Assembly: GCF_007474545.1 (NCBI RefSeq)
Contig: NZ_VKOG01000006.1
Location: 62,001 to 126,000, forward strand
Direction of reading: 5' to 3'
DNA length: 64,000 bases
Origin: Chryseobacterium binzhouense
GTDB lineage: Bacteria; Bacteroidota; Bacteroidia; Flavobacteriales; Weeksellaceae
Position 1 is the stretch's first letter, and each line of letters begins with the position of its first letter. The notes below the pieces were generated by a model, which was given only the letters and a program-made list of their open reading frames with translations, searched no databases and had not been told where the DNA came from. Shown here piece after piece: positions 1 to 64,000 of this stretch. The translations under genes and the position numbers were made by a program.

Positions 1-186
1 CTTAATCTGTTTAGTATCCATCCAGCCTTCGTAGCCGTCATAGTGCATTTTTATTTTGGTCCAGTTTTTATTGACCTCCAAAATATCAGCACTTTCACCG
101 AACAAAATTTCTGTAACAATTTCAGATTTATCCGAATTTTCCGCCCGTACGGGTGCTACTGTTACAATACAAATTCCTTTATTCAT
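1..186 (-). CDS. SH3-domain protein, probably C40 (NlpC/P60) peptidase, N-terminal fragment
   Basis: The minus strand opens with ATG at 184-186 and stays open to the window edge, giving 62 residues that begin MNKGICIVTVAPVRAENSDK. The segment has the look of a bacterial SH3 domain: a short strand, the VRAENSDKSEIVTEILFGE turn, then WTKIKMHYDGYEGWMDTKQ, which matches the usual xGYxGWV ending of such domains. In flavobacteria this start commonly belongs to C40 (NlpC/P60) cell-wall peptidases with an SH3 domain before the catalytic Cys-His domain. The catalytic part lies outside the window, so the peptidase call is inference. No signal peptide is visible. Confidence 0.7.
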   Translation of the reverse strand, partial: MNKGICIVTVAPVRAENSDKSEIVTEILFGESADILEVNKNWTKIKMHYDGYEGWMDTKQIK

Positions 187-244
187 TTATATTTTAATTA
201 AAAGATTAAGGCTCAGGTTAAAAAAACTCAATTTCAGCCTCAAA

Positions 245-892
245 TTATTTTCTTCTAAGAAAATTTACTCCGTCTCGCAAAGGTAGAATAAGATTTTCAA
301 AATCTTCATCTTTTGCAATCAAATCATTGAGCTCTTTTATCGCCTGGGTAGATTTTTGCTTAGGATTTTCTTCTAAAACTTTCCCGTACCATAATACATT
401 ATCAAACATAACTACAGAACCTGATTTTGTTCTTGGCTTTATTAATCTGAAATATTCAGCATAATTCTCTTTATCAGCATCTACAAAAATAAGATCAAAA
501 AAATCCTCGGAGTTTTTTAAAAACTCTTTAGCATCACTAATTTTAAAATCAATCTGCTGAGAAAATTTACTTTCGGCAAAATATTTTTTGGGAAGATAAG
601 CCAAATCCTCGTTTACATCCAGTGTAGTAATTTTTCCATGATCCGGTAAACCTTCCGCCAGACAAAGAGTGGCATATCCTGTAAAAGTTCCTATTTCCAA
701 AATCTTTTCAGGATTCAGCATTTTGGAAATCATGGTAAGAAATCTACCCTGCTGGTAACCTGAAATCATATGTGGCTGTGTCGTTTTCTGAAAAGTTTCT
801 CTTCTCAGTTTTTTCAGAATATCAGGTTCCGAAGAAGCATGATTTTCCAGATACCGATCCATTTCAGGATTTTTTTCTTCAAAAAAGCTCAT
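245..892 (-). CDS. O-methyltransferase, class I SAM-dependent
   Basis: The 215-residue protein has the caffeoyl-CoA O-methyltransferase-like (Methyltransf_3) layout. The SAM-binding motif I is seen as ILEIGTFTGYATLCLAEGL at about residue 65, an acidic motif as TLDVNED, and the metal-binding motif as DLIFVDADKENYAEYF. Family members methylate small hydroxylated molecules or, in the TrmR branch, hydroxyuridine at the tRNA wobble position; the sequence does not decide which. The ATG start lies about 17 nt downstream of a TAAATTTG element on the minus strand. It appears to be a single-gene unit. Confidence 0.85.
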   Translation of the reverse strand: MSFFEEKNPEMDRYLENHASSEPDILKKLRRETFQKTTQPHMISGYQQGRFLTMISKMLNPEKILEIGTFTGYATLCLAEGLPDHGKITTLDVNEDLAYLPKKYFAESKFSQQIDFKISDAKEFLKNSEDFFDLIFVDADKENYAEYFRLIKPRTKSGSVVMFDNVLWYGKVLEENPKQKSTQAIKELNDLIAKDEDFENLILPLRDGVNFLRRK

Positions 893-908
893 GATAGTAT
901 TTATTTTT

Positions 909-916
909 CAAATTTA
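909..916 (-). promoter_or_regulatory. -7 element for the O-methyltransferase gene
   Basis: The reverse complement reads TAAATTTG, a match to the Bacteroidota TAnnTTTG element. No clear TTG was found at the usual upstream distance, so this is a half-supported promoter. Confidence 0.45.
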
Positions 917-974
917 CATTAATTAAAAATATGCTGGTCGTTTAAAAAACAAATAATATCCGTAAAAAAACGGA

Positions 975-1005
975 TTGTCTTGCTAAAAAAAACGTTCTAC
1001 ATTTG
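975..1005 (+). promoter_or_regulatory. Complete Bacteroidota promoter with no annotated gene behind it
   Basis: TTG at 975-977 and TACATTTG at 998-1005 are 20 nt apart, matching the flavobacterial TTG/TAnnTTTG consensus. Transcription would start near 1012. The next plus-strand gene (tilS) lies beyond a terminator at 1162-1187, so this promoter appears to serve a short transcript only. Confidence 0.65.
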
Positions 1006-1011
1006 CCATAC

Positions 1012-1190
1012 TGCAACGTCAAAATGAGGTAAAAATGCTATAAAGATGATGAGAAAAAATTTATTGCAAAGATTCTTACTTGCATTACCTTTCTGACGGA
1101 TTAATTTTTAAAAAGAAACAAGCAGGATTTCTTTTAACTTATTTTTAATTTTAGAAAAGAGAAAATCCCGGAAGTATCCGGGATTTTTTA
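1012..1190 (+). ncRNA. Possible small RNA or tiny-peptide transcript of about 175 nt
   Basis: This covers most of a 317-nt gap between two minus-strand genes. It is bounded by a full promoter (975-1005) and a strong 11-bp terminator hairpin (1162-1187). Inside is a 16-codon frame at 1046-1096 encoding MMRKNLLQRFLLALPF, which is amphipathic and basic-hydrophobic. The unit could be a regulatory RNA, a 6S-like RNA or a small peptide gene. No family could be recognised by eye, so the call rests only on the punctuation around it. Confidence 0.35.
1162..1187. terminator. Bidirectional terminator between the small transcript and the OmpA-like gene
   Basis: AAAATCCCGGA and TCCGGGATTTT form a perfect 11-bp stem with a 4-nt loop. 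A-rich and T-rich flanks allow it to end the plus-strand small transcript and the minus-strand OmpA-family gene, whose stop is at 1210. Confidence 0.85.
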
Positions 1191-1209
1191 TGACTATTTG
1201 AAAAATAAT

Positions 1210-2043
1210 TTATTTCTTAGGAGCAATATCCATCAATTTCATAAACTCATCAAGTTTAGGCATAATGATAATTTCCGTTCTTCTGTTTTCAGCTCTTCCG
1301 GAAACACTCATGTTGGTTGCTTTAGGATTGTATTCTGAACGTCCACCCGCTGTAATTCTTGCAGGATCTACTCCAAACTGAGTCTGAAGAACTTTAGCTA
1401 CTGCTGTACCTCTTAATGCAGAAAGATCCCAGTTGTCTCTCGGTAAATTCGAAGAATTTAAAGGAGAGTTGTCTGTGTTACCCTCAATTAAAACAGAATA
1501 CTTATCATAATCATTGATTACTTTTGCCACTTTACCTAAAACTTCCTGAGCTGCAGGCAATACATTGTAATCTCCTACTTTGTACAACATTTTATCTGAA
1601 AGCGAAATCATTACCACACCTTTAAGAACTTTTACCTGAACATCCTGATCAGCTACATTATCCAAAGATCTCTTCAGCTTGTTTGACAACGCCAGATTAA
1701 GACTGTCATTTTTTGCATTAGCAGAAATAAGCTGCTTGATATAAGAATTGGAAGCATTAATCTCACCCACTAACTTATCAATATTTGCAGAACTTTTCCC
1801 TGTGTTTGAAAGACAAGCATCCAATGATGATTTTAAAGCATCATGCTGACTTTTTAATAAGTTATTTTCTGCCATCAAACTAGAATTCTGACCTTTCAGA
1901 TCTTGAATTTCTCTTTGTCTTTCACCGATATTTTCAATACACTGTTTGTAATTTCCGCTTAATGCGTCATACTGTTTTTTACTTACACAAGATGTCATTC
2001 CCAACACCACTGCCGAAGCCGCTAAAATTTTAAAAATCTTCAT
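1210..2043 (-). CDS. OmpA family peptidoglycan-binding lipoprotein
   Basis: The 277-residue protein has a lipoprotein signal ending in GMTSC (Cys19), a long heptad-rich coiled coil at about residues 22-130 (KQYDALSGNYKQ onward), and a C-terminal OmpA domain at about 135-265. That domain keeps the peptidoglycan-binding signature around NTDNSPLNSSNLPRDNWDLS followed by ALRGTAVAKVL and the closing RAENRRTEI. It should anchor the outer membrane to the cell wall as a trimeric or rod-like lipoprotein. The coiled coil resembles Lpp-OmpA fusions common in Bacteroidota. It is divergent from tilS and ends in a shared terminator. Confidence 0.9.
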   Translation of the reverse strand: MKIFKILAASAVVLGMTSCVSKKQYDALSGNYKQCIENIGERQREIQDLKGQNSSLMAENNLLKSQHDALKSSLDACLSNTGKSSANIDKLVGEINASNSYIKQLISANAKNDSLNLALSNKLKRSLDNVADQDVQVKVLKGVVMISLSDKMLYKVGDYNVLPAAQEVLGKVAKVINDYDKYSVLIEGNTDNSPLNSSNLPRDNWDLSALRGTAVAKVLQTQFGVDPARITAGGRSEYNPKATNMSVSGRAENRRTEIIIMPKLDEFMKLMDIAPKK

Positions 2044-2065
2044 AAATAAACTTTTTTAAACGTTT

Positions 2066-2107
2066 CAAAGGTAACAAAATTCATTTTAATAATAAGGATT
2101 ATCTTTG
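2066..2107. promoter_or_regulatory. Divergent -7 elements between the OmpA-like gene and tilS
   Basis: The minus strand carries TACCTTTG (2066-2073) reading toward the OmpA-like gene. The plus strand carries TATCTTTG (2100-2107) reading toward tilS, 22 nt before its ATG. No convincing TTG partner is seen for either element. Confidence 0.5.
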
Positions 2108-2129
2108 CTTAAAGAAAATCCTAAGCTCT

Positions 2130-3449
2130 ATGCTTACACAATTATCGTTCCAAAATCAGCTTCAGAAGCTCATAAAAAATCCAGAGAAAAAAACCTATCT
2201 TTTAGCTGTGAGCGGAGGAGCAGATTCTATGGTTTTGGTATACCTGTTTAATGCGTTACGAATTTCAGGTGGCTCATTTCAGGTAGCTCATGTCAACTAC
2301 AAACTGCGCGGAGAAGATTCTGATCTTGATCAAAAAACAGTAGAAGATTTTTGCAGGCAAAATAATATTAAATTTCATTTATATGAAGTTTCAGAAAAAG
2401 ATCAAAAACCTGAAAATTCTATTCAGCTTTGGGCGAGAGAATTGAGATATAATTTTTTCAAACACATTCAGGAACAGGAAAATATTGATTTTATGGTAAC
2501 TGCACATCACCTGAACGATCAGCTGGAAACATTTATTATTAATTTATCCAAAGCTTCAGGAATAAATGGTCTGAGCGGAATTCCGGCAAATGACAATCAT
2601 ATTGTAAGACCACTTTTAAATTTTTCTAAAGAAGAAATTTATGATTTTGCCAAAGAAAACAAAATTGAATTCCGGGAAGATCTTTCCAACAAAAAAAGTG
2701 AATATTTAAGGAATAAAATCAGAAATGAAATTGTGCCGAAACTTTTGGAAACAAATGATCATTTTCTGGAAAACTTCCAAAAATCATTGTTGTATCTTAA
2801 TCAAACTAAAGATTTTGTTCAGCAGCAGATTGAAAAAATTGAAGATGAAATATGGATTTCAAAAAACGAAAATATAATTTTAGATAAAGAAAAACTTCGT
2901 CAGGAGGGTGATTTGGTGAAATTTGAAATCCTGAAAAAATATGGTTTTAACAAGAGTGAAGAAATTCAGAAAATTTTCACCGCAGAAACCGGAAGCTCTT
3001 TTTATTCTTCAGATTATCAATTAATCATTAATAGAAACGAATTAATCTTTAAAGAATTAAACAAGAAAACAGAAATCATAGAAGAAGAATTAATTATAAT
3101 TCAATCATTTGATTTTAACGAAAACACAACTGAAATTAATATTTCGGAAAGGACAGGTTCAGCTCAGGAAATGAAAAAAACATTTCAATGGGAATTTGAT
3201 GCAGAAAAACTTACTTTTCCATTAAAACTACGCAGAAAAAAAGAAGGTGATTGTTTTTATCCTATCGGAATGATAGGTAAAAAGAAAGTTTCTAAATTTT
3301 TTAGAGATGAAAAATTATCTATTTTAGCTAAAGAAAAAGTCTGGCTTTTAACGGATGGAAATGATGCTGTTTTAGGTGTAATTCCATTGCGACAGGATAA
3401 AAGATATATTCTGACAGAAAAAACACAAAAAGTTCTTAGAATTGTATGA
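2130..3449 (+). CDS. tilS: tRNA(Ile)-lysidine synthetase
   Basis: The 439-residue protein modifies cytidine 34 of the CAU-anticodon isoleucine tRNA to lysidine, using ATP and lysine, so that AUA is read as Ile. The PP-loop SGGADSM is at residues 28-34, followed by AHVNYKLRGEDSDLD and TAHHLNDQLETFI, both typical of TilS. The C-terminal TilS domain appears around LKLRRKKEGDCFYPIGMIGKKKVSKFF. The length is normal. The gene is essential in most bacteria. Its last 4 nt overlap the following sigma-factor gene, indicating co-translation. Confidence 0.96.
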   Translation: MLTQLSFQNQLQKLIKNPEKKTYLLAVSGGADSMVLVYLFNALRISGGSFQVAHVNYKLRGEDSDLDQKTVEDFCRQNNIKFHLYEVSEKDQKPENSIQLWARELRYNFFKHIQEQENIDFMVTAHHLNDQLETFIINLSKASGINGLSGIPANDNHIVRPLLNFSKEEIYDFAKENKIEFREDLSNKKSEYLRNKIRNEIVPKLLETNDHFLENFQKSLLYLNQTKDFVQQQIEKIEDEIWISKNENIILDKEKLRQEGDLVKFEILKKYGFNKSEEIQKIFTAETGSSFYSSDYQLIINRNELIFKELNKKTEIIEEELIIIQSFDFNENTTEINISERTGSAQEMKKTFQWEFDAEKLTFPLKLRRKKEGDCFYPIGMIGKKKVSKFFRDEKLSILAKEKVWLLTDGNDAVLGVIPLRQDKRYILTEKTQKVLRIV

Positions 3450-4000
3450 ATAAAAGAGCAACCAATTCCTTAGCGATAGAAGATTTCCAAAAAGATAACA
3501 ATGTTGCTTTTGGTGTTCTCTATCAAAAATATTTCGGCTACACGCGTAAGTTTGTTCTTGGAAACAAAGGAAATCTGGAAGATGCGGAAGATGTTTTTCA
3601 GGATGCTTTGATTATTCTGTACGAAAAACTGTACGATGACGATTTCAAAGCCTACACTTGTCTTGCCAATTATGTTACCGGAATTTCTAAAAACTTGTGG
3701 CTAAAAAAACTCCGCAACCGAAACTTTTTTGTAGAAATGCACGAAAGTTATTATTTTGAAAACAAAGAAGAAATCAACCAAGCGATAGAAAATGAACGGG
3801 ATTATTATGATAAACTCAATGACTATATCAACAAAATTTCTTCCCATTGCCAAACCCTTATTCAGGATATTTTTATGAAGAATAAAAATATGGATGAAAT
3901 TCAGGAAAAATATAAATATTCCAGCAAGCATAATGCGCAAAATCAGAAGCATAAATGTGTAGAACAGATTAGAAAAATTAAAAAAGAGGATAATTTTTAA
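3446..4000 (+). CDS. RNA polymerase sigma factor, sigma-70 family (ECF-like)
   Basis: The 184-residue protein has a sigma region 2 pattern (FGVLYQKYFGYTRKFV, then DAEDVFQDALIILYEKL) and a weaker region 4 (HCQTLIQDIFMKNKNMDEI, then SKHNAQNQKHKCVEQIRK). The layout is that of an ECF sigma factor. Its ATG overlaps the tilS stop (ATGA type), so it should be translated with tilS. No anti-sigma gene is adjacent, so its signal is unknown. A strong terminator follows at 4032-4062, separating it from the next gene set. Confidence 0.85.
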   Translation: MNKRATNSLAIEDFQKDNNVAFGVLYQKYFGYTRKFVLGNKGNLEDAEDVFQDALIILYEKLYDDDFKAYTCLANYVTGISKNLWLKKLRNRNFFVEMHESYYFENKEEINQAIENERDYYDKLNDYINKISSHCQTLIQDIFMKNKNMDEIQEKYKYSSKHNAQNQKHKCVEQIRKIKKEDNF

Positions 4001-4031
4001 GCTGATTATCAATATTTTAAATAAAATTTTC

Positions 4032-4062
4032 AAAAAATCACCTTTTCATTGGGTGATTTTTT
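4032..4062 (+). terminator. Terminator after the tilS-sigma unit
   Basis: AAAAAATCACC pairs with GGTGATTTTTT around a 9-nt loop and runs into a T tract. Confidence 0.8.
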
Positions 4063-4098
4063 TTGTTTTTGGGAACTTCTAAGTAAATACTTTATCTT

Positions 4099-5061
4099 AT
4101 GTTCACAAAAGCAATTTATACGCTCCTTTTTCTAATTGCCATTTCCTTCAATGCGCAAAGCAAAACCGGAATCAACTTTCAGACGAAAAATCTGGAAGAA
4201 GCTAAAAAACTGGCAAAACAGGAAAACAAACTTATCTTCATCGACCTTTACACCACTTGGTGCGGTCCGTGCAAACTGATGAAAAAGAATACGTTCCCGA
4301 ATCCTGAACTGGGAGAATTTTTCAATAAAAATTTCATCAGCCTATATATTGATGCCGAAAAAGAAGGAATTGAACTTGCGAAAAAGTTCAAAATCGTTAA
4401 TTATCCTTCCTTTCTTTTCTTAGACGAAAACGGAGAATTGGTTCAATACGATTACGGATATTACAACGCCAAACAATTTCTGACGGTCGGACAATCAGTT
4501 TTGGAAAAGAGAAATCCGAACAAAAAAACGCCAACACTAGACGAAGTAAAAGGTAAAATGGTGGGCGAAACCATTCCCAATTTTACGGCGAAAGACCAGT
4601 TTGATAAAACATTTTCTTTGTCTCAGGAAAAAAAGAAAACGGTGTTGGTTTTCATTCGTGGACAGTGGTGTCCCTATTGTAATAAATACATCGAAAGCCT
4701 CCAGAGTCTTGCTCCCGAATTGCAATCTAAAAATATAAGATTGGTCATCATTTCACCTGAAAAGCCGGAATTTATCGCAAAAACCATTAGCAAAACCAAA
4801 ACTCATTATTCCATTTTGTTTGATGAAAACTATAAAATTGCAGAACTTTTTGATGTGCTTTACACGCCCGAAAAGAATACGATTGATTTGTATGAAAAAC
4901 ACTTAGGAAACGATTTCAAAAAAAGCCGTTCCGATGATTCTTCAAGATTGCCCGTTTCTGCCACCTACATTTTAGACGAAAATCAAAAAATTATCTGGCG
5001 GCATTTCAGTCCCGATTACAAAGAAAGAGCTTCTTTGGAAGATATTCTAAAACAACTTTAA
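4099..5061 (+). CDS. Secreted thioredoxin-peroxiredoxin fusion protein
   Basis: The 320-residue protein begins with a signal peptide ending near FNAQS. The first half is a thioredoxin fold with the redox motif WCGPC (residues 54-58) and the cis-proline segment NYPSFLFLDENG. The second half, from about residue 150, is a redoxin/AhpC-type fold with RGQWCPYC (WCPYC at 190-194), then VIISPEKPE and SILFDENYKIAELF. It probably reduces disulfides or peroxides in the periplasm. It is the first gene of a run of envelope and redox genes up to 9674. The pairing of a thioredoxin and a peroxiredoxin-like domain suggests self-contained electron transfer, which is inference. Confidence 0.85.
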   Translation: MFTKAIYTLLFLIAISFNAQSKTGINFQTKNLEEAKKLAKQENKLIFIDLYTTWCGPCKLMKKNTFPNPELGEFFNKNFISLYIDAEKEGIELAKKFKIVNYPSFLFLDENGELVQYDYGYYNAKQFLTVGQSVLEKRNPNKKTPTLDEVKGKMVGETIPNFTAKDQFDKTFSLSQEKKKTVLVFIRGQWCPYCNKYIESLQSLAPELQSKNIRLVIISPEKPEFIAKTISKTKTHYSILFDENYKIAELFDVLYTPEKNTIDLYEKHLGNDFKKSRSDDSSRLPVSATYILDENQKIIWRHFSPDYKERASLEDILKQL

Positions 5062-5070
5062 TTTTTTTAT

Positions 5071-5154
5071 GGCAGCTTTTTCCGCCTTCCGCTCCAATCT
5101 TTTTGCCAAAGCATTTCCAGCAGCAAAAAAGGATTTCCGCTCAAGTCGGGCTGC
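5071..5154. repeat. REP-like palindromic intergenic element
   Basis: This 84-bp block has a base composition unlike its surroundings and imperfect mirrored halves. GGCAGC at the left faces GGGCTGC at the right, CCGCTCCAATCTTTTTGC faces GCAAAAAAGGATTTCCGCTC, and the two sets of CCGCT boxes sit on either side of a central loop. The same general pattern (GCAGCTTTTTCCGC, ATCTTTTTG, GGATTTCCGCT) is known to me as a dispersed intergenic repeat in Chryseobacterium and its relatives. An open frame through it into the YHS gene is accidental. No second copy was seen in this window. Confidence 0.7.
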
Positions 5155-5197
5155 AAATCGTAAACAAAAACAAACAATAAAAACAAAAACATTTGAT

Positions 5198-5647
5198 ATG
5201 AAAAATACAATCACACTTATTCTCGTTTTTCTGCTTCCTTTTTTTGCATTTTCTCAAAAAGCAGAACACCGAAATTTAGAAAATAAACTGGCAATTCAGG
5301 GATACGATCCTGTTTCTTACATCGAACAGAAAAAAGCGGTAAAAGGCAAAAAAGAATTTGCAGTTAATGTAAATGGAGCCATTTATTACACTTCTTCGGA
5401 AAAAAATAAGGAACTTCTGAAAAAAGATCCAGCCAAATATGAGCCTGTTTACGGTGGTTGGTGCGCTTTTGCACTGGGAGATTATGGCGAAAAAGTAGAA
5501 ATAAATCCTGCCACTTTTAAAATAGTTGACGGAAAAACTCATCTGTTTTACAACAAATTTTTCAACAATACCCTTACTTCTTGGAATAAAAACGAAGGCA
5601 AACTTAAAAAAAGCGCCGACCAAAACTGGAAAAAACTAACCAATTAA
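5198..5647 (+). CDS. YHS domain-containing secreted protein
   Basis: The frame is open from 5069, but the start was set at ATG 5198 because it begins a clear signal peptide (MKNTITLILVFLLPFFAFSQ) and the upstream part is a REP-like repeat. The mature protein of about 130 residues is a YHS domain: NLENKLAIQGYDPVSYIEQKK, then YYTSSEKNKELLKKDPAKY, then YGGWCAFAL with a Cys, then LFYNKFFN. YHS domains are thought to bind metal and are found near copper and heavy-metal handling proteins. Its place next to an outer-membrane barrel and a DM13 protein fits an envelope metal/redox role, but no substrate can be named. Confidence 0.88.
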   Translation: MKNTITLILVFLLPFFAFSQKAEHRNLENKLAIQGYDPVSYIEQKKAVKGKKEFAVNVNGAIYYTSSEKNKELLKKDPAKYEPVYGGWCAFALGDYGEKVEINPATFKIVDGKTHLFYNKFFNNTLTSWNKNEGKLKKSADQNWKKLTN

Positions 5648-5666
5648 TTCATTAAAAATTAAAATT

Positions 5667-6581
5667 ATGAAAACAATTAAAATTTTACTGGGAACGGCAT
5701 TTTTATTATTTCTGTCAAATGATTTTATTTTTGCGCAGGGATGCAGTGATGCCGGATTTTGTACGGTAAGCAGTTTTCAGCCGAATAATAATGACAGCAT
5801 AAAAGCGTATCAAAATCAATTCAAAACCGGAATTTTCTTTGGTAAAGCAGACAATTCTATTTCTGTTTTCGGGAATTATGTGGAATATAACAGACAAATC
5901 AATGATCAATTCGGAGTTGACGCAAAACTGACGACTTTGGCGCAAAGCGGCAACGATGTTTCCTCTTTCGGACTGTCTGACTTGTTTTTGAATGCCAATT
6001 ACAGAGCTAATGAAAAACTAAAGTTTACTTTGGGCGCGAAAATCCCTTTATCAGATGCCGGGAATTCTGAAAATAATCTGCCGTTGCCAATGGATTATCA
6101 GTCTAGTTTAGGAACGCTTGATTTGATTGCAGGAGTGGGTTATGAAGTCAAAAAACTACAGTTAGTTCTTGCTCTTCAACAGCCTTTAACGCAGAACGAG
6201 AATCAGTTTCTGGCTTCGCAATATCCGGCAAGTTCGCCGTTGAGAGGGTTTTTATCTACCAACAAATTCCAAAGAAGCGGTGATGTTTTGCTGAGAGTTT
6301 CTTATCCTTTAAATATTAATTCAAAAATAAAACTTACGCCAAGTATTTTGCCGATTTATCACTTGAAAAACGACCGTTTTACGAACCAAAATAATGTAGA
6401 ATTAGAGATTAACAATTCAAAAGGACTTACGCTGAACGGAAATGTTTATCTGGACTACGAAATCAACCGAAGAAATGGACTTCAGCTTAATGTGGGCGTT
6501 CCTTTTCTTGTAAGAACAGCCAGACCCGACGGATTGACGAGAAGCTTTATTGCCAATGTAGAATATAGAGTGAAATTTTAA
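5667..6581 (+). CDS. Outer-membrane beta-barrel protein, transporter-like
   Basis: The 304-residue protein has a signal peptide ending near FIFAQG, then a Cys-containing mature N-terminus (GCSDAGFCTVSSFQP). The rest is alternating short beta strands and turns (KLKFTLGAKIPLSD, LQLVLALQQPLTQ, KIKLTPSILPIYHLK) and ends in ANVEYRVKF, with the terminal aromatic residue required for barrel insertion. Such proteins are often annotated as a transporter or MetA-like barrel. It lies 19 nt after the YHS gene and 45 nt before the DM13 gene, suggesting one transcript. The substrate is unknown. Confidence 0.75.
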   Translation: MKTIKILLGTAFLLFLSNDFIFAQGCSDAGFCTVSSFQPNNNDSIKAYQNQFKTGIFFGKADNSISVFGNYVEYNRQINDQFGVDAKLTTLAQSGNDVSSFGLSDLFLNANYRANEKLKFTLGAKIPLSDAGNSENNLPLPMDYQSSLGTLDLIAGVGYEVKKLQLVLALQQPLTQNENQFLASQYPASSPLRGFLSTNKFQRSGDVLLRVSYPLNINSKIKLTPSILPIYHLKNDRFTNQNNVELEINNSKGLTLNGNVYLDYEINRRNGLQLNVGVPFLVRTARPDGLTRSFIANVEYRVKF

Positions 6582-6626
6582 ATCATTCAATCAGAAAATT
6601 TATAACAAATAAAAACATCAGAAATT

Positions 6627-7055
6627 ATGAAAACAATTATCATTACCTTCATTACAGCCATTCTTTTGGTTTCCTGCATCAGAGAAAATACTTCTACGGA
6701 AGATTTAATGGAAATGGCTCCCGAAAATTCGGTCTTAAAATATTCCGGAAATTTTATGCAGGGTCCTTACGGAAATAATGTGAACGGAAAAGCCGAAATT
6801 TACGAGAAAAATGGAACCTACACTTTAGTTTTCGACGATAAGTTTACAGTAAGCAATGGTCCTGATCTATACGTTTATGTAAGCAAAGAGCAGCAACCTT
6901 CGCAATTTATTTCTTTAGGAAAACTGAAATCGGTAAATGGCGGACAAACGTACACATTCACGAGTACAGTCAATTTTGAGGAATACAAATACGCCGTTGT
7001 TCATTGCCAACAATACAACCATTTGTTTTCTTACGCATTACTTCAAAAACAATAA
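6627..7055 (+). CDS. DM13 domain lipoprotein
   Basis: The 142-residue protein has a lipoprotein signal with LLVSCIREN. The mature part is a DM13 domain: YSGNFMQGPYGNNVNGKAEI, then TLVFDDKFTVSNGPDLYVYVS, then YAVVHCQQYNHLFSYALL. The conserved Cys in VVHCQQYN and the GPDLYVYV core are typical. DM13 domains have been proposed to act in electron transfer. It sits between the barrel protein and a DoxX-family membrane protein, consistent with a redox chain at the cell envelope, which is inference from context. Confidence 0.88.
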   Translation: MKTIIITFITAILLVSCIRENTSTEDLMEMAPENSVLKYSGNFMQGPYGNNVNGKAEIYEKNGTYTLVFDDKFTVSNGPDLYVYVSKEQQPSQFISLGKLKSVNGGQTYTFTSTVNFEEYKYAVVHCQQYNHLFSYALLQKQ

Positions 7056-7064
7056 TTTATCACG

Positions 7065-7430
7065 ATGAAAAATTACATCAATTGGGCATTACGATTAATT
7101 CCCGCAATCATTTTATTACAAACGCTATTTTTCAAATTTACAGCACATCCAGAATCGGTTGCTATTTTTTCAAAACTTCACGCAGAACCTTTCGGAAGGA
7201 TTTTTTCAGGAGTATTGGAACTCATTACGGCAGTTTTAATTCTGAACCCGAAAACTACTTTTTGGGGCGCTGTTTTAGGATTTTTTACAATGATAGGTGC
7301 TATTGCTTCACATTTGCTTATCTTAGGAATCGAAACGAATAATGATGGTGGAAAGCTGTTTTATCTTGCCGTTATCGTTATTATTTTCTGTGGAATTCTT
7401 TTGTTTAAATTTAAAAAAAATAAAGTATGA
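7065..7430 (+). CDS. DoxX-like integral membrane protein
   Basis: The 121-residue protein has four predicted membrane segments (for example LIPAIILLQTLFFKF, GAVLGFFTMIGAIASHLLIL and YLAVIVIIFCGILLF) and an acidic loop LHAEPFGRIFSGVLELITAV typical of the DoxX/DoxD-like group. It lies 9 nt after the DM13 gene. Its last 4 nt overlap the next gene (ATGA), indicating translational coupling. DoxX family members are linked with quinone or thiol redox reactions; no specific role is shown here. Confidence 0.82.
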   Translation: MKNYINWALRLIPAIILLQTLFFKFTAHPESVAIFSKLHAEPFGRIFSGVLELITAVLILNPKTTFWGAVLGFFTMIGAIASHLLILGIETNNDGGKLFYLAVIVIIFCGILLFKFKKNKV

Positions 7431-7936
7431 ACAGAGACGAATCGGTTTATGCCATCTTACACGAGATTCTAACTGAACAAAAAGAACTTTTGCAAAAAAT
7501 TTCGACGGAAATTTACATTTATAAAATACCTTCTTTAGACAATGCTACGATTGGCGGTCACACGAGACATATTATCGAGTTCCTGGAAATCCTACTCCAT
7601 TCTTATGATACGAATGATATTAATTATGACGACAGAAAAAGAAATCTGGAATTAGAAGAAAATCCTGAAAAAGCGATAGAAGTGATTTCCAAACTACTTT
7701 CCAACATCGACTTGCCGAACAAAAATTTAATGTTAAAGCAAACCGTGGGAACTGTTTCTTTGGAAATTCCGACCAATTTCTTTCGGGAATTATTGTACAA
7801 TATCGAACATTGCATTCATCATCAGGCATTGATAAAAGTGGCATTTAACGAGATTAAAATGAGTCATTTACTCAACAAAAATTTCGGAATTGCGCCATCA
7901 ACGATTCAATACAGAGAAACTCAAAATTTAAACTAA
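7427..7936 (+). CDS. DinB-family protein
   Basis: The 169-residue protein resembles the DinB/YfiT four-helix fold. The putative metal-binding histidines are seen in TIGGHTRHIIEFLEILL and in LLYNIEHCIHHQALIKVAF. Family members are metal-dependent, often thiol S-transferases using bacillithiol or another low-molecular-weight thiol, though many have no known reaction. It overlaps the DoxX gene by 4 nt, and its stop directly abuts the next ATG. Confidence 0.82.
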   Translation: MNRDESVYAILHEILTEQKELLQKISTEIYIYKIPSLDNATIGGHTRHIIEFLEILLHSYDTNDINYDDRKRNLELEENPEKAIEVISKLLSNIDLPNKNLMLKQTVGTVSLEIPTNFFRELLYNIEHCIHHQALIKVAFNEIKMSHLLNKNFGIAPSTIQYRETQNLN

Positions 7937-8647
7937 ATGTGCACGGTAACGTATTTTCCGCTGAAAGACAAAATTGTTCTCACTTCCAATCGGGACGAAA
8001 AACCCAATCGTTCTGCACAGGAAATTCATAACGAAAAAGGTATTTTTTACCCGAAAGATGCCACCAAAAACGGAACGTGGTTTGCGGTTACCAAAAGTGG
8101 AAATGCTATTGTTTTACTGAATGGTGCTTTTGAAAATCATCAAAGAAAAACAGAATACAGAAAAAGTCGTGGACTGATTGTTTTGGATTTAATATCAACA
8201 AAAAATGTTTTTAAATCTTTAGAATTAATTGATTTACAAAATATTGAACCTTTTACGTTGGTGATTTTTCAGGAAACACAATTGGCAGAATTTCGTTGGG
8301 ACGGAACTGAAAAATATTTTAAAATATTAGATTCTAATCTGCCTTATATTTGGTCTTCCGCAACTTTGTATGATAATGAAGCTCAAGAAAAAAGAAACGC
8401 TATTTTTAAGAAGTTTCTGGAAAACGAAACCATCAACGAGGGAAAAATCTGGGATTTTCATCAGCAAAAAACCGATGACTTGGAAAACGGAATTACCATC
8501 AAAAGACAAAATACCATACAAACCATCAGTACAACACAGGTTATCATTGCTGATGAAATTACCCTGAAACACTACGACCGACTGAATTTATCTTCAAAAA
8601 CTGAAAAAATTTTCCTGAAAAATGAAACTCAAACATCGGCTTCATAA
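7937..8647 (+). CDS. NRDE family protein (TANGO2-like)
   Basis: The 236-residue protein starts MCTVTYFPLKDKIVLTSNRD and contains the family-defining NRDE tetrapeptide (LTSNRDEKPNR). The N-terminal Cys2 is conserved, as in Ntn-hydrolase-like folds. The eukaryotic relative TANGO2 is linked to lipid and haem handling; the bacterial function is unsettled. It begins directly at the stop of the DinB-family gene and overlaps the following ATP-grasp gene by 26 nt, so all three are almost certainly co-translated. Confidence 0.88.
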   Translation: MCTVTYFPLKDKIVLTSNRDEKPNRSAQEIHNEKGIFYPKDATKNGTWFAVTKSGNAIVLLNGAFENHQRKTEYRKSRGLIVLDLISTKNVFKSLELIDLQNIEPFTLVIFQETQLAEFRWDGTEKYFKILDSNLPYIWSSATLYDNEAQEKRNAIFKKFLENETINEGKIWDFHQQKTDDLENGITIKRQNTIQTISTTQVIIADEITLKHYDRLNLSSKTEKIFLKNETQTSAS

Positions 8648-9674
8648 AATTGCACATTGGGAATATTGGTCCACTCCTACCATTTATTTGCCGCTTTTTC
8701 CGGTTTGGCTGTATTGCGCTTGGCGCGCCAAAACGCTTTTGTTTTTCCACGGTGCAAATCCTTCGATAAAATACGGCGGAATGGCGATGGAAAGTAAAAA
8801 AGAAATCTACGATCTGATTCCCGAAAATTGGATTCCAAAAACCATTTTTGCGTCTTCAGAAATTTCATTTAGCGAAATTTTATCTGAATTAAAATCACAA
8901 ACCATCAACTTTCCCATTATTGCAAAACCTAATATAGGATTAAAAGGATTGGGCGTTGTCGAAATCAAAAATATTGCTGAGTTAGAAAAGTATCATCAAA
9001 ACAACCGTTTCGATTTTTTAATTCAGGAAAAAATAAATTTCCAAAATGAAGTCGGGATTTTTTACCACCGCTTTCCAGATGAAAAGAAAGGTAAAATTAC
9101 CGGAATGGTAAAAAAAGAATTTCTTTCCGTAAAAGGAGACGGCAAAAAAACATTGAGAGAACTGGTGATGGAAAATCCGAGAAGCGCATTTCAAATCAAA
9201 GCAATTGAACAAAACTTAGAAAGCGAAATGCAGAAAATAGTTTCTGAAAACGAGGAAATTGTTTTAATTCCGTTCGGAAGTCATACAAGAGGAGCAAAAT
9301 TTATTGATATTTCAAATGAAATCACAGAAAATTTAGCACAGAAAATAGATGAAATCTGCACCAAAGTGAATGGTTTTTATTTCGGAAGATTAGATATAAT
9401 GTACGAAAATATAGAGCTTTTGAAAAACGGAGAAAACTTTAAAATCATAGAAATAAACGGTGCTAAAAGTGAACCAACGCATATGTACGACCCAAAACAT
9501 TCCTTATTTTTTGCGTGGAAAGAAATCACCAAACACTGGAACATTATGGCAGAAATTAGCAGAAAAAACCACGAGAAAGGTTTTCCTTATCTGGATATAA
9601 AAGAGGGATTCATGGCGTTAAAAAGCAATCTGGCCATTGAAAAAAAACTGAGAAGGATTTCTTCGGTTGATTAA
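8622..9674 (+). CDS. ATP-grasp ligase-like protein
   Basis: The 350-residue protein has ATP-grasp features: a lysine-containing strand NFPIIAKPNIGLKGLG, the EKINFQNEVGIFYHR segment, and the metal-binding strand YFGRLDIMYENIELL followed by FKIIEINGAKSEPTH (D and E/N ligands). The family includes D-alanine-D-alanine ligase and glutamate ligases. The N-terminus has a hydrophobic stretch (YLPLFPVWLYCAWRAK) that may associate with the membrane. It is the last gene of the operon that starts in the thioredoxin region. The substrates joined are not evident. Confidence 0.78.
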   Translation: MKLKHRLHKIAHWEYWSTPTIYLPLFPVWLYCAWRAKTLLFFHGANPSIKYGGMAMESKKEIYDLIPENWIPKTIFASSEISFSEILSELKSQTINFPIIAKPNIGLKGLGVVEIKNIAELEKYHQNNRFDFLIQEKINFQNEVGIFYHRFPDEKKGKITGMVKKEFLSVKGDGKKTLRELVMENPRSAFQIKAIEQNLESEMQKIVSENEEIVLIPFGSHTRGAKFIDISNEITENLAQKIDEICTKVNGFYFGRLDIMYENIELLKNGENFKIIEINGAKSEPTHMYDPKHSLFFAWKEITKHWNIMAEISRKNHEKGFPYLDIKEGFMALKSNLAIEKKLRRISSVD

Positions 9675-9699
9675 TCTGCAAAAAAAAATTACTTTTGTA

Positions 9700-9707
9700 T
9701 CATAGTA
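9700..9707 (+). promoter_or_regulatory. -7 element for dsbD
   Basis: TACTTTTG lies 18 nt before the dsbD ATG. The only nearby TTG is too far upstream, so the -33 box is weak. Confidence 0.5.
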
Positions 9708-9725
9708 TTTACATAAAATAAAAAT

Positions 9726-11801
9726 ATGAGATTCTCTTCTATTCATAAAATTTCGTTTCTCCTTTTCTTCTTTATTACTTTTAGTTTTTCGGCACAAATT
9801 AAAAACCCCGTAAAATTTAAGTTTACCATTAATGAAATCGGCAACAATCAGTACGAAGCCGTTCTGAATGCTACTTTAGAAAGCGGATGGCACATTTATT
9901 CCAGAGATATTCCTGAAGATACGGGAATTCCTACAGAATATAAAGTTTCGGGTAAAAATATCGAACTGATCGGTAAATTTCAGGAAGTAGGGAAAAAGCA
10001 TGAAGAATTTTCTGAAGCTTTTGGCGGAAAAATTATTTATTACTCCAATTCCGCAGGGTTTAAGCAGAAATTTAAACTGAAAGACGGTACAAAACCGGGA
10101 GATGTTATTGCTGAAATTACGTATCAGACTTGTGACGACAGGGTTTGTCTCGCGCCGAACACGTTAGAATTTAATCAAAAAATCATTCCGAAAGGCGCCA
10201 CTGATGAAGCGGCCACCGAAGAAGAAACAAAACCTTTAGAAGATTCTGCAGCTGCACAGCTTTTACCAAAAAATCCTGCAACTACAGAAATTACATCTGC
10301 AGAAACACCTAAACTTGATCCCAAACAATTGAAAATTTCTTCAATTGACATTGCCAATCCTTTAACCGACTGCGGAACGGGTTCGTCAAAAATCAGTGAA
10401 AATTATTGGACATATCTTTTATTAGGATTTATCGGAGGCTTAATTGCCTTACTAACGCCATGCGTTTTCCCGATGATTCCGCTTACGGTATCTTTCTTCA
10501 CCAAAGGAAACAAAAATCCGGCAAAAGGAAAAAGAGACGCAATCATCTACGGATTTTTCATTTTACTGATTTTTGTTTTATTAAGCGTGCCTTTTCATTT
10601 AATCGACGGAATTGCAGGGAATATTTTCAATGAAATTTCCACCAATGTATGGCTGAATATCGTATTCTTCCTGATCTTCATATTTTTTGCCGGAAGTTTT
10701 TTCGGATACTATGATATTACACTGCCAAGTTCTATTGCCAACAAATCTTCAAAAGCTGAAGAAGCAGGCGGAATGATTGGTATTTTTTTCATGGCTTTGA
10801 CCCTCGTTATCGTTTCATTTTCATGTACAGGTCCTATTTTAGGGAGCTTATTGGGAAGTGCAATTACAGGTTCGGCAAATGTTCCGATGCTGCTGACTTT
10901 TGCTTTGGCAGGTTTTGGATTGGCTTGGGCAATTGTTTTCGGATTATTGGCATTATTTCCACAAGCTTTACAGAGTTTACCAAAATCCGGCGGCTGGATG
11001 AATACCGTGAAAGTAGTTTTAGGATTCGTAGAATTGGCTTTAGCTTTAAAATTCTTATCAAAAGCTGATTTGGTTTCTAAAACCTTCCTTATTAAAAGAG
11101 AACTTTTTATTGCGATCTGGATTATCATTGCGATCGGATTGGTTATTTATTTATTCGGATTGATACGATTTCCGCATGATGATAAAAAACCTAAAATTTC
11201 TACGACACGAAAGTTCATCGGGGTTTTAGGAATTGGTTTTATAATTTATCTGATTCAGGGATTAATTCCTGCAGAAAGACCAAAACTGCAATTACTGAGC
11301 GGAATTTTACCTCCGTTAAATGTCAGCTATTTCCACAATGAAAATGACGGAATTTTGGGAATGAAGCCTGAACATGATTTTTTTAATGCCATAGAATTAG
11401 CCAAGAAAGAAAATAAGCCAATTTTAATAGACTTTACGGGTTACGGTTGTGAAAACTGCCGGAAAATGGAAGAGTTCGTATGGAGCGAGCCGGATATCTT
11501 ACCTATTCTTCAAAATGATGTTGTGCTGGCTTCTCTTTATGTCGACGACAAAGAAGAGCTTCCTGAAGATCAGAAAACCAAAATTGATTTGGGAGACGGA
11601 CAGGTAAAAAAAGTAAAAACCATTGGTGACCGATGGAGCCTGTTTCAGACGGCTAATTTCAACAACAATTCCCAGCCGCATTACGTGCTTTTGACTCCTG
11701 ATGGAAAAGTGATCAATAATCCTGTATCCGGATATATGGAAAAAGAAAAATTTAAAAAATTCCTTGAATGCGGAGTTAATTATTACAAGAACAAAAAATA
11801 A
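9726..11801 (+). CDS. dsbD: Thiol:disulfide interchange protein DsbD
   Basis: The 691-residue protein has the full three-part DsbD plan. After a signal peptide (FITFSFSAQ) comes a periplasmic alpha domain with the redox pair in TYQTCDDRVCLAPNTLEF. Next is a membrane domain of about eight segments with Cys in LLTPCVFPMIPLTVSFF and SFSCTGPILGSLLG. Last is a C-terminal thioredoxin domain with DFTGYGCENCRKMEEF. It carries electrons from cytoplasmic thioredoxin to periplasmic proteins. The periplasmic thioredoxin-peroxiredoxin encoded at 4099-5061 could be one acceptor, which is inference. A terminator follows. Confidence 0.95.
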   Translation: MRFSSIHKISFLLFFFITFSFSAQIKNPVKFKFTINEIGNNQYEAVLNATLESGWHIYSRDIPEDTGIPTEYKVSGKNIELIGKFQEVGKKHEEFSEAFGGKIIYYSNSAGFKQKFKLKDGTKPGDVIAEITYQTCDDRVCLAPNTLEFNQKIIPKGATDEAATEEETKPLEDSAAAQLLPKNPATTEITSAETPKLDPKQLKISSIDIANPLTDCGTGSSKISENYWTYLLLGFIGGLIALLTPCVFPMIPLTVSFFTKGNKNPAKGKRDAIIYGFFILLIFVLLSVPFHLIDGIAGNIFNEISTNVWLNIVFFLIFIFFAGSFFGYYDITLPSSIANKSSKAEEAGGMIGIFFMALTLVIVSFSCTGPILGSLLGSAITGSANVPMLLTFALAGFGLAWAIVFGLLALFPQALQSLPKSGGWMNTVKVVLGFVELALALKFLSKADLVSKTFLIKRELFIAIWIIIAIGLVIYLFGLIRFPHDDKKPKISTTRKFIGVLGIGFIIYLIQGLIPAERPKLQLLSGILPPLNVSYFHNENDGILGMKPEHDFFNAIELAKKENKPILIDFTGYGCENCRKMEEFVWSEPDILPILQNDVVLASLYVDDKEELPEDQKTKIDLGDGQVKKVKTIGDRWSLFQTANFNNNSQPHYVLLTPDGKVINNPVSGYMEKEKFKKFLECGVNYYKNKK

Positions 11802-11825
11802 AATTTCTTTATTTACAAAAATCAC

Positions 11826-11851
11826 AGCCTTATCAGACAATTGATAAGGCT
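11826..11851 (+). terminator. Terminator after dsbD
   Basis: AGCCTTATCA and TGATAAGGCT form a perfect 10-bp stem with a 6-nt loop, followed by TTTT. Confidence 0.88.
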
Positions 11852-11998
11852 TTTTCAATTTTATGCCGAATTTATTTTATAAAATTCAACAAAAACATCT
11901 ATTTAACATTTAAAATAAAATTTAGGTATAAACTTTGCTCCCAATTCAGATGAAACTGAGTTTTATCAAAAATTTATTAACATTAAAAAAACTGAATT

Positions 11999-12520
11999 AT
12001 GGCTGAAATTATTGCCCAAGAAAAGCAAGGCGGAAAATCCCGCCAAAGAAAGAAAAGAATCGGTATAGACATGACTCCGATGGTAGATTTAGGTTTTCTC
12101 CTGATTACTTTCTTTATGTTTACCACGAATTTTACAAAACCTAATGTGATGGATCTTGGCTTACCCGCAAAAGATCCTGTTGAATCGACCAGTGTAATTG
12201 GTGATAAAAATCAAATCACTTTTATTATCGGTAAAAACAACCGTATTTTTTATCATCAAAGCAATGAAAAGGACATTGAAAAATCAGGTTTAACAGAAAC
12301 CGATTATAATGGCATCAAGGTTGCCAAAATCATTTCTCAGGCGTATGAAAATGCTCCGAAAAAAGAAATTTTCACCATTATTGTCAAACTCACCGATGAA
12401 GCTAATTACAAAAATTTTGTGGATATGATGGATAATATTTCGCTCGCAAAAAAAGACCGCTACGGAATTGCCGACATCAAACACTGGGAAAAGAAAGTAT
12501 ATGAAGACATGATAAAATAA
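11999..12520 (+). CDS. ExbD/TolR family biopolymer transport protein, orphan
   Basis: The 173-residue protein has a basic cytoplasmic N-terminus (GGKSRQRKKRIGIDMTPMVD), a single membrane segment (LGFLLITFFMFTTNF) with the proton-path Asp in TPMVDL, and a periplasmic domain. This is the ExbD/TolR plan used with ExbB and TonB to energise outer-membrane transporters. No exbB, tonB or second exbD is adjacent, unlike the usual flavobacterial cluster. It therefore either joins an ExbB encoded elsewhere or serves a separate motor. It is flanked by terminators, so it appears to be transcribed alone. Confidence 0.88.
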   Translation: MAEIIAQEKQGGKSRQRKKRIGIDMTPMVDLGFLLITFFMFTTNFTKPNVMDLGLPAKDPVESTSVIGDKNQITFIIGKNNRIFYHQSNEKDIEKSGLTETDYNGIKVAKIISQAYENAPKKEIFTIIVKLTDEANYKNFVDMMDNISLAKKDRYGIADIKHWEKKVYEDMIK

Positions 12521-12529
12521 AATTAACCG

Positions 12530-12548
12530 GAGCATTTTCAGAATGCTC
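12530..12548 (+). terminator. Terminator after the exbD-like gene
   Basis: GAGCATT and AATGCTC form a 7-bp stem with a 5-nt loop and a following run of T. Confidence 0.8.
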
Positions 12549-12560
12549 TTTTTTTTTATT

Positions 12561-12568
12561 TAAATTTG
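12561..12568 (+). promoter_or_regulatory. -7 element for the lipoprotein at 12590
   Basis: TAAATTTG lies 21 nt before the start, directly after the preceding terminator. No -33 TTG is obvious. Confidence 0.45.
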
Positions 12569-12589
12569 AGAATAAATTTTTAATCCTGA

Positions 12590-13114
12590 ATGAAAAAAAT
12601 AATATTTCCTGTATTCGTTCTAACCATTGGTTTTTCATGTTCAAAAAAAAGTCCGGACGAAAATACACATCAACAAAAAGACAGCCTTAAAATTGCTGAT
12701 TCAGTGAATCTGGCAAAGCGTAACGATAGCATAAAAACTCTCAACAGCAAAAACCGTTTCAAAGACTTTAGCGGAAATCACCGTTTCACCTACGAAACTC
12801 AGGCATTCAACACCATTTCGGGTACCGTAACTTTTGATAAAATTGAAGGAGAAAGAGATAATTATAATCTGTCAGGAAGTATAAATTCGGGAGAAAACTC
12901 GGTTAACATCAAAGGTTTTGTTCAGGTTGTTTCACCAAAACACATGAATTTCACAGGAGAAATTACACAAAAGATTTCGGTGAATGACAATGGCAAATCC
13001 TACACCCGAAAAGGTACTAAAACATTCATGTCTAAAAACGGAGGCAAAACTTATCGTCTACAGGATATGGTAAACGGTTCGGGATTTGTAGACTACATTG
13101 ACATTCACTTTTAA
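12590..13114 (+). CDS. Lipoprotein of unknown function
   Basis: The 174-residue protein has a lipoprotein signal ending in GFSCSKKS. The linker QQKDSLKIADSVNLAKRNDS is charged and helical. The rest is beta-rich (NTISGTVTFDKIEGERDNYN, VNIKGFVQVVSPKHMNFTGE, SYTRKGTKTFMSKNGGKTYR) and ends in VDYIDIHF, suggesting a small lipocalin-like or barrel domain in the envelope. I do not recognise a family. It ends 10 nt before the alpha/beta-hydrolase gene and probably shares its transcript. Confidence 0.7.
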   Translation: MKKIIFPVFVLTIGFSCSKKSPDENTHQQKDSLKIADSVNLAKRNDSIKTLNSKNRFKDFSGNHRFTYETQAFNTISGTVTFDKIEGERDNYNLSGSINSGENSVNIKGFVQVVSPKHMNFTGEITQKISVNDNGKSYTRKGTKTFMSKNGGKTYRLQDMVNGSGFVDYIDIHF

Positions 13115-13124
13115 ATTGTAACTC

Positions 13125-13907
13125 ATGCTCAATTTTGAAAAAAAAGGAGAAGGAAAAGAAACCCTCGTTTTACTTCATGGTTTTATGGAAAATATTTCCA
13201 TCTGGAATGATCTGGAAAAAAAGCTTTCCAAAGATTTTACTTTGGTTAAAATAGACCTTCCCGGACACGGAAAGTCTGAAACCATCGCAGAAGTCCACAC
13301 TATGGAGCTAATGGCAGATGAGGTAAAAAAAGTTCTGGATCAGGAAAAAATAAAAAATTTTCATATTCTGGGACACTCAATGGGAGGATATGTTTCCCTT
13401 GCATTTGCTGAAAAGTTCCCTCAAGACCTGAAAACTTTAACTTTGTTTTTCTCAACTTTTTTAGCAGATGACGAAGAAAAAAAAGAGCAGCGCAGAAAAA
13501 GCTACCGCATTATAAAAGATGCTTTCACACATTATGCAAAAGCGGGAATTCCTAATTTATTTAATCCCAATGAAAGAGATGTTCTTGAAGGTAAAACAGA
13601 AACCGCTCTTGAAGTTGCTCTTTCTACGAATAATCTCGGAGCTTTAGCCTGCGTAAAAGGAATGGTAGAAAGACCTGAAAGAAAACATATTCTGGAAAAG
13701 CTTGATTCTAAAATTCTGGTTATTGCCGGCAAGCATGACAATGCAGTAAAAACTGAAACCATGATTAAGAATCTTCCGGACAGAACCAATATAAAATCCT
13801 ATGTTCTGGATTGCGGACATAATGGTCATTGGGAAAAGCCATCAATCTGTGCCGAAATCATCAATACAGAGCTTCTTCATCATCTACCGAAAAAATTTGT
13901 TCTGTAA
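13125..13907 (+). CDS. Alpha/beta hydrolase
   Basis: The 260-residue protein has the alpha/beta-hydrolase fold signature: the oxyanion segment LVLLHGFMENISIW, the nucleophile elbow GHSMGG with Ser85, a probable acid in VIAGKHDNAVK, and the catalytic His near DCGHNGHWEKP. Most such enzymes cleave esters or thioesters; the substrate is not evident. Its TAA at 13905-13907 is directly followed by the ATG of a patatin-like gene, so the two are coupled. A shared role in lipid or acyl turnover is plausible. Confidence 0.88.
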   Translation: MLNFEKKGEGKETLVLLHGFMENISIWNDLEKKLSKDFTLVKIDLPGHGKSETIAEVHTMELMADEVKKVLDQEKIKNFHILGHSMGGYVSLAFAEKFPQDLKTLTLFFSTFLADDEEKKEQRRKSYRIIKDAFTHYAKAGIPNLFNPNERDVLEGKTETALEVALSTNNLGALACVKGMVERPERKHILEKLDSKILVIAGKHDNAVKTETMIKNLPDRTNIKSYVLDCGHNGHWEKPSICAEIINTELLHHLPKKFVL

Positions 13908-14702
13908 ATGGGAATATTCTCTTTCAAAAAAAAGAAACCGGTTATCGGTCTTACTTTATCAGGTGGCGGAATGCGCGGAATTGCCCATATCGCTGTTCTC
14001 AAAGCTCTGGAAGAATATAACCTGAAGCCTGATATTATTTCAGGGACAAGTGCTGGTTCTATTGTTGCCGCATTTTATTCGTTGGGTAAAACACCTGACG
14101 AAATGTTTGAAATCGTAAAACAGACTACTTTTTTTTCCCGATCTTATCTGAAGCTTTCAAAAAACGGAATTTTCAGTTCAAAATTTATCCTAAAACTTTT
14201 TACGGATCATTTTCCCGAAGACGATTTCAAAGTTTTGAAAATACCCGTCTATGTTGCTGCTACGGAAATGACGCATGGGATTGTAGATTTTTTCTCGAAA
14301 GGAGAACTGTTTGCTCCGCTTCTGGCTTCATCCAGTGTTCCTTTTGTATTGCCGCCTGTAAAAATAGGACAAAAAATCTATGTTGACGGTGGTGTTTTAG
14401 ACAATCTTCCTATAGAACCCATTATTGATAAATGCGATTTTCTGATTGGCTCACATGTAAATTCAATCAGCTATGACAAACTTGAAAACATGAGCCTGAT
14501 GAAAGAATTTGACCGGATTCTGCATCTTGCCATTTCAAAATCTGTTTATTCTAAAGCTAAATCCTGTGATATATTTCTGGATCCTCCAAAAATGACCAAA
14601 TTCAGTCTTTTTAATAAAAAATTTCTGGATGTAATGTTTCAGGAAGTTTTTGAATATACATGTAAGGAACTCGAAGAAAAAGGCTATAAACGTGTTTCCT
14701 AA
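13908..14702 (+). CDS. Patatin-like phospholipase
   Basis: The 264-residue protein carries the patatin catalytic dyad. The oxyanion motif is LTLSGGGMRG (residues 16-24), the nucleophile motif is SGTSAGS with Ser48, and the Asp motif is VDGGVLDNLPI. The DGG form is typical of bacterial RssA/YchK-like members. There is no signal peptide, so it should act in the cytoplasm or at the inner-membrane face, cleaving acyl chains of lipids. It starts immediately after the hydrolase stop and is convergent with the DHH gene, with only 5 nt between the ends. Confidence 0.9.
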   Translation: MGIFSFKKKKPVIGLTLSGGGMRGIAHIAVLKALEEYNLKPDIISGTSAGSIVAAFYSLGKTPDEMFEIVKQTTFFSRSYLKLSKNGIFSSKFILKLFTDHFPEDDFKVLKIPVYVAATEMTHGIVDFFSKGELFAPLLASSSVPFVLPPVKIGQKIYVDGGVLDNLPIEPIIDKCDFLIGSHVNSISYDKLENMSLMKEFDRILHLAISKSVYSKAKSCDIFLDPPKMTKFSLFNKKFLDVMFQEVFEYTCKELEEKGYKRVS

Positions 14703-14707
14703 ATCAA

Positions 14708-15715
14708 CTATAAACTTTCTTCGGCTTCTATTTTCTCTTTAAAGGTTTCAATAGTATCCATTAAATTTTCGTGAGATTTACCTCCTGCTGCATTGATGTG
14801 ACCACCGCCGTTAAAATACTTTCTCGAAAACTGATTAACATCCATATCATCTTTGCTTCTGAAAGATATTTTTATAAAGTCTTCATATAGGTCTTCCATG
14901 AAAAAGGCCGCCATTTTCACTCCCAAAATGCTCAAACCGTAATTAACAAAACCTTCTGTGTCTCCTTTTTGAAAACCGTACTCCTGTAATTCTTTTCTGG
15001 TAAGATATAAAACGGCAACTGTTCCGTTGTTTACCACTTCTATCCTACCTAAAATCAAAGCCAGTAAATGCAGTCGGGAAACCGTATTGGTATCCCATGT
15101 GTTTGAAGTAATAACAGAAGGATCAGCTCCTTTCTCAATCAAATTTGCAACAATTCTGTGTGTATCTGCACTTGTTGACCGGAAACGAAATCCGCCCGTA
15201 TCTGTCATTATTCCGGTATACAGGCAGTCTGCAATATCTTTATTGACAAGCTTTTCGTCATCCATGGCTTCAATAAAATGATAAATCATCTGACAGGTTG
15301 CCGGAATCACAGTATCAGAATAAACAAAATCAAAATCTTCAGGCTGCTGATGATGATCAATAAGAATTTTTTTTGCTTTTGCTTTCATCAGCCAGTCTCC
15401 TAAAAGTCCGATTCTGGAAGGAGAATTAAAATCCAGACAAAAAATAACATCTGCCTCATTAATCAGATCAAAAGCAAATTTCCTTTTATATTCTCCGATC
15501 ACACTTTTCTTCGCTTCAGGCATCCATTTAAGAAATTTCGGAAAGTCGTTGGGAACGACAACATCTGCCTCAATGCCTTTTGCCTTTAGATAATGTTTCA
15601 ATCCTAAGCTTGAGCCAATAGCATCACCATCCGGATTATAGTGGGTGAGAATTACGATTTTATTTTCCGGGATAAGAAGTGTGTTGATTTCTAAAAGCTC
15701 TGCAGGTGTAAACAT
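14708..15715 (-). CDS. DHH/DHHA1 phosphoesterase (NrnA-like oligoribonuclease/pAp phosphatase)
   Basis: The 335-residue protein has the DHH domain metal motifs ILTHYNPDGDAIGSSLG, FCLDFNSPSR, KILIDHHQQPED and TGIMTDTGGFRF, followed by the DHHA1 substrate-binding domain with KYFNGGGHINAAGGKSH. This is the NrnA/RecJ-like layout of enzymes that degrade nanoRNAs and dephosphorylate pAp. The length fits NrnA. A minus-strand -7 element TATCTTTG lies at 15736-15743, about 20 nt before the start. It appears to be transcribed alone. Confidence 0.9.
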   Translation of the reverse strand: MFTPAELLEINTLLIPENKIVILTHYNPDGDAIGSSLGLKHYLKAKGIEADVVVPNDFPKFLKWMPEAKKSVIGEYKRKFAFDLINEADVIFCLDFNSPSRIGLLGDWLMKAKAKKILIDHHQQPEDFDFVYSDTVIPATCQMIYHFIEAMDDEKLVNKDIADCLYTGIMTDTGGFRFRSTSADTHRIVANLIEKGADPSVITSNTWDTNTVSRLHLLALILGRIEVVNNGTVAVLYLTRKELQEYGFQKGDTEGFVNYGLSILGVKMAAFFMEDLYEDFIKISFRSKDDMDVNQFSRKYFNGGGHINAAGGKSHENLMDTIETFKEKIEAEESL

Positions 15716-15735
15716 TTTCTTTAAATTTGAGTTTC

Positions 15736-15743
15736 CAAAGATA
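15736..15743 (-). promoter_or_regulatory. -7 element for the DHH gene
   Basis: The reverse complement is TATCTTTG, a match to TAnnTTTG, placed about 20 nt from the ATG at 15715. Confidence 0.45.
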
Positions 15744-15910
15744 AAGTTTTTAAAAACAAGAGATACTGTAACTTAGTAACTTTTACAAGTTGATTCTTAT
15801 AATTATAGAACTATTGTTTTAAATAACATGTTTCAATACAGAAGAATATTTATTGTAATAATTTAACCTTAAATGAAAAGATGATAATTATAAAAAAAAA
15901 GTAAAGAAAT

Positions 15911-15940
15911 TTGTATCTTATAAAAAAATCTATATCTTTG
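15911..15940 (+). promoter_or_regulatory. Promoter of rpmH
   Basis: TTG at 15911-15913 and TATCTTTG at 15933-15940 are separated by 19 nt, a full match to the Bacteroidota promoter. Transcription would start near 15947, giving a leader of about 38 nt before the rpmH ATG. Confidence 0.75.
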
Positions 15941-15984
15941 CAACCTGAAAAAATAATAGATAATTACGATTTAAACATATAGTA

Positions 15985-16143
15985 ATGAGTAAAAGAACAT
16001 TCCAGCCATCAGAAAGAAAGAAAAGAAACAAACACGGTTTCAGAGAAAGAATGTCTACGCCAAACGGAAGAAGAGTTTTGGCTGCAAGAAGAGCTAAAGG
16101 CAGAAAAAGCCTTACTGTAAGTTCTGCAAGAGCTAAAAGATAA
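15985..16143 (+). CDS. rpmH: Ribosomal protein L34
   Basis: This 52-residue frame reads [20 protein letters not shown], then [20 protein letters not shown], ending in SARAKR. It is the canonical L34: very basic with the conserved KRTFQPS start and the [13 protein letters not shown] core. It is a protein of the large ribosomal subunit. The gene is short but unmistakable. It has its own strong promoter and a downstream hairpin terminator. The neighbours expected in many bacteria (rnpA, dnaA) are absent here. Confidence 0.97.
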
Positions 16144-16169
16144 TTCTTTAGTTTTACAATATACAAATC

Positions 16170-16196
16170 ATGCTTGAAAAGTACTTTTTCAGGCAT
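16170..16196 (+). terminator. Terminator after rpmH
   Basis: ATGCTTGAAAA pairs with TTTTTCAGGCAT around a short loop, with one G-T pair and a 1-nt bulge, followed by T residues. Confidence 0.75.
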
Positions 16197-16299
16197 TTTT
16201 TGTTGTTAAAATTTGCTAATTCTTTAGGTTTATAAAATATCTTTTTTTACTTTTAAAATCTGAAAAAAAGTTTTTGAAAAGCTTCTTAAAATCAAGATT

Positions 16300-17010
16300 A
16301 TGCCACATACAAATATCTCAGGAGACAGCATCATCCATCTGCAAAACGCAAAAATTTCCCAAAAAAATTTCACAGTACTTTCCGATGTGAATTTAAATAT
16401 AAAAAAAGGAAGATTCTGTTATCTTATCGGTAAAACAGGTTCCGGAAAAAGTTCTCTTCTGAAAACGCTTTACGGTCACATTCCTTTAGCAATGGGAAAG
16501 GGTGAAGTTGTGGGCTTTGATCTTGCCAAACTTCGAGCTTCAGACATACCAAATCTGAGAAGAAAACTCGGCATTGTTTTTCAGGACTTTCAGCTTCTGT
16601 CAGACAGAACGGTAGAAAAAAACCTGAAATTTGTATTGGAAGCAACAGGCTGGAACGACAAGCATAAAATAGACGATCGCATCAATGAAGTTCTATCCAG
16701 CGTAAATATGAAAGGAAAGAAACATAAAATGCCACACGAGCTTTCAGGCGGAGAGCAACAGCGTGTTGCCATTGCAAGAGCTCTATTGAATCATCCTGAT
16801 CTTATTCTGGCAGATGAGCCGACAGGAAATCTTGACCCTGAAACTTCTAATGAAATTATGACCCTTCTGAAAAAAGTAGCTGAAGACAATCACGCTGCAG
16901 TAGTGATGGCAACTCATGACTATCACATGATTCAGAATTTTCCGGGAGAAGCCATAAGATGTGAAGACGGTAAAGTTTCAGTTTTGGATACTTCAGAATT
17001 ATTTGAATGA
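16300..17010 (+). CDS. ftsE: Cell-division ATP-binding protein FtsE
   Basis: The 236-residue ABC ATPase has Walker A GKTGSGKS (44-51), the Q-loop FQDFQLLSDRTVEKNLKF, the signature LSGGEQQRVAIARAL, and Walker B LILADEPTGNLDPET. The FQDFQLL and NLDPE strings match the FtsE/LolD type, and the RRKLGIVFQDFQLL pattern favours FtsE. With FtsX it controls cell-wall hydrolases at the septum. No ftsX lies next to it here, as is often the case in flavobacteria. It is convergent with the tRNA methyltransferase gene. Confidence 0.88.
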   Translation: MPHTNISGDSIIHLQNAKISQKNFTVLSDVNLNIKKGRFCYLIGKTGSGKSSLLKTLYGHIPLAMGKGEVVGFDLAKLRASDIPNLRRKLGIVFQDFQLLSDRTVEKNLKFVLEATGWNDKHKIDDRINEVLSSVNMKGKKHKMPHELSGGEQQRVAIARALLNHPDLILADEPTGNLDPETSNEIMTLLKKVAEDNHAAVVMATHDYHMIQNFPGEAIRCEDGKVSVLDTSELFE

Positions 17011-17051
17011 TGGAAAATGAAGAAATTTAGAGTTTGTGATCTTACTAACTT

Positions 17052-17762
17052 TTAAATCTTATTTCTAATTTCTTTAAAAACATGAAACTCTTTAGTGAGT
17101 TCAAGATATTCGTCCGAGTACATTCTCGGACTTTTTTCTATCGTAAAATCAATCTCCTGCAATATTTTTTCAGCTAAAGAAAATTCAAGAATCAATCTTT
17201 TAATTTTTGAGTTTTTTATTCCTCGGATATTAATCTTTCTGACCAAATATAAATTATTTTCTTTTGCTGTTTTTATAAAATCTGTCCCGGATTCTACCGG
17301 AATGATTACCGATAAAACCCCTTCTTCAGATAACAAAGAGGATGATTTTGAAATTAACTGTCTGAAATTTAATTCTATGGTTTGTCTTGCGATTTTATCT
17401 TTTTCAGAGCCGGAAACTTCAAAATATGGAGGATTTGAAACAATTAAGTCATATTTATTTTCTGTTTGAAAATATTTAAAATCAATGCATTCATTATTTA
17501 GTCTTGATGCAAAGTGTGATCTTTCAAAATTAATTCTGGTAAGATATACAGCTTCCTGACTGATATCAATTCCCAAAAATTCTGCTGATAGATTTCTCTG
17601 TGCAAGCATTAAAGAAATCAAACCTGTACCGGTTCCAATTTCTAAAACATGAGAAGCATTAACAACATCTGAAAAAGCTCCGAGAAGCACACCATCTGTT
17701 CCTACCCGGAAAACATCTTTAGACTGTTGAATTTCAAATTGTTTAAAACGAAAAGGCTTCAC
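17052..17762 (-). CDS. tRNA1(Val) (adenine(37)-N6)-methyltransferase
   Basis: The 236-residue protein is a SAM-dependent N6-adenine methyltransferase of the TrmN6/YfiC type. Motif I is HVLEIGTGTGLISLMLAQR and the catalytic motif is IVSNPPYFEVSG. It opens with MKPFRFKQFEIQQSKDVFRV and then GTDGVLLGAF, typical of the family. The start is GTG at 17760-17762, overlapping the histidine-kinase stop by one base (TAGTG), which supports translational coupling. It is the last gene of a minus-strand operon ribE - kinase - methyltransferase. Confidence 0.9.
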   Translation of the reverse strand: MKPFRFKQFEIQQSKDVFRVGTDGVLLGAFSDVVNASHVLEIGTGTGLISLMLAQRNLSAEFLGIDISQEAVYLTRINFERSHFASRLNNECIDFKYFQTENKYDLIVSNPPYFEVSGSEKDKIARQTIELNFRQLISKSSSLLSEEGVLSVIIPVESGTDFIKTAKENNLYLVRKINIRGIKNSKIKRLILEFSLAEKILQEIDFTIEKSPRMYSDEYLELTKEFHVFKEIRNKI

Positions 17763-19216
17763 TATAAATTTGTAGGTAAAGTAATTGTAAATGTAGAACC
17801 TTTTCCTACTTCAGATTTCACAGTAATTTCCCCTTTGTAATCTTCCACCATTTTCCGAACCATAGAAAGCCCCAATCCCATTCCACTGTTTTTAGACGTA
17901 AAATTCGGTTCAAAAATTCTCTCAAACATATCTTCAGGAATACCCGTTCCGTTATCCTGAACAGAAATAATCACTCTTCTCTGATGCTGCTCCAGATCAA
18001 CATTAATCATCAATTCCCTGTCATCACTTTTTGCCTGTTTTGCATTGGTAACCAGATTGGTAATGATTCTTGAAAGAAAAACCTTATCAATCGTCATCAT
18101 GATATTATTCTTATTCGCATGAATAAAAATCTGATCATCATTAAAAACCCTTAGAATATCTTCAATTTCTGCATTAAGATTTACTACTTCGTTGTTTTTT
18201 TCCGGAAGTTTGGCAAATTCAGAAAACGCAGAAGCTACGGTCGCAATGACATCAATCTGATCTACCATAGTTTTACTCATCTGTTTTACCCTTTCCCTTA
18301 CATTAGGATCTTCAGGATCAAATTTCCTTTCAAAATTCTGAATAGTAAGCTTCATAGGTGTCAACGGATTTTTTACTTCATGAGCAACCTGCTTTGCCAT
18401 TTCACGCCAGGCTTCTTCTGAAGCCTTAAACCTCAATCTTTCTTTCTGATCCTGAATTTGCAAAATCATACGGTTATAAGCACGCGCCAAAGCATTCAAC
18501 TCATCATTTTTATAATACTTAATTGGGCGCATTTCGTTTTCAAACAGCGTGATTCTGGTAATCATGTCAGAAAACTTAGTGATATTTTTAGCAAGATTAT
18601 TAGAGGTTACCCAACTGAGCCATATACTGAAAATGATAATCAGAAGATCTACAATCAAAATATACATTACATATTTGTGAAGTACATCCAAATATGCAGA
18701 CTCATTATGATACAAAGGAATATATACAATGCCGATAGGCTTCAGAACATTATTTTTAAGCACCAAATACGATGAAGTATATACTGCATCTTTAGATTCA
18801 TCATATCCGCGGACATCATATCTCGCACCGTCCGATAAAATCTTATTAACAATTTTCAGCGGAATTTTTTTTCTCAAAATTGCATCATTATCTTTGCTAG
18901 AGACAAGATAATTCCCATGAAGATCATAAATGGCAATATCATGCTGATTAATATCAGCAATTTCAAAGATTTTATTTTTTAAAACCGTTTGCAGATCATT
19001 GGTCTGAATAGTAGTAGAACTTACGGCATAATCTAAAAAACGTATTACAGCATTGGTTTTCTCCTGCATATCAATTTTGCTTTGCTGAAGTGCATTATTT
19101 CGCAAAACAAAATAAGGAACAAGAGAAGATGCAGCAACACTTAAAAGGCAAACCAGCAAAAAACCGAAAAAAACGCGGTTTCTTAAACTGTATCCTTTAT
19201 AAATATTAAACGCCAT
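17762..19216 (-). CDS. Membrane sensor histidine kinase, NtrY-like, no partner regulator adjacent
   Basis: The 484-residue protein has an N-terminal membrane segment ([18 protein letters not shown]), a periplasmic sensor region of about 140 residues, and a second membrane segment ([20 protein letters not shown]). A HAMP linker follows. The dimerisation helix carries the phospho-acceptor His in [20 protein letters not shown], and the ATPase domain has [26 protein letters not shown] and [12 protein letters not shown]. The KNPLTPMKL form is that of NtrY-like kinases. No response regulator gene lies near. It overlaps ribE by 11 nt and the following methyltransferase gene by 1 nt. Confidence 0.92.
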
Positions 19217-19802
19217 TCTGCCTGCTAATTAGTTTTGTAATGTATTTACCGATAATATCAAATTCAAGATTGACTTTATCTCCAACTTTCAATGTATTCA
19301 TATTGGTAAATTCCCAAGTATACGGGATGATGGCTACTGAAAATTGATAATCCTCACTTTTTGCCACCGTTAAACTAATTCCATTCATGGTAATTGAACC
19401 CTGCGGAACCGTAACAAAGTTACCTTCTGAATCATACTGTACAGTAACAAAATAACTGCCATCTTTGTTTTCAATACTGATAATCTCTCCGGTTTTATCC
19501 ACATGTCCCTGCACAATATGTCCGTCAAGCCTTCCATTCATCACCGTACAACGTTCAAGATTGACGACACTTCCAACCTGCCACTTACCTAAATTTGTCT
19601 TTTCTAAAGTTTCATTGATGGCGGTTACTACATATTGATTCTCCTTGATATCAACTACCGTAAGACAACATCCATTATGAGCAAGACTTTGGTCTATTTT
19701 TAGCTCATGTGTAAAAGGGCAGCTGAGAGTGAAATCTATATTGGTTCCGTTCTGATGTATTCTTTCAATAACTCCTACTGATTCAATAATTCCTGTGAAC
19801 AT
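19206..19802 (-). CDS. ribE: Riboflavin synthase, alpha chain
   Basis: The start was set at the ATG giving MFTGIIESVGVIERIHQNGT, because the family begins with MFTGII; the open frame continues upstream without support. The resulting 198 residues contain the two duplicated lumazine-binding repeats, each with the GxxxNGxSLT-type motif: LAHNGCCLTVVDIKENQY and GSITMNGISLTVAKSEDYQ. It dismutates two molecules of 6,7-dimethyl-8-ribityllumazine into riboflavin. It is the first gene of the operon with the histidine kinase and is divergent from pdxA. Confidence 0.95.
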   Translation of the reverse strand: MFTGIIESVGVIERIHQNGTNIDFTLSCPFTHELKIDQSLAHNGCCLTVVDIKENQYVVTAINETLEKTNLGKWQVGSVVNLERCTVMNGRLDGHIVQGHVDKTGEIISIENKDGSYFVTVQYDSEGNFVTVPQGSITMNGISLTVAKSEDYQFSVAIIPYTWEFTNMNTLKVGDKVNLEFDIIGKYITKLISRQNGV

Positions 19803-19804
19803 AT

Positions 19805-19843
19805 TATTTTTGCTAAATTTGTAAATTATAATCTTCAAAGATA
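19805..19843. promoter_or_regulatory. Overlapping divergent promoter elements, ribE and pdxA
   Basis: In the 47-nt gap the plus strand has TATTTTTG (19805-19812) and TAAATTTG (19814-19821) reading to pdxA. The minus strand has TATCTTTG (19836-19843) reading to ribE. The two polymerase sites overlap, so the two directions may compete. Confidence 0.5.
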
Positions 19844-19849
19844 ATCAAA

Positions 19850-20941
19850 ATGAGCTCAAAAAACCATAAAGTAAGAGTAGGAATTTCAATAGGTGATTTT
19901 AACGGCATCGGTCCGGAAATCATAATGAAATGTCTGAAAGACAAAACCATTACAGATTTTTTTACTCCTGTTATTTTTGGCTCGGGCAAATTATTTACGT
20001 ACCAGAAAAATATTTTTAAATTAAATCTTAATTTCAACTACATCACAGAAGCTTCTCAAGCCCAAAATGGAAAGTTGAATATGGTAAATCTTACCAAAGA
20101 AAATGTGAATGTAGAGCTTGGAACTCCCACAGAAGAATCTACCAAAATGGCTATTGATTCTCTGGAAGCAGCAACAGAAGCTTTAATCAAAGGAGAAATT
20201 GACGTACTCGTGACAGCACCTATCAACAAAGATGAAATGGTGAAAATGGGCTTTAAACACGCAGGACATACCGGATATTTTGAAGAAAAATTCAACAAAA
20301 AAGGCTTGATGTTTTTGGTAACTGAAGATTTAAAAGTTGCTGTTTCTACACATCACATTCCTATTTCTCAGGTTGCTGAAAATATTTCAAAAGAAAAAAT
20401 CAAAAAACAGATTAAAATTCTTAATCAGAGTCTGATAGAAGATTTTTCTGTCTCCAGACCAAAAATTGCGGTTTTAGGGCTCAATCCTCATTCAGGAGAT
20501 GGTGGTGTGATCGGAAATGAAGAAATCGAAATCATCTCTCCGGCAATTAAAGAACTTTCCGACCAGGGAATTCTTACTTTTGGACCATACCCAGCCGACA
20601 GCTTTTTTCAGCCAGAAAAATACAGGAACTATGATGCTGTTTTAGCCATGTATCACGACCAGGGTCTTGCTCCGTTCAAAACTCTTGCGTATGAAGAGGG
20701 AGTGAATTACACAGCAGGACTGCCATTCATCAGAACATCTCCCGATCACGGAACTGCCTACGATATTGCCGGAAAAAACATAGCCGACGAGCAAAGTTTT
20801 ATGGAAGCTATCTTTACTGCCATTAAAATCTTTAACAACAGAAATGATTATAATGATTTGATGAGCAACAGACTACAGCCAAGAAGAATGCCTTCGGATA
20901 ACGGCGTAGATGAAGATCTGCCTGTAGAAACAGAAAAGTAA
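19850..20941 (+). CDS. pdxA: 4-hydroxythreonine-4-phosphate dehydrogenase
   Basis: The 363-residue protein oxidises 4-phosphohydroxy-L-threonine in the DXP-dependent pathway to pyridoxal phosphate. Family marks are GISIGDFNGIGPEIIMKCL at the start, VTAPINKDEMVKMGFKHAGHTGYFE (metal-binding His), MYHDQGLAPFKTLAYEEGVN and TSPDHGTAYDIAGKN. The C-terminal tail after residue 340 is charged and variable. The length is normal. It is separated from the following yceD-like gene by a separate full promoter. Confidence 0.96.
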   Translation: MSSKNHKVRVGISIGDFNGIGPEIIMKCLKDKTITDFFTPVIFGSGKLFTYQKNIFKLNLNFNYITEASQAQNGKLNMVNLTKENVNVELGTPTEESTKMAIDSLEAATEALIKGEIDVLVTAPINKDEMVKMGFKHAGHTGYFEEKFNKKGLMFLVTEDLKVAVSTHHIPISQVAENISKEKIKKQIKILNQSLIEDFSVSRPKIAVLGLNPHSGDGGVIGNEEIEIISPAIKELSDQGILTFGPYPADSFFQPEKYRNYDAVLAMYHDQGLAPFKTLAYEEGVNYTAGLPFIRTSPDHGTAYDIAGKNIADEQSFMEAIFTAIKIFNNRNDYNDLMSNRLQPRRMPSDNGVDEDLPVETEK

Positions 20942-20978
20942 TCATAAAAACAAATAAAATAATTTGTTTTGAATTTAT

Positions 20979-21008
20979 TTGTAATATTAAAAAAAATGCA
21001 TATTTTTG
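20979..21008 (+). promoter_or_regulatory. Promoter of the yceD-rpmF unit
   Basis: TTG at 20979-20981 and TATTTTTG at 21001-21008 are 19 nt apart, a full consensus match. The start of transcription should lie about 6 nt before the ATG at 21021, which implies a nearly leaderless message and supports choosing that ATG over the upstream TTG inside the promoter. Confidence 0.72.
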
Positions 21009-21020
21009 CACACTCATTTT

Positions 21021-21545
21021 ATGGACAAGTTAAGAAACTATGACATAAGCTTTTCCGGATTAAAAACCGGGAAACACGAGTTCAAATTTGAGATAGATAA
21101 AGAGTTCTTTCAATTATTTGACACTGATCAGGAATTTACAAATCCTAAAATAACCGTAGATGTTTTTCTTAATAAGCACACTACTTTTTTAGAATTTGAA
21201 ATAAAAGTGAATGGTACAGTAGATTTGGCATGTGATATTTCGAGCGAAATCTTCAGCCATCCCATAGAAAACCAGATTGATATTCTGGTAAAGTTTGGGG
21301 AAGAATATGATGACAGCGAAGAAGACGTTATTACCATTCTAGCCAGTGATCACGATTTCAACGTAGCACAGCTTATTTACGAAAACGTAGCATTGGCAAT
21401 ACCGATGAAAAAAATATCACCTGATCTCAGTGAAGAAGATTTAAAAATTCTCGAAAAATTCAGTCCTAAAGAGTCTGAAGAGAATGAAGAACCTAAGAGC
21501 GACCCAAGATGGGATGCACTGAAAAATTTAAAGAATAAAAATTAA
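21021..21545 (+). CDS. YceD-like DUF177 protein
   Basis: The open frame begins at an upstream TTG, but ATG 21021 is chosen (MDKLRNYDISFSGLKTGKHE) because the TTG lies in the promoter. The 174-residue acidic protein has the DUF177 pattern: VFLNKHTTFLEFEIKVNGTV, then DLACDISSEIF, then an acidic stretch EEYDDSEEDVITI, and a closing DPRWDALKNLKNK. It precedes rpmF, as DUF177 does in most bacteria. In Escherichia coli and plastids it is linked to large-subunit (23S rRNA) biogenesis. A direct partner for L32 production is inference. Confidence 0.9.
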   Translation: MDKLRNYDISFSGLKTGKHEFKFEIDKEFFQLFDTDQEFTNPKITVDVFLNKHTTFLEFEIKVNGTVDLACDISSEIFSHPIENQIDILVKFGEEYDDSEEDVITILASDHDFNVAQLIYENVALAIPMKKISPDLSEEDLKILEKFSPKESEENEEPKSDPRWDALKNLKNKN

Positions 21546-21604
21546 ATAGTTTAATGATGAGATGATGAATCTCATCGCTCATCAATTAAAAAAGTTATCA
21601 GAAA

Positions 21605-21808
21605 ATGGCACATCCAAAGAGAAGACAGTCGTCTACAAGAAGAGATAAGAGAAGAACTCACTACAAAGCTGTAGTTCCTCAATTAGCTAAAGATGCTACA
21701 ACAGGTGAGCTTCACCTTTATCACAGAGCTCACTGGCATGAAGGAAAACTATACTACAGAGGAAAAGTAGTATTGGAAAAAGAAGTAACAGCTACAGAAG
21801 AAAACTAA
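21605..21808 (+). CDS. rpmF: Ribosomal protein L32
   Basis: The 67-residue protein begins [20 protein letters not shown], the L32 signature, and ends in an acidic tail ([11 protein letters not shown]). Typical L32 zinc-binding cysteines are missing, as in the Cys-less form: the segment [20 protein letters not shown] has His in place of them. It sits in the conserved yceD-rpmF pair and is followed by a terminator. Confidence 0.95.
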
Positions 21809-21843
21809 GAGTAGATTTCATCCGAAAACACTCGTTTTAATAC

Positions 21844-21880
21844 AAAAACCGCTCAATTTTGATAAAATTTGGCGGTTTTT
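21844..21880 (+). terminator. Terminator after rpmF
   Basis: AAAAACCGC and GCGGTTTTT form a 9-bp stem. The intervening sequence can extend the stem with CAATTTT and AAAATTTG, and T residues follow. The accBC promoter begins immediately after it. Confidence 0.8.
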
Positions 21881-21882
21881 TG

Positions 21883-21911
21883 TTGTTTTTTATGTTTTTT
21901 TGGTATCTTTG
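21883..21911 (+). promoter_or_regulatory. Promoter of accBC
   Basis: TTG at 21883-21885 and TATCTTTG at 21904-21911 are 18 nt apart. The accB ATG lies 24 nt downstream. Confidence 0.65.
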
Positions 21912-21934
21912 GCAACAAATCAAATATCAATTTT

Positions 21935-22417
21935 ATGGACATTAAAGACATACAGAATCTTATCAAGTTTGTATCTAAAGCTGAAGTTTCAGAAGTAAAA
22001 TATAAAACTAAAGATTTCGAAATTACTATTAAAACTCCACTTGGGGGTAATGAGGTAAGCTATGTTGCTCAGCCGGCAATGTATCAGGCGGCTCCACAGC
22101 AAGCTGCTCCGGCTCCTGCCACTCCTGCTGCTCCTGCCGCTGCAGAAAAAACAGAAGCTGCTGCAGATGATAGTAAATATGTAACTATCAAGTCTCCAAT
22201 GATCGGAACTTTCTACAGAAAGCCATCACCGGATAAAGATGTTTTCGTAAATGTTGGTGACGAAGTTTCTAACGGAAAAGTAGTTTGCGTTATTGAAGCA
22301 ATGAAGCTATTTAACCAGATCGAATCTGAGGTAAGCGGAAAAATCGTGAAGATTTTAGTAGATGACGCTACTCCTGTAGAATACGATCAACCTTTATTCT
22401 TGGTAGACCCATCATAA
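21935..22417 (+). CDS. accB: Biotin carboxyl carrier protein of acetyl-CoA carboxylase
   Basis: The start was set at [20 protein letters not shown], 22 codons inside the longer open frame, because it matches the usual AccB N-terminus and lies just after the promoter. The 160-residue protein has an Ala/Pro-rich linker ([20 protein letters not shown]) and a C-terminal biotinyl domain with the biotinylation site [13 protein letters not shown]. It carries the carboxyl group in fatty-acid synthesis. It is followed by accC after a 104-nt spacer with tandem repeats. Confidence 0.95.
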
Positions 22418-22421
22418 TTTA

Positions 22422-22455
22422 GTTAGAAGTTAGAAGTTAGAAGTTAGAAGTTAGA
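22422..22455. repeat. Tandem 7-bp repeat GTTAGAA in the accB-accC gap
   Basis: GTTAGAA is repeated nearly five times in a row (22422-22455) right after the accB stop. It is a simple-sequence repeat prone to length change by slippage. Confidence 0.9.
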
Positions 22456-22483
22456 TAGCTAACTTTTAAGTTTCGTACTCATG

Positions 22484-22515
22484 TCTAATTTTCAAATTAT
22501 CTAATTTTCAAATTA
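22484..22515. repeat. Exact tandem duplication of a 16-bp unit before accC
   Basis: TCTAATTTTCAAATTA occurs twice back to back (22484-22499 and 22500-22515), ending 6 nt before the accC ATG. Confidence 0.9.
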
Positions 22516-22521
22516 AAGAAG

Positions 22522-23877
22522 ATGTTCAAAAAAATATTAATTGCCAATCGTGGCGAAATTGCAATGCGTATCTTACGTACGTGCAAAGAAATGGGAATCA
22601 AGACCGTTGCAGTTTACTCAACTGCAGACAAAGACAGTCTTCATGTAAGATTTGCTGATGAAGCGGTTTGTATAGGCCCTGCAATGAGTAAAGACTCATA
22701 TCTTAAAATTCCAAATATTATTGCAGCTGCAGAAATTACCAATGCAGACGCGATTCATCCAGGCTACGGTTTCTTATCAGAAAACGCCAACTTTTCAAGA
22801 ATCTGTCAGAAAAACGGCATCAAATTTATTGGTGCTTCTCCGGAGCAGATCGAAAAAATGGGAGATAAGGCTAATGCTAAGGCTACCATGAAAGCAGCAG
22901 GTGTACCTTGTGTACCTGGTTCTGACGGATTGATTGAATCTTATGAGCACGCTGTAAAAATTGCCGAAGAAACTGGATATCCTGTAATGATCAAAGCAAC
23001 TGCAGGTGGCGGTGGAAAAGGAATGAGAGCCGTATGGAAGGCAGAAGACCTTAAAGAACATTGGGAATCTGCTATTCAGGAAGCAGTAGCTGCATTTGGG
23101 AATGGAGGAATGTACATGGAGAAACTTATTGAAGAACCAAGACATATTGAAATTCAGGTTGCAGGTGACCAATACGGTAAAGCCTGTCACCTTTCCGAAA
23201 GAGACTGCTCGGTTCAGAGAAGAAATCAGAAACTAACGGAAGAAACCCCTTCCCCATTCATGACAGATGAGCTTCGTGAAAAAATGGGCGAAGCTGCTGT
23301 AAAAGCTGCTGAGTTTATTGGTTACGAAGGTGTTGGAACCATAGAATTTTTGGTTGACAAACACAGAAATTTCTATTTCATGGAAATGAATACGAGAATT
23401 CAGGTAGAACATCCTATCACAGAGCAGGTTGTAGATTATGACCTGATCCGTGAGCAGATTTTATTAGCTTCAGGAACTCCGATTTCAGGAATTAATTATT
23501 ATCCGAAACTGCACTCAATAGAATGTAGAATTAACGCGGAAGATCCTTATACAGATTTCAGACCTTCACCGGGAAAAATTACAGGATTAAACATTCCGGG
23601 AGGACACGGAATCCGTGTTGACACACACGTATATTCAGGATATACAATCCCTTCCAACTATGACTCAATGATTGCGAAGTTAATCACAACAGCTCAGACA
23701 AGAGAAGAGGCGATTGCAAAAATGAAACGTGCTTTGGAAGAGTTCTATGTTGAAGGTGTAAAAACCACTATTCCTTTCCACAGACAGCTCATGGAAGACG
23801 AAAGATATCTTTCAGGGAATTACACTACAAAATTCATGGAGGATTTTGTAATGGACAGAAAGTATGATAATCATTAA
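22522..23877 (+). CDS. accC: Biotin carboxylase subunit of acetyl-CoA carboxylase
   Basis: The 451-residue protein uses ATP and bicarbonate to carboxylate biotin on AccB. It starts [20 protein letters not shown] and contains [13 protein letters not shown], the ATP-grasp glycine loop [36 protein letters not shown] and [15 protein letters not shown], all canonical. The length is normal. It forms a pair with accB. The carboxyltransferase alpha subunit accA is found separately at 36128. A terminator follows. Confidence 0.97.
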
Positions 23878-23897
23878 GATTACTTTAAATAAAATTT

Positions 23898-23920
23898 AAC
23901 CGTCTCAAATTGAGGCGGTT
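23898..23920 (+). terminator. Terminator after accC
   Basis: AACCGTCTC pairs with GAGGCGGTT (one G-T pair) with a 5-nt loop, followed by a T run. Confidence 0.82.
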
Positions 23921-24081
23921 TTTTTGTTAAAAAAATTTCAGAATAAAAAAAGATATAAAAACTATCATTTATCAGCACCTTACAAAACATTACTGATTTC
24001 TAAGCTTTTAATGCAATATCCTTCTACAATCCGGAAACATTCAATCTTAATCTTCTGTCGTAACATTTGATCAGGAATTAT

Positions 24082-24089
24082 TAAATTTG
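24082..24089 (+). promoter_or_regulatory. -7 element for rocD
   Basis: TAAATTTG lies 17 nt before the ATG. The nearest TTG is only 12 nt upstream, too close for a normal -33 box. The preceding 160 nt hold no gene that I can support. Confidence 0.45.
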
Positions 24090-24106
24090 TCAAAAGTAAA
24101 AAAGAT

Positions 24107-25357
24107 ATGTCAACAGCAGAACAAACAAAAAATTCACAATATTTTATAGATCTTGAAGATAAACACGGTGCTCACAACTACCATCCCCTTCCTGTCGTTT
24201 TAGACAAAGGCGAAGGTGTTTTTGTATGGGATGTTGAAGGCAAAAAATATTATGATTTCCTTTCAGCTTATTCTGCTGTAAACCAAGGACATTCACATCC
24301 AAAAATCGTTGATGCTTTAGTAAATCAGGCTAAAAAATTAGCATTGACTTCAAGAGCATTCTACAACTCCAAGTTGGGAGAGTATGAGAAAAAAATAACA
24401 ACACTTTTTGGTTTTGATAAGGTTTTGCCGATGAATTCCGGAGCTGAAGCGGTAGAAACAGCCGTAAAATTAGCCAGAAAATGGAGCTATGAAGTAAAAG
24501 GAATATCAGAAAATGCAGCAAAAATTGTAGTTTGTGAAAACAACTTTCACGGAAGAACAACCACGATTGTATCATTTTCAAACGATCCAGATGCCAACCA
24601 GAATTACGGACCTTTTACTCCTGGTTTTGTAAAAATTCCTTATAATGACATCAATGCTTTAGAAGAAGTTTTAAACGGAGACTCAGCAAATATTGCAGCA
24701 TTTTTGGTAGAGCCTATTCAAGGGGAAGCCGGAGTTTATGTACCGGATGAAAACTTCCTTAAAAAAGCTTCTGAATTATGTAAAAAACACAATGTTCTTT
24801 TTATTGCAGATGAAGTTCAGACAGGAATCGCAAGAACAGGGAAGTTAATTGCCTGCCATCACGAAGAGGTACAGCCTGATATTTTGATTTTAGGAAAGGC
24901 ACTTTCAGGCGGAATGTATCCCGTTTCGGCAGTTTTGGCAGACAATGAAATCATGAATGTGATAAAACCCGGACAACATGGTTCTACATTTGGTGGAAAT
25001 CCTATTGCCTGTGCGGTTGCAATAGCGGCTTTGGACGTTGTAGAAGAAGAAAAACTTTCTGAAAGAGCTGAAGAATTAGGAAAATTATTCAGAAACGAAA
25101 TTGAAAAAGTAATCGTAAAAACCAATCTTATTACGAAAGTAAGAGGAAAAGGGTTACTAAACGCTATTCTGATCAATGATACGCCTGAAAGCTCTACAGC
25201 ATGGAATCTTTGCTTACAGTTAAGAGAAAACGGTCTTCTTGCAAAACCTACTCACGGAAATATCATCAGACTAGCTCCGCCTTTGGTAATCACAGAAGAA
25301 CAGCTTCTTGACTGTGTGAAAATTATTGAAAAAACTGTTTTAGAGTATCGTAACTAA
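24107..25357 (+). CDS. rocD: Ornithine aminotransferase
   Basis: The 416-residue class III aminotransferase converts ornithine and 2-oxoglutarate to glutamate semialdehyde and glutamate. Motifs include [69 protein letters not shown], the PLP-binding lysine in [18 protein letters not shown], and [17 protein letters not shown]. The SAVNQGH and SND segments are specific for ornithine transaminases over acetylornithine enzymes. It is transcribed alone, with a good terminator. Confidence 0.94.
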
Positions 25358-25375
25358 ATTTTTTTATAAAAAATT

Positions 25376-25405
25376 AAAGCACTCCTTTATTATTCGGAGT
25401 GCTTT
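25376..25405 (+). terminator. Terminator after rocD
   Basis: AAAGCACTCC and GGAGTGCTTT form a perfect 10-bp stem with a 10-nt loop, then TTT. Confidence 0.88.
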
Positions 25406-25459
25406 TTCATTGTAAGAAAAACTGTCTTATAACATATTCTGCAATCTTAAAATAAACAG

Positions 25460-25467
25460 TATTTTTG
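25460..25467 (+). promoter_or_regulatory. -7 element at the start of the glycan locus
   Basis: TATTTTTG lies 19 nt before the ATG of the first glycosyltransferase. No clear -33 TTG is seen. Confidence 0.45.
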
Positions 25468-25486
25468 CATTTACAACAAAAAGTGT

Positions 25487-26242
25487 ATGAATCTTTCTGT
25501 AGCAATAATTACCTATAACGAAGAAAGGATAATAGAAAAAAACCTGCAAGCCATTGATGCTTTAGCAGATGAAATCATTATTGTTGACAGTTTTTCTACC
25601 GACAAAACAAGAGAAATCTGTGAAAAATATTCAAAAGTAAAGTTTATACAGAAAAAATTTGAAGGTTTCGGTCAACAGAAAAATTTTGCGATCGACAATT
25701 GCAGTGGCAGCTGGATTTTGTTTTTAGATGCAGATGAAATTCCGGATGCAGATGCCATAAAATCTATCAAGAAGGTTTTACACAGCCATCATTCTTCCTT
25801 CAATGTATTTGAGATTCACTTTAATAATATCTTGCTGAATAAGGTGATTCGCTACGGAGGCTGGGGCAATGTATGGCGGGAAAGATTTTTCAGAAAAGGA
25901 CATGGAAAATACTCTGATGATCTGGTTCATGAAACTTTTATAACAAAAGATAAAAAAGGAAAACTTGATGGAAACATCAACCATTATACTTATGAAAGCA
26001 TTGCTCATCATGTTGAGAAAATTAATAATTATACTCAGCTGATGGCAGAAAAAAAAGTATTGCATCAGAAAAGTGTTTCACTGTTTAAAATTGTGCTTTC
26101 ACCTTTTTATGAGTTTCTGAAAACATATTTTCTAAGACTGGGGTTTTTAGACGGCATTGCGGGATTTTACATATCCATCACCGGTGCTTTCTATACTTTT
26201 TTAAAATATATTAAAATGAATGAGATTCTTAAAACTAAGTAA
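25487..26242 (+). CDS. Glycosyltransferase family 2, LPS-core type
   Basis: The 251-residue protein has a GT2 fold: NLSVAIITYNEERIIEKNLQ, VDSFSTDKTREI, and the DxD motif in WILFLDADEIPDADA. The middle and end (WRERFFRKGHGKY, then DLVHETF, then NHYTYESIAHHVEKINNYT) match the WaaE/KdtX-like group that adds a sugar to lipopolysaccharide core. A C-terminal hydrophobic helix (GFYISITGAFYTFLKY) suggests membrane attachment. It is followed 2 nt later by a polysaccharide deacetylase gene, so the two form an operon. Confidence 0.85.
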   Translation: MNLSVAIITYNEERIIEKNLQAIDALADEIIIVDSFSTDKTREICEKYSKVKFIQKKFEGFGQQKNFAIDNCSGSWILFLDADEIPDADAIKSIKKVLHSHHSSFNVFEIHFNNILLNKVIRYGGWGNVWRERFFRKGHGKYSDDLVHETFITKDKKGKLDGNINHYTYESIAHHVEKINNYTQLMAEKKVLHQKSVSLFKIVLSPFYEFLKTYFLRLGFLDGIAGFYISITGAFYTFLKYIKMNEILKTK

Positions 26243-26244
26243 CC

Positions 26245-26973
26245 GTGTTTAGGTTGACCAATAAAATTCTGCGGTTTTCGAAGACTAAAAGTGTTCGTAT
26301 CCTAATGTATCACAGTGTTTTGCCAGAAAAAGAAATCAAAGAAAAAAATGATATTATTGTAAGCAAAGAAAATCTGGAAAAACAATTACTATACATCAAA
26401 AACCACTACAGGACCATTTTTTTCAAAGATTTGGAAAACAATGCGTCTCTGGAAAATAAACTTATTTTAACTTTTGATGACGGATATTATAATAACTTAC
26501 AGCATGTAGTCCCTCTCCTTGAAAAATATGGATTAAAAGCTACTATTTTCATCCCTACACAACTCGTTCATGATGATGCGAACCGCTCTTTTATGAGTTT
26601 TAAGGAGATCAAAGATCTAAATCCTGATCTGATCGAAATTGCTCTTCACAGCCACTCTCACAGAAATTATGCTCAAATTTCTTTACAGGAAGCTGAAGAG
26701 GACATTATGGAAAATATAAGAAGTTTGGAAAAACACGAGATAAGTTTTACAAAAATTTTAGCTTATCCTTATGGCAAGTTTCCAAAGCAAAAAAAGAATG
26801 AATTCTTTAATATGCTTGAAAATGCAGGAATCATTGCTGCTTTAAGAATCGGTAACAATATTGATTCTTATCCATGGAAAAACAAATATGAGATCCAAAG
26901 AATAGATATCAAAGGAAGTGATAATCTTCCTGTGTTTAAATGGAAATTAAAACTAGGGAAAATAAGGTTCTAA
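26245..26973 (+). CDS. Polysaccharide deacetylase family protein
   Basis: The 242-residue protein has a NodB-type fold: VRILMYHSVLPEKEIKE, then KLILTFDDGYYNNLQHVVPL with the catalytic TFDDG, then EIALHSHSHRNYAQIS with the metal-binding HSHSH, and ILAYPYGKFPKQ. It likely removes acetyl groups from an N-acetylated sugar in a surface glycan. The start is GTG at 26245, the only in-frame start between the upstream stop and the conserved core. Its 3-prime end overlaps the minus-strand glycosyltransferase gene by 4 nt. Confidence 0.88.
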   Translation: MFRLTNKILRFSKTKSVRILMYHSVLPEKEIKEKNDIIVSKENLEKQLLYIKNHYRTIFFKDLENNASLENKLILTFDDGYYNNLQHVVPLLEKYGLKATIFIPTQLVHDDANRSFMSFKEIKDLNPDLIEIALHSHSHRNYAQISLQEAEEDIMENIRSLEKHEISFTKILAYPYGKFPKQKKNEFFNMLENAGIIAALRIGNNIDSYPWKNKYEIQRIDIKGSDNLPVFKWKLKLGKIRF

Positions 26974-28049
26974 CTCAGCAAGCTTTCATATAGTTTCTCG
27001 TAAGCAACTGCCATTTCTCTATAGCCAAAATTCATGGCTCTTTTTTTCAGCTTATCATTATAATCATCAACACGTTGATGATAAATTTTCATTCCGGATT
27101 CATAAATATTATACATCGTCTCCGTACTGAAATCATCAAAATAAAAAGCCAGATCGCCACCAATTTCCGGGAGACTTGTAAGATTGCTCAGAAATACCGG
27201 CTTACCAAAAAACATGGCTTCTACAGGCGGAATTCCAAAACCTTCTGCCAGTGAAGGATGACAATAAGATTCGCAGTTTTGTAAAAGATAATATTTCTCT
27301 TCATTGTCTAAATTTTCCAGAATATGAACCCTGTTTTCCAGATGCAAATCCTTTATTTTTTGTAAAAATCTTTCTTTATAATCTGATTTTGCAGATGATG
27401 TAACCAGAACAAGGTCACGGTCATTAGCAGAAATCAGATCCAGCAGAACTTCCTGATTTTTTTTAGGAAAAAGCACCCCGATATTTAAAATATATTTTTT
27501 GTTGATAAAATTATATTGCTGGCGAGACTGAAACTCTTTTCTTTCGGGAAAAGTCAGTCCATTATAAATTACCTGAAATTTCACCTCATCTTTTATTTTA
27601 AACAAATGTTTATTTTTTAAAAAATCATTCATCACAAACTCAGAAATGAATACAATTGCATCAGCATTACCAATATTCTTCTGAACTTTCCGGATAGATT
27701 TTTTGATCTTCTTTTCAGAACTGCTGTCATGAAGGAAATTCAGATCATGAAGGGTAACAACTTTTTTTTGATTTTTATTAATTGAATGAAAATAATCTGA
27801 AAGCTGATGCGTGACATGAACAAGAGAAAATCTGGCTGTATTTGCCGGGAAAAACTTATGCCAGAAATGCCAGTTGATAATGCTGAAAAATTTCTCAGTA
27901 GAAGGAATATTCTTTTCGGGACCGAAAAAAGTATAATCAAAACGGCATAATTTTTCGTCTAATCCTTTAATAAGAGCAAGACAGACATTAGCAATACCCG
28001 AATGCGGATATTTTAGTCTTTCAACATCTATTAAAATATTTTTTTTCAC
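26970..28049 (-). CDS. Glycosyltransferase family 1/4 (GT-B)
   Basis: The open frame begins at TTG 28070, but GTG 28049 was chosen (MKKNILIDVERLKYPHSGIA): the TTG lies in a TATTTTTG promoter element at 28068-28075, and the GTG begins the normal first strand. The 359-residue enzyme has a GT-B fold with VVTLHDLNFLHDSS, FINKKYILNIGVLFPKKNQE, and the nucleotide-sugar motif HPSLAEGFGIPPVEAMFFGK. It adds a sugar from a nucleotide donor during surface glycan assembly. It is convergent with the deacetylase. Confidence 0.85.
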   Translation of the reverse strand: MKKNILIDVERLKYPHSGIANVCLALIKGLDEKLCRFDYTFFGPEKNIPSTEKFFSIINWHFWHKFFPANTARFSLVHVTHQLSDYFHSINKNQKKVVTLHDLNFLHDSSSEKKIKKSIRKVQKNIGNADAIVFISEFVMNDFLKNKHLFKIKDEVKFQVIYNGLTFPERKEFQSRQQYNFINKKYILNIGVLFPKKNQEVLLDLISANDRDLVLVTSSAKSDYKERFLQKIKDLHLENRVHILENLDNEEKYYLLQNCESYCHPSLAEGFGIPPVEAMFFGKPVFLSNLTSLPEIGGDLAFYFDDFSTETMYNIYESGMKIYHQRVDDYNDKLKKRAMNFGYREMAVAYEKLYESLLS

Positions 28050-28067
28050 TAAGAAATGGCTTTTTGT

Positions 28068-28105
28068 CAAAAATAGAAATTTAATCTTTAAAATCTTTAC
28101 TTTTG
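28068..28105. promoter_or_regulatory. Divergent -7 elements in the glycan locus
   Basis: The minus strand has TATTTTTG (28068-28075) toward the gene ending at 26970. The plus strand has TACTTTTG (28098-28105) toward the gene at 28110, which would be almost leaderless. Confidence 0.45.
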
Positions 28106-28109
28106 TTAT

Positions 28110-29081
28110 ATGAAAATTTGTTTAATAAGTTTTGATTTTTGGCATTACGATGAGCACATTGTCCGAACACTAAAAGAAAAAGGCATAGAAGCTCACCATA
28201 TCAACATTGGAGCCTTTACTCATAAAGATTTCAGGGCAAGAGTGAAAAACACGATGAGCAAAGTGTTTACAGGTAAAAATCCAAAGCACGAAAAAAGACA
28301 GAATTTCATTATAGAGTCTTTAGAAAAAATAGGTAAGCAGGATCAGATTTTGGTGATTAATCCCGAAGCTATCGAAGAACGCGTGCATGAAGTGATAAGA
28401 AAATATACTGTAAAAAATATTGCGTATCTGTATGACAGTATGTTGAGAAACCCTGCAGAACATATTTTGCATTTCTTTGACGAAATTTATTCTTTTGATG
28501 ATCATGATGTAAAACAGTTCGGTTTCAAAAAAATCACCAATTATAATTATCTGAAATATCTTCCTGCCGAAAAACAAAATCCCGAACTGGATTTATTTTA
28601 TATTACTTCATATGATAAGTTACGTCTGGAAAAGCTTGATCTGCTGATAAATAAACTGGAGCCGCTTCAGATTTCATTTAAAACAATTATTGCCGGTAAA
28701 AAAGGTTGGAAAAAACATTTCAGTCAGGCTATTAATCAAAACAACATTGATATTCTGAAATTCAGAAGAACCAATATTCCGCAAAAATCTCTGCCTAAAC
28801 TTTACAGCAATTCTAAAGCAATCTTAGATCTGCAACGTGAAAACCAGAGCGGGCTGAGTTTCCGGATATTTGAAGCTATGGCTTTGGAGAAAAAAATTAT
28901 TGCTGATAACGAAAATATTAAAAACTACGATTTTTATAATCCCAACAATATTTTAATCCTCAACGAGGATTTCAGCAACATTGATAAAAGTTTTTTTGAA
29001 ACTGATTATGAAAAGCTTCCAGATGAAATTTATTACAAATACACATTGGATAATTGGGTGAATACTGTTTTCAGCTTATAA
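28110..29081 (+). CDS. Glycosyltransferase-like protein, CgeB type
   Basis: The 323-residue protein resembles CgeB/spore-maturation-type glycosyltransferases. It has MKICLISFDFWHYDEHIVRT, a strand-helix N-domain ending in QILVINPEAIEERVH, then DSMLRNPAEHILHFFDEIYS, and the C-domain segment NSKAILDLQRENQSGLSFRI followed by FEAMALEKKIIADNE. The last string is where GT-B enzymes bind the donor (E-x7-E type). No signal peptide or membrane segment is visible. Divergent from the gene at 26970; the next gene in the same direction starts 75 nt later. Confidence 0.78.
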   Translation: MKICLISFDFWHYDEHIVRTLKEKGIEAHHINIGAFTHKDFRARVKNTMSKVFTGKNPKHEKRQNFIIESLEKIGKQDQILVINPEAIEERVHEVIRKYTVKNIAYLYDSMLRNPAEHILHFFDEIYSFDDHDVKQFGFKKITNYNYLKYLPAEKQNPELDLFYITSYDKLRLEKLDLLINKLEPLQISFKTIIAGKKGWKKHFSQAINQNNIDILKFRRTNIPQKSLPKLYSNSKAILDLQRENQSGLSFRIFEAMALEKKIIADNENIKNYDFYNPNNILILNEDFSNIDKSFFETDYEKLPDEIYYKYTLDNWVNTVFSL

Positions 29082-29156
29082 AATCGTCATGACAGCCAAC
29101 AATAAATTCCAAAAATTGACAATAATATTGACCTTCAAAAACAATAAAAGCTATAG

Positions 29157-30350
29157 ATGAAAAAAGTAAGTCATGTATTGATTGTCACAAAAGAATTTCA
29201 GTCAGAATTTCAGGTTAATAGCGGAGGAACGGGTGTTTTTTATCAAAACCTTGCTGAAGGTCTTATAAGAAAAGGGATAAAAGTTTCTGTCTTCGGTTCA
29301 TCTAAAAAGCCTTTTGAACAAACAGCAGAGAACCTTTCGGTGTTTTTTGTGAAAGATTATTTTAAGAAAAATAAACTTGCAGAACTGCTGCGCTCTGTTA
29401 CCGGAAAAATTTCTTTTTTGCAAAATTTACATTTCAAAATCTATAATTGGGAAATAAATTATTTACACAAAGAACTTAAAAATTTCATCAGAGATAAAGA
29501 AATTGACGTCATAGAAACTCATGACTGGGAAGGTATGAGCCAGGTAACAGAAGATTTAAATATTCCATACATCATCCGTTGTCACGGTTCGTGGTCGGTT
29601 TTACATAAATTTTTTGGATATGGTGCTGCAAAAGGTAAAATTGATAATGAGAAAAAGGCTTTTGAAAAAGCAAATTATATTATCACGATTTCTGAAAGCA
29701 ATGAAAATATCGTAAGAAAGGTTTTCGGATCTAAAAATTACCATCTTATTTACAACGGAATCGACACAGATTTTTTTAGACCTCAACAAAATAATCCTGT
29801 CAAGCCAAAATCTATATTCTACATCGGAAATGTTTCTGTGGAAAAAGGTGCGCAAACAGCATTGGATGCTTTTATAAAAATTAATCAGAGTGAATCTGCA
29901 GCCAGCATGCATTTTATTGGCAGAGAAACTGAAATTTCTGAAAAACTAAAAGAAAAAATTAAGCAAAATAACCTTCATAATAAAGTTGTTTTTCACGGAA
30001 GAAAAGATAAAAATCAAGTTATAAAACTGCTTTCGGAAGCTGAAGTTGTAATATTTCCGTCTAAAGGCGAAACTTTTGGTTTAGCGCTTACCGAAGCAAT
30101 GGCTTTGGAAAAACCTGTTGTATGTTCTGATCTCGAAGTTTTCAAAGAAATTGTAGAAAATGACAAAAATGGATTAATTGCCAAGTCAGAAGATGATTTT
30201 GCAGAAAAAATCCTTAAAATATTTTCTGATCAGCCTTTTGCTCAGTATCTTTCTCAGAATGCCCGAAAGACAATCGTTGAAAAATTTTCTCTGGAGAAAA
30301 TGCTTGAGGAAACAGTGAGTTATTACACGGAGGTTATCAATAAAGAATAA
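29157..30350 (+). CDS. Glycosyltransferase family 4
   Basis: The 397-residue protein has a full GT-B structure. The N-domain has HVLIVTKEFQSEFQVNSGGT, with the acceptor loop in IETHDWEGMSQVTED. The donor domain has SIFYIGNVSVEKGAQTALDA, VVFHGRKDKNQVIKLLSEAE and FPSKGETFGLALTEAMALEK with the Glu pair. It should transfer a sugar from a nucleotide donor in surface glycan synthesis. It ends 5 nt from the convergent minus-strand glycosyltransferase gene. Confidence 0.9.
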   Translation: MKKVSHVLIVTKEFQSEFQVNSGGTGVFYQNLAEGLIRKGIKVSVFGSSKKPFEQTAENLSVFFVKDYFKKNKLAELLRSVTGKISFLQNLHFKIYNWEINYLHKELKNFIRDKEIDVIETHDWEGMSQVTEDLNIPYIIRCHGSWSVLHKFFGYGAAKGKIDNEKKAFEKANYIITISESNENIVRKVFGSKNYHLIYNGIDTDFFRPQQNNPVKPKSIFYIGNVSVEKGAQTALDAFIKINQSESAASMHFIGRETEISEKLKEKIKQNNLHNKVVFHGRKDKNQVIKLLSEAEVVIFPSKGETFGLALTEAMALEKPVVCSDLEVFKEIVENDKNGLIAKSEDDFAEKILKIFSDQPFAQYLSQNARKTIVEKFSLEKMLEETVSYYTEVINKE

Positions 30351-30355
30351 CCATT

Positions 30356-31201
30356 TTATTTAATCTTCTGAAACTGCTTCACTTGTTTTTCCGAAGAAAA
30401 AAGATTTAATATATTTAAAAATCCTTTCAGTAATTTCCACAAGAAAGAATGGTTTTTATGGATATACCGGATCTGGAGCATTCTTTTAGAGCCCGCAAAC
30501 TTGATCATCTCAATTTCCTCTCTCAAATGAGGAAAAAGCGTTTCATATACAGATTGCTTTTCCTGTTGGATAAGATGCTCATTCTGGGGATTACTGGAAA
30601 GACCTGAATTATCAAAGTCACTCACTACCAAATCAATGTGCATATATTTTGCCTGTTGAATTACTGAAGACTTTAAAAAGAATTCCCAGTCTGAAACAAC
30701 TTTTAAATTTTCATTATAAAAACCTATTTTTTCAAAAAGATCTTTTTTAATAAAAGTAGACGGATGAGGTAAGAATGAATGAAGGAAATAAGTCAGATTA
30801 ATATTTTCCGGCGGCGTAAAAAGTGTTTGAGGAATACCATCTAAACTGTAAATTAAATTTCCTGAAATAAGATCTGCATTTTGCAGAAAAGGAAGAATTT
30901 TCTCAATTACATTTCCATTGGCAAGCTGATCTCCGCTGTTCAGAAACAAAAGATATTCTCCGTTTGACATTCTGATTCCTTTATTCATCGCATTATAAAC
31001 ACCGGTATCGGGCTCACTTATCCAGTTACTGATGTATGGATTGTTTTGGGAAATTAGTTCTTTGCTTCCGTCGCTGCTGTTTCCGTCTACAACGATATAT
31101 TCAAATTCTTTAGAATTCTGATTGACAATGCTTTGCAAAGTTTTTTTTAAACCTTCTGCATTGTTATAATTGATCGTAATTATGGAAAGCCTGTAAGTCA
31201 C
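30356..31201 (-). CDS. Glycosyltransferase family 2, chain-extending type
   Basis: The 281-residue protein starts at GTG (MTYRLSIITINYNNAEGLKK). It has IVVDGNSSDGSKELISQN, SEPDTGVYNAMNKGIRMSNG and the LLFLNSGD motif in place of a DxD, all typical of WcaA/WfgS-like GT2 enzymes. It is closely similar to the neighbouring gene at 31246 (shared VYNAMNKGIR and FLNSGD/FMNSGD), so the pair arose by duplication. It is the last gene of a five-gene minus-strand operon. Confidence 0.88.
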   Translation of the reverse strand: MTYRLSIITINYNNAEGLKKTLQSIVNQNSKEFEYIVVDGNSSDGSKELISQNNPYISNWISEPDTGVYNAMNKGIRMSNGEYLLFLNSGDQLANGNVIEKILPFLQNADLISGNLIYSLDGIPQTLFTPPENINLTYFLHSFLPHPSTFIKKDLFEKIGFYNENLKVVSDWEFFLKSSVIQQAKYMHIDLVVSDFDNSGLSSNPQNEHLIQQEKQSVYETLFPHLREEIEMIKFAGSKRMLQIRYIHKNHSFLWKLLKGFLNILNLFSSEKQVKQFQKIK

Positions 31202-31245
31202 TTTTTTTATTTTATAAATTATATCAACAGAATTCTACCTTAAAA

Positions 31246-32085
31246 TCAATCTTTTTTCATTTTAAATTTAGGTACAAAAAGCAACACAAGGCTGATCATC
31301 CATTTCAGAATTCTCCAGGCAGCAGGAAATTTTTTAATATGAAGTACATGTTGAATTCTTCTTGCTCTAGCTTCATGACTTAACGCCAAATCTTCAAGAA
31401 ACGCACCAAAATATCTATTCAGCGTAATCTCTCTTTCAGCGTGATAAAGAGCTAAGTTTTCAGGTTTTGCTGAAATTCCCGAATAATCATAATAGCAGAT
31501 GGTCTGTTCTAAGTGTTTATAGCTTACATTGTGCAAACATATAAGAACAATAAAAAACTCCCAGTCTGCACAGATTTTATAATCTTCTCTGTAATAAAAA
31601 TACTCATCGAAAAGTTTTCGTTTGATGAAAGCAGCCTGATGATTGATTCCTCCATAGTAAAAGAAACTAAAAGTCAGTTTTTCTGGCGGAACTTCTTCTC
31701 TTCGATAGCCTTCATCATTAAAGTATATTGAATTTCCATAGAGAATTCCCACATCAGAGCTAAGCTCCTGCTGCACTTTTTCCAAAACCTGCGAATCGTA
31801 GAAAAAATCTCCGCTGTTCATAAAGATAATGTAATCACCAGAAGCTTTACGGATGCCTTTATTCATAGCATTGTAAACTCCGGAATCTTTTTCGCTGATC
31901 CAATAATTTACCTGAGAATTATTTTCAATTATTTCTTTACTTCCGTCTGTACTTCCGCCATCAATAACAATGTATTCAAAATCTGACCACGTCTGGCTTT
32001 TGACAGATTCAAAAGTTTTGACCAATCCTTCCTTGTTATTAAAATTGATTGTAATTATGGTTAACTTCATGCTCATTACCTGCAT
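31246..32085 (-). CDS. Glycosyltransferase family 2, paralogue of the neighbouring gene
   Basis: The 279-residue protein has SMKLTIITINFNNKEGLVKT, YIVIDGGSTDGSKEIIENN, SEKDSGVYNAMNKGIRKASG and IIFMNSGDFFYDS. Three in-frame ATGs open the frame; the third (32070, MKLTIITINFNN) fits the family best but the first cannot be excluded. It has about the same length and plan as the gene at 30356. It likely adds a different sugar of the same repeat unit. It sits between a GT4 gene and its paralogue with short spacers. Confidence 0.87.
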   Translation of the reverse strand: MQVMSMKLTIITINFNNKEGLVKTFESVKSQTWSDFEYIVIDGGSTDGSKEIIENNSQVNYWISEKDSGVYNAMNKGIRKASGDYIIFMNSGDFFYDSQVLEKVQQELSSDVGILYGNSIYFNDEGYRREEVPPEKLTFSFFYYGGINHQAAFIKRKLFDEYFYYREDYKICADWEFFIVLICLHNVSYKHLEQTICYYDYSGISAKPENLALYHAEREITLNRYFGAFLEDLALSHEARARRIQHVLHIKKFPAAWRILKWMISLVLLFVPKFKMKKD

Positions 32086-32094
32086 TATTTTAAA

Positions 32095-33219
32095 TTATTG
32101 TTTCACAGCATCAGAATAAACCTTCAAACATTGTTCTGCAGCGTCTTTCCAGTCAAATATCTTTACATGTTCCAATCCTTTTTGGATGTATTGCTTTCTA
32201 AGGTCTTCATCAAAAAGCAGCATCTCTATTTTTGTACGCAAATCTTCTTCGGAATCAGAATCAAAATAGATTCCGGCATCTCCTGCAACTTCTGGAAATG
32301 AACCGTGCTTGGTTAAAATGATCGGACATCCGCATGCCATAGATTCCAGAACAGGAATTCCAAAACCCTCATATAGTGACGGGAAAACAAAACATTTGGC
32401 TTTTTGGTAGAAGTGTCCCAATTCATTTTCGTTAAATTTTCTTTGAAAAACCTGTTTTTCAACGTTAAATTCCTTTAAAAGCTTAACTTCTTCTTCCTCA
32501 AATTTCCCTCCACCAGCTGCGATAATCTTTAGATCATGATTCTGTTTCAACAAAGGAACTGTTGCTCTCAGAAAAAACTGAAAATTTTTATAATTTGAGC
32601 GGGATCCTACATATAAAATATAATTTTCAGGCAGATTAACCTTTACATCAGGGTGTATTTTTATGGAACTTCCATGATGTACTACTTCTATTTTAGCAGG
32701 ATCAATATGCGGATATATTTTAGTAATATCTTTTTTGGTATTGTGTGAAACGGCAATAATTTTTGCAGCTTTCTCCATCAATAATAACTTACGCTCTACT
32801 ACCTTAAACGGATCATCAATAAAATATTCAGGCAGAATCTCATGAATCATGTCATAAACAGTAAGGACAAATGGCTTGTCACCGATTTTATCTAAAAAAT
32901 AAGGATTGTAATAAGTCGGCACAAATACATCATAATTCTTGTTTTCAAAAGCCTGATTGAGTAATTTTTCAGAATTTTTTCTTCTTAATGTTCTGGTACT
33001 TATTTTAAAAAAAGCCAAAACCCCGTACAGAAGATGAAGACTTTTATTTTTCACCATCAAATCAGTTTCATTTACATAAGCATTATCAGAACTGTAAATA
33101 GGGAGTATTACCTCAATATCATTTCTTGTTGACAATACCGAAAAAACTTCCGTATAATATCGCGATATTCCGCCGTAAGTTTGCTGATCAAAGATCTGTG
33201 GATCTAATAATATTTTCAT
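32095..33219 (-). CDS. Glycosyltransferase family 4
   Basis: The 374-residue GT-B enzyme opens with MKILLDPQIFDQQTYGGISR and has PFVLTVYDMIHEILPEYFID, AKIIAVSHNTKKDITKIYPH, NYILYVGSRSNYKNFQFFLR and FVFPSLYEGFGIPVLESMAC. The acceptor N-domain and donor C-domain are both complete. It is similar in plan to the enzyme encoded at 26970. The ATG start lies 46 nt after the stop of the upstream methyltransferase gene. Confidence 0.9.
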   Translation of the reverse strand: MKILLDPQIFDQQTYGGISRYYTEVFSVLSTRNDIEVILPIYSSDNAYVNETDLMVKNKSLHLLYGVLAFFKISTRTLRRKNSEKLLNQAFENKNYDVFVPTYYNPYFLDKIGDKPFVLTVYDMIHEILPEYFIDDPFKVVERKLLLMEKAAKIIAVSHNTKKDITKIYPHIDPAKIEVVHHGSSIKIHPDVKVNLPENYILYVGSRSNYKNFQFFLRATVPLLKQNHDLKIIAAGGGKFEEEEVKLLKEFNVEKQVFQRKFNENELGHFYQKAKCFVFPSLYEGFGIPVLESMACGCPIILTKHGSFPEVAGDAGIYFDSDSEEDLRTKIEMLLFDEDLRKQYIQKGLEHVKIFDWKDAAEQCLKVYSDAVKQ

Positions 33220-33265
33220 TAAATATTTAATTGGATTTGACTGGTTTTATATAACACACTGTTAA

Positions 33266-34090
33266 TCATTTAGAAGTGTGAGAACTTTGGCTTTGCAAAA
33301 TCCGCTGAATCTTAGCATAATCTTTTTCTAAAAGACTTTGTCTGATAATTCTGAAATTAACCCTTCTCTTTTTCAATCCGAAAAAACTCCTGTACTTTGT
33401 GATACCATAAAACGCAAAATTTATCTGCTCATGAGAAAATTTTTCTTTGGAGAAAATATGGTAGTTTTTGTATCTGTAATAATTTTTGTTGAATTTTTCT
33501 GCAATTATTTTTAATGCCTTTTCAGTATAAAAAGCAATATGCTGCCCTGTTTCATTGGCTATATAAACCCAATCTTCAACAGATTCCGATTGCGGAACTA
33601 TATCGGTCGAAAAAATAAGATTGTCAGAATATTCAAAAATTTCTTCAATCTGTTGTAAAGGATTTTCAAGATGTTCAAAAACTTCAAATGCAGTTACTAC
33701 ATCAAATTTTTTAAGCTTAGTATCGGTAATATCAAAATGTTTTGAGAAAATATTTTCGCAATACAAATCCTGTCTGTAAAATTCGTAACCCAAATCTCTC
33801 ATTAAACGGACAAATATGCCATAACCACCAGCAAAATCAAGATATTTCTGAGAATCTGGAAAAAATGTATCTATATATTTTGGTATTGCTTCAGCCAATT
33901 CATTATTTCTCTTCAAAATACCAATATCTAACGAAGTAATTGCACTATTATACGCCTCTTCTAACCAAAAAGGTTGATCTGTTTGTATAAATCCGCAGTT
34001 TTGACATTGGTGATAATCTACTTTATATTTAAGCAGTATCATTTTAGAAAAAACAGTTTCGGCAGCTGAAGAGCAAATTTTACAATTCAT
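33266..34090 (-). CDS. SAM-dependent methyltransferase with N-terminal zinc-binding motif
   Basis: The 274-residue protein starts with a CxxC pair (MNCKICSSAAETVF) and a second pair (YHQCQNCGFIQTDQPFW), which look like a zinc-binding site. A class I methyltransferase domain follows, with KYLDFAGGYGIFVRLMRDLG, DVVTAFEVFEHLENPLQQIE and LIFSTDIVPQ. This arrangement is seen in sugar methyltransferases of the Methyltransf_23 group within glycan loci. It probably methylates a sugar or a glycan end. Confidence 0.82.
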   Translation of the reverse strand: MNCKICSSAAETVFSKMILLKYKVDYHQCQNCGFIQTDQPFWLEEAYNSAITSLDIGILKRNNELAEAIPKYIDTFFPDSQKYLDFAGGYGIFVRLMRDLGYEFYRQDLYCENIFSKHFDITDTKLKKFDVVTAFEVFEHLENPLQQIEEIFEYSDNLIFSTDIVPQSESVEDWVYIANETGQHIAFYTEKALKIIAEKFNKNYYRYKNYHIFSKEKFSHEQINFAFYGITKYRSFFGLKKRRVNFRIIRQSLLEKDYAKIQRILQSQSSHTSK

Positions 34091-34108
34091 TTAGACAATA
34101 TTATCAGA

Positions 34109-34453
34109 TTATTGTCGATCATAATCATCTTCAATTCTTACAATATCGTCTTCACCGAAATAAGTTCCTGTCTGAACTTCAATAAAAACAACCGGCTTCT
34201 GAGAAAGATTCATCATTCTGTGTTTAGCTCCCAAAGGAATGAAAATACTTTCGCCATATTTTAAATGAATTTCTTTATCATCCAAAACCACAGTAGCATC
34301 TCCTTCAACAATTGTCCACTGTTCCTGTCTTTGATGATGATACTGATAAGACAGTTTCTGCCCCGGATTTACTTCAATTCTTTTCAGTTTATATTTGGGT
34401 TCGTCTGCCAAAACATAATATTTTCCCCAAGGTCTTTCGCCTATTTCTAGCAT
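34109..34453 (-). CDS. Cupin, mannose-6-phosphate isomerase/ManC C-terminal type
   Basis: The 114-residue protein equals the C-terminal cupin domain of type II mannose-6-phosphate isomerase/guanylyltransferase: ERPWGKYYVLADEPKYKLKR, VNPGQKLSYQYHHQRQEQW, GESIFIPLGAKHRMMN. The metal-binding His residues of the HHxRxExW and GxxHR motifs are present. It lacks the nucleotidyltransferase part of ManC, so it is a stand-alone isomerase or a regulator of sugar interconversion. It is the first gene of the minus-strand glycan operon and has a complete promoter upstream. Confidence 0.88.
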   Translation of the reverse strand: MLEIGERPWGKYYVLADEPKYKLKRIEVNPGQKLSYQYHHQRQEQWTIVEGDATVVLDDKEIHLKYGESIFIPLGAKHRMMNLSQKPVVFIEVQTGTYFGEDDIVRIEDDYDRQ

Positions 34454-34476
34454 AATCTGTGAATTCTAAATTTTTA

Positions 34477-34506
34477 CAAATGTAGATAATAAGATTAAAA
34501 ATCCAA
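34477..34506 (-). promoter_or_regulatory. Promoter of the minus-strand glycan operon
   Basis: On the minus strand TTG (34504-34506) and TACATTTG (34477-34484) are 19 nt apart, a full consensus match, 23 nt before the cupin ATG. It should drive five genes down to 30356. Confidence 0.72.
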
Positions 34507-34548
34507 ATCTCATTTAGATTAAAGCTCATCAAAAACATTTAATTTGAG

Positions 34549-34556
34549 TAAATTTG
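34549..34556 (+). promoter_or_regulatory. -7 element for gltX
   Basis: TAAATTTG ends 18 nt before the chosen ATG at 34575. It overlaps the upstream part of a longer open frame, which supports the internal start. Confidence 0.5.
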
Positions 34557-34574
34557 CAAAAATTTTATTTAAAA

Positions 34575-36080
34575 ATGGACAAAGTAAGAGTACGTTTTGC
34601 TCCAAGTCCTACGGGACCTTTACATTTGGGAGGCGTAAGAACTGCATTATACGATTATCTTTTTGCTAAAAACCAAGGAGGCGAATTTGTGTTGAGAATT
34701 GAAGATACAGATACCGCAAGATATGTGGAAGGAGCAGAAGAATATATTGAGGAAGCTCTTGAATGGTGCGGCATTATCGCCGATGAAAGCCCGAAAAAAG
34801 GAGGCAAATTTGCACCTTACAGACAATCTGAAAGAAGACATATTTACGATAAATATACCGCACAGATCTTAAAAACAGATTATGCGTACATTGCTTTTGA
34901 TACTGCTGAAGAACTGGATGCCATCCGTGCCAAATACGAAGCCAGAGGAGATGTTTTTTCTTATGATAACAGAACAAGAAATCAGCTTAGAAACAGTTTA
35001 ACGCTTTCTGAAGAAGAAGTTCAGAAATTACTGGATGAAAAAACGCCTTATGTTGTAAGATTCAAAATGCCGGTTGACCGCACTTTAGGACTTACGGACA
35101 TTATTCGTGGGAATTTCTCGGTCAATACAGATACTTTAGACGATAAGGTTCTGGTAAAAAATGACGGAATGCCCACTTATCATTTCGCCAACATCATTGA
35201 TGATCACGAAATGGAAATTTCTCACGTAATCCGTGGTGAAGAGTGGCTGCCTTCTTTAGGTTTACACACTTTATTGTATGAAGCAATGGGTTGGGAAGCA
35301 CCTCAATTTGCGCATCTTTCTTTAATTTTAAAACCTGAAGGAAAAGGAAAATTAAGCAAAAGAGACGGCGACAAGTTCGGATTTCCTGTATTTCCTTTGA
35401 ATTTTACAGATCCTGTAACAGGAAATGTTTCTAAAGGGTATAGAGAAAGCGGTTATCTTCCTGAAGCATTCATCAATATGGTGGCACTTTTGGGTTGGTC
35501 TCCTGCAGACGATAAAGAAATTTTATCTTTGGATGAAATGGCAAAAGAATTTGATCTTAATAAAGTTCATAAAGCCGGAGCAAGATTCAGCAAAGAAAAA
35601 GCAGAATGGTTCAACCATCAGTATATTCAGAAAACTTCGGATGAAGCACTGTTGAATATTCTTAAAAATTCAAACTTACATTTAACACTTTCAGACGAGA
35701 AACTGTTAAAAGTAATCAAGCTGATGAAAGAAAGAGCTACCTTCCCGAAAGATATCTACGAAAGCGGAAAATTTTTCTTCGAAGCTCCCACTTCCTATGA
35801 CGAAAAAGCATCTAAAAAAGCATGGAATGACGAAACTTCGGCAATTTTAGGAGAATTATCCTCAAGTCTTCAGGAAGCAGATTTTAATGCTGAAAATCTA
35901 AAGCAGATCGTTCATGATTTTGCGGAAAACAGAGGTTTGGGAATGGGTAAAGTAATGATGCCGCTGCGTTTGTCTTTAGTAGGAGAACTTAAAGGACCGG
36001 ATGTTCCGGACATCATGGAACTTCTTGGAAAAGAGGAAACTACCTCCAGAATAAACAATGCAATAAATAATTTTAAATAG
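34575..36080 (+). CDS. gltX: Glutamate--tRNA ligase
   Basis: The start was set at MDKVRVRFAPSPTGPLHLGG, seven codons inside the longer frame, because this is the conserved N-terminus and the TAAATTTG promoter element lies just before it. The 501-residue class I synthetase has the HIGH-type motif PLHLGG, the ATP-binding KLSKRDG (KMSKS-type), and GGEFVLRIEDTDTARYVEGA. The length fits GltX. It charges tRNA(Glu). It is followed 47 nt later by accA and may share its transcript. Confidence 0.96.
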   Translation: MDKVRVRFAPSPTGPLHLGGVRTALYDYLFAKNQGGEFVLRIEDTDTARYVEGAEEYIEEALEWCGIIADESPKKGGKFAPYRQSERRHIYDKYTAQILKTDYAYIAFDTAEELDAIRAKYEARGDVFSYDNRTRNQLRNSLTLSEEEVQKLLDEKTPYVVRFKMPVDRTLGLTDIIRGNFSVNTDTLDDKVLVKNDGMPTYHFANIIDDHEMEISHVIRGEEWLPSLGLHTLLYEAMGWEAPQFAHLSLILKPEGKGKLSKRDGDKFGFPVFPLNFTDPVTGNVSKGYRESGYLPEAFINMVALLGWSPADDKEILSLDEMAKEFDLNKVHKAGARFSKEKAEWFNHQYIQKTSDEALLNILKNSNLHLTLSDEKLLKVIKLMKERATFPKDIYESGKFFFEAPTSYDEKASKKAWNDETSAILGELSSSLQEADFNAENLKQIVHDFAENRGLGMGKVMMPLRLSLVGELKGPDVPDIMELLGKEETTSRINNAINNFK

Positions 36081-36127
36081 ATTTTGATAATTTTTCATAA
36101 ATTTGAAAGATTTAATTTACTTCAAGA

Positions 36128-37084
36128 ATGGAATATTTAAGTTTCGAACTTCCTATAAAAGAATTAATGGATCAATACCAAACCTGTTCTTTAGTAGGAG
36201 AAGAAAGTGGTGTTGATGTAAAATTAGCATGCAGCCAGATCGAGGATAAAATCATAGAAAAGAAAAAAGAAATCTATGGAAATCTTACCCCTTGGCAAAG
36301 AGTACAACTTTCCCGTCATCCGGATCGTCCTTATACATTGGATTATATCAACGGAATGGTAGACAAAGGCAGTTTTCTGGAACTTCACGGGGACAGAAAT
36401 TTTGCAGATGATCCCGCATTGATCGGTGGTTTGGCAACTTTAGACGGCCAGAAAGTGATGATCATAGGAACCCAAAAAGGAAGAACTACAAAAGAAAGAC
36501 AGCACAGAAGATTCGGGATGCCGAATCCCGAAGGATACAGAAAAGCTTTAAGACTGATGAAGCTTGCAGAAAAATTCAGAATTCCTGTAGTTACCTTAGT
36601 AGATACTCCGGGAGCTTATCCTGGTCTTGAAGCTGAAGAAAGAGGACAGGGTGAAGCTATTGCAAGAAATATTTTTGAGATGACCATGCTTAAAACTCCT
36701 ATTTTCACTTATATTATTGGTGAAGGAGCAAGCGGTGGAGCTTTAGGAATTGGTGTCGGAAACAAAGTATACATGATGGAAAATACATGGTATACTGTAA
36801 TTGCACCGGAAAGCTGCTCATCAATCCTTTGGAGAAACTGGGATCATAAAGAAGATGCTGCAAATGCTTTAAATCTAACTCCGAAAGATGCCTTAAGAGA
36901 AAAATTCATCGACGGAATCATTGAAGAACCACTTGGTGGCGCACATTACGATCCGGAAGTTGCTTATCTGAATTTAAAGGCTTCTATTCTTCAAAACATC
37001 AAAGCCTTTTCAAAATTCACAGGAAAAGAGCTTGAAACTCACAGACAAGAAAAATTTATTGCTATGGGGCAATTTAAAGGATAA
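36128..37084 (+). CDS. accA: Acetyl-CoA carboxylase, carboxyltransferase alpha subunit
   Basis: The 318-residue protein has the AccA pattern: [78 protein letters not shown], and [20 protein letters not shown]. It transfers the carboxyl group from biotin to acetyl-CoA, together with AccD (not in this window). It is 47 nt after gltX and ends in a strong terminator shared with the convergent gene at 37150. Confidence 0.97.
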
Positions 37085-37089
37085 AATAA

Positions 37090-37122
37090 AAAACCGGTAC
37101 ACTTAATGAGCGTACCGGTTTT
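37090..37122. terminator. Bidirectional terminator between accA and the small secreted protein
   Basis: AAAACCGGTAC and GTACCGGTTTT form a perfect 11-bp stem with an 11-nt loop, flanked by A and T runs. It serves accA and the minus-strand gene ending at 37150. Confidence 0.88.
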
Positions 37123-37149
37123 TTTTGATCTAAAATTATTTGATTAATC

Positions 37150-37842
37150 CTAATCCGCAACATTCAGCTCAATCTGAATATCCCGCTGGATTTTCTTCAG
37201 AGAAGAATATTTTGCATCGCAGACCTGAGTCGTCAAAACATATTCTCCTTTATCTACCATAATAAAATTCTGCCCTCTCGCCGGAACATCCACATTGTAA
37301 TATTTGTTTCCGCTGATCTTAACGATGAGGTTACATTTCGATTTATTTTTGATATTGATGTAGGCTTCTTTATCATTGGGGTCATGATTGAAAATATGAC
37401 TCAGCATAGAAGCCGTTTTTTTGGCATGCTCACTCGGCTCAGATTTTTTGCTGCTTCCTGTAGATGCTAAATTCACATTTTGCTCAGAAGATGTGTTAAC
37501 TGCAAGATTTTTACCTTTATTAAGCTCATTATTGCTTACAATTTTTTCAACTTTACTTTTACTTAAAGGCTTTATCGTAGGTTTAGCTTCAATAGAATTA
37601 TCTGCCATGATGATATCCATCAGTCTCCTTTTAAGAGCATCTGTTTTTTCGTGACCAGGATTCTGCTTAATAAACCCGGCAATAATTCGGGGTTCGGAAG
37701 AACTTTCCGCTTCTTCGAGAGTATAAATAATTACTGTTTCCTTTTCAGCAACTGCTTTTGTTTTAGAGGTGCTTTTTTTCTTTTTCTGGGCAATACCCAA
37801 ACTGAAAATACTTAGAAATATAATGAGAAAAAGTTTTTTCAT
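37150..37842 (-). CDS. Small secreted protein, member 1 of a three-gene paralogous family
   Basis: The open frame begins at TTG 37845, but the ATG at 37842 is chosen. The 230-residue protein has a signal peptide ending near LGIAQ, a basic stretch, then EEAESSSEPRIIAGFIKQNP with KTDALKRRLMDI. A C-terminal domain has SEHAKKTASMLSHIFNHDPN, then NKSKCNLIVKISGNKYYNVD with one Cys, VDKGEYVLTTQVCD with a second, and a closing strand. The same architecture is found in the proteins encoded at 53899 and 56923, so the three are paralogues. The function is unknown; the two Cys may form a disulfide. It may be what databases list as DUF6759 in Chryseobacterium, which I cannot confirm. Confidence 0.72.
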   Translation of the reverse strand: MKKLFLIIFLSIFSLGIAQKKKKSTSKTKAVAEKETVIIYTLEEAESSSEPRIIAGFIKQNPGHEKTDALKRRLMDIIMADNSIEAKPTIKPLSKSKVEKIVSNNELNKGKNLAVNTSSEQNVNLASTGSSKKSEPSEHAKKTASMLSHIFNHDPNDKEAYINIKNKSKCNLIVKISGNKYYNVDVPARGQNFIMVDKGEYVLTTQVCDAKYSSLKKIQRDIQIELNVAD

Positions 37843-37918
37843 CAAATTAATCTTTAAAAATTTATTAAATAAATACTATAACGCTAAAAGTCATTTTTTA
37901 GTTTATCATTAAAATCAT

Positions 37919-37926
37919 TATCTTTG
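37919..37926 (+). promoter_or_regulatory. -7 element for tsf
   Basis: TATCTTTG lies 62 nt before the tsf ATG, giving a leader of about 55 nt. No clear -33 TTG. Confidence 0.45.
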
Positions 37927-37988
37927 CACGACTTAAAAATAAACTATTAAAGTTAATCATAATTTTAAATAAATAAACAATAAATATT

Positions 37989-38813
37989 ATGTCTTATACA
38001 CCAGCTGCTGCAGACGTAGCAAAATTAAGAAACCAAACAGGTGCAGGTATGATGGACTGCAAGAAAGCTCTAGTTGAAGCAGAAGGAGATTTTGAAAAAG
38101 CAGTTGACATCCTTAGAAAAAAAGGTCAGAAAGTTGCTGCTAACAGAGCTGACAGAGAATCTGCAGAAGGAGCAGTAATCGCAAGAGTAAACGAAGATAA
38201 TACTTTAGGTACGATCATCTCTTTAAACTGTGAGACTGACTTTGTTGCTAAAAACGAAGCTTTCGTTGAATTGGCTTACGAATTGGCTGAAATGGCAATT
38301 TTTGCTGCAACTAAAGAAGAATTATTGGCAACAGATTTCCACGGAATGACTGTAGCTGAAAAATTAATTGAGCAGACAGGTGTTATCGGTGAGAAAATTG
38401 AAATCGGTGCATTTGAAAGAATTACAGGACCTTTCCTTGGAGCTTACATCCACGCTGGTAACAAAATTGCTGCCATCACTTCTCTTTCTGCAAAAGTAGA
38501 CGGAGCTGATGAGGCTGCAAAATCTGTTTCTATGCAGGTTGCTGCGATGAACCCAATCGCTCTTGATGAAACTCAGGTTTCTCAGGAAACAATTGACAAA
38601 GAATTGGAAATTGAAAGAGAACTATTAACTAAAGAAGGTAAGCCAGAAAATATTATTGATAATATTTTGAAAGGTAAAATGCAGAGATTCTACAAAGACA
38701 ACACTTTGGTACACCAATCTTTCATTAAAGATAACGCTATTTCTGTTGCAGACTACGTAAAATCTGTAAGCTCAGATCTTAAAGTAACAGGATTTATAAG
38801 AGTTAGCTTATAA
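37989..38813 (+). CDS. tsf: Elongation factor Ts
   Basis: The 274-residue protein is the nucleotide-exchange factor of EF-Tu. The UBA-like N-terminus has VAKLRNQTGAGMMDCKKALV, then AVDILRKKGQK. The core has CETDFVAKNEAFVELAYELA and VSMQVAAMNPIALD. The C-terminus is complete (DYVKSVSSDLKVTGFIRVSL). In most flavobacteria tsf directly follows rpsB on the same strand. Here rpsB lies about 19 kb away on the other strand, so the pair is broken. Confidence 0.96.
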   Translation: MSYTPAAADVAKLRNQTGAGMMDCKKALVEAEGDFEKAVDILRKKGQKVAANRADRESAEGAVIARVNEDNTLGTIISLNCETDFVAKNEAFVELAYELAEMAIFAATKEELLATDFHGMTVAEKLIEQTGVIGEKIEIGAFERITGPFLGAYIHAGNKIAAITSLSAKVDGADEAAKSVSMQVAAMNPIALDETQVSQETIDKELEIERELLTKEGKPENIIDNILKGKMQRFYKDNTLVHQSFIKDNAISVADYVKSVSSDLKVTGFIRVSL

Positions 38814-38837
38814 TCTTTTTAAATTTTTAAAATACTG

Positions 38838-38861
38838 TCCCGGTGATTTTTTTCATCGGGA
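38838..38861 (+). terminator. Terminator after tsf
   Basis: TCCCGGTGA pairs with TCATCGGGA (one G-T pair) around a T6 loop, followed by T residues. Confidence 0.8.
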
Positions 38862-38983
38862 TTTTTATTTATGCTATATTTCACATAATATGAATAACAT
38901 AGCAATATTCATTCATTATTTATAATTTCAAAAATATTAACATAATGTTAAAAAAATAACGTAAAAATTTGATTATTAATACT

Positions 38984-38991
38984 TAAATTTG
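38984..38991 (+). promoter_or_regulatory. -7 element for the first T9SS array gene
   Basis: TAAATTTG ends 18 nt before the ATG. The TTG at 38969-38971 is only 12 nt away, so the -33 box is non-standard. Confidence 0.5.
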
Positions 38992-39009
38992 TCGCCCTGA
39001 AATTTTTGT

Positions 39010-42000
39010 ATGAAAAGAGTTTTATTATTAATATGCACATTTTTATGTTTATTGTTTAATGCCCAGCTTGATACCGAGCACTGGTTTGCGCCAATGGCAT
39101 CAAAGGCAGGAAATAGCGGATTAGAAGGTTATCTTTACCTTTCAACCGACGAAACAGTTCCCTTTACAGTCCAGATATTCAACAACAATACTTTATATAC
39201 AAGTACTCAGATCAGCAAAGGAAATCCTGCGCAGATTATTATTCCAAACAATTTTCTGATTACCTCAAATCAGTTTGATCTTTTTACGCCCAATTCTATG
39301 GGACTGAATGTAAAAGGAACTAAAAGATTTTTTGCAAATTATAGATTTTCACTGCAAAATCACGCTGAAATCATCACTTCAAAAGGTTTGGCAGGACTCG
39401 GAACAACTTTTTTTGCAGGAACAGTTCCCATTACAGGAAGCGCAACTTATGTAAACTCTACAATCGGAGTTACCGCAACCGAAGATAATACAACTGTTGT
39501 AATATCAGGATATAATCCTAATGTAGTGTTTTCTGACGGCACATCTTCTCCAACCAAAACTTTCACATTAAACAAAGGACAATCTTATATTGTAGATGCA
39601 AGAAGTACAGACAGCCCTTTTAATCCTACCGGACTTGTAGGAGCAAAAATAGTATCTACAAAACCTATTTCGGTGACCAATGGTAATTTTAATGGAATTT
39701 ATACCAATCTTAATTTCAGCAATAATGATGTTCTGATGGATCAGGCTGTTCCTGTCAACAGATTGGGAAAAGATTTTATCATGGTGAAAGGAAACGGTAA
39801 TGTAGCTAATGAAATGGAAACGGCACTTATCATTGCCACAGAAGATAATACTCAAATTGCTTTCAACGGAGCCGGAACTGCAGTCACATTGAATGCGGGA
39901 CAATATTACATGGTTCCGACTGGTAATTACATTAATCAGGGAAGCGGAAATTATAACATGAATATTACTTCAAACAAAAATATTTATGTTTATCAATTGC
40001 TTGCCGGAATTATGGGCGGCGGATCTAATAACGAATTTGCAACAGGAGGAATGAATTTTATTCCGCCATTAAGCTGTTTCATGCCCAACAAAGTAGATGA
40101 AATCGGATTCATCAATATGATTGGAGGACAAGCTTTTAACACAAAACTGAATATTATTACCCAAACCGGAGCTATAGTTACTTTAAACGGAAATCCTATT
40201 GCTGCCAACAACGGACCTTATCCCGTAACAGGGAACCCTAACTGGGTGACCTATTCTGTACCGAATGTTTCCGGAATTATTTCTGTAAATTCTACCAAAT
40301 CTGTAACTGCAGGAATTGCAGCAGGAAGCGGTGCTGTCGGCTACGGTGGTTACTTTGCGGGGTTCTCGTCCGTTCCTGCAATTTCTAAAACAGGTGACTG
40401 TTATGCCGGCATACTTTTACAGGTAGATAATTCTTATGACTCTTACCAATGGTTTTTAAATGGAAATCCTATTCCGGGAGCGACTTCTTTCTCAATAAAC
40501 CCAGAACTTTACGGAGCAGGAAATTACACGTGTCAGATTACAAAAAACAATTGCGAAAGCAAGCTGACTGCAATTTATAATTACACATTATGTCCGCCAA
40601 TTACTACAACAACATATACAATCGGTTCTTGTAATACAAAAGTAATTACTCCTTCGTTTAGCAATTCAACTCAGAATATTGTTCCGTCGCTTACAGGAAT
40701 TATTTTGCAGCCAACTTCCGGTACAGCAACTGTAAATCCGGCAAACGGTCAGATTACCTATACTCCAAACTCAACTTTAACTAGTAATACAACAGATACT
40801 TTCATTTATTATATTCAGGGAAATGGTAATCCTTTTGATTTTGAATATTTTAAAATTATTATTAACACAGACGTTCTTCAGACCAATAATGCAAGTATGG
40901 TTTCTTGTGCCAATTCTGCAGGTAACGGAACATTTGATTTAACCACGGCTAATCTTACTACAAATTCAGGCGCATCGGTTGTATATTATACCAATTCTAA
41001 CCTGACAGGTCAGATCAACACTCCAAACAATTACACAGGTCCTGCAGGAACAATATATGCTAATATAACTTCTGCTTACGGATGTTCTAAACCCGCACAG
41101 ATTACATTGACAGTAAATCCGTTACCAAATATCAATACTTCCAATCTTAACGCAAATCTTTGTGATGATAATCTTGATGGAATTATTAATGTAAATTTCT
41201 CAACGATTACACCTCAAATCGTAACCAACTCAGGAAGTTTTAACGTAAGATATTATCTGAATCAAACAGACGCAAATGCCGGAAATAACAATACTCTTCC
41301 CAACAACTGGACGTATACTGCAGCTACAACAGTCTATGTAAGAGTCGACGGAATTAATACCAATTGTTCTCCTGCTTTTGGACAGATCAACTTTTCTGTA
41401 GGATCAAAAATATCTTTATCCACATTAGATTATTCCACGTTAGTTTGCGATACCAACTGGGACGGAACAGAAACCGTTAACTTAAATACTTATAAAAATA
41501 ATTTCACTACAGATCCTGCTGTTACATTGAACTTTTACAGCACTTTTGCTAATGCGCAAAATGCGGCCAACGCTATCAATTCAAATCAGATCATTGCTCC
41601 TTCTCAGGTGTTTTTTATTCGATTTCAGGCTTCAGGAAGCTGCCCTAATATAGCAAAGATTACCTTATCACTGGATCAGCTTTCAACATCCAATGCTAAC
41701 TTATCTGCTTGTGCCAATGCCAACGGAACAGCAAATTTTAATCTGACTACAGCTACTGTTACAGCAACTCCGGGAGCAACAGTTTTGTTCTTTTCAGATG
41801 CTTTGCTCACTGCTCCTATTGCAACGCCTACAAATTACAATTCTTCCGGGGGAATAGTTTATGCACAGGTGAGTTCAGGTTTCGGATGTACAAAAACAGC
41901 ACAGATCAATTTAGTCATCAATCCGTTACCTAATATCAATACAGCTAATTACAACGCTGTACTTTGCGATGATAATTTTGACGGAATAATCAATGTAAAT

Positions 42001-43167
42001 TTCTCAACAGTTTCACCTCAAATTGTTACCAATTCAGGAAGTTTTACTGTAAGATATTACCTGAACCAAACAGATGCAAATGCAGGAAACAACAATACAC
42101 TTCCTAATAACTGGACATATACTGCCAATACAACAGTTTATGTAAGAGTTGACGGAATCGGCACCAATTGTACTCCTGCTTTTGGGCAGATCAACTTTCA
42201 GATTGGAAACCGAATAACCTTATTGGCAACCAATGCCACTACAGATGTATGTGATAATGATCTGAATGGAACTCAAGCCGTTAATCTTAATGATTATAAA
42301 AATCTATTCAGTACAGATCCTTCCGTTGTATTAACATTTTACAATACTTTAGCCAATGCGCAGGCAGGTACAAATACCATTACTCCCAATCAAAACATCA
42401 GTTCTGTTTCAACATTCTACATCAGATTCACCAGCAATAATGGATGTCCAAATACAGCAGTTTTAACAGTTAATTTAAAATCTCCAAAGAAATCTGAGGT
42501 TCTAAAAAATCAGGTAGTTTGCGCAGATCAAAAAGCTTTACTGGATGCAGGAGCAGGCTTTACTTCTTATTCATGGAGCACAGGAGCAACAACGCAATCC
42601 ATCAGTGCAGGAGAAGGTGTTTATTTTGTAGATCTAGGATTTAATGGTTGCGTTTACAGACAAACAGTTACAGTAACCAATGCCCCACTACCTGTAGTAA
42701 CCAGCGTAACGGTTACAGGAAATACAGCAACGATTAACGTAACAGGAGGAACTCCTCCTTATCAATATTCATTAAATGGAATTGATTATCAAAGCTCTAA
42801 TGTTTTCACAGGATTGGTAAGAGGTCCTTATAAAGTGTATGTCATCGGGCGAGATGGATGTCAGCCGGTTACAAAAGATTTTTTACTATTAAATTTAATT
42901 AATACCATCACTCCTAATAATGACGGTAAGAATGATGTTTTAGATTACTCTGATCTTAAAATCAAAGATCAGGTAAGCATAGAAGTAGTTGACAGATATG
43001 GCGCTGCCGTTTATCAATCTTCAGGGAAAAATTATATATGGGACGGAAAATCGGGAGGACGCAACTTATCTACCGGAACTTATTGGTACATAATAAAATG
43101 GATTGAACCCGATACAAAATTGCCAGTTTCTTATTCAGGATGGCTTTTAATTAAGAATAGAGAATAA
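39010..43167 (+). CDS. Large secreted T9SS type B protein, array member 1
   Basis: The 1385-residue protein has a signal peptide (MKRVLLLICTFLCLLFNAQ) and then LDTEHWFAPMASKAGNSGLE. Residues 20 to about 450 resemble the IgGFc-binding protein N-terminal region (HAEIITSKGLAGLGTTFFAG, NNEFATGGMNFIPPLSCFMP, GYGGYFAGFSSVP). An Ig-like module (460-530) and a beta-rich module with TATVNPANGQITYTPN follow. Two tandem 268-residue repeats span about 622-1158. Next are a Cys-bearing module (NQVVCADQKALLDAGAGFTS), a SprB-like repeat (INVTGGTPPYQYSLNGIDYQ) and the type B sorting domain (1298-1385, NTITPNNDGKNDVLDYSDLK). It should cross the outer membrane by T9SS and act at the surface or outside. The ligand is unknown. 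Confidence 0.88.
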   Translation: MKRVLLLICTFLCLLFNAQLDTEHWFAPMASKAGNSGLEGYLYLSTDETVPFTVQIFNNNTLYTSTQISKGNPAQIIIPNNFLITSNQFDLFTPNSMGLNVKGTKRFFANYRFSLQNHAEIITSKGLAGLGTTFFAGTVPITGSATYVNSTIGVTATEDNTTVVISGYNPNVVFSDGTSSPTKTFTLNKGQSYIVDARSTDSPFNPTGLVGAKIVSTKPISVTNGNFNGIYTNLNFSNNDVLMDQAVPVNRLGKDFIMVKGNGNVANEMETALIIATEDNTQIAFNGAGTAVTLNAGQYYMVPTGNYINQGSGNYNMNITSNKNIYVYQLLAGIMGGGSNNEFATGGMNFIPPLSCFMPNKVDEIGFINMIGGQAFNTKLNIITQTGAIVTLNGNPIAANNGPYPVTGNPNWVTYSVPNVSGIISVNSTKSVTAGIAAGSGAVGYGGYFAGFSSVPAISKTGDCYAGILLQVDNSYDSYQWFLNGNPIPGATSFSINPELYGAGNYTCQITKNNCESKLTAIYNYTLCPPITTTTYTIGSCNTKVITPSFSNSTQNIVPSLTGIILQPTSGTATVNPANGQITYTPNSTLTSNTTDTFIYYIQGNGNPFDFEYFKIIINTDVLQTNNASMVSCANSAGNGTFDLTTANLTTNSGASVVYYTNSNLTGQINTPNNYTGPAGTIYANITSAYGCSKPAQITLTVNPLPNINTSNLNANLCDDNLDGIINVNFSTITPQIVTNSGSFNVRYYLNQTDANAGNNNTLPNNWTYTAATTVYVRVDGINTNCSPAFGQINFSVGSKISLSTLDYSTLVCDTNWDGTETVNLNTYKNNFTTDPAVTLNFYSTFANAQNAANAINSNQIIAPSQVFFIRFQASGSCPNIAKITLSLDQLSTSNANLSACANANGTANFNLTTATVTATPGATVLFFSDALLTAPIATPTNYNSSGGIVYAQVSSGFGCTKTAQINLVINPLPNINTANYNAVLCDDNFDGIINVNFSTVSPQIVTNSGSFTVRYYLNQTDANAGNNNTLPNNWTYTANTTVYVRVDGIGTNCTPAFGQINFQIGNRITLLATNATTDVCDNDLNGTQAVNLNDYKNLFSTDPSVVLTFYNTLANAQAGTNTITPNQNISSVSTFYIRFTSNNGCPNTAVLTVNLKSPKKSEVLKNQVVCADQKALLDAGAGFTSYSWSTGATTQSISAGEGVYFVDLGFNGCVYRQTVTVTNAPLPVVTSVTVTGNTATINVTGGTPPYQYSLNGIDYQSSNVFTGLVRGPYKVYVIGRDGCQPVTKDFLLLNLINTITPNNDGKNDVLDYSDLKIKDQVSIEVVDRYGAAVYQSSGKNYIWDGKSGGRNLSTGTYWYIIKWIEPDTKLPVSYSGWLLIKNRE
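40876..42484 (+). repeat. Tandem 804-bp internal duplication within array member 1
   Basis: Two in-frame copies (about 40876-41680 and 41680-42484, offset 804 bp) encode the same 268-residue module. Both contain NPLPNINT, LCDDN, DGIINVNFST, VTNSGSF, VRYYLNQTDANAGNNNTLPN and FGQINF. Synonymous changes separate the copies, so the duplication is not brand new. Such modules are also found once in array member 4. Confidence 0.88.
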
Positions 43168-43215
43168 TTTTTTCAATTTATTTATGATTTATTAAGAATA
43201 TATTAAATATTATAC

Positions 43216-43223
43216 TAATTTTG
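43216..43223 (+). promoter_or_regulatory. -7 element for array member 2
   Basis: TAATTTTG lies 23 nt before the ATG. The leader then reads ATCCTAATTCT (43229-43239), which is repeated before array member 3. Confidence 0.5.
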
Positions 43224-43246
43224 TAGAAATCCTAATTCTTTAACTT

Positions 43247-46200
43247 ATGAAAAGATTTCTACTCAGTTTAGTATTAATATTTTTGTCATTCAGTTCTCTC
43301 TTTGCCCAAAGAGATACCGAACACTGGATTGCACCCTACTATTACTCTACTTCTTACACACAGGCTCTGTATTTATCTACTGATTCTATTACGCCTTTTG
43401 ATGTAACAATTTACAGTAACAATGCTGTTTTGCCTGGTGGAGTTGTAACAATCAGTAAAGGTAACCCTGTTGTTTTTCAGGTGCCTAATACTTATATCGC
43501 AACCAACTCTGCATCAGAGGCATTCAATGTAATATCAAAAGGTTTGTATCTGAACGGATCTAAACCATTTTTCTGTACTATGAGAATGGTAAGTTCTACC
43601 ACACACGCAGAGATTGTGACCAGTAAAGGAAAGGCTGGAATTGGAAAATTATTTTATGTTGCTAACACCCCATCTACTGCAACATTCAACACATTCACAT
43701 CCGGGATTCTTGCTACAGAAAACAATACTGTGGTAACAGTTACGTGGAACGGAAGTATTACATTCATTGGAGCTCCTACAGGTCTTGGGAATACGCATAC
43801 TGTAACTTTGAATAAGGGTGAGTCTTTTATATTTGCCGGAAACACCACTGCAACTGCTCCGTTTATGGGAGCAAAGATTGTTTCTGACAAACCTATAACA
43901 CTTACAAATGGAAACGTAAATGGTAATTTCGGAGCCAGTACTGCTGCAGGATCTGATGCCATATTAGACCAATCTGTTCCTGTAGAAAGATTAGGAAGTA
44001 CTTTTGCAATGGTAAGAACAAGATCCAATACATCTGATTTGGAAGGAGCCATTGTAATTGCTACTGAAAATAACACTCAGGTTTTTCTAAACGGATCAGG
44101 AGTAGCTATAGCTACTTTAAACGAAGGACAATGGTACAGAATTTCAGGAGACAATTATTTACAGCAAGGAACCTCTGACCATTATAATATGTTGGTATCA
44201 ACATCTAAAAATGTATATTTATATCAACTTGTTTCTGTAAATAACAGCAGTGCAACCTGCGGTTTTAATTATATCCCGCCGTTAAATTGTTTTCTTCCAA
44301 GAAAAATTGATGAGATTCCGCTTATTAATGAAATGCCTCTGAATAATTCAAGCTCTACACCATCTGGAACATTAATTAAATTAAATATTCTTACTGAAGC
44401 TGGAGCTACAGTTTTAGTAAATAATGCTGCTCCAACTGCAGCGCAAGGACCTCACCCTCTTACGGGTAATACAGCTTGGGTAACCTACGGTATTGAAGGA
44501 GTGGCAGGAAATCTTGTTATTGAATCTACAAAAGCTGTTACTGCAGGTATTAACGGCGGCTACTCCACTTCAGGATATGGAGGTTATTTTGCAGGATTCT
44601 CTTCTATTCCTATCATTGCTAAACAAATAGGAGATTGTATTCCGGGAATTATATTAGAGGTAGATGACAGTTATGAAACTTATCAATGGTTTCTAAATAA
44701 TGCTCCAATTGCAGGTGCTACATCTCATACATATACTCCAACGGTAGCTGGTAATTATACGGTAAAAGTAACCATGGGAACATGCCCTCCGGTAACTACA
44801 CCTGTTTACAAGGTTTTCAGCTGTTTACAACAGACCACAAAAACGTTGTTCATTTGCGGAGCTAAAACTATTACTCCAACTTTCACCAATTCATCACAGG
44901 CATTACAGACAAACTCAGTACAAATTCTCACTCAGCCAACAAAAGGTACAGCAACTTTAAACCCAAATACTGGTGTTATTACTTACATTCCAAATCCTGG
45001 TAATCCTCCTGGTACAACGGATGTTATTGTATATAGATTCTGTGGAAATGCAACTGAATTTGTAGACTGTGAGCAAGTAACTTTAAACTTAAGCTTGGTC
45101 CCTTTTGTAGTGAACGACCGCACTATTTATGCTTGTCAATATGCAGGAAAAGGATATTTTAACCTTACAAGTGCTACGGTAACTGATGGCGTAGTACAGA
45201 CTACAAAGAAATTTTACCCCACTCTTGCAGATCTTAATGCAGGAACCAATCAGATAACTAACCCTACAAATTATTTCTCGGGAGCGGGATCTGTATATGT
45301 AAATGTAACTACTGTTGAAGGCTGCGTTGGTAATGCAAAAATTACACTAGCTTTCTATCCGACACCAGTTGTTAATGAAGCTACTCTTACAGAATGCTTT
45401 ATTCAAAATAATGAAACAAAAGGTAAGTTTAATTTAACCGCTGCAAATGTAACGGCAGAAAGTCCCGTAACTAAAAAATTCTACCCCACTTTCACAGATG
45501 CAAGCAATGGAACTAATGAAATTACAACTTTTTTAGACAACTATATTTCAGCAAATGGAGCTGTATATGTGAGAGTTTTCAACTCTAATGACTGTTATGC
45601 TATTGCAAAAATTAACCTTCAGGTTACTCCACCAAACAGATCTACCGTTTTAAAAAATCAATCCATCTGTATTGATGACAGAACTACTTTAGATGCAGGA
45701 CCTGGTTATCAGTCTTATCTATGGAGCAACGGAGCAACCACTCAGTCTATTCAGGGAGTTGGAGTTGGGGAGTACTGGGTTACACTTCAAAGCAACGGGT
45801 GTTACGTGACGCAGTATGTAAGCGTTAAAAAAGCAGAAGATCCGGTAATCACATCTATTGAAATTTCAAACAATACTGCTACCGTAATGGTGAATGGCGG
45901 AACTGCACCTTACAAATATTCTGTAGACGGAACCACCAATTGGCAGGACTCCAATGTATTTACTAATTTATCAAGAGGACAGCACACTTTCTTTGTAAAA
46001 GACTCGTTCGAATGTACACCAATTTCGGTGGAAATTACAATTCCAAACTTAGTAAATGCCATTACACCAAATGGTGACAGAGTAAATGATTATGTTGATT
46101 ATAAAGAATTAGCTTATAAAGAAAATCTTACGTTTACAGTATATGACAGATATGGTAACCTTATTTTCAAAGGCGACAGGTTTAATAATTACAGATGGGA

Positions 46201-46327
46201 CGGAACTCATCAAGACAAAAAAATCCTTACAGGTACATATTGGTATCATATTAATTGGAATGAACCAAATGCTGCTAAGACCCCAATAAAATACACGGGT
46301 TGGATTTTAGTGAAAAACAGAGAATAG
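43247..46327 (+). CDS. Large secreted T9SS type B protein, array member 2
   Basis: The 1026-residue protein has the signal peptide ending FSSLFAQ, then RDTEHWIAPYYYSTSYTQAL. The N-terminal half resembles member 3 more than members 1 and 4 (TTHAEIVTSKGKAGIGK, NSSATCGFNYIPPLNCFLPR, GYGGYFAGFSSIPIIAKQ). Next are an Ig-like module (ETYQWFLNNAPIAGATSH), a beta-rich module with GTATLNPNTGVITYIPN, two shorter Ig-like units, a module with LKNQSICIDDRTTLDAGPGY, and a SprB-like segment. The sorting domain is at about 937-1026 (NAITPNGDRVNDYVDYKELA). No large internal duplication. Outer-membrane export by T9SS is expected. Confidence 0.88.
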   Translation: MKRFLLSLVLIFLSFSSLFAQRDTEHWIAPYYYSTSYTQALYLSTDSITPFDVTIYSNNAVLPGGVVTISKGNPVVFQVPNTYIATNSASEAFNVISKGLYLNGSKPFFCTMRMVSSTTHAEIVTSKGKAGIGKLFYVANTPSTATFNTFTSGILATENNTVVTVTWNGSITFIGAPTGLGNTHTVTLNKGESFIFAGNTTATAPFMGAKIVSDKPITLTNGNVNGNFGASTAAGSDAILDQSVPVERLGSTFAMVRTRSNTSDLEGAIVIATENNTQVFLNGSGVAIATLNEGQWYRISGDNYLQQGTSDHYNMLVSTSKNVYLYQLVSVNNSSATCGFNYIPPLNCFLPRKIDEIPLINEMPLNNSSSTPSGTLIKLNILTEAGATVLVNNAAPTAAQGPHPLTGNTAWVTYGIEGVAGNLVIESTKAVTAGINGGYSTSGYGGYFAGFSSIPIIAKQIGDCIPGIILEVDDSYETYQWFLNNAPIAGATSHTYTPTVAGNYTVKVTMGTCPPVTTPVYKVFSCLQQTTKTLFICGAKTITPTFTNSSQALQTNSVQILTQPTKGTATLNPNTGVITYIPNPGNPPGTTDVIVYRFCGNATEFVDCEQVTLNLSLVPFVVNDRTIYACQYAGKGYFNLTSATVTDGVVQTTKKFYPTLADLNAGTNQITNPTNYFSGAGSVYVNVTTVEGCVGNAKITLAFYPTPVVNEATLTECFIQNNETKGKFNLTAANVTAESPVTKKFYPTFTDASNGTNEITTFLDNYISANGAVYVRVFNSNDCYAIAKINLQVTPPNRSTVLKNQSICIDDRTTLDAGPGYQSYLWSNGATTQSIQGVGVGEYWVTLQSNGCYVTQYVSVKKAEDPVITSIEISNNTATVMVNGGTAPYKYSVDGTTNWQDSNVFTNLSRGQHTFFVKDSFECTPISVEITIPNLVNAITPNGDRVNDYVDYKELAYKENLTFTVYDRYGNLIFKGDRFNNYRWDGTHQDKKILTGTYWYHINWNEPNAAKTPIKYTGWILVKNRE

Positions 46328-46350
46328 ACAGACAATAATTAAAATTAAAA

Positions 46351-46376
46351 AAACCACAATATAACAATTGTGGTTT
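46351..46376 (+). terminator. Terminator after array member 2
   Basis: AAACCACAAT and ATTGTGGTTT form a 10-bp stem with a 6-nt loop and a T run. Confidence 0.85.
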
Positions 46377-46411
46377 TTTTTTGATTGAGACCAAATATTT
46401 ACACACTTATT

Positions 46412-46444
46412 TTGTAATATATCTAAATTTTTCTTTTATTTTTG
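46412..46444 (+). promoter_or_regulatory. Promoter of array member 3
   Basis: TTG at 46412-46414 and TATTTTTG at 46437-46444 are 22 nt apart. The leader repeats the TCCTAATTCT of array member 2 (46451-46460) just before the ATG. Confidence 0.62.
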
Positions 46445-46465
46445 CAATAATCCTAATTCTACATT

Positions 46466-49303
46466 ATGAAAAAATTTCTACTTATTTTTCTACTTTTTAT
46501 TTTAGGGGGCAATTTAACATTCGCTCAGCGAGATACAGATCACTGGATTGCACCCTTCTATGAATCTACATCCTATTCAGGAAGAATGCTGTATCTTTCA
46601 ACAGATTCAGTACAACCATTCGATGTTACCATATACAGTAACAATATCGTTCGGGGAACAGTGACCATCAGTAAAGGATCACCTCAGACCTTTACCGTTT
46701 CTCAGGCATTTATCAGCGCATCTAGTACAAGTGAAGCATTTACAGTAATCAACAAAGGGTTATATTTAAAAGGCGAAAAGCCATTTTACTGTACTCTGAG
46801 AATTGCGAGCAGTACTACCCACGCTGAAATTGTTACAAGTAAAGGGAAAGCTGGTATTGGAAAAGAGTTTTTTGTGGCTACAACTCCTTCACCTTTCAAC
46901 AGCTCAAGCAACAATTTCACAGCGGGCGTTTTAGCGACAGAAGATAATACCAATGTTACAGTTACATGGAGCCCTACTGCAAATATTACATTTATTGGCG
47001 CAACTCCGGCAACTAATACGCATACCTTTACTTTAAATAAAGGTCAGTCATTTATTTTTGCAGGTTTAGGAAATCCTGCCTCCAACATGTCTCTTTTTAC
47101 TGGGGCAAAAATTGTTTCAGATAAACCAATTACCTTAACTAATGGAAACATTAACGGTAATTTCGGAACAGGATCATCCAGTGGTTCTGATTCTATTCTG
47201 GATCAGTCTGTACCTTTAGACAGACTTGGAAATACTTTCGCAATGGTAAGAACCAGATCTGCTACGGCTAATGATATTGAAGGAGGATTGATTATTGCTA
47301 CAGAGAACGGAACTCAAGTTTATTTAAACGGATCTGCAACTCCTGCCGCTACTTTAGATCAGGGTGAATCATACAGAATATCCGGAAGTAATTATATTAA
47401 TCAGGGTTCTGGTCACAGCAATATGTTTATCAGCACAACCAAAAATGTATACCTATACCAATTTGTATCTGTAAATAACAGCAACGCTACCTGTGGTTTC
47501 AATTATATTCCGCCATTAAACTGTTTTTTACCCCGAAAAATTGATGAAATTGGAAAAATTAATGAAATGCCTGCCGGAACAGGAGGTATAAGTACAACTC
47601 CATCAGGAACAATTATTAAATTGAATATTCTTACTGAAGCAGGTGCAACAGTAACGGTAAATAATGTTGCTCCTACAGCAGCACAAGGTCCTTTTCCTGT
47701 AACCGGAAATACCAACTGGGTAACCTACAGTCTGGAAGGAGTTACAGGAAATGTAACTGTTGTATCTGATAAAGCAGTTACTGCAGGAATCAACGGAGGA
47801 TTCAGTACCGCAGGGTATGGCGGATATTTTGCAGGCTTCTCATCAATTCCTTTAATTGCAAAACAAACCGGAGACTGTATACCGGGATTGGTTCTTGAAG
47901 TGGATGACAGCTACGACACTTATCAATGGTTTAGAAATGACATCCCTATTCCGGGAGCCAATAGCAACTCATATACACCTACACAATCGGGCAACTATAC
48001 CGTAAGAATTACTGTAGGATCATGTTTGCCTGCTACAACACCCGTATATAAAGTATTCACTTGTTTAGAAGAAACAACACAGACAAAAACAGTTTGTGAA
48101 GGTTATCTGAATATCGTACCAGAATTTACAACATCATCGCAGACATTTGTTCCAAGTACAGTACAAATTGTAACGCCTCCTGCTAATGGAACAGCATTAG
48201 TAAATTCTACCACAGGAGTTATATCTTACACCCCAAATTTTGGTTTTGCAGGTAATGATACTATTGTATACAAATTCTGCGGAAACGACCCTGAATTTGT
48301 GGATTGCGAGCAAATCACCCTTACTCTGACAGTAAGTGAAAGTCCTGTTGTAAACGAAGCTACTTTAAGAGTATGTTTCCTTGAAGATAATGTTGCTACG
48401 GGATTATTTAATCTAACTCAGGCAAATGTTACCATCCAGCCAGGAGTTACCAAAAAATATTACCCTTCTTTAACTGACGCCAACAACCAAACCAACGAAA
48501 TTACCACTCCTGATAGTTACGTTGCTCCAAATGGAGTAGTGTATGTAAGAGTAAGCAATGCTAACGGATGTTACCGTGTTGCGAAAGTAACTTTAATTGT
48601 ATTTCCGCCAACACAATCTACTGTTTTAGAAGATAAAGTAATTTGTATGGAAACCAGAACTACTTTGGATGCAGGACCTGGCTTCAATGGCTACGAATGG
48701 AGCACAGGAGCAACAACACAGACCATCACAAATGTTGGAGTAGGAACATATTGGGTAAAACTAAAAACCGGAGACTGTGTAACCAAGCAAACGGTAAAAG
48801 TATATGCTTCTGAGCAGCCTGTTATTTCCAGCATTGATATATCAACTAATAATATCACTGTGAATGTTACCGGAGGTGTTGCTCCTTATGAATATTCTAT
48901 CGACAATACAAACTGGCAAGCGTCTAATGTATTTACAGATTTACCGAGAGGAGATGTGAAAGTATACGTAAGAGATACATTCAAATGTGTTCCAATTGAA
49001 GTTAATATTACGATTCCAAATATTGTTAATGTTATTACACCAAACTCAGACGGATTAAACGATGTCTTAGACTACTCTTCACTGGCAAACAAACCAAATC
49101 TTGTGTTTGATATTTTTGACAGATACGGAAACAGAATCCATCAAGGTAATAAAGAAAACGGATACAAATGGGATGGGACTACAAATGGCAGAAAGAGAGT
49201 TTCTACAGGAAATTACTGGTACAGCATCAGCTGGAACGAAAATAACAAAAACCAGACTCCAATTAAATTCCAGGGCTGGATTTTAGTAAAAAACAGAGAA
49301 TAA
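46466..49303 (+). CDS. Large secreted T9SS type B protein, array member 3
   Basis: The 945-residue protein has the signal peptide ending GGNLTFAQ, then RDTDHWIAPFYESTSYSGRM. It is the shortest array member and is closest to member 2 in the N-terminal part (HAEIVTSKGKAGIGKEFF, NSNATCGFNYIPPLNCFLPR). It keeps the Ig-like modules (DTYQWFRNDIPIPGANSN), the Cys-bearing LEDKVICMETRTTLDAGPGF, and a SprB-like repeat (ITVNVTGGVAPYEYSIDNTN). The sorting domain is at about 855-945 (NVITPNSDGLNDVLDYSSLA). It is preceded by its own promoter and followed by a terminator. Confidence 0.88.
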   Translation: MKKFLLIFLLFILGGNLTFAQRDTDHWIAPFYESTSYSGRMLYLSTDSVQPFDVTIYSNNIVRGTVTISKGSPQTFTVSQAFISASSTSEAFTVINKGLYLKGEKPFYCTLRIASSTTHAEIVTSKGKAGIGKEFFVATTPSPFNSSSNNFTAGVLATEDNTNVTVTWSPTANITFIGATPATNTHTFTLNKGQSFIFAGLGNPASNMSLFTGAKIVSDKPITLTNGNINGNFGTGSSSGSDSILDQSVPLDRLGNTFAMVRTRSATANDIEGGLIIATENGTQVYLNGSATPAATLDQGESYRISGSNYINQGSGHSNMFISTTKNVYLYQFVSVNNSNATCGFNYIPPLNCFLPRKIDEIGKINEMPAGTGGISTTPSGTIIKLNILTEAGATVTVNNVAPTAAQGPFPVTGNTNWVTYSLEGVTGNVTVVSDKAVTAGINGGFSTAGYGGYFAGFSSIPLIAKQTGDCIPGLVLEVDDSYDTYQWFRNDIPIPGANSNSYTPTQSGNYTVRITVGSCLPATTPVYKVFTCLEETTQTKTVCEGYLNIVPEFTTSSQTFVPSTVQIVTPPANGTALVNSTTGVISYTPNFGFAGNDTIVYKFCGNDPEFVDCEQITLTLTVSESPVVNEATLRVCFLEDNVATGLFNLTQANVTIQPGVTKKYYPSLTDANNQTNEITTPDSYVAPNGVVYVRVSNANGCYRVAKVTLIVFPPTQSTVLEDKVICMETRTTLDAGPGFNGYEWSTGATTQTITNVGVGTYWVKLKTGDCVTKQTVKVYASEQPVISSIDISTNNITVNVTGGVAPYEYSIDNTNWQASNVFTDLPRGDVKVYVRDTFKCVPIEVNITIPNIVNVITPNSDGLNDVLDYSSLANKPNLVFDIFDRYGNRIHQGNKENGYKWDGTTNGRKRVSTGNYWYSISWNENNKNQTPIKFQGWILVKNRE

Positions 49304-49327
49304 TCAGCTTAAAATTTTTATTCACAT

Positions 49328-49355
49328 AAAAACCGCAATATTTTTTGCGGTTTTT
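49328..49355 (+). terminator. Terminator after array member 3
   Basis: AAAAACCGCAA and TTGCGGTTTTT form a perfect 11-bp stem with a 6-nt loop. Confidence 0.88.
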
Positions 49356-49391
49356 TTTATTATTTTTAAAAACAATACTATATTTTATTGT

Positions 49392-49399
49392 TAAATTTG
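49392..49399 (+). promoter_or_regulatory. -7 element for array member 4
   Basis: TAAATTTG ends 19 nt before the ATG, after the previous terminator. No -33 TTG is seen. Confidence 0.5.
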
Positions 49400-49418
49400 T
49401 GATAAACTCAAATCCAAA

Positions 49419-52400
49419 ATGAAGAAAATTCTATCTTTTTTCCTTATTTTTTATATATTCTCTACAACCCTTGCCCAGCTGGATAGAGAACATTGGTTTG
49501 CGCCTATGATAGATAGAACAGGAAATCCAAATCCATATCAGAAATTATATCTGTCTACCAACCGGACCACTCCCTTTCCGGTAAGTATCTACAATAATAA
49601 TGTATTAATTGGAACGGTAACAATCAGTAAAACGAATCCGCAAAGATTTGATGTTCTGAGAGATTACATTATAACAACCCAGCAATCAGACTTATTTACG
49701 CCAGGTACCAAGGGACTTTATCTTCAGGCAGATTTTCCTTTTTATGCTAATCTGAGGTTTTCAGTTTTTAATCATGCTGAAATTATCACGTCGAAAGGTA
49801 CAGCATCAAAGGGCAATACATTTTACGCAGCATCTGCTCCAATTACTGTCAGCAATGGAATTCTCAATTTTATGACCAGTATACTTGCAACAGAAGATAA
49901 TACTAGTGTTACTATTTCAGGTTATAAACCAACCGTACAGTTTTCCAACGGAACAACCGGTCTTACCAATCCTACTTTAACTTTCACATTAAATAAAGGG
50001 CAATCCTATATTTTGGACGGAATTGGTAATATCACAGGAAACTTTGACGGATTTATCGGTGCCAAGATAGTTGCTACAAAACCGGTCAATGTCACCAACG
50101 GAAATTTCAATGGTCAATATGCAGGAAATCAGCCTTTGAGTTCAGATATTTTAATGGATCAATCAATACCGGTGACACAGCTTGGAAATACTTTTGCCCT
50201 GGTAAAAGGTAACGGTAACATCGGAAGTAACATGGAAGGTGCTCTGGTTATTGCAACCGAAGACAATACAACCATCTTTGTAAACAATGAGACCTTGCCT
50301 ATTGCTACAATCAATACAGGACAATATTTCGTTATTCCAGATTCTAAATACATCCTTCAGGGTAACGGACACTATAATATGTATATTGTAAGCAATAAAA
50401 ATGCTTATGTTTATCAAATGCTTGCAGGAGCCTCTACTACAGGAAATGAAGTGGCAACCGGCGGATTTAATTTTATTCCCGGACTCAACTGCTATCTTCC
50501 AAAACAAATTGATGAGCTGGGATTCATTAATGAAAATTTTGTTCATACTAATGTGAATCCTTCGGGAATACTTAACATACCGACAAAACTAAATTTAATC
50601 ACAGAACGAGGTGCCGTAGTAAATGTAAACGGAGTTCCCCCACCTGCAGGAACAGGACCTTTCAATATGACAGGAACAAACAATTGGGTAACTTATGGAA
50701 TCCCAAACACTACAGGAACAATCACCATTACTTCCACCAAAGCCATTACGGCAGGAATCAATGCAGGAAGTGATGCAGTAGGATATGGCGGATTTTTTGC
50801 CGGATTCCCTACTCAACCAGTTATTCTAAAATCAGGTGGTGACTGCGTTCCGGGAATTGTCCTTACTGTAGATCCTGTTATTTACGAAACTTATCAGTGG
50901 TACCGAAATGGCATTATAATTCCTGGCGCCACCTCTCCTACCTTCACTCCAACACAATCGGGTTTCTATACATGCTCAGTAACGATGGGAAGCTGTGCTC
51001 CGCTCGTTACAGTACAATATAAGGTGCTAAACTGTTTAAAACAAACGACTGAGACTTTAAATATATGTGATGTAAAAACTATACCGCCTACTTTTAGTAC
51101 TTCTACACAGACTCCGGTGCCTTCAACCGTTGCTATTACTACGCCGCCTTCGTTAGGAACTGCTACAATAAATACAACAACAGGAATTATTACCTATAAT
51201 GCAACAAACCCTTCTGCCGGAGGAACAGATACCTTTACTTACACATTCTGCGGTAACGATCCCGATTTTCCGGATTGTGAATCTATAACAGTTATCATCA
51301 ATATACAGCCGGTAACAGTTACCAATACAACACTAACATCATGCAATGTCAATAGTGTAGGAATATTTGACCTGACTACGGCAAACGTAACTGTGAATAC
51401 TCCCGTTGTGAAAACTTACTATACGAGTTTGCTGGCGGCACAAACAGAAAATGCTGCCGGAGAAATTACCAATCCGACCATTCATTCCGCTCCAGCAGGA
51501 ACCTTCGTTTATGTTGTTGTTAAAAATCCTACGGGATGCAAAAACATCGCTCAGATTACTTTAAATTTATTTCCGTTAGCTGTTGTAAACGCAGCAAACA
51601 TAGGAATTCAATGTGATGACAACTTAGACGGAGTGGTAAATGTTGTATTATCAAATATTACTCAGCAAATCCTTAACAATCCGACCTATTTTACAACTGT
51701 AAGATATTATGCTCAGCTTTCAGATGCCAATCTTGGTAATAATAACACACTTCCAAATAACTGGAGTTTCAGTGCCAATACAACAATATATATTCGCGTA
51801 GACTCTCCCGATGGATGTGCACCTGTCATTCAACCTGTAAATTTTACGGTTGGAGCTAAGCTCAGCTTGCTGACAAACTTGCTGGTAACAACCTATTGTG
51901 ATGATGATCTGGATGGCAGCAAACAAGTTAATCTTTCTCAGTTCATCAGTCAATTTACGACAGATCCGCAGGTTTCTGTAAGCTATCACGCTACTTTAGC
52001 AGATGCACAAAATGATGTCTCGCCTATTAATGGAACTGTTACTCTCACCGGAACACATACTTATTTCATCAGATTTGAAAAAGCAGGAATTTGTCCCGAT
52101 GTGGCAACATTAAGAATCACTCTTAAAACGCCTAAAAAATCTGATATACTCACAGACCAGATCATTTGTGCAAAAACACAGACAACATTAGATGCCGGTC
52201 CCGGATTTACGGCTTACATGTGGAGTACAGGAGCAACAACTCAGTCCATATCAAATGTATCAGCAGGTAATTATTGGGTAGAGCTCAGTTTCGACGGCTG
52301 TGTTTATAAACAGTTTGTTACAGTTGCAGAATCTATATTGCCCGTGATTACTTCTATTGAAATTAACGGATCTACCGTAACAATAGGCGTGAGCGGAGGA

Positions 52401-52838
52401 AATCCTGCCTATGAATATTCTCTGGATGGCTTCAACTGGCAATCTTCAAATGTTTTCACAAATGTAACCAGAGGAACATATACCGTTTATGTAAGAGATT
52501 CCCTGAAATGTGAAGTTGTAAAAGAAGAATTTGTGATCATTGACCTGATTAATACTATTACACCAAATGATGACGGCAGAAATGATGTAATCAATTATTC
52601 TTCGTTAATGAATAAGAAAAATCTGGAGTTCAGAATTTTTGACCGTTACGGAGCGGAAGTTTTCCGAGGTACACCCACTAATAAGTTTACCTGGGACGGA
52701 ACAATGAAAGGAAGACCTGTTCCTACAGCAACCTATTGGTATTTTATAAGCTGGACAGAACTTGGAGGCGTAACGACCGTAAAATATTCAAGCTGGCTTT
52801 TGGTAAAGCATAGAAACAATAGTCTTTGGGACAGATAA
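49419..52838 (+). CDS. Large secreted T9SS type B protein, array member 4
   Basis: The 1139-residue protein has the signal peptide ending STTLAQ, then LDREHWFAPMIDRTGNPNPY. It is closer to member 1 than to 2 and 3 (HAEIITSKGTASKGNTFYAA, NEVATGGFNFIPGLNCYLPK, GYGGFFAGFPTQPVI). It has one copy of the module duplicated in member 1 (GIQCDDNLDGVVNVVLSNIT). Next come DILTDQIICAKTQTTLDAGP, a SprB-like segment (VTIGVSGGNPAYEYSLDGFN) and a sorting domain from about 1044 (NTITPNDDGRNDVINYSSLM). It ends in KHRNNSLWDR, a longer tail than the NRE of the others. Confidence 0.88.
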   Translation: MKKILSFFLIFYIFSTTLAQLDREHWFAPMIDRTGNPNPYQKLYLSTNRTTPFPVSIYNNNVLIGTVTISKTNPQRFDVLRDYIITTQQSDLFTPGTKGLYLQADFPFYANLRFSVFNHAEIITSKGTASKGNTFYAASAPITVSNGILNFMTSILATEDNTSVTISGYKPTVQFSNGTTGLTNPTLTFTLNKGQSYILDGIGNITGNFDGFIGAKIVATKPVNVTNGNFNGQYAGNQPLSSDILMDQSIPVTQLGNTFALVKGNGNIGSNMEGALVIATEDNTTIFVNNETLPIATINTGQYFVIPDSKYILQGNGHYNMYIVSNKNAYVYQMLAGASTTGNEVATGGFNFIPGLNCYLPKQIDELGFINENFVHTNVNPSGILNIPTKLNLITERGAVVNVNGVPPPAGTGPFNMTGTNNWVTYGIPNTTGTITITSTKAITAGINAGSDAVGYGGFFAGFPTQPVILKSGGDCVPGIVLTVDPVIYETYQWYRNGIIIPGATSPTFTPTQSGFYTCSVTMGSCAPLVTVQYKVLNCLKQTTETLNICDVKTIPPTFSTSTQTPVPSTVAITTPPSLGTATINTTTGIITYNATNPSAGGTDTFTYTFCGNDPDFPDCESITVIINIQPVTVTNTTLTSCNVNSVGIFDLTTANVTVNTPVVKTYYTSLLAAQTENAAGEITNPTIHSAPAGTFVYVVVKNPTGCKNIAQITLNLFPLAVVNAANIGIQCDDNLDGVVNVVLSNITQQILNNPTYFTTVRYYAQLSDANLGNNNTLPNNWSFSANTTIYIRVDSPDGCAPVIQPVNFTVGAKLSLLTNLLVTTYCDDDLDGSKQVNLSQFISQFTTDPQVSVSYHATLADAQNDVSPINGTVTLTGTHTYFIRFEKAGICPDVATLRITLKTPKKSDILTDQIICAKTQTTLDAGPGFTAYMWSTGATTQSISNVSAGNYWVELSFDGCVYKQFVTVAESILPVITSIEINGSTVTIGVSGGNPAYEYSLDGFNWQSSNVFTNVTRGTYTVYVRDSLKCEVVKEEFVIIDLINTITPNDDGRNDVINYSSLMNKKNLEFRIFDRYGAEVFRGTPTNKFTWDGTMKGRPVPTATYWYFISWTELGGVTTVKYSSWLLVKHRNNSLWDR

Positions 52839-52931
52839 TTTTATAACATTCCTTAACAGTTATTTTTAAAGTTTAATAAAATTTTAACCCTTCGGTTGAA
52901 TAATATCAGCAAAGACTACTGTAATCTTATG

Positions 52932-52939
52932 TACTTTTG
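52932..52939 (+). promoter_or_regulatory. -7 element for the gene at 52948
   Basis: TACTTTTG lies 8 nt before the ATG, which would make the message nearly leaderless. Confidence 0.4.
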
Positions 52940-52947
52940 CATAAGAT

Positions 52948-53736
52948 ATGAATAAACTCATTACAATTTTATTACTTGTATTGGTAAGCAACTTTCAAGG
53001 GCAGATTTTTACTGGAGAGGTCTTTTTAAGAGACAATTCGGTACTGTACCTTAATCAGGTTTATGTTACCAATATTAATAAGCACAAAACTGTGCTTACA
53101 AGCTATAACGGAGATTTTAAGCTGTATGCTGAGCCGGGTGACGTAATCAGATTTACTTCTATTGTTACCGAGAGGAAAGATATCACACTTACTCCACAAA
53201 TGCTGAATTCAAAAAACCTGATAGAATTAAAGGTGGCATATCATGACATTCAGGAAGTGGTCATCAGCAGATTCAGACCTACAGGAAATTTAAGATATGA
53301 TGTAAATTCCATCAGAAAAGAAGATAAAGCTCTTGCCATTAAAAAAGCAATCGGTTTACCTGAACCCAAAGGTGACGGTACTCCTCCTGAACTTCCGGTT
53401 GCGGGATTTCGTGATGGTGGTCTTACCTTAAGTATTGAAAGTATTTTTGATGTCCTGTCCGGAGAGAGAAAGAAAAAACAGCGCCTTGCAGCTTATGAGA
53501 GAATGCAAAATTCTGTCACCCAGATTAAAAATTATTTAGGAAAAGACTATTTTACAAGATTTAAGATTCCCGAAAATTTAATTGATAATTTTCTGCAATT
53601 TGTCTATACCTCAGAAAATATTGAAGTATATGTACAGACCGGAAATTTTGAAGCTGTAAAGCTTCCAATAGAAAAATATCTGCCTATCTATCAGCGCCGG
53701 CTTAAAAACTCACATTTACAGGAAGTTATCAATTAA
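52948..53736 (+). CDS. Secreted protein with carboxypeptidase-regulatory-like domain
   Basis: The 262-residue protein has a signal peptide ending FQGQ and then a short beta domain: IFTGEVFLRDNSVLYLNQVY, then KTVLTSYNGDFKLYAEPGDV followed by IRFTS. That pattern matches carboxypeptidase D regulatory-like (CarbopepD_reg_2) domains. The C-terminal part is helical and charged (GERKKKQRLAAYERMQNSVT and DYFTRFKIPENLIDNFLQFV). It has no type B sorting domain. In Bacteroidota such proteins are common at the envelope. Its function is unknown; its place just after the T9SS array may be incidental. Confidence 0.72.
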   Translation: MNKLITILLLVLVSNFQGQIFTGEVFLRDNSVLYLNQVYVTNINKHKTVLTSYNGDFKLYAEPGDVIRFTSIVTERKDITLTPQMLNSKNLIELKVAYHDIQEVVISRFRPTGNLRYDVNSIRKEDKALAIKKAIGLPEPKGDGTPPELPVAGFRDGGLTLSIESIFDVLSGERKKKQRLAAYERMQNSVTQIKNYLGKDYFTRFKIPENLIDNFLQFVYTSENIEVYVQTGNFEAVKLPIEKYLPIYQRRLKNSHLQEVIN

Positions 53737-53898
53737 CTTATCTTGTATAATTATGTATTAAAAAACACAACGAAGGAAAAATTATTAATTTAAAGTGATT
53801 TATTTCTATATTTTATTTAATTTTAATGAAAACTAATAATTCATTATTTTTTAAATTAAATATTTGAAATTAACTTCACTTCACCAATTAAAATATCA

Positions 53899-54681
53899 AT
53901 GAAAAAGTTAGTTTTACTTTTTACAAGTCTCGTTTTTGTATCTTATTCTGCACAACGGAAAAATAAGGATTACAGCGATATTCTTAAAAGCAAAAACATT
54001 TACGAAATCAACGCATTTCTGAGAGATGCCCATCCTGATGATCCTAAAAGATCTGTACTCAAGCCAAGAGTAATGGCAATGATGAAGGATTATATCAAAG
54101 ATGCACCGCCCGGCGACAGAAAGGTAAAAGAAATGCAGGAAAATCTTGCAAGACTTAAAAGAGGACCTTCTACCAAGATTTCTTTTGAAGAATTTAACGC
54201 TATTATCAAGCAGAAACAAATTCAAAAATATCAACAGCAGCTTCAGGTAGGACAAGCGGCTATAGTCTATACACCCAGTACTCCTCAAAATGTGTACATT
54301 GCAGCTTCGGCATCAACAAAAGCTTCTGCCGCACCAATTCCCGATACAGAAGCATCAGAGTTTAATATGCTTATGACTGAAAATCCTGTTGAGCATAAAA
54401 ATAAAACTGTAAAAATTCTCAATTCATTATTTGACAATGATCCCAATGCAAAAGAATGTATTGTTTTAATTCAGAACAAATCAGACTGTAACATCATTGT
54501 AAGAATTGAGGGAATAGGACATACCAAATACAGACTTCCCGTTCCGGCTAACGGAGATAACTCAATCGTGGTAGAAAAGGGTGACTATCTTTTATCCAGC
54601 CTCGTTTGCGGCGCTCAGTATGCATCTCAGAAAACCATTCAGAAACCTTTGATGATTGCTTTAGGAAACTCTTCCAAATAA
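53899..54681 (+). CDS. Small secreted protein, member 2 of a three-gene paralogous family
   Basis: The 260-residue protein has a signal peptide ending FVSYSAQ. The N-terminal module is DILKSKNIYEINAFLRDAHP followed by DDPKRSVLKPRVMAMM. The C-terminal module is NPVEHKNKTVKILNSLFDND with ECIVLIQNKSDCNIIVRIEG, then NSIVVEKGDYLLSSLVCGAQ. The motif AHPxDPKRxxLK and the two Cys (SDCN and SLVCG) are shared with the gene at 56923. A Gln-rich region (QKQIQKYQQQLQVGQ) joins the modules. Function unknown. The IS element lies just 18 nt after its stop. Confidence 0.75.
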   Translation: MKKLVLLFTSLVFVSYSAQRKNKDYSDILKSKNIYEINAFLRDAHPDDPKRSVLKPRVMAMMKDYIKDAPPGDRKVKEMQENLARLKRGPSTKISFEEFNAIIKQKQIQKYQQQLQVGQAAIVYTPSTPQNVYIAASASTKASAAPIPDTEASEFNMLMTENPVEHKNKTVKILNSLFDNDPNAKECIVLIQNKSDCNIIVRIEGIGHTKYRLPVPANGDNSIVVEKGDYLLSSLVCGAQYASQKTIQKPLMIALGNSSK

Positions 54682-54699
54682 TCATTCCCAATATTAAAT

Positions 54700-56168
54700 A
54701 GTCATTCCTTAAAAAGCTAATTTTTCATTTTGAAAATTATACTTGCCTAAAAAGATTTTGAAAACAAGTTCAAACCAAAGGATCAATTGTTTTTTAATTT
54801 GGTTAAATCTCATTTTTAAATTGTATCCAATCCCTGCTAATAAGGCATTATGAATATCTCCAGCCACTCCTTTTAGTAAGTTTAATCCTAAGGAGTGGTT
54901 TCTTTTTAAATGTGAGATACAAGGCTCTATGGCTGCTCTTGCTCGGAATCTTAATCTTGCTACTTGCTGCCCATATCTTGTTTTCTCTTTTTTTGTGGGA
55001 AGCAGAATTGCTGTTCCCTCGACTTCTTTTATTCCTCTAAATCCTCGGTCTGTAGACGCTTTCTTAGGTCTTGTTCCTCCAACGGATTTTCTTACCCTCT
55101 CACTTTGTGCCAATGATTCTTCCAGTGTTTTGCTATCGTGAGGATTGCCTGAAAATCTCTTTACCGAGGTGATGATGCCTGTTTTCCTATCTCTTACTAC
55201 CGCTACTTTGGTCCCAAATTCGTATGCTTTTCCCGATTTGCCTTTCGCAATACACGCAACTTGTGGCTCGTGAAGACTGTAAACTTTATCTTTTGTATCT
55301 CGTTCCTGAGTGAGTGCTTTGAGGTAAATTTTAAAAACGTCTTCGTAGCCTTTCAAAACAGCTTCGGGTAATTTTCTTTCTAGTTCACGAAGTACTCTTT
55401 TGCCGATAGTCCTGAGCTTTTTCCTTGCCATTTTTGCCTTCTTCTGTCTTCTCGGATGATGCCCAAAATAGGCATCTCGCAATAACTGTTTGCTTACTCT
55501 TCTGTAACTTTGTCTTTGAGTAACGCCTTCTTTTTCGGCTATTTTTACGCAATTATCAATCACTTTTTTTGCCAGTTTGGCATCAGTAGGAAACGTGATA
55601 TTCTTCTCATGAACAGTAGTATCAATCTGAAGTTCATCTTCTGTTTTGGCTTTGGGATGAAGTGAAATGCTTTGTCCCAAAAGAAATTCTAAACCACTCT
55701 CTCCAATTCTCTTTCTAAAGTGTACAAAATTGCTCGGGTCAAAAGGCTGCTCGGTCTGAAAAAAGGTTTCTCCTGTAAAATATTGCCAATAAGCATTCTC
55801 CACCCATCTTTCTACAACACTCTCATCGCTTTCTTTAAACATCTCCTTGAGCAAAAGCATTCCTGCTATTTTACGGATAGCAATAGAAGGTCTTCCGCTT
55901 TCTGAAAATAATTTCTCAAACTCTGACTCCATTTTATCCCAGGAAATCTCACCTGCCAATTTTACCAACGGATGCTCCATATTAATGAGTTCCGTAAGCC
56001 TGGTTTTGAATAAATTCTGCTGTAAATCCGGAGTTATTTTTCCTAACATTTTGCCGATTTTTATACCCTAAAAATACGATTTTCTGCAATTTTTCACAAT
56101 GATTTTGAACATACTTTAATTACAATGTATTGAAAATCAAAATATTATTGCAATTCTAAGGAACAACT
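54700..56168. mobile_element. Complete IS5-like insertion sequence with 4-bp target duplication
   Basis: The 1469-bp element has imperfect terminal inverted repeats. The left end reads AGTCATTCCTTAAAAAGCTA and the right end read inward is AGTTGTTCCTTAGAATTGCA, matching at 9 of the first 11 bases and again at the later ATTTTGA. It is flanked by AAAT on both sides (54696-54699 and 56169-56172), the likely 4-bp target duplication. It carries one transposase gene on the minus strand, whose stop lies inside the left repeat. The insertion lies between the gene at 53899 and trmB and breaks no gene. Confidence 0.85.
54709..56049 (-). CDS. IS5 family transposase
   Basis: The 446-residue protein has an N-terminal domain of the IS5 type (SIAIRKIAGMLLLKEMFKES followed by DESVVERWVENAYWQYFTGE) and then a DDE domain. 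Candidate catalytic residues are the Asp in LQIDTTVHEKNITFPTDAKL, the Asp in KASTDRGFRGIKEVEG, and the Glu in RARAAIEPCISHLKRNHSLG. A basic linker (GHHPRRQKKAKMARKKLRTI) lies between them. The frame is intact and begins at ATG, so the element may be active. Confidence 0.9.
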   Translation of the reverse strand: MLGKITPDLQQNLFKTRLTELINMEHPLVKLAGEISWDKMESEFEKLFSESGRPSIAIRKIAGMLLLKEMFKESDESVVERWVENAYWQYFTGETFFQTEQPFDPSNFVHFRKRIGESGLEFLLGQSISLHPKAKTEDELQIDTTVHEKNITFPTDAKLAKKVIDNCVKIAEKEGVTQRQSYRRVSKQLLRDAYFGHHPRRQKKAKMARKKLRTIGKRVLRELERKLPEAVLKGYEDVFKIYLKALTQERDTKDKVYSLHEPQVACIAKGKSGKAYEFGTKVAVVRDRKTGIITSVKRFSGNPHDSKTLEESLAQSERVRKSVGGTRPKKASTDRGFRGIKEVEGTAILLPTKKEKTRYGQQVARLRFRARAAIEPCISHLKRNHSLGLNLLKGVAGDIHNALLAGIGYNLKMRFNQIKKQLILWFELVFKIFLGKYNFQNEKLAF

Positions 56169-56199
56169 AAATAAAAAACTTAATGCTGCATAATTTTCG

Positions 56200-56207
56200 T
56201 AATTTTG
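56200..56207 (+). promoter_or_regulatory. -7 element for trmB
   Basis: TAATTTTG lies 21 nt before the trmB ATG and only 27 nt beyond the IS target duplication. The insertion may have removed the normal -33 region. Confidence 0.5.
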
Positions 56208-56228
56208 CAGCATTTCATTTTATAATTC

Positions 56229-56906
56229 ATGGGCAAAAATAAACTACGAAGATTCGCAGAGAATAAAATCTTACCAAATGTCATTCAGCCAAAAAGAGAA
56301 GAGGCACTAAATGGTTTTGAACTCAAAGGTAAGTGGAGAGAAAATTTCTTCAGAAACAATCAGCCAATCGTTCTAGAATTGGGCTGCGGAAAAGGAGAAT
56401 ATTCTGTAGGTCTTGCAAAAACATTTACCGATAAAAACTTTATCGGAATTGATATAAAAGGTGCAAGATTTTGGTTTGGTGCTAAAGAAGCCGTAGAAAA
56501 CAATATGAAGAATGTCGCTTTCCTGCGATCTCAAATTGAATTGGTTCATTATTATTTTGCTGAAAATGAAGTTGACGAAATCTGGATTACTTTTCCTGAC
56601 CCTCAAATAAAATTTAAACGGACAAAACACAGACTTACACATCCTGATTTTCTAGAGCGGTATAAAAAATTCCTTAAACCAGGCGGAATCATTCATCTTA
56701 AAACAGATTCTGAGTTCTTGCATGGTTATACATTAGGATATTTGCAGGGTGCAGGTTACGAAATCATTACCGCTCATCACGACATTTACGGAGCATTGGA
56801 ATATGATCCCGACACTCCCCATCTACGCGATATAAAAACACATTATGAAGAACTGTTTTCAGCAAAAGGAAAAACAATTACTTATATAAAATTCAGAATT
56901 AACTAA
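56229..56906 (+). CDS. trmB: tRNA (guanosine(46)-N7)-methyltransferase
   Basis: The 225-residue protein has the TrmB pattern: VLELGCGKGEYSVGLAKTF for SAM binding, DKNFIGIDIKGARFWFGAKE, VDEIWITFPDPQIKFKRTKH, and RLTHPDFLERYKKFLKPGGI followed by IHLKTDSEFLHGYT. The FPDP and KTDS motifs mark the catalytic and tRNA-binding parts. It adds a methyl group to G46 of tRNAs. The next gene (56923) starts 16 nt later in the same direction and may be read with it. Confidence 0.96.
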   Translation: MGKNKLRRFAENKILPNVIQPKREEALNGFELKGKWRENFFRNNQPIVLELGCGKGEYSVGLAKTFTDKNFIGIDIKGARFWFGAKEAVENNMKNVAFLRSQIELVHYYFAENEVDEIWITFPDPQIKFKRTKHRLTHPDFLERYKKFLKPGGIIHLKTDSEFLHGYTLGYLQGAGYEIITAHHDIYGALEYDPDTPHLRDIKTHYEELFSAKGKTITYIKFRIN

Positions 56907-56922
56907 CCAAAAAACACAATTG

Positions 56923-57651
56923 ATGAAGAAAAAATGGACTACCGTTTTGTTCTTCAGTCTCATAGTTTCTTCCTGCGCTGTAAATACTGCAAAGGAAGAA
57001 ATACTTAAAAGTGCAAACATCAATGAGATTGAAGAATATCTTTCTAAGGCTCATCCTGAAGATCCTAAAAGGAAAATTCTTAAACAGCGCATCATAGCCC
57101 TCAAAAACGCCGAATGGACAAAAGGTAAAAAAGATGCCAAACCGATGGAAGCCAGACCTGTTTTCGTAGATCTGCCCAACATAAGTTCAGCTAAAAAGAA
57201 CAATGAGCAAAAGGAGGAGCTATTCAAAAAATTAATGACCGAAAATTCTGAACAGCACAAAGAAAAGACGGTAAAATTGCTTAACTCTTTATTTAATGAA
57301 GACATCAGCAGCAACGAGGCAATCCTCCTTATAAAGAATAATTCCGACTGCAATCTGGTACTGGACATCTCCGGAAAAAAGTTTTACCATCTTCCTGTTC
57401 CCGCAAAAGGAGAAAATTCTATTGTAGTGAATAAAGATGAGTATAATCTATCCGGAAGCCTGTGTGATGTAGTATACCAAAATAAAAAAGAAATCGGTAA
57501 AAATCTAATGATGGTTTTGAATAATCCCGGCTATAAAAACAGCCAGCAAAACATAGCAAAGGAAACAACAAAACCAGATAGGGATTTAAAAAATCTTAAT
57601 CAAAGTCAAAATAAAAATTTTTATAAATCTAAAAAAAGAAAAAACCGCTGA
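56923..57651 (+). CDS. Small secreted lipoprotein, member 3 of a three-gene paralogous family
   Basis: The ATG at 56923 is chosen over the preceding TTG. The 242-residue protein has a lipoprotein signal ending IVSSCAVN. The N-terminal module is EEILKSANINEIEEYLSKAH followed by PEDPKRKILKQRIIALK. The C-terminal module is NSEQHKEKTVKLLNSLFNED, then LLIKNNSDCNLVLDISGKKF and SIVVNKDEYNLSGSLCD. Its closest relative here is the protein encoded at 53899. A basic Asn/Lys-rich tail (NLNQSQNKNFYKSKKRKNR) is unique to this copy. The stop codon lies inside the terminator hairpin. Function unknown. Confidence 0.75.
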   Translation: MKKKWTTVLFFSLIVSSCAVNTAKEEILKSANINEIEEYLSKAHPEDPKRKILKQRIIALKNAEWTKGKKDAKPMEARPVFVDLPNISSAKKNNEQKEELFKKLMTENSEQHKEKTVKLLNSLFNEDISSNEAILLIKNNSDCNLVLDISGKKFYHLPVPAKGENSIVVNKDEYNLSGSLCDVVYQNKKEIGKNLMMVLNNPGYKNSQQNIAKETTKPDRDLKNLNQSQNKNFYKSKKRKNR

Positions 57652-57665
57652 AATTCAGCGGTTTT
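57641..57665. terminator. Bidirectional terminator overlapping the stop codon of the gene at 56923
   Basis: AAAACCGCTGAA and TTCAGCGGTTTT form a 12-bp inverted repeat around a single A. The TGA stop (57649-57651) lies in the left arm. It can end both the plus-strand gene and the minus-strand rpsB transcript. Confidence 0.85.
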
Positions 57666-57688
57666 AATATTTAAAAGAATAATCAAAA

Positions 57689-58453
57689 TTATTCAGCAGA
57701 ATCGAAATCTGCATCTTTATCAGCAGATACTACTTCTCCTTCTTCTTTAGATTTTTCTTTATCAGCTTTTCTCTGAGACTGACCTTCTTTGATAGAATCT
57801 GAAACAACGCTCAAGATCATATCAATAGACTTAGAAGCATCATCGTTTCCTGGGATAACGAAGTCTACTTTTCTTGGGTCAGAGTTGGTATCAACAATAC
57901 CGAAAACTGGGATACCTAATTTCTTAGCTTCAGTTACAGCGATATGTTCTCTCATAATATCTACAACGAAGATTGCAGAAGGAAGACGAACCATGTCAGA
58001 GATAGAACCTAAGTTTTTCTCTAAGTTAGCTCTTTGTCTGTCTACCTGTAATCTTTCTTTTTTAGATAAAGTTTCGAACGTACCGTCTTTTTTCATTTTG
58101 TCGATAGAGTTCATCTTCTTTACAGCCTTTCTGATAGTTACAAAGTTTGTAAGCATACCTCCCGGCCATCTTTCAGTGATATAAGGCATATTAAGTTCAG
58201 CAGCATGTTTTGCAACCACTTCTTTCGCCTGCTTTTTAGTAGCTACGAAAAGAACTTTTTTACCTGCAGAAGTTAATTTTTCTAAAGCGTTACAAGCTTC
58301 ATCCAATTTAACTGCTGTTTTATGTAAGTCTACAATGTGAATACCGTTTTTCTCCATAAAAATGTATGGAGCCATATTTGGATTCCACTTTCTAGTCATG
58401 TGACCGAAGTGTACACCAGCCTCTAGAAGGTCTTTTACATTTGCTTTTGCCAT
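57689..58453 (-). CDS. rpsB: Ribosomal protein S2
   Basis: The 254-residue protein has the S2 pattern: NVKDLLEAGVHFGHMTRKWN, NGIHIVDLHKTAVKLDEACN, VKKVLFVATKKQAKE-type (here GKKVLFVATKKQAKEVVAKH), TERWPGGMLTNFVTIRKAVK, and GIPVFGIVDTNSDPRKVDFV. A charged C-terminal tail (KADKEKSKEEGEVVSADKDA) is present. It is the last gene of the rplM-rpsI-rpsB unit. The usual next gene, tsf, is not here. Confidence 0.97.
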   Translation of the reverse strand: MAKANVKDLLEAGVHFGHMTRKWNPNMAPYIFMEKNGIHIVDLHKTAVKLDEACNALEKLTSAGKKVLFVATKKQAKEVVAKHAAELNMPYITERWPGGMLTNFVTIRKAVKKMNSIDKMKKDGTFETLSKKERLQVDRQRANLEKNLGSISDMVRLPSAIFVVDIMREHIAVTEAKKLGIPVFGIVDTNSDPRKVDFVIPGNDDASKSIDMILSVVSDSIKEGQSQRKADKEKSKEEGEVVSADKDADFDSAE

Positions 58454-58559
58454 GTTTTCTGTTTTTGTTAGTTTACTTTCCGTCTTTTAAACAATCAACA
58501 ACTTCTTTAGATGGGAGAAGCGTTTGGATGCTAAACGTAACGGGCAATTTTAAATTTAG

Positions 58560-58635
58560 ATTAATAGATTTCAGATATAAGATACCAGACAAGAAAAGGT
58601 CTGAAATCTGACATCTCCAATCTGATGTCTGAAAA
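58560..58635. repeat. Degenerate TCTGAAATCTGA-type repeat in the rpsB-rpsI gap
   Basis: The gap holds several related units: GATTTCAGAT, GGTCTGAAATCTGACATCTC and AATCTGATGTCTGAAA. Part can fold (GACATC with GATGTC). Similar strings are common in flavobacterial intergenic regions. The function is unknown and the boundaries are approximate. Confidence 0.5.
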
Positions 58636-58638
58636 AAA

Positions 58639-59025
58639 TTAACGTTTTGAGAATTGGAATCTCTTTCTTGCTTTTTTCTGACCTGGCTTCTTTCTTTCCA
58701 CCATTCTTGCGTCTCTTGTAAGTAAACCAGCTGGTTTCAAAGCTAATCTGAACTCAGCGTTGATTTCGCATAAAGCTCTTGAAATACCTAATCTGATAGC
58801 TTCTGCCTGACCTGTATTTCCACCTCCGAATACGTTTACAGTAACATCGTACTGACCAACAGTTTCAGAAAGGATGAACGGCTGGTTTAATTTGTAAACC
58901 ATAACGTCTGTAGAAAAATATTCTTTAGCATCTTTACCGTTTACTGTAATGTTTCCAGAACCTGGTCTTACATAAACTCTTGCTACAGAAGTTTTTCTTC
59001 TTCCGATTTTGTGAACTATAGACAT
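58639..59025 (-). CDS. rpsI: Ribosomal protein S9
   Basis: The 128-residue protein has the S9 pattern: [60 protein letters not shown] and the C-terminal KRFQFSKR that reaches the P-site tRNA. It follows rplM with a 6-nt spacer on the minus strand, the conserved L13-S9 pair. Confidence 0.97.
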
Positions 59026-59031
59026 AATTAA

Positions 59032-59487
59032 TTATTTAATTTCGTTAACATTAATTGTTTTTGGCTGTTGAGCTTCATGCTTATGCTCAGTTCCTTCATA
59101 TAAATAAAGGTTCTTCAACAATGCAGATCCTAATCTGTTTTTTGGAAGCATACCTTTTACAGATTTTTCCAATACTTTTAAAGAATCTTTTTTCTGAAGT
59201 TCTGCAGCTGTCATAGACTTCTGACCACCAGGATAACCTGTATGCCAGATATACGTCTTATCGTTCCACTTGTTTCCGGAAAGAGCAACTTTCCCAGCAT
59301 TCAAAACAATAACGTTATCACCACAATCTACGTGAGGTGTAAAGTTTGCTTTGTGCTTACCTCTCAAAATCTTTGCAACCTTAGAAGCAAGTCTTCCTAA
59401 AGGTTGTCCTTCAGCGTCTACCACAACCCATTCTTTATTAGCAGTAGCTTTGTTCGCTGAAACAGTTTTGTAACTTAATGTATTCAC
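59032..59487 (-). CDS. rplM: Ribosomal protein L13
   Basis: The 151-residue protein starts at GTG (MNTLSYKTVSANKATANKEW), the flavobacterial form of L13. The core is WVVVDAEGQPLGRLASKVAK, DNVIVLNAGKVALSGNKWND, TYIWHTGYPGGQKSMTA, and the conserved VKGMLPKNRLGSALLKNLYL. It heads the rplM-rpsI-rpsB unit. Confidence 0.97.
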   Translation of the reverse strand: MNTLSYKTVSANKATANKEWVVVDAEGQPLGRLASKVAKILRGKHKANFTPHVDCGDNVIVLNAGKVALSGNKWNDKTYIWHTGYPGGQKSMTAAELQKKDSLKVLEKSVKGMLPKNRLGSALLKNLYLYEGTEHKHEAQQPKTINVNEIK

Positions 59488-59532
59488 ACGTTTTAGTTAA
59501 AGATTAAACATAATATTCCCCATAAGGGTGTG

Positions 59533-59540
59533 CAAAGGTA
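59533..59540 (-). promoter_or_regulatory. -7 element for the rplM-rpsI-rpsB unit
   Basis: The reverse complement is TACCTTTG, a match to TAnnTTTG, about 45 nt before the rplM start. No clear -33 TTG was found. Confidence 0.5.
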
Positions 59541-59697
59541 CAAATTATTTTTAGAATGCGAAAACATATTTCATTTAATGAGAATACATATGTGATAAAG
59601 CACAATTTATATCCTTGAAAAATGTGGGTTAAGCGTCCCGCAACTTGACGAAGCTGGAGGTATTACAAGCACAATGTTTAAATTGTAATTTGCAGTA

Positions 59698-60426
59698 TTA
59701 TTTAATGAGTTTAATCTCTCTGAAGATTCCACGTTGAGATAAATCCTCGTTTCTCACTTTATATTTGGGTGTTAAGGTGAAATTAGAAATTTTTATGAGT
59801 GATTTTATTTTAGGACTTAGTTGTACTACTTGAGCATTTATCTTATCTATTTCATTATTTTTATTTACATATAAATAGATTTCTCCTTTTTTTATTCTAA
59901 GCTCATCTAAATGGTATTCTTCCATACTTTCAACATCATTTAAATTGTAAAAATATAGACTGTCTTTGGTTTCTTTAAATTTATCAAATTGAAATCTACC
60001 ACTATTTGAACTTTCAGAATATCCCTTATATTGGTAAGTGCGTGTTATTAAATTAATTCCTTGATTATTCGTAATATCAATTTTCATGGGTTTAAGAATA
60101 CTGGTGCTTTTATAGTAAGGTTCTCCACAAGTTCCGTAACAATCATGCGTTACTCCTTCAATATTCAATTTGTTAGGGATTCCTGATAATTGATAAATTG
60201 GAAGAATATTTTCCACTTCCACCTTAAATTTTTCTGTAGAATCTAAAATAATAAAACCGTATAGATTTGAGTCACGCCCTCCCCACGCATTAAAATTGTA
60301 TATTAATTTTGAACTTCCTTCAATTTTTTGAACAAATAAACTGTCAATTCTCCATTCAGTTTTTTCAAAACTACAGCCATAAAATAAAGATAGAATTAAT
60401 AAAATTAAAAATAATTTAGCTTTCAT
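59698..60426 (-). CDS. Lipoprotein of unknown function
   Basis: The 242-residue protein has a lipoprotein signal ending LFYGCSFEK. The mature part is beta-rich: TEWRIDSLFVQKIEGSSKLI, YGFIILDSTEKFKVEVE, GVTHDCYGTCGEPYYKSTSI with a close Cys pair (CYGTC), and LDELRIKKGEIYLYVNKNNE. I do not recognise a family. The CxxxC could bind a metal or form a disulfide. It is a single-gene unit. The 210 nt before rplM hold no gene I can support. Confidence 0.65.
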   Translation of the reverse strand: MKAKLFLILLILSLFYGCSFEKTEWRIDSLFVQKIEGSSKLIYNFNAWGGRDSNLYGFIILDSTEKFKVEVENILPIYQLSGIPNKLNIEGVTHDCYGTCGEPYYKSTSILKPMKIDITNNQGINLITRTYQYKGYSESSNSGRFQFDKFKETKDSLYFYNLNDVESMEEYHLDELRIKKGEIYLYVNKNNEIDKINAQVVQLSPKIKSLIKISNFTLTPKYKVRNEDLSQRGIFREIKLIK

Positions 60427-60463
60427 TTTAGCGTAATTTTTAAAAACATTGCAAATAACAAGT

Positions 60464-60796
60464 TTATTTCCTTAATGATTTGCTCCCTCTGAAACTCGCA
60501 ATTAAATAATACGCGACAAAAACCGTAGAAAATTTAAGGATTGCAGGAATTGCCAATTCAAGATTAAATATGGCGGTACCTGCTAAAACCAATAATCCCA
60601 TTGCAGCAAAAGAACTTAAAAGCTTTTTAACCAATGTGAATTTCGGAGTATCAAGATAATAAGAAAGTCCCCATGCTAAACCAAAAGCTATTGCATAAAA
60701 AATATCTAAAGCAATATTTTCACTGCTTATAAAAAAATAATTGATCAGGAAACTAAGAACGGTTCCCAAGGTAAAATATATAAGTGCTTTTTGCAT
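60464..60796 (-). CDS. Small integral membrane protein of unknown function
   Basis: The open frame begins upstream at 60871, but the start was set at MQKALIYFTLGTVLSFLINY (60796), which begins the first membrane segment. The 110-residue protein has four hydrophobic segments (LIYFTLGTVLSFLINYFFIS, IFYAIAFGLAWGLSYYL, LLSSFAAMGLLVLAGTAIF and ILKFSTVFVAYYLIASF). No known motif is seen. It lies 37 nt before the lipoprotein gene in the same direction and may be co-transcribed with it. Confidence 0.6.
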   Translation of the reverse strand: MQKALIYFTLGTVLSFLINYFFISSENIALDIFYAIAFGLAWGLSYYLDTPKFTLVKKLLSSFAAMGLLVLAGTAIFNLELAIPAILKFSTVFVAYYLIASFRGSKSLRK

Positions 60797-60945
60797 ACTA
60801 TTATAATAAGGTGTAAAAATAAAGAATTTACTTATCATTTCTAAGCCCTTATTTATAATAAAGGGAAACACAGAATATATTCTATTTAATTAAATAATTA
60901 TCAATCAGTATTTTAAATATAAAAAATAAGTTTTTATTTTATTAT

Positions 60946-60953
60946 TATATTTG
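60946..60953 (+). promoter_or_regulatory. -7 element for the acyl-CoA mutase gene
   Basis: TATATTTG lies 27 nt before the ATG at 60981. No -33 TTG is obvious. Confidence 0.45.
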
Positions 60954-60980
60954 GGAACTTAGAAATTTTCTACAATCGAT

Positions 60981-63900
60981 ATGGAAACCCAAAAATATAC
61001 TCCAACAAACAAAGTAAGAATTGTAACTGCAGCTTCGTTATTCGACGGTCACGATGCTGCCATTAATATAATGCGCCGTGTCATTCAGGGAACAGGATGT
61101 GAAGTCATTCACCTTGGACACGACAAATCGGCAGAAGAAGTGGTAAATACAGCCATTCAGGAAGATGCAAACGCTATTGCGTTAACTTCTTATCAGGGCG
61201 GTCATAACGAATATTTTAAATACATCTATGATCTTTTAAGAGAAAAAAATTCGCCACAGATTAAAATTTTTGGCGGCGGCGGCGGTGTAATTCTGCCGGA
61301 AGAAATCGAAGATATTATGGCTTACGGAATCGACCGAATTTATTCTCCGGATGATGGTCGTGAACTTGGTTTGCAGGGAATGATTGATGATTTGGTTCAA
61401 AAATCCGACTTCGCAACAGGAAAAGATATTGATGTAAAAGATCTGGACTCCATCAGTTTTGAAAATTCAACTAGCATTGCGAAAATCATTTCAGCAGTGG
61501 AAAATTTTTCAGAAGAAAAACCTGAGCTGGTAAAAGCAATTGACGAAAAATCAAAAGACTTACATATTCCGATTATCGGGATCACAGGAACCGGAGGAGC
61601 CGGAAAATCTTCTTTAACAGACGAACTGGTAAGACGTTTCCTGCGTTCAAACACCGATAAAAAAATTGCAATTATCTCCATCGACCCTTCAAAAAAGAAA
61701 ACAGGAGGAGCGCTTTTGGGTGACAGAATCCGTATGAACGCGATCAATGATCCAAGAGTTTATATGCGTTCGATGGCGACAAGAGAAAACAACGTTTCTG
61801 TTTCTCCGTTCATTCATTCTGCTTTGAATGTTTTAAAATTAGCTCATCCAGATGTAATTATTTTGGAAACTTCGGGTATTGGACAATCCGGTTCGGAAGT
61901 TTCTGATTTTGCGGATGTTTCGATGTACGTAATGACTCCGGAATATGGTGCTTCCACACAGTTGGAAAAAATCGATATGTTGGATTATGCAGATTTGGTT
62001 GCTTTAAATAAATCTGACAAACGTGGCGCTCTTGATGCGCTTCAAGCCGTAAGAAAACAGTTCCAGAGAAACCATTTGCTGTGGGAACAGCCATTGGATG
62101 AAATGCCGGTTTATGCAACAAAGGCATCTCAGTTCAACGATCACGGAACAACAGAATTATACAACAGATTAGTTTCTAAAGTCAACGATAAATTTGCTGA
62201 TTTAAATTTAAAAACATTTGTTGAACAGGAAATTACAGACGAAGTAACGATTATTCCGCCAAAAAGAGTGCGTTATCTTTCCGAAATCGTTGAAAACAAC
62301 AGACAATACGATGCGAATGTTGAAAAACAGGCAGAGTTGGCAAGAAAAATGTATCATATTGATGGTGTTAAAAAAATTATTTCCAATGAAACTTTAGACG
62401 CTGAATATCAAAAGGCAGAAAAAGAACTTCAACAGGAAAACATCGACTTCCTAAAAACCTGGGACGATACGAAAAAGGCTTTCCACGAAGAGTTTTATTC
62501 CTACTTCGTTCGTGGAAAAGAAATTAAGGTTGAAACCTCAACAGAATCTTTATCTCACCTAAGAATTCCGAAAATTGCATTACCAAAATACAACGATTGG
62601 GGCGATTTGATCAAATGGAAAGGTCAGGAAAATCTTCCGGGAAGTTTCCCTTACACTGCGGGAATTTATCCTTTTAAAAGAACCGGAGAAGATCCAACGA
62701 GAATGTTTGCCGGAGAAGGAGGTCCTGAAAGAACCAACAGAAGATTTCATTACGTTTCTGCGGAAATGCCTGCAAAGCGGTTATCAACCGCCTTTGATAG
62801 TGTAACTTTATATGGTCAGGATCCTGCACTTCCACCGGATATTTACGGTAAAATCGGAAATGCGGGCGTTTCTATTGCGACTTTGGATGATGCTAAAAAA
62901 CTATATTCAGGATTTGATTTGGTGAATGCATTAACTTCGGTTTCAATGACGATTAACGGTCCGGCTCCGATGTTATTGGCTTTCTTTATGAACGCAGCCA
63001 TCGACCAGAATGTTGAAAAATATATTATTGAGAATAAACTTGAAGCTAAGGTTGAGGAAGTTTTAAAAGCGAAATTCGATGACAAAGGTTTAGCAAGACC
63101 AAAATACAACGGCGAATTACCACCTTCCAATAATGGTTTAGGACTAAAATTATTAGGAATTACAGGTGATGAAGTGATTCCTGCTAATGTTTATGCAGAA
63201 ATTAAAGCAAAAACCATTGCTACTGTTCGTGGAACCGTTCAGGCAGATATTTTGAAGGAAGATCAGGCACAGAATACCTGTATTTTCTCTACGGAATTTG
63301 CTTTGAGATTGATGGGTGACGTTCAGGAATATTTCATCAAAGAAAAAGTAAGAAACTTCTACTCTGTTTCCATTTCAGGATATCATATTGCGGAAGCAGG
63401 AGCCAATCCGGTTTCACAGTTGGCATTTACTTTGGCGAATGGTTTCACGTATGTGGAATATTATCTGTCAAGAGGAATGGATATTAATGATTTTGCACCA
63501 AATTTATCGTTCTTCTTCTCCAACGGAATCGATCCTGAATATTCGGTAATCGGACGTGTCGCGAGAAGAATCTGGGCAAAAGCAATGAAACTGAAATACG
63601 GAGCCGACGAAAGAAGCCAGATGTTGAAATATCACATCCAGACTTCAGGACGCTCGCTTCACGCTCAGGAAATTGATTTCAACGATATCAGAACAACTTT
63701 ACAGGCGTTGTATGCAATTTACGATAACTGTAATTCATTGCACACGAATGCTTATGACGAGGCAATTACAACGCCAACTGAGCAATCTGTAAGAAGAGCG
63801 ATGGCGATTCAGTTGATTATCAATAAAGAATTAGGATTGGCGAAAAATGAAAATCCGCTTCAGGGTTCATTTATCATTGAAGAATTGACGGATTTAGTTG

Positions 63901-64000
63901 AAGAGGCTGTTTACGCAGAATTCGACAGAATTACAGAAAGAGGCGGTGTTTTGGGTGCGATGGAAACCATGTACCAACGTTCAAAAATACAGGAAGAATC
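60981..64000 (+). CDS. icmF: Fused B12-dependent acyl-CoA mutase (IcmF type), 3-prime end outside the window
   Basis: An uninterrupted frame runs from ATG 60981 to the window edge (over 1000 codons, no stop), beginning [20 protein letters not shown]. The N-terminal B12-binding domain shows [14 protein letters not shown], with the cobalt-ligand region [10 protein letters not shown] and FGGGGGV. Next is a MeaB/ArgK-like GTPase domain with [32 protein letters not shown] and NKSD. Last is a mutase barrel with [18 protein letters not shown]. This order (B12, GTPase, mutase) is that of isobutyryl-CoA mutase fused to its chaperone. It would rearrange isobutyryl- or a related acyl-CoA in branched-chain or fatty-acid metabolism. 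Confidence 0.9.

Follow-up and report, generated by a model that had tools for sequence, protein, structure and literature searches.

A fixed-order row of four head-on-stalk genes for predicted type B T9SS surface proteins in Chryseobacterium binzhouense

In most accounts, each type B substrate of the type IX secretion system (T9SS) has a dedicated cognate shuttle, and an adjoining shuttle gene is the usual, not universal, sign of pairing. As stated in PMC9143113, PorP-like proteins anchor type B CTD proteins by binding them. PMC12618676 reports orphan type B substrates that have no adjoining shuttle gene; three orphan type B CTDs of F. johnsoniae (>44% identical) use one orphan shuttle, Fjoh_1677, and foci with an orphan CTD were mobile in 3% of cells. 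A CxC tail disulfide-links SprF to the gliding track; according to PMC12635249, the CxC is required for sustained movement and dispensable for surface display.

The array of four Chryseobacterium genes described here has the same CTD family, above cut-offs, as F. johnsoniae SprB and the orphans Fjoh_1123, Fjoh_1720 and Fjoh_4934. Like the three orphans, it has no adjoining shuttle, and the identity of its CTDs lies in the shared-shuttle range; unlike the F. johnsoniae type B proteins, it consists of four ordered paralogues with a PF17517 head. The IgGFc_binding name of PF17517 presumably derives from an animal protein, and we take the family to be the N-terminal domain of FCGBP, a protein with animal-mucin domains. 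The array heads match the Pfam model; the array carries a T9SS tail instead of mucin domains, none of which was found in the four proteins at E 0.01. No title among the literature matches listed (subscription journals being outside the coverage) concerned this array, IgGFc-binding and type IX secretion were not found together in that literature, and the accessible text of a paper on tandem spreading genes (PMC9950754) had no bearing on the array. By title, the literature on IgGFc-binding protein and Bacteroidetes deals with host mucus and gut, and that on PF17517 is a mussel study.

The window, i.e. the whole stretch of DNA analysed, is 64,000 nt long; positions below are window positions on the + strand unless marked otherwise. 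The sequence-only reading had placed four tandem genes at 39010..52838 and given their products an IgGFc-binding-like N-terminus, middle modules differing in number and a type B sorting domain; all of this was borne out. Four complete ORFs encode proteins of 1385, 1026, 945 and 1139 aa. PF17517 matches all four heads above its cut-off (E 1.4e-35 to 2.6e-40, 123–139 bits), CHU_C (PF13585) and TIGR04131 exceed their curated cut-offs at all four C-termini (TIGR04131 with 57.5–63.4 bits vs a 35-bit cut-off), and a profile built on the window's own modules counts 6, 2, 1 and 3 of them. A genome search found no PF17517 proteins in this Chryseobacterium genome other than the four.

Member 1 (39010..43167; class A1, a type B T9SS protein by its ORF, Pfam/NCBIfam domains and the head tree) has its head, taken as the mature N-terminus, PF17517 region and flanks, at 39064..40395 (PF17517 E 2.6e-40, residues 129–435), a stalk of six Ig-like modules at 40876..42480 and the type B CTD at 42892..43152 (CHU_C E 8.1e-17; TIGR04131 E 1.5e-16). 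In member 2 (43247..46327; class B by ORF, domains and head tree), the head lies at 43307..44623 (E 1.8e-37, residues 132–436), the two-module stalk at 45110..45631 and the CTD, matched by CHU_C and TIGR04131, at 46049..46312. Member 3 (46466..49303; class B by ORF and domains) has the head at 46526..47863 (E 2.5e-38, residues 131–443), a single stalk module at 48350..48607 and the CTD, with the same two matches, at 49022..49288. Member 4, the last gene of the array (49419..52838; class A4 by ORF, domains, head tree and locus comparison), combines a head at 49476..50837, an alpha-beta-gamma stalk of three modules at 51312..52127 and a CTD, again matched by both models, at 52542..52799. The left neighbour is tsf, encoding elongation factor Ts (37989..38813; PF00889, E 3.2e-57); the conserved right neighbour (52948..53736, 262 aa) has a BamP-like N-terminus scoring under the NCBIfam cut-off.

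As read from sequence, each protein is laid out as a signal-peptide-like start, a conserved beta-rich head, an Ig-like stalk, an Ig/SprB-like tail and a type B CTD. The starts, recognized by eye, are MKR/MKK followed by a hydrophobic core ending in AQ; this Gln does not vary across an alignment of 105 heads preselected for the HW motif. Two of these elements were recovered in part. For the Ig-like modules, the member 3 model has strings of beta-strands, whereas Ig_2 in member 4 and Big_9 in member 3 were matched at scores under their cut-offs; the SprB-like repeat was detected in member 3 alone, at 22 bits where Pfam sets a gathering score of 28.

The row has the same order across species. We chose relative loci by similarity to member 2 and used the best 80 of 129, so that the counts of order lean to B-bearing genomes; all 62 loci among them with both flanks visible, window included, have the order A1(0–2)-B(1–3)-A4(1), with tsf as left neighbour in 62/62 and B genes varying from 1 to 3 per locus. 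The comparison covers species-level relatives, one genome per species, and ignored ORFs matching no window gene; the two genome collections overlap (first-member heads of L060 and L141 are identical). Genome-wide counts of PF17517 proteins, free of the lean towards B-bearing genomes, range from 2 to 11 in the 118 of 119 genus genomes that have the family, which is also present in other genera. We conclude that the four large head-on-stalk genes form a fixed-order row that is old and whose sequences are conserved.

The A-B-B-A arrangement proposed earlier is present in the window as LDTEHWFAPM, RDTEHWIAPY, RDTDHWIAPF and LDREHWFAPM. Of the two subtypes that it implied, ‘A’ shares the LDxEHWFAPM motif but is not one close subtype, because A1 and A4 heads are just 54% identical (B2 and B3, 71.8%) and fall in separate clades of the head tree. 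Nor does the motif tell the subtypes apart in relatives, as HWF stands in place of HWI in 62 of the tree's 155 B-side rows. The tree left out 20 of 333 family members lacking the HW motif pattern, some of them cut.

Models of the mature member 3 chain (mean pLDDT 90.2) and of the member 4 head alone (pLDDT 94.9, pTM 0.93) were built from alignments of 103 and 105 sequences, from 310 eligible and 121 sampled. The modelled head resembles no solved structure over its full length among the 50 Foldseek matches to PDB listed; the best of these has E 3.7e-6, probability 0.28 and TM 0.10, and the sole high-probability matches are to 1nc7, covering ∼120 columns. Among 50 viral matches listed, the only one spanning most of the head is FirrV-1-C4 of Feldmannia irregularis virus a (probability 1.00, TM 0.52/0.46), with 8% identity and both structures predicted. 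A fourfold internal repeat of the head was considered and rejected, as repeats 2 and 3 alone match clearly (96% probability) and the other five pairs do not. For the whole member 3 model, the best match among 50 PDB structures listed is GhpA (9flp; E 2.5e-17), which we take to be a grappling-hook bacterial surface protein of Aureispira; with a TM-score of just 0.14, 12% identity and no sequence match, the likeness is taken as one between predicted Ig-like stalks, not heads.

The Pfam name invites the reading that the proteins bind IgG or other host proteins, and the PF17517 matches are what it has in its favour. It is weakened by the derivation of the name from an animal protein and by the genus being largely environmental; the near-universal presence of the family in the genus and its occurrence in other genera also speak against it. 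The member 3 sequence alone had no match among the sequences of solved structures (PDB), and with its alignment yielded 19 weak matches, the best (E 0.078) to a phage decoration protein; those to Fc receptors, at E 0.4 or worse, fall beyond the head, in the Ig module that follows it. No PDB sequence matched the head itself. We regard IgG or host-protein binding as hardly credible.

Stalks differ between classes in how freely they change. In the Chryseobacterium group, all 69 rows of the A4 head clade have three modules, and a fixed stalk length holds for A4 alone. A1 stalks have 3–6 modules across species, and that of member 1 consists of two alpha-beta-gamma triplets whose beta copies are 86% identical. 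Constant stalk length in both B classes is ruled out by the head tree, built without the stalk: its 155 B-side rows require at least 19 switches between one and two modules (shuffled mean 37). The labels B2 and B3, being best BLAST matches over the whole protein, follow module number; two modules thus accompany label B2 in 42 of 44 cases and one module label B3 in 111 of 111. Tails also seem, from sequence matches, to have been exchanged with proteins bearing other heads. The genome encodes eight type B proteins besides the array; each matches the array tail, and none matches the array heads at E 1e-3. The head of one of the eight is legume-lectin-like (PF03388, E 1.5e-16).

A structural coat, in which the heads bind one another or a shared envelope polymer instead of outside ligands and stalk lengths set layers, would account for some of this. 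Within A4, conservation is highest in the head (median 82% vs 60% for the stalk), the three stalk modules are retained, and the family is as widespread in the genus as a housekeeping surface component would be. Against a coat stand the variable copy number and the changing stalk lengths of B and A1; among the 50 whole-chain structure matches listed, S-layer chains come no higher than rank 30 (the others at 34 and 41), amid generic Ig arrays. We consider the coat unlikely.

The array had also been described as a diversifying family. Copy number and stalk architecture do turn over between species: the number of B genes differs among the loci compared (best 80 of 129), as does the number of A1 modules between species, B stalks switch, the A1 triplet is duplicated and tails seem swapped. 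Sequence-level diversifying selection was not detected, as dN/dS against the nearest relative (one species pair) is 0.047–0.068, within the range of neighbouring genes, and the constant order and conserved A4 head point the same way. Several routes to rapid change were rejected or weakened as well. No tandem-repeat array was reported in the four genes, which speaks against slippage; an imperfect AT-rich hairpin at member 1 is the only candidate for an invertible promoter, with no clear invertible element; and the longest exact DNA words shared between members, 12–21 bases, argue against recent gene conversion. A rapidly diversifying family, for instance in immune or phage evasion, is therefore improbable, and what can be read from the sequences is turnover of architecture and copy number.

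The genome has T9SS machinery (SprA_N 510 bits, GldJ 486 bits, PorP 176 bits). A genome profile search with two models found no PorP/SprF shuttle gene adjoining the array and a single one in the genome, at C11:222340-223254 on another contig, against 12 type B proteins; the corresponding figures in F. johnsoniae are 10 PorP-like and 12 type B proteins, according to PMC9143113 and PMC12618676. Exactly one PorP/SprF above cut-off was present in 58 of 60 sampled genus genomes, for 9–21 type B proteins. This ratio and the lack of an adjoining shuttle are new here. The array CTDs are 44–61% identical to one another, but identity among all 12 CTDs of the genome falls to 29%, so that one shuttle may not serve all of them.

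The orphan PorP has one Cys, by reading in the signal peptide, in 18 of 18 copies (its own and 17 others), and none of the 18 has the CxC tail that the literature describes for SprF; three further PorPs of genome G058 also lack CxC in the last 40 residues. Because the cysteine pair of SprF is absent, static anchoring is predicted. Alternatively, the proteins could be SprB-like gliding adhesins that move on the gliding track: they have the type B CTD and an SprB-like tail, GldJ is present, and an orphan CTD was mobile in a minority of F. johnsoniae cells according to PMC12618676. With the single shuttle found devoid of the SprF-type CxC and no PorP/SprF gene next to the array, we think gliding quite improbable.

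All four members are preceded by a promoter-like box, also a new observation. The motif is TAnnTTTG, which we take to be the Bacteroidota −7 type promoter consensus. It occurs upstream of member 1 at 38984..38991 (in 40/60 A1-like upstream regions, 3.6 expected), of member 2 at 43216..43223 (29/30 B2-like, 3.1 expected), of member 3 at 46437..46444 (91/99 B3-like, 10.5 expected) and of member 4 at 49392..49399 (65/66 A4-like, 7.4 expected). Terminator-like hairpins lie in the gap between members 2 and 3 (46347..46380; stem called on the − strand, with a T run on the + strand too) and, by the terminator scan, between members 3 and 4 (49328..49355, +). A scan for sigma-70 type promoters was uninformative (70 found, 58.4 expected). 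Independent transcription of each gene is just suggested, because terminator-like sites are not in excess in the region (11 found vs 9.2 expected from shuffles) and 20 of the 60 A1-like genes lack the box.

Taken together, we lean towards four statically anchored, adhesin-like cell-surface proteins as the most likely products of the array. All four would pass through Sec to the periplasm and be exported by the SprA translocon of the T9SS; export as type B substrates is highly probable. The shared orphan PorP, a likely carrier, would pick up the array CTDs and remain bound as the outer-membrane anchor. Anchoring is probably static, and mostly static display, not helical movement, is expected. 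Adhesion is the role that we somewhat favour: the conserved head, held on 6, 2, 1 or 3 modules, would meet a conserved partner, be it a glycan (on a surface or in a matrix) or a second cell. As the genes look separately transcribed, the mix on display could be tuned.

A bolder proposal is rather doubtful as a whole. A single orphan PorP would carry and anchor the entire Chryseobacterium type B proteome, and the array would be a ‘height ladder’ of one head family, with an experimentally unsolved fold, on stalks of 1–2 (B), 3 (A4) and 3–6 (A1) modules, its rungs separately transcribed and its tails exchanged with other-headed proteins such as the lectin-like one. If one shuttle does serve all, loss of a single gene would remove the whole type B class. 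One detectable shuttle for so many substrates, in nearly all genomes sampled, makes the genus well suited to testing how a lone carrier recognizes many CTDs. The array also cautions that a tandem array of surface-protein genes need not mean diversifying selection, and, with one head family on stalks of differing length, it is a natural series for asking whether reach matters in adhesion.

Four complete ORFs occupy 39010..52838 (+ strand; members 1–4), exactly where a sequence-only reading had placed them. Both protein ends are as that reading described: the IgGFc-binding-like N-terminus is PF17517 in every member (E 1.4e-35 to 2.6e-40), and all four exceed curated cut-offs for the type B sorting domain. 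We call the PF17517 part the head, the Ig-like modules the stalk and the part ending in the type B T9SS CTD the tail; by head, member 1 is A1, members 2 and 3 are B and member 4 is A4 (Z in order strings). 'IgGFc-binding' is a family label only and says nothing for IgG binding. The genome (3.61 Mb, 16 contigs, 99.99% complete) yielded no PF17517 matches beyond these four. PF17517 is present in 118 of 119 genomes of the genus (2 to 11 matches where present) and in 87 of 148 genomes and 18 of 33 genera of the family. At order level it occurs in 56 of 196 genomes; 31 of those 56 lie outside the family, 23 of them with a single match.

On the left the array is preceded by gltX, accA, a DUF6759-like gene on the opposite strand (37150-37845) and tsf (37989-38813). 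On the right lie a conserved neighbour of 262 aa (52948-53736, + strand), whose N-terminal 110 residues show a BamP likeness of 42 bits (cut-off 230), a DUF6759 gene (53899-54681, +) matching PF20545, a transposase-like ORF (54709-56049, − strand), trmB and a third DUF6759-like gene (56920-57651, +), followed on the other strand by rpsB, rpsI and rplM (57689-59487). The names gltX, accA, trmB, transposase and those of the ribosomal genes come from reading the sequence rather than from a profile; the outer two DUF6759-type genes, also named by likeness on reading, recur beside the array in relatives. The transposase-like ORF had no match in the listed relative loci. In bacteria rpsB and tsf are commonly adjacent; here, and in relatives with both in view, the array separates tsf from the oppositely directed rpsB-rpsI-rplM.

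This neighbourhood recurs across the genus. Relative loci were taken from the best 80 of 129 matches to member 2 (among which the nearest named relative is Chryseobacterium echinoideorum, 96% identical in member 2), and order counts therefore lean towards genomes with B genes. The gene tsf was visible in 67 loci (the window, Chryseobacterium and close kin) and the right-hand gene in 62 of these. The order was A(0-2) B(1-3) Z(1) in all 62: 32 ABBZ including the window, 9 ABZ, 6 BZ, 5 ABBBZ, 3 AABBZ, 3 BBZ, 2 AABBBZ and 2 BBBZ. Of the five other loci, one (L053) shows a visible rearrangement. Twenty loci come from other genera of the family; in 15 of them the gene right after tsf is an array member, as counted by eye from a listing that omits unmatched ORFs below 180 aa. 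Two relatives carry damaged genes: an A1-like gene broken by an internal stop (L138, genome G141) and a B2-like gene split into three pieces (L067).

The head tree (FastTree, 313 of 333 PF17517 family members) separates the classes. The A1 clade (73 rows, support 100) holds 62 Chryseobacterium-group rows (54 first in the array, 8 second) and 11 from other genera. The B side has 155 rows (support 90), with a core of 112 (support 100) that includes both window B genes. The clade best fitting last position, A4, has 85 rows and a support of only 55. Of the 76 Chryseobacterium-group genes in last position, 68 fall in this clade, alongside one other row and 16 rows from other genera; the eight last-position genes outside it are B-like, in cut, rearranged or separate loci. 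Because other genera occur in the A1 clade as well as in the A4 clade, the A1/A4 split appears to predate the genus. A-B-B-A thus represents a long-kept order of distinct paralogues rather than a recent mirror image.

The stalk was counted with a profile built from 12 window modules of 80-93 aa, each with a cysteine near either end (alignment, by reading). Among uncut Chryseobacterium-group rows, the A4 clade has three modules in 69/69; of the 62 A1-clade rows, 38 have three modules, 2 have four, 7 have five and 15 have six; and of the 146 rows on the B side, 111 have a single module and 35 have two. Module ranges thus barely overlap between classes, and the number is fixed only in A4, whose clade has 2 to 9 modules in other genera. 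The window's A1 stalk consists of two successive triplets, their middle modules 86% identical. On the B side of the head tree (155 rows) module number changed at least 19 times, a count that tree errors would inflate (shuffled control: mean 37, lowest 32 in 200); B stalks were therefore repeatedly lengthened, shortened or exchanged. The one/two switches may reflect head-stalk recombination inside the array.

Tails are shared with proteins bearing other heads. All eight of the genome's remaining type B proteins match the final 330 residues of the array proteins; at E 1e-3 none of the eight matches the array heads. The tail of member 3 shares 69% identity over 317 residues with that of C16:20652 (contig C16, other head); within the array, its identity over the last ~240 residues is 46-52% with members 1 and 4 and 58% with member 2. 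The tail of member 2 resembles that of C16:13748 (60% identity), a protein with a legume-lectin-like head (L152:5737-7989; PF03388, E 1.5e-16) whose gene belongs to a further cluster of three type B genes on C16. In a tail tree of 52 rows, B tails group with tails from contigs C16 and C11 (94/89, not starred); a constrained tree with every array tail in a single clade was only marginally rejected (p 0.043), with long branches involved. Heads and tails seem to have recombined, with modest support.

Nei-Gojobori dN/dS values (own script; one species pair, window vs C. echinoideorum) were 0.068, 0.047, 0.047 and 0.051 for members 1–4, and 0.059 for gltX, 0.012 for accA, 0.040 for tsf, 0.032 for trmB, 0.060 for the 262-aa gene and 0.048-0.085 for the DUF6759-type genes. 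Codons 300-400 of member 1 have a raised non-synonymous fraction (0.087), far below the synonymous one (0.57). In 70 A4 proteins median identity to the window is highest in the head (82.4%; CTD 75.8%, stalk 60.0%), which is the reverse of what a diversifying binding face would show; in 53 first-position A1 proteins the head (70.6%) falls below the Ig+Big part (77.8%) and CTD (79.3%), a pattern that is neutral on this point. The earlier idea of diversification thus stands for B copy number (1–3) and for A1 and B stalk length, but not for gene order (fixed in 62/62) or the A4 head.

The motif TAnnTTTG, which we take to be the Bacteroidota −7 element, occurs within 100 bases upstream of 65/66 A4-like, 91/99 B3-like, 29/30 B2-like and 40/60 A1-like genes in Chryseobacterium-group loci with tsf visible (7.4, 10.5, 3.1 and 3.6 expected from single-base shuffles), nearly always 21-35 bases ahead of the start. 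Terminator-like hairpins were found after tsf, between members 2 and 3 and between members 3 and 4, with none between members 1 and 2, and the region's 11 terminator-like sites are no excess over the 9.2 expected from shuffles. The members are likely to be transcribed separately. An imperfect AT-rich inverted repeat (38948-38987 / 39020-39059; 40 nt arms, 78% complementary) covers member 1's promoter box and start; present in C. echinoideorum (L035) and absent from C. balustinum (L036), it may be chance in AT-rich DNA.

The model of member 3's mature chain shows beta-rich modules in a string (mean pLDDT 90.2, pTM 0.62), and the A4 head alone was modelled at pLDDT 94.9 and pTM 0.93. No full-length match to the head occurs among the 50 solved structures listed; the one among 50 viral predictions listed is FirrV-1-C4 of Feldmannia irregularis virus a (predicted; TM 0.52, 8% identity), which shares the head fold. 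For the whole member 3 model the Aureispira grappling-hook protein ranks first, although TM is 0.14 and the two sequences show no similarity.

The genome encodes the T9SS parts SprA and GldJ and 12 type B proteins vs one PorP/SprF protein (two models; L150:9505-10473). By reading, the latter lies beside rluD-like and PASTA-like genes, with no type B gene seen among its neighbours. Exactly one PorP exceeds the cut-off in 58 of 60 genus genomes; one genome (87% complete) has none and G058 has four. Type B matches in the same genomes number 9-21 each, and nearly every sampled genome of the genus has a PorP equal in size to this one. The three extra G058 PorPs each stand beside a large protein with a near-identical C-terminus (two listed as type B, two of ~2060 aa), an arrangement that looks like recent duplication. 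PorP/type B pairs would be detected if present, because they were seen in G058.

According to PMC12635249, a CxC in the SprF C-tail is required for steady gliding-track movement and dispensable for SprB display. In each of the 18 orphan PorPs examined the sole cysteine is residue 15, a comparison made with the published description of SprF. Further published work describes one orphan shuttle common to three orphan type B proteins in F. johnsoniae (PMC12618676) and PorP-like proteins serving as anchors (PMC9143113). By analogy, the single PorP should carry the array proteins and anchor them statically, although the three extra G058 copies lack CxC too.

We thus regard the array, on its sequences, as genuine, old and ordered; its T9SS type B surface proteins are probably adhesin-like and held by static anchoring. 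Its kind is already known; the array is a variant that deserves tests for its fixed order with graded stalks, its one-shuttle setting and its unsolved head.
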